Source of the DNA: Pelotomaculum sp.
GTDB taxonomy: Bacteria; Bacillota; Desulfotomaculia; Desulfotomaculales; Pelotomaculaceae
NCBI GenBank assembly: GCA_018435055.1
Contig: JAHDOA010000056.1
Location: forward strand, 1-37,038
Length of the DNA stretch: 37,038 bases
Direction: 5' to 3'
Part shown: in pieces, positions 1-37,038 of the stretch
Numbering within the stretch: the first letter of the stretch is position 1
How the letters are laid out: each line of letters opens with the position of its first letter
Notes under the pieces: generated by a model
Seen by the model: only the letters and a program-made list of their open reading frames with translations
Databases searched by the model: none
Told to the model about the DNA's origin: nothing
Position numbers and translations under genes: made by a program

Positions 1-1
1 C

Positions 2-1603
2 GCTCTGCAGGAGCAATGGAACAAGGGGCAGGCCGCTATCCTGGCCGGAAGTTTAACCAAAGGAGAGCCATGCCCGGTTTGCGGTTCACTGGACCACCCG
101 CGTCCTGCCGCGCCCGGAGCCGGCCTGCCCTCGGAGGCGGAACTGAAAGCCCGCCGGCAGGCTGTAGTCGACCTGGAGGCTGCCCTTAACAAGGCCAGAG
201 ATGAATTCAATAACATTAAGGCAGTAAAATTAACAGCCCAGAGCCGGACAGAGGACCTGGAAAAGGAACTGGGCGAAAATGCTGATATCGATTTAGCTGT
301 TTTGCAGGCTAAAGCCGGCAAAGCCAGGGAGCTCTGGTCGGAAGCCCGCCAGGCGGCAGAAACTGTTGCAGCGCTGGAGAACACGGTTAAGAAACTGAAG
401 GAGCGGGAAGAAGCTGCAGGCCGGCAGGTGGAAACCTGCCAAAAGGAATATCAAAAAGCCAATACTGAACTGGAAACGGCCCGGGCTGTTTGGCGTGAAC
501 GCGAGTCGTCCGTTCCAGAAAACCTGCGCGACGTGGCAGCTTTGAGCAAAGCCCAGCTGGAAGCCAGGCAAAAGAGGGACAAGCTCACGGCAAACTTCGA
601 GAACGCGAAAAAAGCAGTGGATGCAGCAAAGCAGACGCTGGCCGCGGCAGCAGCGGCAGAGAAAGAAGCTTTGGCCAACTGGCAGGCGGCCATGAAGCTG
701 GCGGAAGACGAAATGCGTTCATTCCAGAAGCGCCTTGAGTCAGCCGGCTTTGACGGCCTGAAAGAATACCAGGAAGCCAGGAAAACACCCGATGAGATTA
801 AGAAAATGGAAAGTGAGATCAAAGGTTTTGACGAAAGCCTCCATGCCGCCAGGGACCGCCTGGCGCGTGCCGCCCGAGCGGCAGAGGGTTTAGCTGAGCC
901 GGACATGGAAAAGCTGGCCCTGGATGAAGCTGAAGCAAAAAAAGAGCACGATCAACTGCTGATCAAGGAAGGCGAACTTCAGTCACAGGTAAGGGAAGAA
1001 GACAGGAGCCTGAAGAAGCTCCAGGAACTAGAAGGTAAGCTGAAGGGCCTGGAGGACCGGTACCTGGTGTTCGGTCGTATCTCCGAAGTGGCCAACGGCA
1101 GGAACAAATACGGCCTGACCTTCCAGCGCTTTGTGCTGGGAGCGCTGCTGGACGACGTCACCATAGCCGCCACCGAGCGCCTTAAGTTAATGAGTCGCGG
1201 CCGCTACCACCTCCAGCGCACCACGGAACTGTCCCGGAGAAACGCCGCCGGCGGCCTGGACCTGGAAGTCTTCGATACATATACCGGTGCCGCCAGGAAC
1301 GTGGCTACACTTTCCGGCGGGGAAACCTTCCTGGCTTCACTTTCGCTGGCCCTGGGCCTGGCCGACGTGGTCCAGTCCTACTCGGGCGGCATCCACCTGG
1401 ATACAATTTTCGTTGACGAAGGCTTCGGCACCCTGGACCCCGAATCGCTGGACTTTGCCATGCGGGCCCTGATTGACCTACAAAAAGGCGGCCGCCTGGT
1501 GGGGATAATCTCCCATGTACCGGAATTAAAAGAACGCATCGACGCCAGGCTGGAGGTCCAGCCGACTGACCGGGGGAGTGTGGCGGGGTTCAAAATTGTC
1601 TAA
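2..1603 (+). CDS. sbcC: SbcC, exonuclease SbcCD ATPase subunit (3' part; 5' end outside window)
   Basis: SbcC is the Rad50-like ATPase that with SbcD cleaves hairpins and processes DNA ends. The frame is open from the left edge, so the gene starts outside the window. Seen directly: the zinc hook CPVC (codons at 71-82) followed by GSLDHP, then a long Ala/Glu/Lys-rich coiled coil to about nt 1060, then the C-terminal ABC lobe with FQRFVLGALLDDV, the signature LSGGETFLASLSLALGLAD and Walker B TIFVDEGFGTLD, ending ISHVPELKERID. The N-terminal Walker A lobe and sbcD must lie to the left. The last 132 bp recur in diverged form at 3723-3854, suggesting the 3' end was the site of a recombination event. 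The family assignment is secure. Confidence 0.95.
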   Translation, partial: ALQEQWNKGQAAILAGSLTKGEPCPVCGSLDHPRPAAPGAGLPSEAELKARRQAVVDLEAALNKARDEFNNIKAVKLTAQSRTEDLEKELGENADIDLAVLQAKAGKARELWSEARQAAETVAALENTVKKLKEREEAAGRQVETCQKEYQKANTELETARAVWRERESSVPENLRDVAALSKAQLEARQKRDKLTANFENAKKAVDAAKQTLAAAAAAEKEALANWQAAMKLAEDEMRSFQKRLESAGFDGLKEYQEARKTPDEIKKMESEIKGFDESLHAARDRLARAARAAEGLAEPDMEKLALDEAEAKKEHDQLLIKEGELQSQVREEDRSLKKLQELEGKLKGLEDRYLVFGRISEVANGRNKYGLTFQRFVLGALLDDVTIAATERLKLMSRGRYHLQRTTELSRRNAAGGLDLEVFDTYTGAARNVATLSGGETFLASLSLALGLADVVQSYSGGIHLDTIFVDEGFGTLDPESLDFAMRALIDLQKGGRLVGIISHVPELKERIDARLEVQPTDRGSVAGFKIV

Positions 1604-1717
1604 GCGGTTATTTTTTGTTCTCAGTTTAATGGGATAAACGCATTGTCTCTAATTCTTTAGTTAATGCGCATTCTCTTTTCTCATGGCATAGAAAAAGTAA
1701 AATATATGAGTAACATC

Positions 1718-2893
1718 TTATCTCCCGCAGCAATGTTTAAATTTTTTGCCGCTGCCGCAGGGGCACGGCTCGTTTCTGCCGGTCTTTTGGACGCGCCTGG
1801 GCTGGGTGGAGGGGAAGTGCAGCAGGTTGGATTTCCCGACTGCGGAAAGCTCTCTGGGGGTGTGACCGTAATTGCTCCAGAGCCTGGTGTTGTTTTGCAC
1901 GTCAACGATAAGCCGCGCCACATCCTCTGCTTGCTTCCTGCTGTCAAACACGACGCCCGCCGTATCCAATAGGTCAAAGTGTTCCTGCATCCTCGTCCCG
2001 GCCGCGCATATGTCATGGATTTCATCGAGTACATCCAGAAGCAGCTCTGGATCAGGGATGAACTCGGCCAGCTTTGTCTTAAGTACGTCCAGCTGCGGCG
2101 TTATCTCGTAATAATCCCAATCGGAGTATCTTAAAAACTCATCCCGTGGCGGTTCATACCTGGGCTTGCCTTTTCTTTCTGCCAACAGGCGGGGTACTCC
2201 CTGAAAATCATCCTCCTCAAAGTCAGAGTCAACAATATATTCCTCCCAGAAACAATACCCCTTATCCATGTACACATAACTCAGCAAGATGGGAAACATC
2301 TCGTCGATGCTGGTTTGCCTATCGTTTTGGCGGTTAAATAACGCGACAAAATCGTCCTGGCTGATAGCGCCATAAAGCGAAACGGCTGCGATAGCGTAAC
2401 TGTTCAGCAGGTCGCTGAATCGCTTTTCCTCCGGAAAACCGGTTTCAACCAGTTCCCTATATGCGGCCTTGATCTCATCCGGCACTACGAAAAACAACTT
2501 GTCCACGAAATAAAAGGATTGGAGCAGCCCTAATCCCTGGGTCACTTGATAGGTGTCTATATATACTTTATCTGTCTGCAGGTGTTTCTTCGCAGCAGCC
2601 CTTTGAAAAAAATCCCATTCCATTTCATCAACTATATAGAGGCAGGTGCGGAGGTTGTCCGTCTGCTGCAATGTTTCGGCGATTGATGAAATCAGCGGCG
2701 ATTTCTGCAGTTTGCCGTAGTTTTTGATGCCCAGCGCTTTCCCCAGCTTGCGCAGCGCGGTCACGTTTTTGAGCGCGAGTATTTCGGCGAGGGAGTACAG
2801 GGGCTCGGTATGGGCAGCGTTTTCTATGTTTATTTTTTTTGCTTCCTCAAGGATTATTTTCTTCAGATCATCGTTGCTTATTAGATTTGACAT
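1718..2893 (-). CDS. SEC-C metal-binding motif protein
   Basis: A 391-aa protein of unknown role ending in a textbook SEC-C zinc motif, NEPCPCGSGKKFKHCCG, as found at the C-terminus of SecA and many stand-alone proteins. The body is acidic and helical and I recognise no catalytic motif. The reading frame extends upstream to 3043, but the preferred start is the second of two adjacent ATGs at 2893. The reverse strand there reads CGGAGG, then AATATG, then ATG, giving a 6-nt spacing, whereas the upstream candidate at 3043 has no comparable ribosome binding site. It runs opposite to its neighbours inside the islet bounded by the sbcC tail and its duplicate, so it may be cargo of that event. No terminator was found. 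Confidence 0.8.
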   Translation of the reverse strand: MSNLISNDDLKKIILEEAKKINIENAAHTEPLYSLAEILALKNVTALRKLGKALGIKNYGKLQKSPLISSIAETLQQTDNLRTCLYIVDEMEWDFFQRAAAKKHLQTDKVYIDTYQVTQGLGLLQSFYFVDKLFFVVPDEIKAAYRELVETGFPEEKRFSDLLNSYAIAAVSLYGAISQDDFVALFNRQNDRQTSIDEMFPILLSYVYMDKGYCFWEEYIVDSDFEEDDFQGVPRLLAERKGKPRYEPPRDEFLRYSDWDYYEITPQLDVLKTKLAEFIPDPELLLDVLDEIHDICAAGTRMQEHFDLLDTAGVVFDSRKQAEDVARLIVDVQNNTRLWSNYGHTPRELSAVGKSNLLHFPSTQPRRVQKTGRNEPCPCGSGKKFKHCCGR

Positions 2894-3183
2894 CATATTC
2901 CTCCGCTTTGCTAGGCATTCGGTACCCGTAAACTCAGCCTTTAGATCTGGGCTTTGTAGATAGTTTAAGGCCATTTCGAGCTCCAGACAATAGTATACGC
3001 TTATCTTTGTCTCAAAAGACCTGTTTGGCTGGTTCCGGATCATATGAACAATAACAAGTAAGCGGGTTGCTGACTAAATTATGAGAAATAAACGTGAAAA
3101 ATGGAGGAAAATAGGGGTATTTGTGGAAAATAGTCACTATTATTCGTAATGGCTGCTAATATGAACACACCGCACTGGATTAG

Positions 3184-3291
3184 AAACTCGGCGGGTTTGC
3201 CGGTGAATTATATGTCGCAGCAGAGCTTTCAAAGAGAGGCATTCCCAATTCCCTGCTGATTATTGATATACCGGCTGGCTTCACCTGCTAA
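3184..3291 (+). pseudogene. Relic of a PD-(D/E)XK-type nuclease N-terminus
   Basis: Between a TAG (3181-3183) and a TAA (3289-3291) this frame reads KLGGFAGELYVAAELSKRG and then IPNSLLIID. The G-x-x-GE-x-x-V-A-x-EL-x-x-RG pattern is typical of the first helix of small PD-(D/E)XK endonuclease-like proteins. No start codon is available in frame and the rest of the domain is missing, so this is a relic at best. The assignment rests on one short motif by eye and is tentative. Confidence 0.35.
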
Positions 3292-3367
3292 TATTCATGT
3301 GTACTGTGACAGTGCTTGTTAAGGGAGCAGAGATCGATTCAAAGGCAAAGGTTCCGGGGGCAAAAGC

Positions 3368-3697
3368 ATGAAGAGTTTTGAAAGTGTCTGGGAAGATATT
3401 ATTAAGCTGATTGATAATAACAATAGAATTGAAACAATATCAAAGAAGAAAATTAATGTTATTGAAAAAATTGTGCCTGAAGGCCTGCTGGTTACAACCG
3501 ATAAAAGCAGGTTGCAGCTGGTTAGAAAAGAATGGATTGAAGACGCCTGGCTGGCGCTGGCGAGCAAACGAAGGATTGTCGCTGACGATATACCCGGTAA
3601 GGCCAGGTACAGAGCCTCCTTTATAATGGCTTTGCTCTCCAAATTGGATTGCGTAAAAGCGGAGAGCAGGCCTAATACTTTATATCTGAATATCTAG
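3368..3697 (+). CDS. Hypothetical protein, 109 aa
   Basis: An unrecognised small basic protein. The start ATG lies 7 nt after a GGGGG stretch (TTCCGGGGGCAAAAGC), a passable ribosome binding site. The N-terminal half (FESVWEDIIKLID, then KKKINVIEKIVPEGLLVTTDKS) looks helix-strand. The C-terminal half (EWIEDAWLALASKRRI, then YRASFIMALLSKLD and a final LYLNI strand) resembles a compact winged-helix-like module that I associate loosely with nuclease accessory domains; this is impression, not proof. It lies 76 bp after the nuclease relic and 25 bp before the duplicated sbcC tail, so it may be the surviving distal part of a broken gene. Confidence 0.5.
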   Translation: MKSFESVWEDIIKLIDNNNRIETISKKKINVIEKIVPEGLLVTTDKSRLQLVRKEWIEDAWLALASKRRIVADDIPGKARYRASFIMALLSKLDCVKAESRPNTLYLNI

Positions 3698-3722
3698 TTA
3701 ACCGGGGATATATATATATTTT

Positions 3723-3854
3723 ATCGACCTGCAAAAAGGCGGCCACCTGGTGGGGATAATCTCCCACGTGCCGGAACTAAAAGAACGCATCGACGCCCGG
3801 CTGGAGGTCCAGCCGACTGACCGGGGGAGTGTGGCGGGGTTTAGGGTGGTGTAG
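3723..3854 (+). repeat. Diverged second copy of the last 132 bp of sbcC
   Basis: Aligned by hand against 1472-1603 this segment matches at 118 of 132 positions without gaps and ends at its own stop codon in the same place. It encodes the same 43-residue SbcC C-terminus with only three conservative changes (R to H, K to R, I to V); nearly all other differences are at synonymous positions. It has no start codon or upstream sbcC sequence: similarity begins abruptly after an AT run (ATATATATATTTT). The synonymous pattern implies the two tails diverged while both were parts of working genes, so this is probably the old 3' end left behind after an islet carrying a new one integrated. Confidence 0.85.
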
Positions 3855-3960
3855 ATTTACATAGAGATAAAAGGATGAGATTGCAGCGCCTTTGAAGGGT
3901 TTTATAAGAGATATAGCGTAGTAATATGAATAGGATAATCAATACATAAATACTATCTTT

Positions 3961-3989
3961 TTCATCAACAGTAGATAAAAGGTTATAAT
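3961..3989 (+). promoter_or_regulatory. Possible sigma-A promoter for the 197-aa gene
   Basis: A perfect TATAAT (3984-3989) is preceded at 17 bp by TTCATC, a weak -35. It lies about 40 bp upstream of the ATG at 4032, which has its own GCAGGAGG ribosome binding site. Consensus matching by eye only. Confidence 0.35.
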
Positions 3990-4031
3990 TTATGATTACT
4001 ACTTAATACAATAGCAGGAGGCGAATTCCTT

Positions 4032-4625
4032 ATGTACAAAATGGTCCAGGAAGGGGATAATTTCACTGTCTATAAAGATGACATAATGCTGCGAACTCCG
4101 CAAGGTTCCCAGGTATGCACAAAATTTGAGCCATTGGCCACAAAATTGCTGGGTGATTTAATGTCGTACGGTGAAGATCCATCTGATCCAATATCGCTAG
4201 TTGCATTTCATTACGCTATGATAGACTTCTTTGCCATTATTCCCCGAGAAGAGCTGGAAAGAAATGTAGCTTTGGGATTGGAGCAGTCTAACGATTGGAC
4301 CTTCAATTGCCCCAGTGTTGCACCGGAGACAATGATGCCGTGGTACAGTGTTTTTGGCACATATGACAGCAACTATAAAGAGGCAATAGAGTGGCTTAAA
4401 ACACTGACAAGGATGCAATTATGCGCCGTCTGTGTTATCGGTAGGGCTTTGGAGAGCGTGAATATTCCCTTCATCGCGGCTCATCTGAAGAAGGCCAGGG
4501 ACATGAAAGTCCTGGTGGATATGATACACAGAAATTATCCGTATGTCGGTAAAAAGGACCTCAAGAAATACCTGGATAATTACATGTATTACTTCAGGCT
4601 GGGAGAAAGGGTTGCCAACGGGTAA
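4032..4625 (+). CDS. Hypothetical protein, 197 aa; faint resemblance to ATP12-type chaperones
   Basis: The start is well supported by AGGAGG 9 nt upstream of the ATG. No membrane segment or catalytic motif is visible. The layout MLRTPQGSQVCTKFEPLATKLLGDLMSYG, then a helix containing AFHYAMIDFF, then a long helical C-terminus (LTRMQLCAVCVIGRALES, FIAAHLKKA) is reminiscent of the ATP12 F1-ATPase assembly chaperone, which has a tP-x-G strand, a LA...W helix and a terminal helical bundle. The key ATP12 MPLTRLA motif is not evident, so I treat this as a structural guess only. The gene stands alone between the sbcC tail duplicate and the next small gene. Confidence 0.7.
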   Translation: MYKMVQEGDNFTVYKDDIMLRTPQGSQVCTKFEPLATKLLGDLMSYGEDPSDPISLVAFHYAMIDFFAIIPREELERNVALGLEQSNDWTFNCPSVAPETMMPWYSVFGTYDSNYKEAIEWLKTLTRMQLCAVCVIGRALESVNIPFIAAHLKKARDMKVLVDMIHRNYPYVGKKDLKKYLDNYMYYFRLGERVANG

Positions 4626-4795
4626 AATATAATTTCTTGATTATTTATCAGACACCAGTCTTTCATGTCATCAATATTGGTTTTATCCGTTTTACTTCAA
4701 TAACTTAAATCCAAAAGAATCTTGGCATGAAGAATGAACCTTCAGGTTGTGTCTTTTTTAAGATTATAGTAATACAGTTATTGGGAGTGAAGCTA

Positions 4796-5104
4796 ATGCC
4801 AAAGGAAACCCTGGACACTCTTTGGGAGTATTGTACTATGAAAAAAAGGGCCGTACCGTGTCCAATGGCCTGGAATAAATTATACGGCATGTTGATGGTC
4901 ATGCATCAAAAATCATTCGAGAAATGGGAGAAACCCTCGCCACCACTAATATTGGCGTCCTGGCACTATTCAACACCAATTCAAAAGCAACGACGATTCA
5001 AAGAGCACCTACATTGGGCGGATAGTAAAGGTCTGTTAAATGAAGTAGGTGCTTTCTTAAGATCTTTGCCTGAGGAAAAATGGTGTCATTTTGGTAAGCT
5101 TTAA
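4796..5104 (+). CDS. Hypothetical protein, 102 aa
   Basis: Unrecognised. The frame opens at 4727, but the better start is the ATG at 4796, preceded by TTGGGAGTGAAGCTA, a GGGAG ribosome binding site at 8 nt. The protein is rich in Trp (WEYC, AWNKLYGML, ILASWHYS, LHWADSKG, KWCHFG) and basic, with no signal peptide. The conserved-looking SPPLILASWHYSTPIQKQRRFKEHL core suggests a genuine folded protein. Nothing in the neighbourhood indicates a role. Confidence 0.6.
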   Translation: MPKETLDTLWEYCTMKKRAVPCPMAWNKLYGMLMVMHQKSFEKWEKPSPPLILASWHYSTPIQKQRRFKEHLHWADSKGLLNEVGAFLRSLPEEKWCHFGKL

Positions 5105-5574
5105 CATGGCCAAAGGAGCGAGGGGACAAGATAGTGGGGTGTGCAAATATCTGTCCATGTGTTGAGCTAAAGTAATTGGGGCCCTGCTTAATTAAAAGGG
5201 CTGATTTTTTTCAGCACCCTTGTGAATAGACTATCTTTTAAAGCCCGCGTTGCCTGGTACGTGCAAGTTGCACATGACGGGGTGGCGCGGATTTTTTTTA
5301 TAGCACCTCAATTTTAATATATCTTACATTTTCACATCCGCAAGGACAGAATGCTGTCATTGCTTAATTGTATAATTATTTAAGCATCTTAATTTGCATA
5401 CTTATGGAAGGATTATGCAGCAACATGACGAAAAATAACGGTAATGGTAATAATTATGGATAATATCGCTTTTTATGATAGCCTAAAGAACAAACAACAT
5501 ATTTCCTTGCAACGCATGGAATAATATTCCTAATGCTATATTACTAATAGTTTTTGGCATGAGAGGTTTCAGGA
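5105..5574. other. Intergenic stretch upstream of the BREX operon
   Basis: No convincing gene is visible on either strand across these 470 bp. The features seen are a perfect 13-bp inverted repeat GTGCAAGTTGCAC at 5261-5273, an imperfect hairpin around 5200-5222 enclosing a T run, and a second 13-bp inverted repeat nearer brxF at 5518-5530. The promoter of the BREX operon should lie here, but I cannot assign -10/-35 elements with confidence. Confidence 0.5.
5518..5530. promoter_or_regulatory. Candidate operator palindrome upstream of brxF
   Basis: GGAATAATATTCC is a perfect inverted repeat (GGAATA/TATTCC around one central base) ending 44 bp before the brxF ATG, a typical place for a repressor site controlling the operon. 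There is no regulator gene next to the operon and no match to a named operator that I can recall. Functional assignment is inference. Confidence 0.35.
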
Positions 5575-6039
5575 ATGGATCTAGAAAAGCTCACTGAAAA
5601 AATTCAGGAAGCAAAGGTTAAATACTGCAGGTTGTTACTAGTTTTAGGCCCTTTTGCTCAGACCAATTCAAAATATTTAAAAGAGGCCAGTAAGACGTTA
5701 TCATATCCTTATATAAATTTTAACCTGGTCCTGGCAGGTAAATTAATGGATATACCTGTCCAGAGAAGATGTTCCCAGCTTGTTAGCCTGTTACCTAACC
5801 TGTTGAAGAGCTATCCGGAAGAGATTCTTTTGGTTGACCATATTGAGATTTTGTTCTTGCCGGAATTGAGAATTGATCCCTTGAGAGCCCTTCAGCAAAT
5901 AAGCCGTAATAAAACGATCGTAGCCGGTTGGACCGGATTTTATGAGGGTAATAAACTGACTTATGCCAGCCTGGGCCACCCGGAATACAAACGATATCAA
6001 GGCATTGTGGAAGAAGATTTTGCGTTTTTTAATATATAA
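5575..6039 (+). CDS. brxF: BrxF, BREX type 3 P-loop-like protein
   Basis: First gene of the BREX-3 operon. The 154-aa length, the N-terminal strand CRLLLVLGPFAQTNSKYL in place of a canonical Walker A, the central YINFNLVLAGKLMDIP and the Walker-B-like EEILLVDHIEILFLPEL fit BrxF, a small P-loop NTPase-like protein specific to type 3 BREX. The canonical GK[ST] is absent (GPFAQTNSK), so nucleotide hydrolysis is doubtful. The ATG follows GAGAGG at a workable spacing. It ends 6 bp before brxC, with all later BREX genes in the same direction. The family name rests on sequence style plus the diagnostic gene order. Confidence 0.85.
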   Translation: MDLEKLTEKIQEAKVKYCRLLLVLGPFAQTNSKYLKEASKTLSYPYINFNLVLAGKLMDIPVQRRCSQLVSLLPNLLKSYPEEILLVDHIEILFLPELRIDPLRALQQISRNKTIVAGWTGFYEGNKLTYASLGHPEYKRYQGIVEEDFAFFNI

Positions 6040-6045
6040 AAGGGG

Positions 6046-9000
6046 ATGGGGAGTTTGAAGTACGGGGATTTAGTGCAATTTGAACCGATTGATACTGTGG
6101 TGCAGGTCATGGAGGCCAATGACTATACCGAGGCCCAGCGGTTGGTGAAGACGTTTGTTATCTCTGACAGAATGGCTGAAAAGATTAGAGACATTGTCAT
6201 CCCTCACCTACAGATTGATGAGCAGAAGGATAATAAAGCTCTTCTCATTGTAGGGAACTATGGCACCGGTAAGTCCCACTTGATGTCGGTCATTTCCGCG
6301 CTGGCAGAGCATGCTGAGACGCTTACTCTGGTCCAGCATGCCGATGTCAAAAAGATATCCAGTGATATTGCCGGCAAGTTCAAGGTTTTACGTACAGAAA
6401 TCGGTGCTTCCACCATGCCTTTGCGGGAAATCATTTGCCAGGTAATTACGGATTACCTGGAAACTATCGGGGTGGATTACACCTTTCCGCCGCTGGACCA
6501 GGTAACGAACAATAAAGACTGCCTGCTGGAAATGATGGAGCAGTTTGAACAACAGTACCCGGAACATGGCTTCCTGGTAGTGGTGGACGAGCTCCTGGAC
6601 TACTTGCGCACTAGAAAAGAGCAGGAAATTATCCTGGATCTCAATTTCCTGCGTGAAATCGGTGAAATCTGCAAGTCCACCCGCTTCCGTTTTATGGCCG
6701 GTGTCCAGGAGTCGCTTTTTGACAGCGATAAATTTCAATTCGTCGCCGATACCTTGCGCAGGGTGAAGGACCGTTTTGAGCAGCTGCGCATCGCCCGGGA
6801 AGATGTCGCTTATGTGGTAGCCAACCGGTTATTGAAAAAGGACGGCCACCAGAAGGCGTTAGTCCGCGCCCACCTCGAAAAATTCTATCCACTGTACGAA
6901 AATATGGCCGAGCGCTCGGAGCAGTTTGTCACTCTTTTCCCGGTTCATCCTGTTTACTTGGATGTATTTGAAAAGGTCTATGTGGCGGAAAAAAGAGAAG
7001 TGTTGAAAACCATCAGCACCTCGATTGGGAATCTGATCAATAACGAAGTGCCGGATGATGAACCGGGGCTTCTTTCCTTTGATTCTTACTGGGAATATAT
7101 TCTGGAAAACCCGGCTTTGAGAAGCATGCCGGACGTCCGTATTGTTGTGGAAAAAAGCCAGCGGCTGGAGGGTATTATCAATACCTCATTCACAATTCCC
7201 CTGTACAAGCCGGCAGCCTTGAAGATTATCCGGGCCTTGAGCGTGCACAGGCTGACCACCGGGGATATCAACGCGCCCATCGGGTTAGCTGCCGGCGCCT
7301 TGCGGGACGGCCTCTGCCTACACCTGCCCATGCCGGAAGAAGATGCGGAGTTTCTCAAAACAACGATTGAAACCGTTTTAAAGGAAATAAGGAAAACCGT
7401 CAGCGGGCAGTTTATTTCCTTTAACAAGGAAAATGAGCAGTATTACCTGGACCCCCAGCGGGACATCGACTATGATTCGGAAATAGAAAAAAGGGCCGAC
7501 CAGCTCTCTGACGACACCTTAAACCGCTATTATTTTAATGTGCTGACCCAGCTCCTGGACCGGGGTGAATCAATGATCACCGGCCATAAAGTCTGGGAGT
7601 ATGAGATAGAGTGGAAGGAAAAGAAAACGTCCCGGTTGGGCTGGCTGTTTTTCGGAGCGCCCAATGAACGATCAACTGCCCAGCCGCCGCGGGACTTTTA
7701 CCTCTATTTCCTGAAGCCCTTTGGCGATAATGACTTTGAAGATGAGAAAAAGGAAGACGAAGTATTCTTTGCTTTTAAGAAAAGAGACGATAAATTCACC
7801 ATTCCATTGAAACTTTATGCCGCCGCAGTGGAGATGTCTCTTATTTCCCAGGGGGACAGTAAGAAAAGCTATAATGAAAAAGCGGTCACGCACCGCAAGG
7901 AAGTTGTTAAATGGGTTAACAGCAATCTAACCTCGGCTTACGAAGTGACCTACAAGGGAGTCAGCCATAAGTTTGTAGCACTGATTAAAGGGGCAGGCTC
8001 CGGTAAAGATACCAAGGAACTGGTTAATACCGCGGCTTCCAACCTGCTGTCCACCTACTTCAATGAGCAGACGCCGGATTACCCGACCTTTTCGGTGCAG
8101 GTTACCACCAAGAACCGGGACCAGTATGCCCAGGACGCCATTCGCTGGATAGCCACCAACATTAAGACGGATATCGGAGCCAAGATTTTAGATTCCCTGG
8201 AGTTACTGGAAGGGAACAGCCTGCGGCCGTCCAATTCCCGCTACGCTAAATTTATCCTGGACGAATTGAAGAAAAAAGGCGCCGGCCAGGTGGTCAACAG
8301 AAATGAGCTAATCCGGTCCATTGACACCATTGATTATGCCGTGAAATACAGGCTGGAGCCGGAATGGGTGGCGGTCATCCTGGCAGCCCTGGTTTATGAC
8401 GGAGCTGTCACCCTGGCCCTGCACGGTGGTAAATATGATGCTTCAAATCTGGAAGACCTGGCCAAAAGGCCCGTTAAGGACATTGCTGATTTCAAACATA
8501 TAGAGCCACCGAAGGATTTGCCGCTACCCGAGTTAAAGGCGATCTTTGAATTCTTGAGGCTGCCTCCGGGACAAATTGTCAATCCTGCCACCAGGGAAGA
8601 TGCGGTGAACAATATGCAGAAGGAAGTTTTGACTCTGGTTGAAGAGGCGGCTACCCTGCAGCCGCAGATTAGCAATGGCATCCAAAGCTTTGGGGTCAGT
8701 TTCTTGACCGAACCAGAAAAAGAGCAGGCCAAAAAAAAGCTGGACAGCTATAAGAGCTTCCTGGAGTCCCTGCAGGTCTATAAAACGCCGGCCAAACTAA
8801 AGAATTTCCGCTATACTTTCAAGGAGATCAAAGAGCAGCAGGAAGCAAAGGCTATTGTGGCCAGGCTGAAAGAATTGCTGGACTTAAAGAAAGAAACCGA
8901 CCTTCTTTCGGCCTGCATTAACCAGGCTGAGCTGGCCATGCCCTCTGATCATCCGTGGGTAAAGGAAGTGCAAACTAAGCGCCGGGAATTAACCGCGCTG

Positions 9001-9726
9001 GTCACCGGCAACAGGGTTGACGGCAGCATTAAGAAGGATATTTTAGCCCAACTGAAAAGTCTAAAGGACGGGTATGTCGCAGAATATATGAAGCTGCACA
9101 AGCAGCTGCGGCTGGATGTCCAAGACGATACTAAAAAGAAAAAATTGCTCCAACATGATAATTTGAAGAAGTTAAATAAACTTAAAGATATCGAATTAAT
9201 GCCAAAGGGGCAGCTGCAGGAGTGGACTGAGGAACTGGGCAAGCTGAAGCCTTGTTACAATCTGGTTAAAGAAGACCTGGACAGCACTCCTATATGCCCG
9301 CACTGTTCCTTTAACCCCGTCAAAGAGATGGACAACAAACCGGTTTACGGCAGGGTGGAACTGCTGGAAGAAGCTCTTGAGCAAATGATCTCCCAGTGGA
9401 CGGAAACTTTGCTGGGGAACCTGGAGGACCCCATTGTTTCCAGTAATATTGCCCTTATTACCAGGGAGAGCGCTAGAGCAAGGGTGCAGGAGTTTATTAA
9501 CAAACGGGGGTTGCCGGACGACCTAGACAGTGAATTCATCAATGCCGTGCGGGAGGTATTGAGCGGGCTTGTTAAAATGAACGTCACTTTGGATGGAGTG
9601 AAAGCAGCCCTGCTGACCGGCGGCAGTCCCTGTACCGTGGAGGAGTTAAAGAACCGGTTTGACAAATTTGTGGATCAGACGGTTAAAGGAAAAGAGATTT
9701 CTAAAGTTAGAATTATATTAGAATAA
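6046..9726 (+). CDS. brxC: BrxC, BREX large AAA+-like ATPase (DUF6079-type)
   Basis: A 1226-aa P-loop ATPase, the size expected for BrxC, thought to act as the ATP-driven core of BREX anti-phage complexes. Seen: Walker A GNYGTGKSH at about residues 69-77, Walker B LVVVDELLDYL at about 176-186, a predicted coiled-coil-rich C-terminal third, and a CPHC zinc-knuckle half near residue 1084 (IC-P-HCSFNP). The start is ambiguous. The ATG at 6046 directly abuts AGGGG, whereas an in-frame TTG at 6055 would sit about 9 nt after it; the difference is three residues. Immediately downstream of brxF and 19 bp before pglXI, clearly co-transcribed. No lesion seen. Confidence 0.92.
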   Translation: MGSLKYGDLVQFEPIDTVVQVMEANDYTEAQRLVKTFVISDRMAEKIRDIVIPHLQIDEQKDNKALLIVGNYGTGKSHLMSVISALAEHAETLTLVQHADVKKISSDIAGKFKVLRTEIGASTMPLREIICQVITDYLETIGVDYTFPPLDQVTNNKDCLLEMMEQFEQQYPEHGFLVVVDELLDYLRTRKEQEIILDLNFLREIGEICKSTRFRFMAGVQESLFDSDKFQFVADTLRRVKDRFEQLRIAREDVAYVVANRLLKKDGHQKALVRAHLEKFYPLYENMAERSEQFVTLFPVHPVYLDVFEKVYVAEKREVLKTISTSIGNLINNEVPDDEPGLLSFDSYWEYILENPALRSMPDVRIVVEKSQRLEGIINTSFTIPLYKPAALKIIRALSVHRLTTGDINAPIGLAAGALRDGLCLHLPMPEEDAEFLKTTIETVLKEIRKTVSGQFISFNKENEQYYLDPQRDIDYDSEIEKRADQLSDDTLNRYYFNVLTQLLDRGESMITGHKVWEYEIEWKEKKTSRLGWLFFGAPNERSTAQPPRDFYLYFLKPFGDNDFEDEKKEDEVFFAFKKRDDKFTIPLKLYAAAVEMSLISQGDSKKSYNEKAVTHRKEVVKWVNSNLTSAYEVTYKGVSHKFVALIKGAGSGKDTKELVNTAASNLLSTYFNEQTPDYPTFSVQVTTKNRDQYAQDAIRWIATNIKTDIGAKILDSLELLEGNSLRPSNSRYAKFILDELKKKGAGQVVNRNELIRSIDTIDYAVKYRLEPEWVAVILAALVYDGAVTLALHGGKYDASNLEDLAKRPVKDIADFKHIEPPKDLPLPELKAIFEFLRLPPGQIVNPATREDAVNNMQKEVLTLVEEAATLQPQISNGIQSFGVSFLTEPEKEQAKKKLDSYKSFLESLQVYKTPAKLKNFRYTFKEIKEQQEAKAIVARLKELLDLKKETDLLSACINQAELAMPSDHPWVKEVQTKRRELTALVTGNRVDGSIKKDILAQLKSLKDGYVAEYMKLHKQLRLDVQDDTKKKKLLQHDNLKKLNKLKDIELMPKGQLQEWTEELGKLKPCYNLVKEDLDSTPICPHCSFNPVKEMDNKPVYGRVELLEEALEQMISQWTETLLGNLEDPIVSSNIALITRESARARVQEFINKRGLPDDLDSEFINAVREVLSGLVKMNVTLDGVKAALLTGGSPCTVEELKNRFDKFVDQTVKGKEISKVRIILE

Positions 9727-9745
9727 ATAAGGGAGTGCTGTTAAA

Positions 9746-12304
9746 GTGGAAAAAGTTAAGCTGACAAGGGAACTGCTTGATCAGGTAAGGCCCATAGAAG
9801 GTTTTCCAATTGGTAGAGACGAGGATATTATCGCCCTTTCCGATCCGCCCTATTATACAGTTTGCCCCAACCCTTTTATCGGAGACTTTATTAAAGAGTA
9901 CGGTAAGCCTTACGACGAAGCCACCGACGATTACCACCGGGAGCCTTTTGCGGCGGATGTGGCAGAAGGAAAGAACGACCCAATCTATAACGCCCACTCC
10001 TACCACACCAAGGTGCCCCACAAGGCCATCATGCGCTATATCTTGCACTATACCGAACCGGGGGACATTGTCTTTGACGGCTTCTGCGGCACCGGCATGA
10101 CCGGGGTGGCTGCCCAGATGTGCGGCAACCCCGATCTGGCCTTTAAATTCCAAATTGAGCAGGAGATGGGACAGGTCAAGTGGGGGGCTAGGAGAGCTGT
10201 TTTATGCGACCTGTCACCAGCAGCAACTTTTATTGCTTATAGTTATAACAACCTAGTAAATATGGAGGAATTTGAGAGGGAAGCTAGGCGGATATTAAAA
10301 GAAGTTGAAAAAGAGTGCGGGTGGATGTATGAAACCCAGCATACGATAAATGGCAAAGTTCAGAAAGGGCTAGACGGGAAACCTGTCATAGGCAGAATAA
10401 ACTATACAGTCTGGTCCGATGTATTTATCTGCCCTCAGTGCAGCCATGAAGTAGTGTTCTGGCATGCCGCAGCTGATAAAAAAACAGGGCACATCAACAA
10501 TGAATTTCCATGTCCATATTGTAGTGTTATATTGACAAAACATAATATGGAAAGAGCTTTCGTAATTAAATTTGATAAAAACAACAATGAGACTATGAAA
10601 CAAGCTAAGCAATTTCCTGTTTTAATTAATTATACAGTAGCTAAAAAACGATACGAAAAAGAACCAGATGAACTAGATTTTCAACTTATTGATAATATTG
10701 ATAATATTGATATTCCCTACTGGTATCCTACAGATGGACTTATGGATGGGTATAATACTGAACAACCTAAACAATCTCATGGAGCAACACATGTGCATCA
10801 TTTTTTTACCAAAAGAAATTTATGGGTCCTTGCTAAATTCTATAATATGTTATTGAAGTCTAGTTATAATAGGCCACTTCTATTCGCTTTTACAGGTATT
10901 CAACTGGTTTCTTCGAAAATGAATAGGTTTACTCCAACAGGTATTTTTTCAAAGTTCAGACCGCTTAATGGAACCTTATATGTCGCAAGTTTATTTGGCG
11001 AAATGAATATTATAGATATGTTTCGGAATAAGTCTATTTTGCGTATTAAAAAAATTTTAAATCAAATCACATTAAGAAGCTCATTTATTACTACACAGCA
11101 TGCTGGTTTTATAGCAACTAAAGATCAGAGTTTTGATTATATTTTTACTGATCCGCCTTTTGGTAGTAATATTATGTATTCAGAACTTAATTATATTTGG
11201 GAATCATGGCTTAAGGTTTTTACAAATAATAGTAAAGAAGCTATTATCAATAAAACCCAGGCAAAAGGTCTTCATGAATACAAAATTTTAATGGAAAATT
11301 GTTTTAAAGAAATGTATCGTCTCCTAAAACCAGGCCGCTGGATGACTATGGTGTTTCACAATTCTAAAAATGCTGTTTGGAACGCAATCCAAGAAGCTTT
11401 ACTTAAAGCTGGTTTTGTGGTTGCCGACGTAAGATTACTAGATAAAAAGTATGGAAGCTTTAAGCAGGTGTCTACTACAACTGCTATGAAGGAAGATTTG
11501 ATTGTCTCAGCCTATAAACCTAAAACTTCATTTATAAATCAATTTACCATCAAAGCCGGCACGGAAGAGGGAGTCTGGGAGTTTATTAAACAGCACCTGG
11601 AACAACTTCCGGTGGTGGTTACCCGGGGAGATTTGGTAGAGGTATTAGCGGAAAGACAAAATTACATGCTTTATGACCGCATGGTGGCCTTTCATCTGGA
11701 AAACGGCTATACCATTCCAATGGGAGCGCCGGAATTTTACCAGGGTCTGCATCAAAAATTTCCTGAGAGGGACGGTATGTATTTCCTGCCGCAGCAAACA
11801 CCACAATATGAACAAAAAAGGGCTATGGCAAACGGTATTGGTCAGCTTTCCTTGTTTGTCCAGGATGAAAGGACCGCAATTCAATGGACTCGAGCCAAAT
11901 TAGAAGAAAAACATCAAACGCTGCAGGAGTTAACCCCTCAATTCTTAAAGGAAGTAAATTACGTGCGCTGGGAAAAGCAGCTTGAACTGTCCGAGATACT
12001 GGACCAGAACTTTTTGCAGGATGAAAAAGGCCGCTGGTACGTACCTGATCCAAATAAACAGGCCGACCTGGAAAAACTCCGTGAAAAATCACTCTTGCGA
12101 GAGTTTGAGCAATACAAAGAAAGCAAAGGGAAATTGAAGGTGTTCCGAGCCGAGGCCGTCCGGGCCGGCTTCAAAGCCTGCTGGAGAAATAAGGACTACC
12201 AAACTATTGTTCAAGTAGGGCAGCGGATTCCCGAAGCAGTAATCCAGGATGATTCTTCTCTCTTGATGTATTACAATAATGCTTTAACCAGAACAGAAGA
12301 ATGA
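9746..12304 (+). CDS. pglXI: PglXI, BREX type 3 adenine-specific DNA methyltransferase
   Basis: Methylates host DNA to mark self in BREX. Seen: an N-terminal DPPYYTVCPNPF (about residues 33-44), the SAM-binding FDGFCGTGMTG (about 109-119), zinc-ribbon-like CPQC and CPYC pairs (about 228 and 255), a catalytic DPPFGSN (about 468-474), and a helical C-terminus. The 852-aa length fits. The start is GTG with GGGAG 10 nt upstream. Composition is mosaic: counted GC is 42/60 at 10081-10140, 16/60 at 11161-11220 and 36/60 at 12121-12180. The AT-rich core, about 10.2-11.54 kb, covers the zinc ribbons and presumed target-recognition part and looks transferred separately from the ends. Confidence 0.93.
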   Translation: MEKVKLTRELLDQVRPIEGFPIGRDEDIIALSDPPYYTVCPNPFIGDFIKEYGKPYDEATDDYHREPFAADVAEGKNDPIYNAHSYHTKVPHKAIMRYILHYTEPGDIVFDGFCGTGMTGVAAQMCGNPDLAFKFQIEQEMGQVKWGARRAVLCDLSPAATFIAYSYNNLVNMEEFEREARRILKEVEKECGWMYETQHTINGKVQKGLDGKPVIGRINYTVWSDVFICPQCSHEVVFWHAAADKKTGHINNEFPCPYCSVILTKHNMERAFVIKFDKNNNETMKQAKQFPVLINYTVAKKRYEKEPDELDFQLIDNIDNIDIPYWYPTDGLMDGYNTEQPKQSHGATHVHHFFTKRNLWVLAKFYNMLLKSSYNRPLLFAFTGIQLVSSKMNRFTPTGIFSKFRPLNGTLYVASLFGEMNIIDMFRNKSILRIKKILNQITLRSSFITTQHAGFIATKDQSFDYIFTDPPFGSNIMYSELNYIWESWLKVFTNNSKEAIINKTQAKGLHEYKILMENCFKEMYRLLKPGRWMTMVFHNSKNAVWNAIQEALLKAGFVVADVRLLDKKYGSFKQVSTTTAMKEDLIVSAYKPKTSFINQFTIKAGTEEGVWEFIKQHLEQLPVVVTRGDLVEVLAERQNYMLYDRMVAFHLENGYTIPMGAPEFYQGLHQKFPERDGMYFLPQQTPQYEQKRAMANGIGQLSLFVQDERTAIQWTRAKLEEKHQTLQELTPQFLKEVNYVRWEKQLELSEILDQNFLQDEKGRWYVPDPNKQADLEKLREKSLLREFEQYKESKGKLKVFRAEAVRAGFKACWRNKDYQTIVQVGQRIPEAVIQDDSSLLMYYNNALTRTEE

Positions 12305-12331
12305 GAAATAAAAATTTGGGAGATGTAAGTT

Positions 12332-12775
12332 TTGAATAATAATTCCGGCGGTTACGTTATAACCGCGGATATCTCATCAATAAAGAATATAGTATGTGAC
12401 GAGGTATGGCAGATAACCCGTTCAAGTAAAAATATTAGTGGGGCAATATGGATGCATGCCCTGGCACCCAGCCCCGGCTTGTATAACAGGTTTTTAAATG
12501 AGTGGAAGGATAAGCCGGGTGAAGAATGGTGGCATATATATAAAGAGCTCTTTGAACAAGAGCTAAAAACGCAAATTAAACTTGATGCGTTAAGAAGACT
12601 GCAAAGTCTGGTTAAGTCAGGAAAAGTTATTGCGTTAGTCTGTTTTTGCGGGGACAGCAGATACTGCCACAGAACGTTAGTAGGGGATTCTTTAAAACAT
12701 AACGGGATAAGAGTGGATGAATTCATTAAAGAAAAATCAAAAAACAATGATGTAGAGCAGTTAACATTATTTTAA
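12332..12775 (+). CDS. DUF488-family protein (N3-like subclade)
   Basis: A 147-aa protein starting at TTG with a GGGAG ribosome binding site. The HALAPSPGLYNRFLNEW segment, the WWHIYKELFEQEL helix and the terminal CFCGDSRYCHRTLVGDSL match the pattern of DUF488 proteins of the COG3189 type (LAPS..LR...W, then Y..EL, then C/A..D...CH..LL). The CHR motif is shared with the next gene, so the two are distant paralogues in tandem. DUF488 biochemistry is unsettled; the conserved Cys-His-Arg suggests an enzyme or nucleic-acid-related role. Codon use is AT-rich, unlike the adjoining brxHII and like the middle of pglXI. Not part of the core BREX-3 set. Confidence 0.75.
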   Translation: MNNNSGGYVITADISSIKNIVCDEVWQITRSSKNISGAIWMHALAPSPGLYNRFLNEWKDKPGEEWWHIYKELFEQELKTQIKLDALRRLQSLVKSGKVIALVCFCGDSRYCHRTLVGDSLKHNGIRVDEFIKEKSKNNDVEQLTLF

Positions 12776-12789
12776 CGGAGGGAATAAGA

Positions 12790-13227
12790 TTGATCATAAT
12801 CTATACTATTGGTTTTTCGAAAAAGAATTTAAAACAGTTCATTACAAGATTAAAAGAAGCAGGTGTAAAAAAGTTGATAGATGTGCGTCTTAATAACACC
12901 TCGCAATTGGCTGGTTACGCTAAAAAAGATGATCTGAAGTATGTCCTCGACTTAATCGGTATCGGTTATGAACATCATTCGGAATTGGCACCGACCGAAG
13001 AATTACTAAAGAAATATAAGAAGAAACAAATAACCTGGCAAGATTACGAAAAAGAGTATAACAACATATTACTTCAAAGAGATCCATTAAAGAGTATAGA
13101 TTTCGGAAAGCAAGAAGGCCCTTATTGTTTGCTATGCTCCGAAGATAAACCGGAGAAGTGCCACAGGAGGCTATTGGCCGAATATTATTGCAATAATTTA
13201 CCGGAAGTTGAGATAGGACATTTGTAA
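12790..13227 (+). CDS. DUF488-family protein
   Basis: A classic DUF488 layout in 145 aa: IYTIGFSKKNLKQFITRLK at the N-terminus, the LIDVRLNN-S-LAGYAKKDDLKYVL motif, IGYEHHSELAPTEELLKKYKK, and a C-terminal LLCSEDKPEKCHRRLLAEY. TTG start with CGGAGGGAATAAGA ahead of it, 14 bp after the previous gene and 16 bp before the next, so the three extra genes form a cassette inside the BREX operon. The molecular role of DUF488 is not firmly established. Its appearance in a defence operon beside an OB-fold protein suggests nucleic-acid recognition or modification, which is inference. Confidence 0.85.
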   Translation: MIIIYTIGFSKKNLKQFITRLKEAGVKKLIDVRLNNTSQLAGYAKKDDLKYVLDLIGIGYEHHSELAPTEELLKKYKKKQITWQDYEKEYNNILLQRDPLKSIDFGKQEGPYCLLCSEDKPEKCHRRLLAEYYCNNLPEVEIGHL

Positions 13228-13243
13228 TTTCATATATGGGAGA

Positions 13244-13933
13244 GTGACTGTTTTGCCGGAAATCCGTATGATTTGTCTCGCTAATTCCAGAAAGTCAGGA
13301 GGCAGGTGTATAGCCGGGATTGATTATAATACGGGGGAATGGATCAGGCCGGTAAATGATGGTGGCGGCGAGTTGTCATTAAGGGATATTAATTATGAGG
13401 ATGGAAATACCCCTAAGGTTTTAGATATAATAGATGTTCCGGTTTTAGAATATCAACCGCTATATTATCAACCCGAAAACTGGGTTATCGATTGGAATTA
13501 TTACTGGACTAAAGTTGGTGAGTTGCCAGTTGGAGAACTAACTGATTACTGTGAAAATGAACTTTATATATTTGGAGGATCAAGTGATAGAGTATCTGAA
13601 GAACAAGTAAAATCAATAACAGCTCCCCGATCTTTGATTTTAATTAATGTTAAGGAAATATGTTTAATAAAGACGTGGAATTATAAAAATTTTCCACAAC
13701 TTAGAGCTATATTTGCATATAACGGAAGTAAATACAATTTAGTCGTAACTGATAAATCCCTGGAAGAAAAATTTCTAGATGGGGAAGTAGAGATTGGTCA
13801 ATATCCTTATGTAGGAAACCTATATTTAACCATCAGCCTCGGTGAGAATTTTTATGGTAATCATTATAAATTGCTGGCTTCCGTTATTTGCCTGGATAGA
13901 ACAAAACGAAAAGTATTGAATATCGAACCATAG
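13244..13933 (+). CDS. Dual OB-domain-containing protein
   Basis: A beta-rich 229-aa protein beginning RMICLANSRKSGGRCIAGIDYNTGEWIRPV, the typical opening of the dual OB-fold family (C-LA-S-K-GGRC-AG, then GEW-RP). The second half (LILINVKEICL, NYKNFPQLRAIFAYNG, YNLVVTDKSLE, YPYVGNLYLTISLGENF) fits a second OB-like barrel. OB folds usually bind single-stranded nucleic acid, so a role in substrate recognition for the adjacent DUF488 proteins is plausible but inferred. Start codon uncertain: the GTG at 13244 almost touches GGGAGA, whereas an in-frame TTG at 13253 has that motif about 10 nt upstream. AT-rich like the two genes before it. Confidence 0.8.
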   Translation: MTVLPEIRMICLANSRKSGGRCIAGIDYNTGEWIRPVNDGGGELSLRDINYEDGNTPKVLDIIDVPVLEYQPLYYQPENWVIDWNYYWTKVGELPVGELTDYCENELYIFGGSSDRVSEEQVKSITAPRSLILINVKEICLIKTWNYKNFPQLRAIFAYNGSKYNLVVTDKSLEEKFLDGEVEIGQYPYVGNLYLTISLGENFYGNHYKLLASVICLDRTKRKVLNIEP

Positions 13934-13962
13934 ACATTTTTACATATGAGAGAGATATTTCT

Positions 13963-16746
13963 ATGAACAAACACTTTGAAGTCGGTCGGTGGGCCTGGAG
14001 TCTGTCACACCAGGCCCCTGCACGCATTATTGAGTATAAAGCAATATGGGGCTTTAAAAACTTTCTGATCTGGCTGCCCCGCGATAACGGTGTTCACCGG
14101 GTGAAGCAGGGGGACTTAATTCCCTTGCAAGAGCGGAAAGAATTCTCCCTGTCCGAATTATTGTACAAGCTTGCCGCCGCCCGCATCAATGATGCCCTGG
14201 CCCAGGGTAACCTGATTGCCCCGGCGGAGGGAAACGTAATCCCGCTGCCACACCAGCTGTATGCCCTGAACCGGGCCATTTCCGGAAAAAAGGTGCGTTA
14301 CCTGCTGGCTGATGAAGTGGGCCTGGGTAAAACTATAGAAGCCGGGTTGATTATCCGCGAGCTGAAGCTGCGGGGTCTGGTCAAAAGAATCCTGGTTGTA
14401 GCCCCCAAGGGGTTAGTCAATCAATGGGTACAGGAGCTGAAATGCCACTTTAATGAGGATTTTCAGCTGCTGATACCTGGCGAATTTACTATTCTGAGCA
14501 GGCTTTACGGGCAGGTCAACATCTGGCGTGAGCATGGCCAGGTGGTGTGCCCCCTGGACGCCATCAAGCCGGTGGAAGCGCGAAAGGGTTGGAGCAAGGA
14601 ACAATTGACACGGTACAATCAGGAGCGGTTTCATAATATAGTCCACGCGGGCTGGGACCTGGTCATAGTGGATGAGGCGCATAAAATGGGGGCCAGCGGG
14701 GAATCCGTAGCCCGTTTTAAGCTGGGCAAAGCCCTGGCTGAGGCTACTCCATATCTGCTGCTGCTCACGGCCACTCCCCACCAGGGGAAAACTGATGGGT
14801 TTTACCGGCTGATGAGCATACTGGATAAGTCTGCGTTCCCTAATGCCAATGCCATTGTAAAAGAACAGGTGGCGCCATATGTGATCCGGACGGAGAAAAG
14901 GGAAACGCTGGATAATGAGGCCAAACCTTTATTTCAGCCCCGGACCACCAGGCTGGTCAAGGTGCGATGGGAGGCCCGCCATGCGGACCAGGCAGAGCTT
15001 TACCAAAGTGTGAGTGATTATGTGCGGTGGGGCTATAACCAGGCCCTGCGGGAAAAGAAAAATTATGTAGGCTTCTTGATGATTTTAATGCAGCGGATGG
15101 TTACAAGCAGCACCAGGGCGATCCGGGAAGCGTTGGGAAAAAGATTGGAAGTATTGGCGCAGCTGCCGGCGGAAGTGAACATGGAAGGTAAGCCGGACGT
15201 AGATTTTTGGGATTTGGACAGTCAGGAACTGCTGGAAGAGATTCTTGGCAAGAGTTTGCAAGGTTTGAAAGACGAACGGGCGGAAGTGGAAATGCTGCTG
15301 GCCCTGGCCCGGCAGTGCAAATTAAGCTATGCAGACGCTAAAGCGGAAAAGCTGCTGGACATTATTCACCAGGTACAGCTGCAGGAGAACGATGAAACAG
15401 TAAAAGTCTTAATATTTACGGAGTTTGTGGCAACTCAAAGCATGCTGGCAGGCTATCTTAGAGAAAAAGGATATCCAGTGGCAGTTCTGAATGGTTCGAT
15501 GTCCCTGGAAGAAAGGCAGGAAGCACAAGAGGCCTTTGCGGGGCCTTGCCAGGTACTTGTTTCGACGGATGCCGGCAGTGAGGGGTTGAACTTGCAGTTC
15601 TGCCATGTGGTGGTCAACTATGATTTGCCCTGGAATCCCATGCGCCTGGAACAGCGCATCGGCAGGGTTGACCGGATTGGACAAAAGCACCTTGTAAGGG
15701 TTTTTAATTTTATCCTGGCTGAAACGGTGGAATACCGGGTGCGGGAAGTCATTGAGGACAAGTTAAAAATCATTTTAGATGAGTTCGGCGTTGACAAGTT
15801 TGGCGATATTCTGGATTCTGGCCAGTCGGAGGTTGATTTTACTCAGGCTTATGTAGCCACAATTATCAAGCCGGAACACCTCGAGCAGGAAGCTGACGCC
15901 CTGGCCCGGGAAGTTAGGGAAAAGGCGGACCATTTATATCAAGTCAGGGAAATTATCAGAGACAAAAAAGAGCTGGACCTGGAATTGGTCAGCCGGTTAA
16001 AGGGTTTACCCCTGGGGCAATGGCTCAAGACTATGACTGTCAATTATCTGCTTGCTAAGGGTGGAGCGGTAAAACCCAAGTTAACCGGGTTTGACCTGAT
16101 CTGGCCTGATGGGTTTGTTGATCAAGATATTTCCTTTGGTGACCAAAAAGTTTTAACCCCTGGTAAAGTGCTGACCCTGCAGGAGGAAAGGATAGCCGGT
16201 ATTCTGAAATTAAACCATATCTTTGTTCCCGGTGAGCCGGCGCCGGTTTTACGGCTGAAGGGGTTGCCTGACGGACTCAGCGGCTATTGGGCACTATGGA
16301 GGATTGGTTTGAATTGTACCGGGCGGAAGATTGAAAGAATGCTGCCAGCTTTTCTGTCCGAAGAAGGCAAGCTCTATTTGCCGACAGCCAGGTTTATCTG
16401 GGAGCGGTTGCTTGATGAGGGGCAGGACATCGTTTTTACAGGCTTTAAGGAGTGTTGCGATGTCCTCCAGGTCCTGGAAGAAAAGGTGCAACAGCAGGGT
16501 TACAGCCTGTTTAAAGAAATGGAGCAGTTACACCAGGAGATAATCAAGCGGGAAAAGGAAAAAGGAGATCTGGCCTTCCGTTTGCGCAGGGAGGCTATAG
16601 CCCAGGTGGGTTTAAAAGGAGTCAGGGAATACCGTTTGAAGCAACTGGACCAGGAGGAGCAAGCCTGGAGAGAGCGGATCAATCAGGAGGAAAGCTTTTT
16701 TCCTGAATTAACACCTGTTTGTCTGGTTTTTGTGGAGGGCTGTTAA
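13963..16746 (+). CDS. brxHII: BrxHII, BREX type 3 SNF2-family helicase
   Basis: A 927-aa SWI2/SNF2-type SF2 ATPase, the helicase of BREX type 3. Motifs in order: LPHQLYALNRAI (Q-like region), Walker A ADEVGLGKTIEAGLI (about residues 115-129), VDEAHKMG (motif II, about 236), LLTATPHQGK (motif III, about 267), VLIFTEFVATQ (IV), ...STDAGSEGLNLQF (V), and QRIGRVDRIGQ (VI, about 563). Long charged C-terminal extension. It ends at a TAA directly followed by the pglZ ATG, indicating translational coupling. Composition returns to GC-rich here, unlike the AT-rich cassette upstream. Confidence 0.92.
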   Translation: MNKHFEVGRWAWSLSHQAPARIIEYKAIWGFKNFLIWLPRDNGVHRVKQGDLIPLQERKEFSLSELLYKLAAARINDALAQGNLIAPAEGNVIPLPHQLYALNRAISGKKVRYLLADEVGLGKTIEAGLIIRELKLRGLVKRILVVAPKGLVNQWVQELKCHFNEDFQLLIPGEFTILSRLYGQVNIWREHGQVVCPLDAIKPVEARKGWSKEQLTRYNQERFHNIVHAGWDLVIVDEAHKMGASGESVARFKLGKALAEATPYLLLLTATPHQGKTDGFYRLMSILDKSAFPNANAIVKEQVAPYVIRTEKRETLDNEAKPLFQPRTTRLVKVRWEARHADQAELYQSVSDYVRWGYNQALREKKNYVGFLMILMQRMVTSSTRAIREALGKRLEVLAQLPAEVNMEGKPDVDFWDLDSQELLEEILGKSLQGLKDERAEVEMLLALARQCKLSYADAKAEKLLDIIHQVQLQENDETVKVLIFTEFVATQSMLAGYLREKGYPVAVLNGSMSLEERQEAQEAFAGPCQVLVSTDAGSEGLNLQFCHVVVNYDLPWNPMRLEQRIGRVDRIGQKHLVRVFNFILAETVEYRVREVIEDKLKIILDEFGVDKFGDILDSGQSEVDFTQAYVATIIKPEHLEQEADALAREVREKADHLYQVREIIRDKKELDLELVSRLKGLPLGQWLKTMTVNYLLAKGGAVKPKLTGFDLIWPDGFVDQDISFGDQKVLTPGKVLTLQEERIAGILKLNHIFVPGEPAPVLRLKGLPDGLSGYWALWRIGLNCTGRKIERMLPAFLSEEGKLYLPTARFIWERLLDEGQDIVFTGFKECCDVLQVLEEKVQQQGYSLFKEMEQLHQEIIKREKEKGDLAFRLRREAIAQVGLKGVREYRLKQLDQEEQAWRERINQEESFFPELTPVCLVFVEGC

Positions 16747-18684
16747 ATGCTGTGGCCGCAAAAGGTATTGGAAAAATTCAATCTGGAAATGCACAGGCTG
16801 ATCCTGGTAGCGGACCCGGACGGCATTCTAAAAGAAGAAAGTATCCTAAGTTACGTGAGCAGCCAGGGTTTTGAAATCCTCGAATATAATGATCCGGTTG
16901 CATTTCGATATGTCTATGAAGCTGAATTTAGGGAACAAAAAAGCCGCAAGCTGCTTATACAGGTGATGGGTAAAAATTTGAAAGTTTTGCCCTTTGATGT
17001 TTTAAATATGGGAGTATCCATCTCTTTAAGCCTGGCGGACTTTTTCCCCAAGTTTAGCTACCCGGTATTGAAGCAGCTGGAGCCGGGGGTTATTGGTCGG
17101 CTATACCAGGCCTACACTGAATATGACGGTGGCATGCTGGGAGACCAGGGTACCAGGGAATTTGTATTGCAGCATATTTACGAGCTGGTGCCGGGATTTA
17201 TAAAGAATAAAGTTCAGTTTCTTAAGCTTTTAATAGCACTGCATTACAGGAATGTACAGTTGCCCGACGATTTGATCGATTTTATCACAGGAAAATTGCG
17301 GGGTAAGGATTTCTTTGAACTATTACATGGTGACAGGCTATTAGCCAGCCGGAAGGAATTTTGGAGTTTTCTGTATGATCAATGGAAATTGTTTATCCAG
17401 GATAAGCTGGAGGGCGCCAATATCTCCTTAGTGCCTTTTGAGCACGAAGATATTAAAGTATATATTGACAACCTTTTTATCGAAGGGATCTTGAGCTCCA
17501 TTGACGTTATTGCCGGGGCTGACAGGCTGCCGGATTGGGCTAAGGTGGGTGTTAAAGGTTATGAAGCAGCCCAACGGGAACAGAGATTATTACTGCTGCT
17601 GGAAAAATTTGAAGAGTTATTGAGTCAGGAAAACCTTTCCTACCAACACTGGCTGAAGCAGGCGCCGGTGCTGGCAGAGGCCAAAATTATTTTTTATGAC
17701 CCGCAGGGTAATTTATCGGATGAAGTGACAACCAGGTTCAACAGTGTTTATAGACAAGTGGATGCACTTTTCAAGGAATGGCTGTTATATAAATATGGCA
17801 CTCTGAGCAATTTGGCCTATACGAAGAAACCGGTGATGGTCCACCATATCCCCAGATATTTAAGCTATCAGGGTAGAAAGCAAGGCTGGCGAAGGTTGGC
17901 GCTGCTGATACTCGACGGCCTGGCCTGGGACCAGTGGATCCTGGTAAAAAAGCAGTTGCTGCAGGAAAGAGATTATAAGATGGAAGAAGATTCGGCCTTT
18001 GCCTGGGTGCCAACCATGACCTCTGTATCACGCCAGGCGATTTTTGCCGGAGAACCACCCAGGTATTTTAAAGATTCATTATTTACCACCAGCAAGGAAG
18101 AACAACTTTGGAGACGTTTTTGGGAGAATGAAGGCTATAAAGCTTTTAATATTAATTTAGTCAAAGGGCTGGGTGATGGTAAAATTGAAGAGATATTACC
18201 TGCGCTTGCAAATCCCAAGATCAAGATTTTAGGACTGGTAGTTGATAAGGTGGATAAAATGGTGCATGGCCAGCAACTGGGCACGGAGGGAATGTACCAG
18301 GATATCGAGCTTTGGATGCAGGGCGGTTATTTAAAGTTATTATTGGGAAGCTTGCTGGCCAATGATTTTCAGGTTTTCATCACTTCAGACCACGGGAATG
18401 TGGCTGCTGTTGGCCAGGGCAAACTGGACCAGGGGGTACTGGTAGATAGTAAAGGCGAAAGATTTAGGACCTACCAAAAGCAGGCGTTTTTAAAGGAAGC
18501 CAAGGAGAAGACTAAATCCATCGAATGGCCTAAATACGGCCTGCCCGATGATATCCACATTTTATTGGCGGAAGAAACAACTGCATATGTTACAGAAGGC
18601 AAAAGTATTGTAAGCCACGGCGGCATCAGCATGGAAGAAGTGATTGTGCCGTTTATCAGGCTATGGAAGGAAGAGCAGCTTTGA
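16747..18684 (+). CDS. pglZ: PglZ, BREX alkaline-phosphatase-superfamily protein
   Basis: The signature protein of BREX systems. The C-terminal half carries metallophosphatase-like motifs: LLILDGLAWDQW (about residues 386-397), PTMTSVSRQAIFAG with the nucleophile region (about 420-433), FITSDHGNVAAVG (about 543-555) and SHGGISMEEVIVPFIRL near the end (about 622-638). The 645-aa length suits the type 3 form, with the N-terminal half helical and variable. The ATG follows the brxHII stop with no gap; the upstream GGAGG-like GTGGAGGGCTGTTAA lies inside the brxHII end. No disruption of the metal-binding residues is visible. Confidence 0.92.
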   Translation: MLWPQKVLEKFNLEMHRLILVADPDGILKEESILSYVSSQGFEILEYNDPVAFRYVYEAEFREQKSRKLLIQVMGKNLKVLPFDVLNMGVSISLSLADFFPKFSYPVLKQLEPGVIGRLYQAYTEYDGGMLGDQGTREFVLQHIYELVPGFIKNKVQFLKLLIALHYRNVQLPDDLIDFITGKLRGKDFFELLHGDRLLASRKEFWSFLYDQWKLFIQDKLEGANISLVPFEHEDIKVYIDNLFIEGILSSIDVIAGADRLPDWAKVGVKGYEAAQREQRLLLLLEKFEELLSQENLSYQHWLKQAPVLAEAKIIFYDPQGNLSDEVTTRFNSVYRQVDALFKEWLLYKYGTLSNLAYTKKPVMVHHIPRYLSYQGRKQGWRRLALLILDGLAWDQWILVKKQLLQERDYKMEEDSAFAWVPTMTSVSRQAIFAGEPPRYFKDSLFTTSKEEQLWRRFWENEGYKAFNINLVKGLGDGKIEEILPALANPKIKILGLVVDKVDKMVHGQQLGTEGMYQDIELWMQGGYLKLLLGSLLANDFQVFITSDHGNVAAVGQGKLDQGVLVDSKGERFRTYQKQAFLKEAKEKTKSIEWPKYGLPDDIHILLAEETTAYVTEGKSIVSHGGISMEEVIVPFIRLWKEEQL

Positions 18685-18695
18685 GAAGGATAGGA

Positions 18696-19397
18696 ATGGA
18701 CAAAAAGGTTGAAATAGAGTGGCTTGATTTTTTAGCTTTTAGATTAAAAGAAAACAAAAACTATAATGAATTAAGGAAAGAGCTCGACAACAGGCTTCAG
18801 GATGTAATTAATGGCAGCGAGTCGAGACGCAAATATCTTGATGTTCATATGCGAATATGGGTAACAGTACCTTCGGAACATGAACAGCTTAGGGATAAAG
18901 CGCTGACTTTTTTATCATCAACGACATCACAGGAACGTTTGGCCCTTCACTGGGGATTATGTTTATTGGCATTTGAGCTATTCAAGGATGTATCGAATGT
19001 TATTGGCAAATTATTTAACCTGGATGACAAAATTACTCTTGCCCAGGTACATAACCGTATCATTGAAACTTGGGGCGACCGGACGACATTAATTTATGCT
19101 GTGCAGCGAATGTTAAGGTCAATGGCAAAATGGGGTGTCTTGAATGAGCCCCAAAAAAAGAAAGGTTTTTATGTGCCGGCAGAAAAAATTCAATTATTCG
19201 ATAAAGAGTTAAAGCTTTGGCTGCTTGAATGCTATCTTACTTGTTTAGATAAAAAATCTGTTTCTTTACAAAGCTTAAACGAAGTTCCCGTACTGTTCCC
19301 ATTTGATATGGTTGTAAAGCTAGGTGATTTAGTGGCCTCGGATAGGTTTGAGGTAAACCGTCAGGGGCTGGATGTTGATATGGTGGAATTAAGGTAG
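18696..19397 (+). CDS. brxA: BrxA-like (DUF1819-type) BREX protein
   Basis: Last gene of the operon, in the position of brxA in type 3 BREX. The chosen ATG at 18696 lies 5 nt after AAGGA (GAGAAGGATAGGA) and 11 bp after pglZ. An upstream in-frame ATG at 18663 would overlap pglZ by 22 bp and lacks a site. The 233-aa product is helical with a LLAFELFKDVSNVIGKLF helix and a TTLIYAVQRMLRSMAKWGVL segment; these fit the helical/winged-helix BrxA fold, which is known to bind DNA. Identity by motif is weaker than for its neighbours and leans on gene order. A terminator follows about 100 bp downstream. Confidence 0.75.
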   Translation: MDKKVEIEWLDFLAFRLKENKNYNELRKELDNRLQDVINGSESRRKYLDVHMRIWVTVPSEHEQLRDKALTFLSSTTSQERLALHWGLCLLAFELFKDVSNVIGKLFNLDDKITLAQVHNRIIETWGDRTTLIYAVQRMLRSMAKWGVLNEPQKKKGFYVPAEKIQLFDKELKLWLLECYLTCLDKKSVSLQSLNEVPVLFPFDMVVKLGDLVASDRFEVNRQGLDVDMVELR

Positions 19398-19460
19398 TTT
19401 GATAAAAAATGGTTCAATAAAAAGTGCTTCATAAAAATCATCTTTTGGGCATGAAAATAC

Positions 19461-19489
19461 TTGACAGATCATACGTTCGTATTTAAAAC
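19461..19489 (+). promoter_or_regulatory. Promoter-like element with a LexA-box-like sequence
   Basis: A perfect TTGACA (19461-19466), a 17-bp spacer and TAAAAC (19484-19489). Overlapping the spacer, 19466-19479 matches 11 of 14 positions of the Gram-positive LexA box CGAACATATGTTCG, and ATACG-TT-CGTAT forms a short inverted repeat. It points straight into the terminator at 19493, so if active it makes only a very short RNA. May be chance or a relic of a lost SOS gene. Confidence 0.3.
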
Positions 19490-19492
19490 TAT

Positions 19493-19530
19493 AAATGACC
19501 GATAAATTCTGCCGGTCATTTTCTTTTTTT
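19493..19530 (+). terminator. Intrinsic terminator ending the BREX operon
   Basis: A perfect 9-bp stem AAATGACCG/CGGTCATTT with an 11-nt loop followed by TTCTTTTTTT. It lies 96 bp after the brxA stop and is the only strong plus-strand terminator after the BREX genes, so it probably ends that transcript. Confidence 0.8.
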
Positions 19531-19601
19531 CAGCGGACCTTGCGCTTACCGGTCTGTAAATTGAAAATTTAGTTAGGTTAACACAGGATTTAGCTGTATA
19601 A

Positions 19602-19633
19602 ATATATAAAAATGCGCCGGTGAAAACCGGCGC
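19602..19633 (-). terminator. Intrinsic terminator for the HNH gene
   Basis: The 8-bp perfect stem GCGCCGGT/ACCGGCGC (19614-19633) closes on a 4-nt loop. On the reverse strand it is followed by ATTTTTATATATTT, the right polarity for the HNH gene, whose stop is at 19699. Confidence 0.75.
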
Positions 19634-19698
19634 AAGTTTTCCCAGGATTATTAACCTTTTTTTGTTAATGTACGTTTTGGGATATTCCATCAAATTAG

Positions 19699-19986
19699 TC
19701 ACGCTTTTCTTCGGTTATCAAAAATTCGGTGATGATAAGCGCAAAGTGCTAATAGATTTTTTGGACTGTTTATAACTTTTATCTCAGTATCATTGCTAAA
19801 TTCTGAGATGTGTTTTATGTGACAAATATGCACTTCATTGCTTCCACATATTTTACAAATTAGCTCTCCATCTGACTCAACATATCGAATTTTTGCGTCC
19901 TTATGCACAGCTCTATTGAAAGAATTCTTCGTGCTGTGAGATTTCCTTACGTCGCCTAATGTTCTGTCGCTCCTAATTATGGCCAT
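19699..19986 (-). CDS. HNH endonuclease domain protein, 95 aa
   Basis: A compact HNH nuclease. Zinc/catalytic motifs read CKICGSNEVHICHIKHISEF, then NSPKNLLALCAYHHRIFD: two CxxC-type cysteine pairs and the H-N-H triad (the HIxHI histidine, the N of SPKNLL, and HH). The ATG has a strong GGAGGGGATGTA ribosome binding site. It is the only intact reverse-strand gene between the BREX operon and the addB-like gene and has its own terminator, so it is an independent unit. At 95 aa it lacks obvious DNA-recognition domains, so it could be a free-standing nicking or restriction-type nuclease or a remnant of a phage HNH gene. Confidence 0.85.
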   Translation of the reverse strand: MAIIRSDRTLGDVRKSHSTKNSFNRAVHKDAKIRYVESDGELICKICGSNEVHICHIKHISEFSNDTEIKVINSPKNLLALCAYHHRIFDNRRKA

Positions 19987-20426
19987 TACATCCCCTCCAA
20001 TTTATATTTTGTATAGAATATTATAAATATATATATTATAATTGTCAACTATTTAAATCTATTAATAATTTATTAACACTTATTATAAGTTATATCTGTA
20101 TATACCCACTTATTCTGCTCATATATACCCTTATAGTATTATCGGCATTAACCTCATTATTCTGCTCAGGTGTGCCCTTATGGTATTATCGGTATCACCC
20201 TTACGGTTCTGTTCAGGTGTGCCCTTATAGTATCATCAGCACTACCCCTATGTCGTTATTACACTTAGTAATTTAAAATCTAGCATATTTTAATAATTTA
20301 TTAATATAAATACTTAGATTTTAAAAAACTATAAAGTATCAAAACAAGACTGCTTATAGCACTAATAATATACATAAAAAAATTACTAAAAGTAAATTCA
20401 AGATCTAATGGCTAAAAATTAATTTC
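19987..20426. other. AT-rich gene-free spacer with nested repeats
   Basis: No gene is visible. Besides the 47-bp tandem array it holds two copies of TTAATAATTTATTAA (20062-20076 and 20290-20304), one on each side of the array, and an 11-bp inverted repeat TTTAAAATCTA (20272-20282) / TAGATTTTAAA (20315-20325). The symmetric flanks suggest a structured element rather than random spacer; its nature is unknown. Confidence 0.5.
20112..20252. repeat. Three tandem 47-bp repeats
   Basis: Units at 20112-20158, 20159-20205 and 20206-20252. Hand alignment gives 36/47 matches between units 1 and 2 and 37/47 between units 2 and 3, with the shared core CCCTTATRGTATYATC. A fragment of a further unit (TCTGTATATACCC) precedes them. 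They are directly abutting, so not a CRISPR array. The array lies upstream of the HNH gene in an AT-rich, gene-free stretch. Confidence 0.8.
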
Positions 20427-20456
20427 TTGACAACATTATAAATTGACTAGTAATAA
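20427..20456 (+). promoter_or_regulatory. Possible promoter ahead of the addB-like gene
   Basis: A perfect TTGACA (20427-20432), 18-bp spacer and TAATAA (20451-20456, weak -10). Transcription from it would meet the hairpin at 20477 almost at once, so it could be an attenuated leader for the addAB-like operon. Confidence 0.35.
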
Positions 20457-20476
20457 TGACAGCCTATTGTCACCCA

Positions 20477-20511
20477 CCTGGCTTAATCTAAAAGTTAAGC
20501 TAGGTTTTTTT
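20477..20511 (+). terminator. Intrinsic terminator or attenuator upstream of addB
   Basis: A 10-bp stem CCTGGCTTAA/TTAAGCTAGG (one G-U pair) with an 8-nt loop followed by seven T's. No gene ends just upstream on the plus strand, and a promoter-like TTGACA element precedes it, so it may act as an attenuator within the leader of the addB-like gene 129 bp downstream. Confidence 0.7.
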
Positions 20512-20639
20512 GTCCACAAGAAAATTGTAGTATTTTCCTGTTCTTGTCGGTTATTTAATCGGTTATTTAAAAGGAAAAGCTACCTGCTGGTAGAATTCAG
20601 ATTTAACAACACAAATTTACATTTACATTTTAATCTGGG

Positions 20640-23600
20640 GTGATTTACATTAACTTTCTCCTTAAGTCACTAAAAGGAGTATGTGAGAGGTATTCTCTGC
20701 AGGATAAGGTACTGATTGTGCCGGGATATAGCATGGGGCATGAGCTTTGTGAAGCACTGGCCAGGAGTAGCGTAGGTTGGATAAACTTGCGTCCCGAAAC
20801 CACGACAGACCTGGCACACCAGGTAGCCGGTGAGGATCTGGCTGAAAAAGGTATCACTCTACTGACTGGGCAGCTGGCTACAGCAGTTGTGGAAGAGATC
20901 TATCACAACCTGGAAGAACAAAAATCTCTTCTCTACTTCGCTAGGGAAAGTTATTCCCCCGGGTTGGTCAGGGCTATAGCTTCTTCTATATATGAGCTGA
21001 GGTACTGTGGGGTTACCAGCGACACTCTTAACATAGACAGTTTTGTCAGCAAAGACAAAGGACAGGATATGGGTGTGTTGTTGAAGGCCTATGAGCAGTA
21101 CCTTACGGACCATAAATTTATTGACACCCCCGGCGTACTCTCATTTGCGCTGGATTTGCTTTCAAGGAGAACCAATGCAGATACAGATACTGTCTATTTG
21201 CTGCCTTCTTTCTTGCTGCTTGGCCCGCTGGAACGCCGGTTAATTGAATTGCTTTCCACTGGAAGGCTTATAATTTTAGCTGCTGATCCGGTTTATGGGT
21301 TATCTAGTCCAGGAATGGAGCCACAGGTACCTGTGCCGGAAAACGCCGTTTCATATACCGAAGTGGACCGTCTGCCCTGGCTGTATCAGGTTGACCAGTC
21401 GCCGGAGCCGGTTGGAGACGGTTCGTTGAACGTCTTTCATGCCTACGGGTTGATGAATGAGGTCAAGGAAATTTTCAGGCGGATTATGAAAGAAGGGATA
21501 TCTTTAGACAGCACGGTGGTTGCCTACACAAGCAGTGAATACATACCTGTCTTTTTTTCACTGGCCAGGCGGCTGGGGTTAAATTTAACGTATGGGGAAG
21601 GAATCCCCGTTACCCTGACGAGCCCTGGCAGGGTTCTGAAGGGCCTAATTGAATGGATCAGGTCTGACTACTCCGTCAGTATGTTAAAAACCCTGGTTTT
21701 AAGTGGTGATGTGGTGCTGCAGGGGGATAAAAAGGGAAGTGCCATTCTGACGCCGGCCGCAGCGGCACGGATGTTGAGCGTTTCCGGCATCGGCTGGGGG
21801 AGGGACCGTTATACCCTGCTGGAACGGATGGCCGAAACTTTTAAGGAAAAAGCTGCGGAAGAACTATCAGAGGAAGATGATGCGGACAGCAGGCGTGAGC
21901 GGTATTTGCGCCAGGGCGAGCTGGCTGAAGGGATATACGTTGTGATAAGCGGGTTAATCTCAAACCTGCCGGCGCCGGATGATGAGGGGAAAATCAGTTT
22001 CAGGGAGCTTACCGCTGGCCTCTCATACATCCTGCCAAAAATAACTAATACTATAAGCAGTATTGACGCCGCCGCACTGCAAGGGTTAATCAACAACCTG
22101 GTCCAGGCCGGGCAGTTTGCGTCTTTTAACCTGGAAATCGAAGAAGCTCTGGAGCGGGTGGAAAACATCCTTGAAGTTTTTCGGGTCGGGGCGTCTGGTC
22201 CCAAGCCCGGTCACCTGCACATTGTCAGTTACCAGAATTTAATCTGGTCATGCCGTCCTCACACCTTTATTGCCGGGTTGGGCGCAGACACATTTCCGGG
22301 CGGCGTCCGCCAGGATCCGGTCCTGTTGGATACTGAGCGCAGGAGGATTCATGCCGGGCTGCCGCTGGGCGCGGACAGGCCGGGTGAGAACCAGCAAATG
22401 ATGGCTCTTGTGCTTGCCTCCAGGAGGGGGCGGGTCACTTTAAGCTTTCCTTCCTTTGATGTTGTGGAAAACAGGTCTGTATTCCCTTCAAATATACTGC
22501 TTCAGGCATACCGCCTTTTACAAAAAGACACCTCATTGGATTACACGGACTTTATCAACTCCCTGGGCAAAACGGCGGGGTACTGTCCCCATGAAGGAAA
22601 CCCGGCTCTGGATGAAACAGAGTGGTGGATCGCCCGGGTCCTGACAGGGCCAGGATTGATTAACGGCAATGCGGCTGTAAGGGACTGCTGCCAGGGTATA
22701 GCGTTAGGCAGCAAAGCGCTTGAGGCCAGGCAAAGCCCGGGTCCGACTGAATATGACGGGCTGATTGCCGTTGATAATCAATTTGATCCCCGCCAAAATA
22801 CTGATCTGGTTATGTCCTGTAGCAAGATCGAGGACCTGGCCGGTTGCCCCTTTGCATATTTTCTAAAATACATTTTGCGGGTTCAGCCTCCGGACGAAGT
22901 CAGCTATGACCCAAACTGCTGGCTGGATCCACTGGAGCGGGGCTCTCTGCTGCACGAGTTGTTCTGTAGATTTATGAAAAAACTCTCGGCTGACAACGAA
23001 AGCCCCAGTTTGCCCAGGCATAAGACAATGATGATGGAGATGGCGGATGAGCTCATTGGAGATTACAGCAAGCAAATTCCAGCTCCCAGCGATCTAGTCT
23101 TCCAGCGGGAAAGAATGGATATCTACCGCTGCTGTGAAGTTTTCCTGGCTGCCGAAGGCGCCCACGGGGCAGGCGAGCCCGTGCTGTTTGAGGTTCCTTT
23201 CGGCCTGGGCGGTGAGGCAGTGGCGGTATCCGGCGCCGGCCTGGCGGACCCCATAAAAATTGAGCTGGGCAGTGGCGATGCCTTTTTGCTCAGGGGTAAG
23301 ATAGACAGGGTAGACAGGGCGCGGGAAGGGACTTACCAGGTATGGGACTACAAGACCGGAAGCGCCTATGGTTATGCGGAACACAGGCACTTTTGCGGCG
23401 GGCGCCAGATCCAACATGCCCTGTACGCTGTTGCAGCCGAACAAATAATAAAAGAGCTTTCACCAAAGTCATCTCCGCGGGTGGAGGTCTCCGGGTACTA
23501 TTTCCCCACAGAGCGGGGTGAGGGCCTGAAAATTGCCCGCCCGCAGGCAAACCGCGAAAGATTATCAGAACTTTTAAACCACTTATTTGATCTCCTGGCG

Positions 23601-23765
23601 GGAGGAATATTTATCGCTGCTGACCATGGGGAAAAATGCGGTATCTGTGACTATACCGTTGTTTGCGGCGGGGACAGTGCTGTGAACCGGGTGAAAAAGC
23701 TGCTGGCTGCGCCCGTCAGCAGTGCTTGCCTGGACCCCTGGAGGAGGTTGAAGGAATATGATTAA
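20640..23765 (+). CDS. addB: AddB-like PD-(D/E)XK nuclease with Fe-S cluster (helicase-inactive subunit)
   Basis: A 1041-aa AddB-type partner of the following AddA-like helicase, together resecting DNA ends. The C-terminus has LRGKIDRVDR and WDYKTG (PD-(D/E)XK) plus four cysteines placed like the AddB iron-sulphur staple: one in LAGCPFAYF (about residue 736) and CGICDYTVVC near 1000-1009. The N-terminus (DKVLIVPGYSMGHELCEALAR) has no Walker A GKT, unlike B. subtilis AddB, so this subunit is probably an inactive helicase. Start doubtful: GTG at 20640 sits against GGGG, while an ATT at 20649 is 5 nt after GGGGTGA. It overlaps addA by 8 bp. Could be a defence-type relative rather than housekeeping AddB. 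Confidence 0.8.
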   Translation: MIYINFLLKSLKGVCERYSLQDKVLIVPGYSMGHELCEALARSSVGWINLRPETTTDLAHQVAGEDLAEKGITLLTGQLATAVVEEIYHNLEEQKSLLYFARESYSPGLVRAIASSIYELRYCGVTSDTLNIDSFVSKDKGQDMGVLLKAYEQYLTDHKFIDTPGVLSFALDLLSRRTNADTDTVYLLPSFLLLGPLERRLIELLSTGRLIILAADPVYGLSSPGMEPQVPVPENAVSYTEVDRLPWLYQVDQSPEPVGDGSLNVFHAYGLMNEVKEIFRRIMKEGISLDSTVVAYTSSEYIPVFFSLARRLGLNLTYGEGIPVTLTSPGRVLKGLIEWIRSDYSVSMLKTLVLSGDVVLQGDKKGSAILTPAAAARMLSVSGIGWGRDRYTLLERMAETFKEKAAEELSEEDDADSRRERYLRQGELAEGIYVVISGLISNLPAPDDEGKISFRELTAGLSYILPKITNTISSIDAAALQGLINNLVQAGQFASFNLEIEEALERVENILEVFRVGASGPKPGHLHIVSYQNLIWSCRPHTFIAGLGADTFPGGVRQDPVLLDTERRRIHAGLPLGADRPGENQQMMALVLASRRGRVTLSFPSFDVVENRSVFPSNILLQAYRLLQKDTSLDYTDFINSLGKTAGYCPHEGNPALDETEWWIARVLTGPGLINGNAAVRDCCQGIALGSKALEARQSPGPTEYDGLIAVDNQFDPRQNTDLVMSCSKIEDLAGCPFAYFLKYILRVQPPDEVSYDPNCWLDPLERGSLLHELFCRFMKKLSADNESPSLPRHKTMMMEMADELIGDYSKQIPAPSDLVFQRERMDIYRCCEVFLAAEGAHGAGEPVLFEVPFGLGGEAVAVSGAGLADPIKIELGSGDAFLLRGKIDRVDRAREGTYQVWDYKTGSAYGYAEHRHFCGGRQIQHALYAVAAEQIIKELSPKSSPRVEVSGYYFPTERGEGLKIARPQANRERLSELLNHLFDLLAGGIFIAADHGEKCGICDYTVVCGGDSAVNRVKKLLAAPVSSACLDPWRRLKEYD

Positions 23766-26700
23766 ACAAGTTTTGCCTGACAGTGATTCACGCCGGGCTA
23801 TTGTGGAGAACCTGGATACCTGCCTGCTGGTAGAGGCAGGCGCCGGTTCCGGAAAAACACATAGCCTGGTCGAGCGCATGGTGGCTTTGGTTAAAGACAA
23901 TAAATGTAGCGTTGACAGAATTGCTGCCGTTACTTTCACCAGGAAGGCTGCCGCTGAGCTAAAGGGCAGGTTCCAGTTGGCCCTGGAAAAATCCATAGCC
24001 AGTGAAACCTGTCCGGACAAAAAGGAGAGGCTGAGCCGTGCGCTGAATAATCTGGACCGCTGCTTTTTAGGAACTATACACTCATTCTGTGCAGCTTTAT
24101 TGAGAGAGCGCCCGGTTGAAGCCGGTTTAGAGCCGGACTTTGTAGAAATAGAGGAGCTTGAAGATACGCTGCTGCGCGAGCGGGCCTGGGATGAGTATTT
24201 AACTCTGGTACAGGTGGAGAACCCGCAGGCGCTGGAAGATTTGTTGAAAATCGACGTTAAAGCCCAGGATTTGAAAGAGTTTTACAGGATCTTGTCCGAC
24301 TACCCGGAGGTGGAGGTAGACAGTCATGATTCCCCCGCGCCGGACCTGATGGCTGTACGAGTGGAGTTAGACAAACTGCTGGAATTAGCTGTAACGCTTC
24401 TTCCCGGCAGCGTACCGTTTAAAGGCTGGGATAACCTGCAGTCACTCCTGCGCAGGGCGCTGAGGTGGCGCAGGGTTTTTGGCCTGGATGATGACATTGC
24501 TTTACTGCGTCTGCTGGTAATACTCGATAAACAGGGGTCCGTGACTCAAAACCGCTGGCTTTCAAGTGATGACGCCAAAACAGCGCGGGATGCCTTTAAC
24601 CAGTTTCGGGACGAACATATTATCCCGGTGCTAAAGGCCTGGCGCGAACACAGACATAAGTGCCTGGTCGACTTTGTCCTGCCGGCGGTTGAGCTTTATC
24701 GCAAACGGCGGACGGAGCGCTCCAAGCTGAACTTCCAGGATCTTTTGATGTCCGTTGCCGCCCTGCTAAAAAGCAACCCCGAGGTGCGTGGTTATTTTCA
24801 GGAGAGGTATACACACCTGCTGGTTGATGAGTTCCAGGATACTGACCCGATCCAGGCGGAAATCATGTTTTACCTCACCGGCCAGGACGTATGCGAGCAG
24901 GACTGGCGCAAGCTTATCCCCCGACCGGGAGCGCTTTTTGTAGTGGGAGATCCGAAACAGTCCATTTACCGCTTCCGCCGCGCAGACATCGACACCTATA
25001 ACGAGGTGAAAAAGTTGATAGCCCAGAGCGGCGGCAGGGTGCTGCACTTAACGTCCAATTTCCGTTCAGTGAAGGCCATTGGGGACTGGGTTAACCCGGT
25101 GTTTAAAAACCTTTTGCCCGGATCGGCTACTTCTTTTCAAGCTGCTTTCACTGACCTTGACACTGTGAGAGCAAACGCAGAGGGGAGAGCCGGGGGGATC
25201 AGGACAATCAATATCCCCAAGGTTCACCGGAATTCCCAGAGGGAAATCGCTTTCATCGACGCCGGCCGTATAGCCCGCTGGATAAGGTGGGCTGTCGACG
25301 GCGGGATTACCCTGGACAGGACTGCTGAAGAAATCGAGGCCGGCTTAACTGAAAGGCCCTGGCCGGCTGATTTTTTAATCCTGCTGCGCTATAAATCAAA
25401 TATGGACCTTTACGCCAGGGCTTTAGAAGAGCAGGGCATCCCTTTCCAGTTAGCCGGGGGCGGCGGGTTTTCAGGTTCTGCGGAGATAGCCGAACTGCTG
25501 AAGGTTCTGAAAGCTATTTTAGAGCCGGATAATCCTATATGGTTGGTTTCTGTCCTCAGAGGCGGCCTTTTCGGGCTAAGCGACAACCAGCTGTGGTTAT
25601 TCAAACAGGCGGGCGGGCACTTTAACTTCTACGCCAGTATCCCGGACAGCCTGGAGCAAAAGGAGCGGGAGATTTTTGAGTGGGCGTATGGCAGGTTAAG
25701 AACCTGCCGCAAGTGGGTGCAGGGGCTTCCGGCCAGTGCTGCCCTGGAAAATATCATGCAGGAGCTAGGTGTTATACCCTGCGCTCTAACCGGGGAGCTT
25801 GGCCGCAGCCGCTCCGGACACCTGTTGCAGTGCCTGGAGTTATTCGCCGCAGCCGAGCGCGGAGGGACCACCTCATTTGCATCGCTGGTAGAATCACTTG
25901 AGCTTCTCATAGAAACAGGTGTGGAAGAAGAGATTAATATCGCCCCCTGGGAAAATGACGCCGTAAGGCTGATGAACCTGCACAAGGCCAAAGGGCTTGA
26001 AGCGCCGGTGGTTTTCCTGGCCAACCCCGGAAAAGATGTTGTCTGGGAGCCTTCTGTACATATTAATAGAACTGGCGGTTTGCCGCGCGGCTACTATGTG
26101 ATTAAAAAGAAACAAGGATACACCGAAGAAATACTGGGCCAGCCTTTAAACTGGGATGAGTTAGCCGCTGTAGAGAAACAGTACCTTGAAGCCGAGGAAA
26201 CCCGTTTGCTCTATGTAGCTGCCACCAGGGCAAAAAACCTGTTGGTTATAAGCGTTTACCCGGAAAAGCCGGAAATCAGCCCCTGGAAGCTCTTTGAAGA
26301 ACACATGGAAGGCGTTCCCGCATTGGAGGAGGTTAAGGTCAGCCAGGCTCCAGCGATTGTGGGCGGTGATACGATTACTAAACAAGACCTGATCAAAGCA
26401 AGGGATGGTTTTCTTGGCCCGGGGAGCTCCATTAATGGCCCCAGTTACAGCGTTGCTTCTGTTACCTCCCTGTCAAAAGAGGGGATTGAAGGTCCGGAGA
26501 GGAAAAGTACCGGCCGCGGGCAGTCCTGGGGCAGGGTGATTCACAGAGTACTGGAATCCGTTGTTAAGAAAGTGCCTGCTAACCTGGATCTTTTTGTTGA
26601 GAATGTTATTGCAGAGGAAGATAGGGCGCCGGAGGAAAAAGAGCAGGTCTTAAGTCTGATAAAAAAAATTATGCAGTCAACTATTTGGCAAAGGATGCTG

Positions 26701-27003
26701 CAGAGTGAAAAGCGGTTTGTGGAAGTCCCTTTTTCAGTGAAGGTTGGAGAGGGAAAACAAGATTTTAAAGGGGATACTGTTATTTCCGGAGTTATTGACC
26801 TCGTTTTCCTTGAGGACGATGGCTGGGTAATAGTAGATTACAAGACTGATACGGTAGAAAACGAAGAAGGTCTTGCAAATCTAGTAAGATACTATCGACC
26901 TCAAGTGGAAATGTACCGGAGGTTCTGGGAGGAGATAGCCAAAGAAAAGGTTTGCGAAGCCGGGCTGTATTTCACGCACTTAGACAGGTGGGTTGGGGTA
27001 TGA
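23758..27003 (+). CDS. addA: AddA-like UvrD/RecB-family helicase-nuclease
   Basis: An ATP-dependent SF1 helicase with a C-terminal RecB nuclease domain. Motifs: I EAGAGSGKTHSLVERM (about residues 26-41), Ia AAVTFTRKAAAELKGR, II LLVDEFQDTDPIQ (about 354-366), III GDPKQSIYRFRRADI, IV LRYKS, V MNLHKAKGLEAPVVFL, VI RLLYVAATRAKNLLV, then GVIDLVFLEDDGW-VDYKTD (nuclease core) and a QVEMYRRF helix. At 1081 aa it is shorter than B. subtilis AddA (about 1230 aa). The ATG overlaps the end of the addB-like gene, so the pair is translationally coupled. The nuclease catalytic residues look intact. Confidence 0.85.
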   Translation: MIKQVLPDSDSRRAIVENLDTCLLVEAGAGSGKTHSLVERMVALVKDNKCSVDRIAAVTFTRKAAAELKGRFQLALEKSIASETCPDKKERLSRALNNLDRCFLGTIHSFCAALLRERPVEAGLEPDFVEIEELEDTLLRERAWDEYLTLVQVENPQALEDLLKIDVKAQDLKEFYRILSDYPEVEVDSHDSPAPDLMAVRVELDKLLELAVTLLPGSVPFKGWDNLQSLLRRALRWRRVFGLDDDIALLRLLVILDKQGSVTQNRWLSSDDAKTARDAFNQFRDEHIIPVLKAWREHRHKCLVDFVLPAVELYRKRRTERSKLNFQDLLMSVAALLKSNPEVRGYFQERYTHLLVDEFQDTDPIQAEIMFYLTGQDVCEQDWRKLIPRPGALFVVGDPKQSIYRFRRADIDTYNEVKKLIAQSGGRVLHLTSNFRSVKAIGDWVNPVFKNLLPGSATSFQAAFTDLDTVRANAEGRAGGIRTINIPKVHRNSQREIAFIDAGRIARWIRWAVDGGITLDRTAEEIEAGLTERPWPADFLILLRYKSNMDLYARALEEQGIPFQLAGGGGFSGSAEIAELLKVLKAILEPDNPIWLVSVLRGGLFGLSDNQLWLFKQAGGHFNFYASIPDSLEQKEREIFEWAYGRLRTCRKWVQGLPASAALENIMQELGVIPCALTGELGRSRSGHLLQCLELFAAAERGGTTSFASLVESLELLIETGVEEEINIAPWENDAVRLMNLHKAKGLEAPVVFLANPGKDVVWEPSVHINRTGGLPRGYYVIKKKQGYTEEILGQPLNWDELAAVEKQYLEAEETRLLYVAATRAKNLLVISVYPEKPEISPWKLFEEHMEGVPALEEVKVSQAPAIVGGDTITKQDLIKARDGFLGPGSSINGPSYSVASVTSLSKEGIEGPERKSTGRGQSWGRVIHRVLESVVKKVPANLDLFVENVIAEEDRAPEEKEQVLSLIKKIMQSTIWQRMLQSEKRFVEVPFSVKVGEGKQDFKGDTVISGVIDLVFLEDDGWVIVDYKTDTVENEEGLANLVRYYRPQVEMYRRFWEEIAKEKVCEAGLYFTHLDRWVGV

Positions 27004-27073
27004 AAAATAGTTACACAATTACCGCAAGGAACATTGTATCTTATGTTACCGATAAAATTAGGGGGTGGGGTAA

Positions 27074-28189
27074 GTGACCAGGTATCTTCTTGTGAAAGAA
27101 GGGCAGAAAGAGTTTTTGGTTCAAGAAGAAAAAATTAAGGCTGAAAACGATTTGCAGGAAGTTGTAAAGAAGAACCCGGAGTTAATCCCGGTTGAAGATC
27201 TGAATTTGTTGAACCTTCTTGTCGTTGGTCGTGAGACATCTTTGCCTTCAGGCAGTATCGACCTGATGTGTTTAGATGAAAAAGGAACTATCGTGATTGT
27301 CGAGTTTAAAAAAGGGCCGGAAAATCCAGATTCAAGGCGTGTGATTGCGCAACTTCTAGATTATGGGTCCCACCTATGGGGGCTGACATTTGAGGAGTTC
27401 GAAGGGCTATGCAGTAACTATTTTAATAGTGCGAGGTGTACCGATCCTAGATTCTACAGGAAGAACAACCTCCGTGACGCTTTCAAGGAAATGTGGGGAC
27501 AGGGCTCTGATGAGACTAATGAAAGTGGTGAAGACGAAAGCGGGTGGGAAAGTTTCAGGGATGGTATTTCTCGCTGCCTGGCTGATGGTAGTTTTTATTT
27601 TCTTGTTACGAGTACACATATTGGTGATGTTTTGAGGCGGACCATGAAGTATTTGACTCAGACAAGCAAAGCTACTTTTGCAGGTATTGAGATTGACCAT
27701 TTTTCAAGTGACGGCAAAGAGATATTTGTACCCAGGGCTTACCTTCCGGGAGCAAAGCCCCCCTCCATTTCATCACGGACTACGATGCAAAATTTTCTTG
27801 AGAAAAGTGATCCTACAGCAAGGCAGGTTTGGGAAAATTTATTCCAGGTTCTGGCAATTTATGGTGAGACTATTTATTGGGGGAAAGTTGGCTTTTCATT
27901 CAGGGTCAAGGTCCAGGGAAGACTGCAGAGTATACTCTGGGGATTCACAAGAGATTCAAGTTGGGGTATTGATGCGTTGCAGTTTGTCATGCCAAGGATT
28001 GAACTTTCAGAGGATATCAAAATGATATTTGAGAAGTTTCAAAACAATCTTTCGTTTTTAGGTGAAGACTTGATTAAAAAGTCAACCTATGTGTACGTAG
28101 TGGTGGGGAATGGCCTTAGGCTAGACAATATAGACAAGTTTGTCAGCGCTTTAAATACAGTGGTTGAAGATCTTAGGGCGTTAAATTAA
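27074..28189 (+). CDS. NucS/DUF91-like PD-(D/E)XK protein
   Basis: A 371-aa protein whose N-terminal third has a PD-(D/E)XK nuclease core of the NucS/DUF91 style: ENDLQEVVKKNPELIP, then GRETSLPSGSIDLMCLDEKGTIVIVEFKKGPENPDSRRVIAQLLDYGSHLWG. The D of SID, the E of VEF and the K of KKG supply the catalytic set, followed by the Q-LDY helix. The rest has no motif I recognise (LGEDLIKKSTYVYV near the end). GTG start with GGGGTGGGG upstream; 70 bp behind the AddA-like gene and probably in its transcript. It might be a DNA-end or mismatch nuclease partner; that is inference from position. Confidence 0.8.
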   Translation: MTRYLLVKEGQKEFLVQEEKIKAENDLQEVVKKNPELIPVEDLNLLNLLVVGRETSLPSGSIDLMCLDEKGTIVIVEFKKGPENPDSRRVIAQLLDYGSHLWGLTFEEFEGLCSNYFNSARCTDPRFYRKNNLRDAFKEMWGQGSDETNESGEDESGWESFRDGISRCLADGSFYFLVTSTHIGDVLRRTMKYLTQTSKATFAGIEIDHFSSDGKEIFVPRAYLPGAKPPSISSRTTMQNFLEKSDPTARQVWENLFQVLAIYGETIYWGKVGFSFRVKVQGRLQSILWGFTRDSSWGIDALQFVMPRIELSEDIKMIFEKFQNNLSFLGEDLIKKSTYVYVVVGNGLRLDNIDKFVSALNTVVEDLRALN

Positions 28190-28326
28190 CTCAGGATTAA
28201 GCAACATTTTTACATTACATAATTTTTAATATTAGCATGAACTACGCTCCTTCATTACTAAGACAGTTTGCGACACATGTAAATTAACAAAAAACTTTTT
28301 ATTGGTATTTAAAAAGGAGAACACAA

Positions 28327-29547
28327 ATGCCTCAATCATTACAAATTGGCTGGATTGATTACGGCAGCCGTGACAGGAACAAAATTCTTTCTATTCTAAG
28401 CCTGCTATCTGCTCCGGAAGCAGTGGATGAGCTTGGAATCGGTGTTGTGCGGGACGGCTTCGCCGATTTACTCTTTCCCGGCACATCGACGATTCAGACC
28501 AGGGCAAAATATTTTCTGCTTGTGCCCTACATCATGATGGAGCTGGAGCGGGAAAACATTATGAATCCCAAAGTATTTCTGGATAGACTGTCGATCGAAG
28601 AAATTGCATTAATAAGTATACTCAAGAAAGACAATGCTGAAGGTGTTATCGGCGGGCGCTCAGGCGAGAAACTGCAGAGAAAGCCGTCCAGCATCTACTG
28701 GAACGGGATTAACACCTTTGGTATCTTTCAAAATTATTCAAGGCTATCGTTGAATGGTTATACGCGGGCTGTCTGTGCTCTGAAAAGAGAAGAAAGAATG
28801 CTGTCCGCCGCAGGACATATCGACAAAGGCGAGGGGGCTGACGACGCTGATAAAATGTACTGCGGCGCCAGCGGATTTTGGCGGGTTCCGCCGCCACCCG
28901 AAAACTGGCGTGAAAGTGTAACTATTGAACTCACTGATGAAGAAGCAGGTTTCCTAAGGGACAGAATTATTAAATCCGAGCATTCAAAAGACTCCCTGCT
29001 GGCTCATATCCTGCGTAATAATCTCTACGAGGTTGTTACTTATGATGACATATCAATTATCGGAAAGAAATTTGAACTTCCACAAGATATCCGCGAAGAT
29101 TATGAAATGGCGCAGAGATTCGCTGAATTCATCTATGGCGCGAATATCCGCTTCAATGTGATCCTGTCCGATGGGCAGAATGATGAAGCAAATGAAGAAT
29201 GGAAAATCTGGTATGGCTCAGTAACCAACGGCTTTGTCCGGAATTATGATATTTACGAAGCTGTCAACCGCCTTTCAATAAGCAGGCACAATCGTGCGAG
29301 AATGATACCCTTTTTCGATAAATGGAAGAAAGCTGTACTATCCGGGGATGTTGCAGTTATGGATAACCTCATAATCGCCCGCGAAATAGAGCTGAAGGGC
29401 AAGGAACGGGCCAAGCTGAACAGTGAAAATTCAAGCTGGCAGGATGGAGTATGGCTGGGAGGCAGGAGACTGCAATACCGCTTCCGCAACACGCGCCGGC
29501 TGATTGAAGATATCTGCAATGGACTGGGGGTCGATAAGAATGTTTAG
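28327..29547 (+). CDS. DUF6361 family protein
   Basis: First gene of the helicase-PLD cassette. The N-terminus (QIGWIDYGSRDRNKILSILSLL, ELGIGVVRDGFADLLFPGTS, IQTRAKYFLLVPYIMMELE) carries the strongly conserved features I associate with DUF6361, a family of unknown activity often seen in defence neighbourhoods. The GGASGFW-like CGASGFWRVPPPP and WLGGRRLQYRFRNTRRLIEDI near the C-terminus are also typical. The ATG has AAGGAG at 7 nt. It ends 8 bp past the start of the PLD gene. No catalytic motif is obvious; the conserved RD and R-K-F segments suggest a nucleic-acid-processing protein, which is inference. Confidence 0.8.
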   Translation: MPQSLQIGWIDYGSRDRNKILSILSLLSAPEAVDELGIGVVRDGFADLLFPGTSTIQTRAKYFLLVPYIMMELERENIMNPKVFLDRLSIEEIALISILKKDNAEGVIGGRSGEKLQRKPSSIYWNGINTFGIFQNYSRLSLNGYTRAVCALKREERMLSAAGHIDKGEGADDADKMYCGASGFWRVPPPPENWRESVTIELTDEEAGFLRDRIIKSEHSKDSLLAHILRNNLYEVVTYDDISIIGKKFELPQDIREDYEMAQRFAEFIYGANIRFNVILSDGQNDEANEEWKIWYGSVTNGFVRNYDIYEAVNRLSISRHNRARMIPFFDKWKKAVLSGDVAVMDNLIIAREIELKGKERAKLNSENSSWQDGVWLGGRRLQYRFRNTRRLIEDICNGLGVDKNV

Positions 29548-31333
29548 ACCCGCCGAAGACAGGCTTGATTACGCAGATATTCTGGCGCCCCCTGCCGGCT
29601 ATAAGTGTGAATTTGCCATTGGGACAACGTATTCTCTTGACCTGGAAGCTTTGATCGGTGTGCCCCTCGCCCTGTTCCTTGGGGAAGAGATGGAAGGAAC
29701 GCTGCTTGAAAACCCGGTATATGTATTGGAGGCACTGCGCAAGAGCGCGGACAAGTTCGTCTTGTTTTGCGAGGGCGGGCAGATCAAAGTGCCGAATAAA
29801 GCAAACCCGGTGTTTGCTTTGCTGGAGAGCAGTATTTTTGAGGTAGCCTTGAAAAATGAAAAGTCCTTTCACCCAAAGGTGTGGCTGATCAAGTATATGG
29901 ACGCCAATGATAAGGAGCTTTATCGTTTTATCGTCCTGAGCCGCAACCTGACCTTTGACCGTAGCTGGGATGCAGCGGTTGTTCTGGAGGGGGAAGCCGG
30001 AAGCCGGAAAATCCTTAAAAACCGACCGCTAATAGATTTTTTAACATATCTTCAGGGAAGAGCCAATGATAAAAAGAAGAAAAAATTAATCGGCAGTATT
30101 GCCGGGGAACTTACAAATGTGCATTTTAAGACGGGAGACAAGCGTTTTTCTGATTTTTCCTTCCTCCCTCTTGGTATAGGTGGGGTGTATAACAAGGATT
30201 CCACGAGTCTTTTTGACAATTACCATGACCTGCTGGTATTTTCCCCTTTCCTCAGCAGGGATACTGTCCTGGAGTTGGACGGTTTATCGCTTAAAAACGC
30301 GCATAAAACGCTGATAACCCGCAGGCCGGAAATAACTAAGCTAACCGACGAGTTACTATCCAGTTTTGAATGTTATTGTCTCAAAGATACGGTAGTTGAC
30401 GGCGAGGAAGTTATCAGCGAATCAGAAGGTGCAGTAGACCTGCAAAAGCAGGATATACACGCCAAGCTCTATTTCAAAACAAAGTACAGCGAGCACAATA
30501 TCTATATCGGGTCGGCTAATTGCTCAAAGAGCGCGTGGGACGGCAATGTAGAGTTTATGCTGAGACTTAAATATGAAAAATGGGGCTTTCGGATTTCGCA
30601 AATCATCGATGAGCTTTTCGGCAGAAATAATAAAGACTACGATGAGAGGCAAAATCCTTTTGAGCGGGTTATCACCGTTCCTGAAGGTGCGGTGGAGAAG
30701 GAAGATATACAGGAACGTCTGCAAAAAGCTATAAAAAGGCTCTGTCGCTCCAGGACAAGTGCCCTGGTTATAGAAAACAGCGGCAAATATGATATCAGCA
30801 TTCAGTTTGACAGGCGGTTTATCGCTGCTGACGTGGATTTGACCATCGCCGCCCTTGGCGGGGGTAAATCCATAAAGCTTGAGAGCACGGCTCTTTTATC
30901 CGGATTATCACTATTAGAGCTGGGTGAGTTTTATATTGTAACCGCCAAAATTGGAGAAGACAGCTTGCGCCGGGTCATTAAAATCCGCACGGAAGGTATT
31001 CCGGTTGAAAGGGACGGCATGGTATTCAAGAGTATCATCAAAGACCAAAACACCTTCCTGCGTTACGTCGCTTTTCTGCTTTCTGATGATTACCTGCTGG
31101 CAGCATTGGAGCAGGCTGAGCAAAAGGCATCGTGGGCAAAGGGCTGGAATCTGCACGGCTATGACATGCCGGTAATCTATGAAAACATGCTGCGTGCCGC
31201 AGCCAAGTCCCCAGAAAAACTGCGGGAGGTCGACGCGATTATCCAGCGGTTGAATGATAAGGAAATCGTGCCACCTGAATTTGAAAAGTTATACACCACC
31301 TTTTTAAAAGCGAGTAGGAGGATAAAGACGTGA
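29540..31333 (+). CDS. Phospholipase D-fold nuclease-like protein
   Basis: A 597-aa PLD superfamily protein with two HxK motifs: FHPKVWLIKY followed by SRNLTFDRSWD (about residues 110-143) and IHAKLYFKTKY followed by IGSANCSKSAWDGNVEF (about 305-335). This arrangement, with SRN/SAN after each HxK, is that of the PLD-like nucleases coupled to SF2 helicases rather than of lipases. The start is taken as the ATG at 29540, with GGGGGT about 9 nt upstream; an in-frame TTG at 29504 has no better site. It overlaps DUF6361 by 8 bp and the helicase by 4 bp, so the three are one translationally coupled unit. Confidence 0.85.
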   Translation: MFRPAEDRLDYADILAPPAGYKCEFAIGTTYSLDLEALIGVPLALFLGEEMEGTLLENPVYVLEALRKSADKFVLFCEGGQIKVPNKANPVFALLESSIFEVALKNEKSFHPKVWLIKYMDANDKELYRFIVLSRNLTFDRSWDAAVVLEGEAGSRKILKNRPLIDFLTYLQGRANDKKKKKLIGSIAGELTNVHFKTGDKRFSDFSFLPLGIGGVYNKDSTSLFDNYHDLLVFSPFLSRDTVLELDGLSLKNAHKTLITRRPEITKLTDELLSSFECYCLKDTVVDGEEVISESEGAVDLQKQDIHAKLYFKTKYSEHNIYIGSANCSKSAWDGNVEFMLRLKYEKWGFRISQIIDELFGRNNKDYDERQNPFERVITVPEGAVEKEDIQERLQKAIKRLCRSRTSALVIENSGKYDISIQFDRRFIAADVDLTIAALGGGKSIKLESTALLSGLSLLELGEFYIVTAKIGEDSLRRVIKIRTEGIPVERDGMVFKSIIKDQNTFLRYVAFLLSDDYLLAALEQAEQKASWAKGWNLHGYDMPVIYENMLRAAAKSPEKLREVDAIIQRLNDKEIVPPEFEKLYTTFLKASRRIKT

Positions 31334-34300
31334 CTGAGTTATTTAATAAGGAAAAGCAGATCCTCTCCAGCCTCAAAGATTTCCAGAGGGCAACAGTGGA
31401 AAGGATATTTTCTCTCTTTACCAGCGGGCGCAGCCGTGTTCTTGTGGCAGATGAAGTCGGTCTCGGCAAAACGCTGATCGCCAGGGGGGTGATAGCTAGG
31501 ACTGCTGTTTATCATAAGCAAAATTTAAATGACGATTTATTCAAGGTTGTATATGTCTGCTCCAACCAGAGCATTGCCGCGCAGAACCTTTCCAAGCTCA
31601 AAATTAATGAGAGCGACAGTGTGGAGGGACTTTCAGATACCCGGCTGTCCATGCAGCATCTAAAGATTTTTAAAGACGAGATGGAGAATAAAAAGAGACA
31701 AAACTACATGCAGCTGATCCCGCTTACGCCGAACACATCTTTTAATATGACCGGGGGTAGCGGCAGCGTGCGGGAACGCGCATTGATCTATGCCGTACTG
31801 CACCGTTATGAACCGCTCACTCCTTATAAAGAGGAATTAGAAATACTGATGGTTGATAATGCCACTAGCAGCTGGCACGCATGGGCACGAGACTTGTACG
31901 AGAACCAGGTTGCCGCTTGCGACGAGGACAGTGGCGGGCGTTACCTCCAAACTGTTTTAAAAAGTGTGGACAGCTATCTTTCTACCCATAAGGGCCTGCT
32001 GTCAGAGGTAACAGATTTCTGCAGCAAAATACGCATGAGCGGACGCAGGCAAAGCGGGTCTTATCCAATCATCCACAAGCTTCGCCGCATGATGGCCGAA
32101 ATAAGTGCAGGGCTGTTGGACGCTGACCTGGTTATAATGGATGAATTTCAGCGCTTTCCGGAGCTTATCAGGACCGATGCGGACAATGAGACCGCCATGT
32201 TGGCCCGGCGCTTTTTCAATGCGGCCAAGCGCGACAATGAAAAAGTAAAGATCCTGCTGCTTTCGGCAACTCCATACAAGCTATACTCCACTCTGGAGGA
32301 AATAAATGAAAACCAGGCGGACGAGCACTACCGCGAATTCATACAGGTGACGGATTTCCTGTTTGAAAGCGACTCTTTGAAAAAGGCTGAATTCCGGCAG
32401 GTGTGGAGGGATTATTCGATATCACTGAATGAAATAGGCACAACAGATCTGACGGTCCTGGCCGCCAGGAAAAACAGTGCCGAGGATGCTCTCTACCAGG
32501 GCATCTGCAGGACAGAGCGTCTGGTAGTCGAAGGCGCCGACAAGTTTGTAGATATAGAGACCGCGAAAAGCACCTTGGATGTTTCCGAAGGAGATATACT
32601 TTCCTACATCAGGGCCGATAAGCTGCTCCTGGATATAGGTCTGAAGGAACATATACCGGTTGATTATATAAAGTCTGCCCCATATATCTTTTCCTTCATG
32701 GAGCATTATAAGCTAAAAGAAAAAGTATACGCTTTTTTCAAGAAAAATCCCGACAAACTGAAACTGGCACGCAAACCGGAACTGTGGGTAAACGAGGATT
32801 TGATTGCCGGGTACAAAAAGCTGCCGACCACCAACACAAGGCTGAAGAGGGTAAAGGAAGAAGCCTTGCCTAAGGGCGCTGAAAGGCTGATCTGGATACC
32901 CCCCTCGAAGCCGTACTATGAGCCGGGCGGGGTGTTTTCAGGCCTAAAAGATTTTTCAAAGATCCTGGTGTTTTCCGCCTGGGAGATGGTGCCCAGGGCT
33001 GTCGCGGCCATGCTTTCATATGAAGCAGAGCGACTGACAGTAGGTGAACTGATCAAAAAATCACCCAACCCCGAGCGAGAGAACCGCAGCTATTTCCCGT
33101 ATAGAAAAAAAGTGCGGTTTCCTTCACCCCGCCTTAAGTTCAACATGCGTGAAGGCGCACCCGCATCCATGGCACTCATGACCCTGCTGTATCCCTGCGT
33201 TACGCTGGCAAAACTATATAACCCGCTTCAGGCGCTGAACCAGGGGCTGACCAGAAGGCAGATTGAAGCTGAACTGCGCAAGAATATTAAAGAGCTGTTG
33301 GATACAATTGTTTTTACGCCTAAGAAAAAAGGCGGTTATGACGAAAGCTGGTATTATATAGCGCCGTTACTTCTTGACAGGCATGAAAAACTGATTAGTT
33401 CCTGGCTTAATCAACCGGCTTTAATTTGGGACTTAAAAAACAACGAGACAGAGGCTGCGGATGAAGATGATGACCGGAATGTTCTGGAAAAGCATTTTGA
33501 CGAATTGAAGGATATTCTGAAAAATGCAGATAAGCTGGAACTTGGACGGAAACCGCGGGACCTTGTAAATGTGCTGACCAGGATGGCCATGGCTTCGCCG
33601 GCAGTATGCTCCCTGCGTTTATTCGGGCTGGAGCTGCCGGACTCCCCGGCTTTGTCAGTACGCCTTGCTAAGACATTTCTCGGCCGGTTCAATATACAGG
33701 AGGCCACCGCCATAGTCGAACTCTGTTATGGCCATTACGATCCACACTGGCAAAATGTGCTGCGGTATTGCGTTGATGGGAATTTGCAGGCGGTGCTTGA
33801 CGAGTATACGCATATCCTCACTGATGATAACGGGTTAGTGTATGCCTCACAGGAAAAACGATCGAAAACGCTTTGTGAAAGAATGTGCTCCTCCTTTAAA
33901 ACACACACGGCAAGTTATAATGTGGACACATATCGGAAGTTTCGCGACCGGATCATGAAAGGTGAAAAGCATAACACCGGCATTGAAAAAGGTGAATTGC
34001 GTTTTATAAGGATGCGTTCAGGATATGCTGCCGGTTTTTATGACACAAGGGGTGAAGGCAAAAGCCTGCAGCGCAAGGATAGCCTGCGCCTGGCTTTTAA
34101 TTCTCCCTTCCGTCCCTTCGTTCTGGCAACCACGTCCATTGGGCAGGAGGGACTGGATTTCCATTACTACTGCAGAAAAATTGTGCACTGGAACCTGCCT
34201 GCTAACCCGATTGATCTGGAGCAGCGCGAGGGGCGGATCAACCGGTACAAGTGTCTTGCCATACGGCAAAACATTGCAAAGAAATATGGTTATAAAGGCT

Positions 34301-34632
34301 TTAATGAAGATATTTGGCGCGAGATGTTTGAAAGAGCCAACCAGGAGGAAAAGCGTGGTATGTGTCCAGAACTGGTACCTTATTGGTGCCTGCCGGACCA
34401 TGACAAGATGATTAAAATCGAGCGGATTGTGCCGATGTATCCTCTGAGTAAGGACCAGGCAAAGTATGGGCGGCTGATTAAAATACTGTCGCTCTACCGC
34501 CTCAGCCTGGGACAGGCGCGGCAGGAGGAATTGCTGGAATATGTCCTTCAGAGCCAGTTGGACGAAGAACAAATCAAAGAATTGTTTATCAATCTAAGCC
34601 CCTATTTCAAGGGCCAGGCTTGTTCAGAATAA
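31330..34632 (+). CDS. SF2 DEAD/DEAH-type helicase of the PLD cassette
   Basis: A 1100-aa helicase. Motifs: VLVADEVGLGKTLIARG (Walker A, about residues 35-51), VVYVCSNQSIAAQNL (Ia region), DLVIMDEFQRF (motif II, DEFQ, about 267-277), LLLSATPYKLYS (III, about 310), KILVFSAWEMV (IV), ATTSIGQEGLDFHYYCRKIVHWNLP (V, about 933-957) and LEQREGRINRYK (VI, about 962-973). An unusually long region lies between the two RecA lobes. GTG start overlaps the PLD stop by 4 bp (GTGA) with AGGAGG upstream. Proposed to translocate DNA for the PLD subunit, by analogy with DISARM and other helicase-nuclease defence pairs. Confidence 0.88.
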   Translation: MTELFNKEKQILSSLKDFQRATVERIFSLFTSGRSRVLVADEVGLGKTLIARGVIARTAVYHKQNLNDDLFKVVYVCSNQSIAAQNLSKLKINESDSVEGLSDTRLSMQHLKIFKDEMENKKRQNYMQLIPLTPNTSFNMTGGSGSVRERALIYAVLHRYEPLTPYKEELEILMVDNATSSWHAWARDLYENQVAACDEDSGGRYLQTVLKSVDSYLSTHKGLLSEVTDFCSKIRMSGRRQSGSYPIIHKLRRMMAEISAGLLDADLVIMDEFQRFPELIRTDADNETAMLARRFFNAAKRDNEKVKILLLSATPYKLYSTLEEINENQADEHYREFIQVTDFLFESDSLKKAEFRQVWRDYSISLNEIGTTDLTVLAARKNSAEDALYQGICRTERLVVEGADKFVDIETAKSTLDVSEGDILSYIRADKLLLDIGLKEHIPVDYIKSAPYIFSFMEHYKLKEKVYAFFKKNPDKLKLARKPELWVNEDLIAGYKKLPTTNTRLKRVKEEALPKGAERLIWIPPSKPYYEPGGVFSGLKDFSKILVFSAWEMVPRAVAAMLSYEAERLTVGELIKKSPNPERENRSYFPYRKKVRFPSPRLKFNMREGAPASMALMTLLYPCVTLAKLYNPLQALNQGLTRRQIEAELRKNIKELLDTIVFTPKKKGGYDESWYYIAPLLLDRHEKLISSWLNQPALIWDLKNNETEAADEDDDRNVLEKHFDELKDILKNADKLELGRKPRDLVNVLTRMAMASPAVCSLRLFGLELPDSPALSVRLAKTFLGRFNIQEATAIVELCYGHYDPHWQNVLRYCVDGNLQAVLDEYTHILTDDNGLVYASQEKRSKTLCERMCSSFKTHTASYNVDTYRKFRDRIMKGEKHNTGIEKGELRFIRMRSGYAAGFYDTRGEGKSLQRKDSLRLAFNSPFRPFVLATTSIGQEGLDFHYYCRKIVHWNLPANPIDLEQREGRINRYKCLAIRQNIAKKYGYKGFNEDIWREMFERANQEEKRGMCPELVPYWCLPDHDKMIKIERIVPMYPLSKDQAKYGRLIKILSLYRLSLGQARQEELLEYVLQSQLDEEQIKELFINLSPYFKGQACSE

Positions 34633-34684
34633 GGTAATTTATTTCTTTGCACATAAATTAATCTTTTAAAAGTGAGGTAGAAAA

Positions 34685-35296
34685 TTGAGTGAGATTAAAG
34701 TTTGGGCTGCTGATATTGGATCTATAAGTAATAATAAATTTGGCTGGTGTAGATCGGCTAGTAAATCTGACTATAAATTAGGTAGAGATATTAGAGATTT
34801 TGCAAAAAGAATATCTGATGATATTACCAATAATAGGAAGGTAGCTTTAGGATTTGAATGTCCCTTATTTGTTCCTGTGACAAAAAACCCTATTGGTTTA
34901 ACAAGTAAACGTGATGGTGAAGGGGATCGGCCTTGGTCAGCCTCAGCAGGAACTTGTGTTTTAGCTGCTGGCTTATCCGAATGTGTTTGGGTTTTTGAGC
35001 AAATACGTGATATTTCAAAGGTCAATATTAATCCCACTTTTGACTGGGATTACTTTATACGAGAGGATGCGAACATGTTTATCTGGGAAGCCTTTGTCAC
35101 CGGAAAAGCAAAGAGTCTTTCAGATGAAGGTGATGCAAGAATTGCAGCCAATACATTTTGGGATAGGTATCCTAATATTATTAGCGATGTTTTTGCAGAA
35201 AATCCATACTCCTTGGTAGGGGCTGCCTTATTACGGGCGGGTTTATCAGAAGACTTAAAATTTTTATCCCAACAATGTATTGTAATTAAGAGTTAA
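34685..35296 (+). CDS. DUF429-like predicted RNase H-fold protein
   Basis: A 203-aa protein beginning KVWAADIGSISNNKFGWCR, an RNase H-fold first-strand acidic motif (D-G-S). It continues with VALGFECPLFVPV (second acidic region), LTSKRDGEGDRPWSASAG and a late WEAF. These recall DUF429-type predicted nucleases of the RNase H superfamily. TTG start with GAGGT 7 nt upstream. It follows the helicase by 52 bp in the same direction and is much more AT-rich than the three cassette genes, so it may be either a fourth member or an independent later arrival. No transmembrane segment. Catalytic completeness cannot be confirmed by eye. Confidence 0.65.
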   Translation: MSEIKVWAADIGSISNNKFGWCRSASKSDYKLGRDIRDFAKRISDDITNNRKVALGFECPLFVPVTKNPIGLTSKRDGEGDRPWSASAGTCVLAAGLSECVWVFEQIRDISKVNINPTFDWDYFIREDANMFIWEAFVTGKAKSLSDEGDARIAANTFWDRYPNIISDVFAENPYSLVGAALLRAGLSEDLKFLSQQCIVIKS

Positions 35297-35334
35297 CAGT
35301 AATCCCGGATGTTGGCATGCAATTAATATCCGAT

Positions 35335-36150
35335 TCAAACCTTATATATCTCCCGTACTCTGCCGGCCAGTTCATACATTTCTTTCCTGAGCCAGACTGG
35401 TTCCAACACCTCGACGGTGTCGCCCCACTGTACAAGCCAGGTTTTCATCTCATCAATGCCGCAGACTTCAAAAGACATGATCACCGAGCCATCGGCGGGG
35501 TCTTCCTCTATTTCCTGTGAAGGGTGGTAAATCAACCGCTTCACCCTGTGGGCAACTTCCGGGATGAACTTCAACCTGACTTTGCAGGTCTCCCCGTCGT
35601 TCATAATTCCCCAGCTCTGGCCCATATGTTCCTTTAGTGAGAAATCTTCAGGGAACTCAAAGCGCTCCGATGTATAGGGGAAGATATCTGTGATCTGGTC
35701 TACTCGGAAGACGCGGATGGCTTCTCTCTTAAGGCAGTACGCTACCAGGTACCAGTTATGTCTTTTGCAAACCAGCCCGTACGGTTCTACCACCCGCTGG
35801 GTGTTCTGCCCGCTATGGGCGACGTAGTACCAGAGCTTTACCCGGCAGCAGTCCCGCAGAGACTGTACCAGCTTGGTGAATATTTCACTTACCTTGTCCG
35901 GTTCTGCCAGCTTCTCATCAACTATATGTATCCTCTCCTGCAGCTGCTCAACGGGTAGGGCCATGGGGTTGTACTTATATTTAAACAGCGTACCAATTAA
36001 TGCATCCTTGAGCTCGTTAGTATGGCCGGCCAGGGCGGTGCCCTTTTGCTGAAGCAAGCTGAGGAATATAACCAGCGCTTTTTCCGGGCTGATGGAGGGG
36101 AGGTAGCCTATGCGGGAATTGACGATGATCCCACAACGCTTTTGTTGTTC
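35335..36150 (-). pseudogene. WYL-domain transcriptional regulator, N-terminus lost
   Basis: The C-terminal part is a good WYL ligand-sensing regulator: RVVEPYGLVCKRHNWYLVAYCLKREAIRVFRVDQITDI, KRLIYHPSQEIEED and a WLVQWGDTVEVLEP-LRKEM tail. The frame opens after a stop at 36151-36153 and reads IGYLPSISPEKALVIFLSLLQQKG, the usual linker before WYL, but the winged-helix DNA-binding domain that should precede it is absent. Only a TTG at 36057 could start a shortened product of 240 aa. The breakpoint near 36110-36120 coincides with ankyrin-like sequence on the opposite strand. Likely a relic that cannot bind DNA; a truncated protein could still be made. Confidence 0.75.
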
Positions 36151-36350
36151 TTAATGGAAGAGGGGGTTGATCCCAACGTCCATCGAAAACGTCTGTTGTC
36201 ATGTTGGGTTAAGGCTAATTCCCAGGGATTAAATACCAACAAGTAGAATTCTTGGTTAATAGATCACATATGAACATCTATGATAATAATGGATATACTG
36301 CTATTGATTTTGCTAGAGCCTATAACTATCAAAACATGTTACTGTTTTGA
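36109..36350 (+). pseudogene. Ankyrin-repeat protein relic
   Basis: Two pieces in different frames. The first reads AGIDDDPTTLLLFLMEEGVDPNVHRK, where LL-x-EEG-x-DPNV is a typical ankyrin repeat end. The second (36270-36350) reads MNIYDNNGYTAIDFARAYNYQNMLLF and stops, matching N-x-x-D-x-x-G-x-TA-x-x-A. A frameshift and stop between them and the abrupt ends mark a decayed gene. It may have belonged with the stalk-domain protein downstream, since the two domain types sometimes occur together in this bacterial group, though that is recollection only. Confidence 0.5.
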
Positions 36351-36387
36351 AATCATTTGGGGCTAAAGATTAATTTGGAGGATTAAT

Positions 36388-36762
36388 ATGAAAAAAGCAT
36401 TTTGCGTTATTATCTTATTGGTAACATTTGTTTGTTTTTTTGTATCAACTTCTTCGTCATCATCAAATATTAGTATGTATGTAGATGGAGTCCGGGTATA
36501 TTCTGATGTCCCTCCACAAATAATAGATGATCGCACAATGGTGCCAATTCGTTTTATTGCTGAGGCACTCAAAGCAGATGTAGATTATGATCAAGCATCC
36601 TCATCTGTATTAATAACCAGTTCTGTTGCAACGGAAAAATATCAATTTAATCAATGGCAAAAAAAGTATATTGATGCATTAAATGAATTGTCTAATTTAC
36701 AGAAACAGAATAAAGATATGTTTAGTTACTCAGCCGGTATTGTGAGGGCTTTTTCTTTCTGA
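36388..36762 (+). CDS. Secreted copper-amine-oxidase-N-like stalk domain protein, probably truncated
   Basis: Starts MKKAFCVIILLVTFVCFFVST, a clear signal peptide, then a beta domain YVDGVRVYSDVPPQIIDDRTMVPIRFIAEALKADVDYD, the 'copper amine oxidase N-terminal-like' or stalk domain common on clostridial cell surfaces. The ATG has GGAGG 7 nt upstream. Only one such domain is present and the product is 124 aa, ending in FSYSAGIVRAFSF, a tail that reads from the opposite strand of the small orphan at 36730-36846. So the C-terminus was probably cut off by a rearrangement. Exported but function unknown. Confidence 0.7.
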   Translation: MKKAFCVIILLVTFVCFFVSTSSSSSNISMYVDGVRVYSDVPPQIIDDRTMVPIRFIAEALKADVDYDQASSSVLITSSVATEKYQFNQWQKKYIDALNELSNLQKQNKDMFSYSAGIVRAFSF

Positions 36763-36846
36763 TTCCAAAATCCGTTTAGCCACATTTATCATTACTCTGA
36801 TAGCCCTAATAATTTTAAGTTGTTCCGGGGAAAGTTCCTTTTTCAT
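36730..36846 (-). CDS. Short orphan frame, 38 aa, probably a gene remnant
   Basis: Reads MKKELSPEQLKIIRAIRVMINVAKRIL, a plausible helical N-terminus, and then ESERKSPHNTG before a stop. There is no good ribosome binding site ahead of the ATG at 36846. Its end lies inside the 3' end of the stalk-protein gene, suggesting two genes were joined there. Family unrecognised; could be the start of a longer lost protein. Confidence 0.3.
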   Translation of the reverse strand: MKKELSPEQLKIIRAIRVMINVAKRILESERKSPHNTG

Positions 36847-36891
36847 GGTATAATTTATGTAAGAAACACCCCGTTTGGTTACTCATTCATA

Positions 36892-37038
36892 TCAACTGGT
36901 AAGCAGCCCTTTAGCTTTATCGGTAGGCATGGTGTAACGCTGGGTCAGGTACCTGACCCCCGCCGACAGTTCACTGTCCGGCCCGCCGTACTGGGCCATT
37001 AGAAATTTGGCCATACCTATGTCATTTCTGAAAACCCG
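36892..37038 (-). pseudogene. Manganese catalase/CotJC fragment (enters from the right edge, C-terminus lost)
   Basis: From the window edge the reverse strand reads FRNDIGMAKFLMAQYGGPDSELSAGVRYLTQRYTMPTDKAKGLLTS and then TGA. MAKFLMAQYGGP, ELSAGVRYLTQRYTMP and KGLLT are characteristic of manganese catalases and the spore-coat protein CotJC, where LLTD-IGTEELAHVEMI should continue with the metal-binding residues. Here the frame stops immediately after LLT, so most of the catalytic four-helix bundle is missing. The 5' end lies beyond the window. Confidence 0.75.

What the first reader, a model, noticed from the sequence alone, without database searches (positions are those of the whole stretch)
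12332..13933. Three-gene DUF488/DUF488/dual-OB cassette embedded in a BREX-3 operon
Core BREX type 3 genes run brxF-brxC-pglXI-brxHII-pglZ-brxA. Here two divergent DUF488 paralogues, both with a Cys-His-Arg motif, and a dual OB-fold protein are inserted between pglXI and brxHII with gaps of 16-30 bp, all AT-rich against GC-rich brxHII. They could be an embedded accessory defence module or a DNA-modification activity that works with BREX. I do not know of a function for this trio.
Basis: partly seen in the sequence, partly recalled or inferred. Interest (0 to 1): 0.75.

Follow-up and report, generated by a model that had tools for sequence, protein, structure and literature searches.

The report
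Mobile three-gene cassette inside a BREX operon
Three small genes sitting inside a bacterium's BREX anti-phage operon turn out to be a widespread mobile gene cassette, already listed in a defence database as an untested candidate (PDC-M45), that probably pairs two cysteine enzymes with a DNA-binding protein and usually lives without BREX.

Summary
A complete BREX-3 operon (brxF-brxC-pglXI-brxHII-pglZ-brxA) carries three extra genes between pglXI and brxHII: DUF488-N3a, a second DUF488, and a dual-OB protein (DuOB). The DuOB and second DUF488 match PADLOC's unvalidated candidate PDC-M45 (M45A, M45C), so the kind is known although its function is not.

The trio is a real unit. Of 53 loci with enough flanking sequence, 35 hold all three genes together, across many bacterial phyla and some archaea. 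It is not a BREX part: only three related loci show a BREX link, all with one closely related version of the cassette. Instead, the slot behind pglXI in BREX-3 is a hotspot: about 7 of 27 loci carry different accessory genes there, as does this genome's own second BREX-3 operon.

New here: DuOB is predicted to be a tandem OB fold and is fused elsewhere to RecQ and PIF1 helicases; the second DUF488 is predicted to have a protein-tyrosine-phosphatase-like fold with an invariant C-x7-C-H-R loop; in enterobacteria the third gene is (mSLOG-)DUF4326; and solo copies sit by UvrA or UvrB in plasmid formaldehyde islands.

Best reading: a mobile nucleic-acid-end or adduct-processing module, used as embedded defence here. 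Defence function is untested.

The parts
12332..12775 (+). DUF488-N3a protein (first DUF488), 147 aa, TTG start, motif C104-F-C106-x5-C112-H-R
   Evidence: Pfam PF22751 4.8e-20; invariant C104, C106, C112, H113, R114 in 11 relatives
12790..13227 (+). Second DUF488 (PADLOC PDC-M45C), 145 aa, predicted PTP-like fold, motif C116-x7-C124-H-R126
   Evidence: PDC-M45C 1.3e-51; 36-sequence alignment; AF2 pLDDT 91; PDB fold matches
13244..13933 (+). DuOB protein (PADLOC PDC-M45A), 229 aa, GTG start, two OB folds
   Evidence: PF22557 9.7e-62; PDC-M45A 1e-56; AF2 pLDDT 90; OB-fold matches
5575..6039 (+). brxF (host BREX-3 operon)
   Evidence: NF033453 3.6e-41
6046..9726 (+). brxC
   Evidence: PADLOC BrxC; PF19557
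9746..12304 (+). pglXI methyltransferase; insertion slot follows its stop codon
   Evidence: PADLOC PglXI
13963..16746 (+). brxHII helicase
   Evidence: PADLOC BrxHI|BrxHII
16747..18684 (+). pglZ
   Evidence: NF033449 BREX_PglZ_3 9.5e-217
18663..19397 (+). brxA
   Evidence: PADLOC BrxA 3.9e-79

Best explanation
The trio is a BREX-embedded copy of the mobile cassette PDC-M45, carried as an independent accessory defence in the cargo slot behind pglXI. Shown: a recurrent three-gene unit, its insertion into BREX-3, and the slot's use for other cargo. Predicted from models: DuOB is a tandem OB-fold protein, and M45C has a PTP-like fold with Cys116 and Arg126 where phosphatases of this fold hold their nucleophile and phosphate-binding arginine. 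Inferred: DuOB binds nucleic acid, probably single-stranded or branched replication or repair intermediates. There it positions the two DUF488 enzymes. Their cysteines attack a phosphate or small adduct on nucleic-acid ends or modified nucleotides, using a covalent cysteine intermediate, with the second cysteine regulating or resolving it. In defence this would act on phage DNA or on nucleotide products made during infection. No step of the chemistry and no antiphage effect has been tested.
For: PADLOC M45A/M45C matches. PDC entries are candidates found by guilt-by-embedding (PMC12988326). All three genes together in 35 of 53 loci with enough flank. Slot hotspot: Mrr-type REase, PDC-S06, PDC-S19, PDC-M34A, OLD/AriA-like and Ppl-like genes in the same position of other BREX-3 loci, and PDC-S06 in this genome's second BREX-3. 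OB and PTP-like predicted folds. Invariant C-x7-C-H-R. DuOB fusions to RecQ and PIF1-HRDC helicases. DUF4326, which fills the place of the other DUF488 in enterobacteria, is placed in the rhodanese-phosphatase superfamily and predicted to act on ribose-linked phosphates (PMC9503650). Copies beside CRISPR III, CBASS and viperin, and in integrase-flanked E. coli islands.
Against: Only 2 of 20 immediate neighbours outside BREX match defence families, and some copies sit among housekeeping or flagellar genes. Profile comparison with true rhodaneses gives no significant similarity. The fold matches are modest (best Z 8.5 for M45C, 7.4 for DuOB). The Cys-Arg spacing is 9 residues, not the 5 of PTP loops. 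Nothing here tests phage protection.
Confidence: 0.42

Rival explanations
1. The cassette is a DNA-damage repair or genome-maintenance module, not an immune one. It handles DNA adducts or blocked ends, such as aldehyde or DNA-protein crosslink products, and rides on mobile elements because it helps them survive stress.
For: DuOB fused to RecQ and PIF1-HRDC helicases. Solo M45C genes lie beside UvrA or UvrB and formaldehyde-response genes on plasmids of E. coli, Aeromonas and Shinella, and form one clade. An SSB gene adjoins one trio. Most neighbours are not defence genes.
Against: The UvrA/UvrB context belongs to one solo clade that has lost the partners. The trio is embedded in BREX-3 in a slot otherwise used for defence cargo, and its distribution is patchy (13 of 398 genomes).
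Confidence: 0.32
2. The trio adds a second DNA modification (for example a sulfur or nucleobase mark) that works together with PglXI methylation.
For: Rhodanese/PTP-like folds can carry sulfur on cysteine (general knowledge); invariant paired cysteines; one neighbour among 95 is a DndA/cysteine-desulfurase-like protein.
Against: Almost all trios have no BREX partner. No conserved sulfur donor, activating ATPase or restriction partner was seen beside the trio.
Confidence: 0.1
3. It is a neutral hitchhiker that landed once in the BREX operon.
For: The BREX-linked copies are closely related, and two of them lie next to broken pglXI.
Against: All three frames are intact in the window with conserved active-site residues, and the two DUF488 frames persist in L018 where pglXI is broken.
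Confidence: 0.08

Closest known systems
PADLOC candidate PDC-M45 (A = DuOB, B and C = DUF488)
   Same: DuOB and the second DUF488 match M45A and M45C strongly; same three-gene make-up
   Different: The first DUF488 is of the N3a clade and matches M45B only weakly (2.3e-4). I found no experimental validation of this candidate
Rhodanese-phosphatase superfamily (PTP/DSP phosphatases, DUF4326 clade)
   Same: Predicted fold of M45C matches PRL-1, laforin and archaeal PTP (Z about 8); Cys at strand end and Arg at helix start
   Different: Loop is C-x9-R with a second Cys-His pair instead of C-x5-R; no significant profile match to rhodanese
Tandem-OB DNA-binding proteins (RPA, telomere end-binding proteins, HIN-200)
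   Same: Two OB folds; Foldseek probability 0.9-0.99 to Teb1, HIN-200 and RPA
   Different: TM-scores 0.2-0.4, about 10% identity; DNA binding not shown
Auxiliary effectors recruited to BREX loci (PMC12839542)
   Same: Extra genes inside BREX core loci
   Different: That survey's main-text section on auxiliary effectors covers nucleases and ATPases; its main text has neither DUF488 nor 'dual OB'

Membership tests
PDC-M45 | M45A (DuOB) match | tested here: met
   1e-56
PDC-M45 | M45C match | tested here: met
   1.3e-51
PDC-M45 | M45B match by the other DUF488 | tested here: inconclusive
   N3a protein hits M45B at only 2.3e-4, and PDC-M19A better at 2.7e-7
PDC-M45 | Demonstrated antiphage activity | not testable with these tools
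   Needs phage assays; PDCs are described as mostly unvalidated
BREX type 3 | brxF, brxC, pglXI, brxHII, pglZ, brxA in one operon | tested here: met
Obligate BREX-3 component | Trio present in most BREX-3 loci | tested here: not met
   Absent behind pglXI in the other BREX-3 loci examined; BREX-linked copies otherwise known only in L018 and L021
Rhodanese-phosphatase superfamily | Alpha/beta PTP/rhodanese-type fold | tested here: inconclusive
   M45C model pLDDT 91; the best-ranked VIA rows are PTP/DSP phosphatases, best Z 8.5 over 101 residues, rmsd 2.5. Supportive, but Z is near the level that common folds reach and Foldseek gave no match below E 0.001
Rhodanese-phosphatase superfamily | C-x5-R catalytic loop | tested here: not met
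   C116-x9-R126; both residues invariant in 36 M45C sequences
Rhodanese-phosphatase superfamily | Sequence-profile similarity to rhodanese | tested here: inconclusive
   hhalign probability 0.7% and 2.7% with small alignments
DuOB (PF22557) | Profile above gathering score | tested here: met
   209 bits vs 27
DUF488-N3a (PF22751) | Profile above gathering score | tested here: met
   72.5 bits vs 27

The most novel reading that the evidence does not exclude
The cassette is a defence of a chemistry not yet described: a tandem-OB protein that loads paired cysteine phosphatase-like enzymes (DUF488/DUF488 or DUF488/DUF4326) onto replication intermediates to remove phosphate or ADP-ribose-type groups from phage or damaged DNA, so linking immunity with DNA repair.
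Probability: 0.12. Interest if true: 0.75.

Novelty: new member of a known kind. Interest (0 to 1): 0.45.

Why it matters
It shows that the position behind pglXI in BREX-3 is a cargo slot, so its other unknown contents are good defence candidates. It also gives an uncharacterised, very widespread cassette a testable biochemistry (invariant cysteines, OB domains, helicase fusions) and natural E. coli versions that can be assayed directly. If confirmed, it would join a family of unknown function (DUF488) to DNA processing in immunity or repair.

Tried and rejected
Papers: no held paper contains both DUF488 and BREX, or DUF488 and 'dual OB', nor 'PDC-M45'. The rhodanese-phosphatase survey that I recall as covering DUF488 is not held, so I did not rely on it. 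Solved structures: no significant sequence relative of any of the three proteins in the PDB. The DuOB alignment was too divergent for a collection scan, so M45C was used. Phage records: no DuOB match. Rhodanese profile comparison not significant; N3a against DUF4326 only 18%, so I claim only a shared motif there. Rejected: 'the trio is BREX machinery'; 'AT content shows recent import' (brxF and brxA are equally AT-rich). Co-occurrence of DuOB and PglXI-like genes in the phylum sample (5 of 12 against 47 of 397, hypergeometric p 0.008) was not pressed: most are at separate loci, defence-rich genomes confound it, and PglXI-like hits may include other methyltransferases.

Full report
What is there. 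The window is one whole contig (G000:C12, 37,038 bases). It holds an intact BREX-3 operon: brxF 5575, brxC 6046, pglXI 9746, brxHII 13963, pglZ 16747, brxA 18663. Between pglXI and brxHII lie three same-strand genes with gaps of 27, 14, 16 and 29 bp. The first is DUF488-N3a (4.8e-20), the second DUF488 (2.1e-27), the third DuOB (9.7e-62). PADLOC already has profiles for this kind of set: the second DUF488 is PDC-M45C (1.3e-51) and DuOB is PDC-M45A (1e-56). The first DUF488 matches M45B only weakly (2.3e-4). PDC entries are candidates from a 'guilt-by-embedding' approach and most are unvalidated (PMC12988326).

It is a unit. A scan of GTDB genomes with the second DUF488 (M45C) matched at least 561 relatives (a lower bound). 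The best 80, kept as loci, span Bacillota, Pseudomonadota, Planctomycetota, Chloroflexota, Cyanobacteriota, Bacteroidota, Actinomycetota and two archaea. Where at least 2 kb on one side and 1.5 kb on the other were available (53 loci), 35 had both another DUF488 and DuOB on the same strand within 4 kb, 10 had DUF488 only, 2 DuOB only and 6 neither. The two common orders are DUF488-M45C-DuOB and DuOB-DUF488-M45C. DuOB is otherwise rare: 13 of 398 genomes of the phylum, so this is far beyond chance.

It is not part of BREX. In the phylum sample PglXI-like proteins occur in 48 of 398 genomes, and the gene after pglXI is normally brxHII or pglZ at 5 to about 190 bp. Besides the window, only two relatives tie the trio to BREX. 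L018 (and L014, the same contig) carries a broken pglXI followed by the cassette at the same junction. L021 has pglXI scraps, the two DUF488 genes, then brxA and brxC of another BREX type. The window, L018 and a solo copy in Desulfotruncus (L017) form one supported clade (98/97), so a single insertion into BREX-3 suffices; L021, whose M45C is frameshifted, was not in that tree but is 76-78% identical.

The slot is a hotspot. Among about 27 BREX-3 loci that could be read past pglXI, about seven have an extra gene there: an Mrr-type type IV restriction enzyme (L104), PDC-S06 (L113), PDC-S19 (L116), PDC-M34A (L124), an OLD/AriA-like ATPase (L114), a Ppl-like protein (L112) and the window's trio. 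This genome's second BREX-3 operon (contig C60, PglXI 50-52% identical) has a 754-aa PDC-S06/PrrC-like protein in exactly that position. This is position-based evidence that the trio is defence cargo.

Other contexts are mixed. On plasmids the trio lies next to CRISPR type III genes (L129), a CBASS locus (L132), and viperin plus an SSB (L157). In E. coli it lies in integrase-flanked islands, with 12 of 5426 genomes matching by DNA, all on the DUF4326 gene. But 18 of 20 immediate neighbours in other loci have no PADLOC match, and some copies sit beside housekeeping or flagellar genes. Solo M45C genes lie next to UvrA or UvrB and formaldehyde-response genes on plasmids, all one clade.

Partners vary. 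The partner slot holds DUF488-N3a (mostly Bacillota), a classical DUF488 (most others), or DUF4326 in Enterobacteria and Acinetobacter. In E. coli the last is an mSLOG-DUF4326 fusion. The M45C genes that travel with DUF4326 form one clade, so one swap suffices. DuOB is fused to a RecQ helicase in L060 and to PIF1-HRDC helicases in L075 and L094.

Structure. The DuOB model (pLDDT 90) is two OB folds; best matches are telomere end-binding protein, RPA, Teb1 and HIN-200 domains, all DNA-binding, at modest Z of 6-7.4. The M45C model (pLDDT 91) matches PTP and dual-specificity phosphatases best (PRL-1 Z 8.5, rmsd 2.5, 101 residues). The invariant Cys116 ends the strand and Arg126 starts the helix, the positions of nucleophile and phosphate-binding arginine in that fold; this is inferred from secondary structure and aligned ranges, not from coordinates. 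All 36 aligned M45C and all intact first-slot DUF488s share C-x7-C-H-R. The two DUF488 kinds are homologous to M45C (hhalign 97.5% and 98.9%), but similarity to rhodanese is not significant. DUF4326 is placed in the rhodanese-phosphatase superfamily in the literature and predicted to process ribose-linked phosphates and to bridge NAD-signalling with DNA modification and restriction (PMC9503650, PMC7824862).

Mechanism. I think most likely that DuOB binds nucleic acid and delivers two cysteine-dependent, phosphatase-like enzymes to it, acting on ends, modified nucleotides or adducts. Fold and conservation are computed; binding, chemistry and defence are inferred. Repair as the main role is nearly as likely and would explain the helicase fusions and UvrA/UvrB neighbours.

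Verdict. Interest is moderate because the function is open but now testable.

Noticed in passing
window 28327-34632: Complete Azaca defence system (ZacA 1.7e-98, ZacB 6.8e-157, ZacC 0) downstream of the BREX-3 operon, so the contig is a defence island.
   Followed up: partly
window 20640-27003: AddB-like and AddA-like helicase-nuclease pair between BREX-3 and Azaca.
   Followed up: no
window 27074-28189: 371-aa protein with a NucS C-terminal nuclease match and a partial PDC-S11 match, right behind the AddAB-like genes.
   Followed up: no
L160 (own genome, contig C60) 4758-7022: The same genome has a second BREX-3 operon with a PDC-S06/PrrC-like ATPase in the identical slot behind pglXI.
   Followed up: yes
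L131, L158, L159: Solo M45C-type DUF488 genes in plasmid formaldehyde-response islands, next to UvrA (L131), UvrB (L159) or near a DksA-like and a RarA-like gene (L158).
   Followed up: partly
L060 6193-9345; L075 9744-12881; L094 2407-5502: DuOB fused to RecQ (L060) and to PIF1-HRDC helicases (L075, L094).
   Followed up: partly
L153, L154, L155: E. coli chromosomal islands at ffs, icd and near ybaA carry DuOB-DUF488-(mSLOG)DUF4326; McrA or an HNH nuclease lies nearby in two.
   Followed up: partly
L067 8604-11338: A locus with two DuOB genes flanking the DUF488 pair.
   Followed up: no
L030, L034, L035, L036, L064: Long DuOB proteins (420-614 aa) in Clostridia MAGs; in the one scanned (L035, 614 aa) the extra part has no Pfam match.
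   Followed up: no

Follow-up and report, generated by a model that had tools for sequence, protein, structure and literature searches.

The locus raises the question whether three tightly overlapping genes for a DUF6361 protein, a PLD nuclease-like protein and a large SF2 helicase form an undescribed defence system or belong to one that has been named before, and which of the surrounding genes are part of it. The window, i.e. the whole stretch of DNA that was analysed, comprises 37038 bases and represents the entire contig 12 of a genome of 3.28 Mb in 70 contigs. Comparison of the genome contigs showed that the closest genomes are metagenome-assembled genomes of Desulfotomaculaceae and Pelotomaculum. 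The operon consists of the following genes:

28327..29547, plus strand: zacA, DUF6361 protein of 406 aa (basis: PADLOC PDLC03828, Pfam PF19888, dN/dS)
29540..31333, plus strand: zacB, PLD-like protein of 597 aa (basis: PADLOC PDLC03829, catalytic columns)
31330..34632, plus strand: zacC, SF2 (RapA/DrmD-like) helicase of 1100 aa (basis: PADLOC PDLC03830, motif columns)

Profile searches of the triple, which the original prediction had proposed, returned the PADLOC families ZacA, ZacB and ZacC, all matching over essentially the full profile and in the correct order. Thus, the view that this is an undescribed system without a named match had to be given up, and the outcome that had been named beforehand as speaking against it, identity with an already named system, was the one obtained, because the triple is Azaca according to the PADLOC profiles. 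The more general part, a coupled helicase/PLD/DUF6361 anti-phage operon inside a defence island, was supported. Judged from the sequence, the operon at 28327-34632 can be taken, with a probability of about 97%, to be an intact Azaca (ZacABC) system of a Desulfotomaculaceae-like bacterium. All three genes, their order, the full-length profile matches and the PLD and helicase domains are common to Azaca and the window copy, and no essential difference was found. The locus is already known in the sense that this intact copy is an ordinary representative of a system with a name. 'Azaca (ZacC)' is found among the helicase-bearing defence systems in DefenseFinder-based work (PMC12278908), and one review assigns a PLD-like domain to Azaca, crediting Millman et al. 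2022 (PMC10952713). Literature searches yielded no paper for DUF6361 and only unrelated words for ZacABC itself.

All four predicted open reading frames were present (28327-29547, a PLD frame ending at 31333, 31330-34632 and 34685-35296). The longest frame for zacB starts with TTG at 29504, which would yield a protein of 609 aa and an overlap of 44 bp with zacA. The ATG at 29540 was favoured as start codon because the column of Met13 (numbering of the long frame) is nearly invariant among homologues. With this start, the predicted overlap of 8 bp between zacA and zacB holds, and the overlap of 4 bp between zacB and zacC follows from the coordinates of the frames, so that the three genes are adjacent in the order A-B-C on a single strand. 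Scans for promoters and terminators gave results at or near chance level.

For ZacA, the PADLOC profile matched with an E value of 1.7e-98 (profile positions 4-394 of 396), and the DUF6361 assignment was verified by Pfam PF19888 (E 9.8e-36). The ZacA alignment contains 37 invariant columns. Comparison with the PDB by sequence yielded nothing meaningful, and no relative of known structure was detected; a structure prediction from two sequences (pLDDT 36) gave an unusable model that carries no weight. ZacA was present in 10 of 398 genomes of the phylum, including the window's own, and in 0 of 14 well-known control genomes. Scans of viral contigs with ZacA and ZacB found no relatives of either protein.

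ZacB matched its PADLOC profile nearly from end to end (E 6.8e-157, positions 1-582 of 586), in agreement with the PLD nuclease-like protein that had been proposed, whereas the Pfam PLD domain was weak (E 2e-4). Two half-sites were found, here numbered from the TTG at 29504. The first comprises H123/K125 and N148, the second H319/K321, G336-S337-x-N339 (GSAN) and E350. These residues were invariant in 10 of 10 sequences, i.e. the window protein and nine homologues that are 25-88% identical to it. The second half-site aligned with a PLD nuclease (PDB 7clg, E 0.0003) and weakly with BfiI (2c1l) and R.NgoFVII (4rct), both at E 0.3. Neither half-site contains the Asp that is found in the classical HxKxxxxD motif, and therefore the putative activity of ZacB is deduced from enzymes of the BfiI/NgoFVII type.

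The 1100-aa SF2 helicase predicted as the third gene was recovered by the profiles as well (ZacC, E 0, positions 5-1017 of 1019). It contains a Walker A GKT at 46-48, DEFQ at 271-274 and SAT at 312-314, and C-terminally TSIGQEGLDFH at 935-945 and QREGRINR at 965-972; about 600 residues separate motifs III and V. GKT, DEFQ, SAT, GQEGLDFH and QREGR were conserved in all of the ZacC sequences that span them (the annotated protein of locus L047 begins at GKT). Comparison with the closely related locus L012 gave dN/dS values of 0.125 for zacA, 0.185 for zacB and 0.142 for zacC. As each value lies between 0.12 and 0.19, all three genes are maintained as proteins by purifying selection. The zacABC block was kept in eight further loci from the phylum sample or from plasmids (L015, L016, L017, L021, L022, L023, L047 and L048), with ZacC identities of 33-54%, and the gene order, the HxK half-sites of ZacB and the ZacC motifs were all retained across these distant relatives.

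Motifs, gene order and selection are read directly from the sequences; the substrate, the order of action and the fate of the cell are inferred. ATP-driven ZacC would bind to invading DNA or track along it and would recruit ZacB or release, and thereby license, its cleavage. The two half-sites of ZacB, lying in one chain, would come together as a single composite PLD active site, which would cut the DNA. ZacA would most likely sense or gate the complex and thereby spare the host DNA. We consider such a PLD nuclease licensed by a helicase, with ZacA as sensor or gate, to be the probable mode of action. The same Azaca genes could instead lead to an abortive outcome, in which ZacC together with ZacA would sense infection or damaged DNA and release ZacB, as in Hachiman, and indiscriminate cleavage would kill or arrest the infected cell. 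The sequence fits directed and abortive cleavage alike, and PMC12278908 describes HamB of Hachiman as a sensor of damaged DNA that sets the nuclease HamA free. We regard the abortive outcome as the less likely of the two. Hachiman (HamAB) shares the logic of a helicase plus a nuclease, and the comparison is a mechanistic one only: Hachiman has two genes in contrast to the three of Azaca, and no Hachiman profile matches were reported for the Zac proteins. The mechanism of Azaca is given as unknown in reviews of 2023 and 2026 (PMC10482375; PMC12926258). Therefore, although the locus itself is not new, the list of invariant catalytic residues is useful, as it provides targets for mutagenesis.

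The original prediction had extended the system to a fourth gene, a "DUF429-like" protein with an RNase H fold, which starts 52 bp after zacC, as had been stated, and is followed by a regulator gene:

34685..35296, plus strand: sporadic protein of 203 aa, possibly RNase H-like, between zacC and the WYL gene; not part of Azaca
35335..36057, minus strand: truncated gene for a WYL-domain regulator, 240 aa versus 333-334 aa in L012 and L014

The proximity and the common strand of the fourth gene and zacC are what a new defence system of four genes, with the RNase H-like protein as fourth component, would have in its favour, but the relatives make it very improbable. In three near relatives (L012, L014 and L050), zacC is followed directly by the WYL gene after about 6-110 bp; the spacing is about 110 bp in L012 and below 10 bp in L014 and L050, versus 702 bp including the fourth gene in the window. 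Because these junctions lack it, the fourth gene is an insertion or a rare passenger, and its proposed membership was not upheld. In a search of 60 genomes of relatives the only match was the window's own genome, the same was true for 398 genomes of the phylum (absent from 397 others), and a homologue was found in 0 of the 12 Azaca loci tested. The best relatives are encoded on plasmids of Vibrio, Tsukamurella and Rhizobium (30-44% identity over the protein), where they adjoin unrelated genes and are not near Azaca. The G+C content is 0.37, versus 0.48 for zacC. The DUF429 label was not borne out either, as Pfam gave no match even at E 10, and the plasmid relatives yielded no Pfam family, their sole match being a chance one to CheR (E 0.15). 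The protein and its relatives contain an invariant acidic set (D10, E58, E135 and D150), which would fit an RNase H-like fold. A PDB comparison by sequence gave nothing meaningful, the structure predicted from the lone sequence (pLDDT 31) was unusable and carries no weight, and scans of viral contigs found no relatives of the protein.

The borders of the module were apparent from L012, where the same left neighbours, o1 and o2, precede a zacABC block whose proteins are 88-90% identical to those of the window, and where the WYL gene is present as well. At the DNA level, the window is homologous to L012 from 28306 to 34637, i.e. from 21 bp 5' of zacA to 5 bp 3' of zacC, and these limits therefore mark the module borders; the homology resumes at 35339, within the WYL gene. 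The window copy and its relatives thus set the borders of Azaca at exactly three genes, which removes a false lead and provides a clean, intact copy with close relatives from the Desulfotomaculaceae lineage. The window's WYL regulator lacks the N-terminal 94 aa, homology ends at 36109, and the unrelated sequence from 36110 onwards is likely a rearrangement border. A relative from the same family, L053, carries a decayed Azaca locus (8993-9712), in which large deletions have left ZacA 1-38, ZacA 345-379 and ZacC 929-1098.

There is hardly any chance of a divergent DISARM-like system, which likewise combines a PLD protein with an SF2 helicase and has a helicase core in common with ZacC (DrmD): the matches of ZacC to DrmD/DrmA (E 1e-11 to 2e-14) span only about 60 residues of this core, ZacB matched DrmC at E 0.035, and the Zac profiles match full-length. 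No full-length DrmA/DrmD helicase was found, ZacC reached 60 bits with the NCBIfam DrmD model versus a cut-off of 610 bits, and the operon contains DUF6361 and has neither DrmB (DUF1998) nor a methyltransferase of its own. DISARM was rejected on these grounds, as had been predicted. The predicted absence of DrmB was confirmed by a profile scan of the window's large frames; a PglX methyltransferase is present, which belongs to BREX.

The BREX system predicted for the same island was indeed found on the contig. The window's Azaca has a type-III-like BREX operon and, in addition, an AddAB-like pair beside it; an unrelated gene is inserted after zacC. In the window, o2 and zacA are separated by about 25 kb, which contain BREX, the AddAB-like pair and a PDC-S11 gene, versus about 1.2 kb in L012; BREX is therefore a separate neighbour, and the best syntenic locus lacks both BREX and the AddAB-like pair. 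Neither the RNase H-like gene nor the BREX operon nor the AddAB-like pair is a part of Azaca; all of them are neighbours. The stretch of the BREX operon between pglX and the BrxHI-like helicase gene (12332-13933) carries two DUF488 genes together with a dual-OB gene (PADLOC candidate PDC-M45).

In three loci, a NucS/Shedu-like gene (PADLOC candidate PDC-S11) closely precedes zacA:

27074-28189 of the window: PDC-S11 gene, just upstream of zacA
5781-6770 of L022: PDC-S11 gene, just upstream of zacA
9775-10904 of L053: PDC-S11 gene, just upstream of zacA

Other defence neighbours were a type I restriction-modification system in L047, DruE just upstream in L015, a DUF1156 methyltransferase, PLD_Helicase and PDC-S11 in L022, and a Mrr-type nuclease in L016; they were seen in a handful of loci, with no background count behind them. 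Recruitment of optional accessory nucleases by Azaca, namely the PDC-S11 gene and the upstream second AddAB-like pair, appears improbable. This second pair (20640-27003) encodes proteins of 1041 and 1081 aa with PD-(D/E)xK domains in both, and another AddA-like protein of 1282 aa is encoded on contig 31 of the host genome. In L050 the end of an AddA-like gene lies just upstream of zacA, with the PDC-S11 gene absent, and in L053 AddB, AddA and PDC-S11 genes precede the zac remnant. Because the pair or its end adjoins zac genes in these two loci, it may be a defence-linked paralogue. Further upstream in the window, the 3' end of the L012 o1 gene is matched with 94% identity by a stretch of 130 bp (3724-3853); this second, partial copy is present in addition to o1 and may mark an old insertion.
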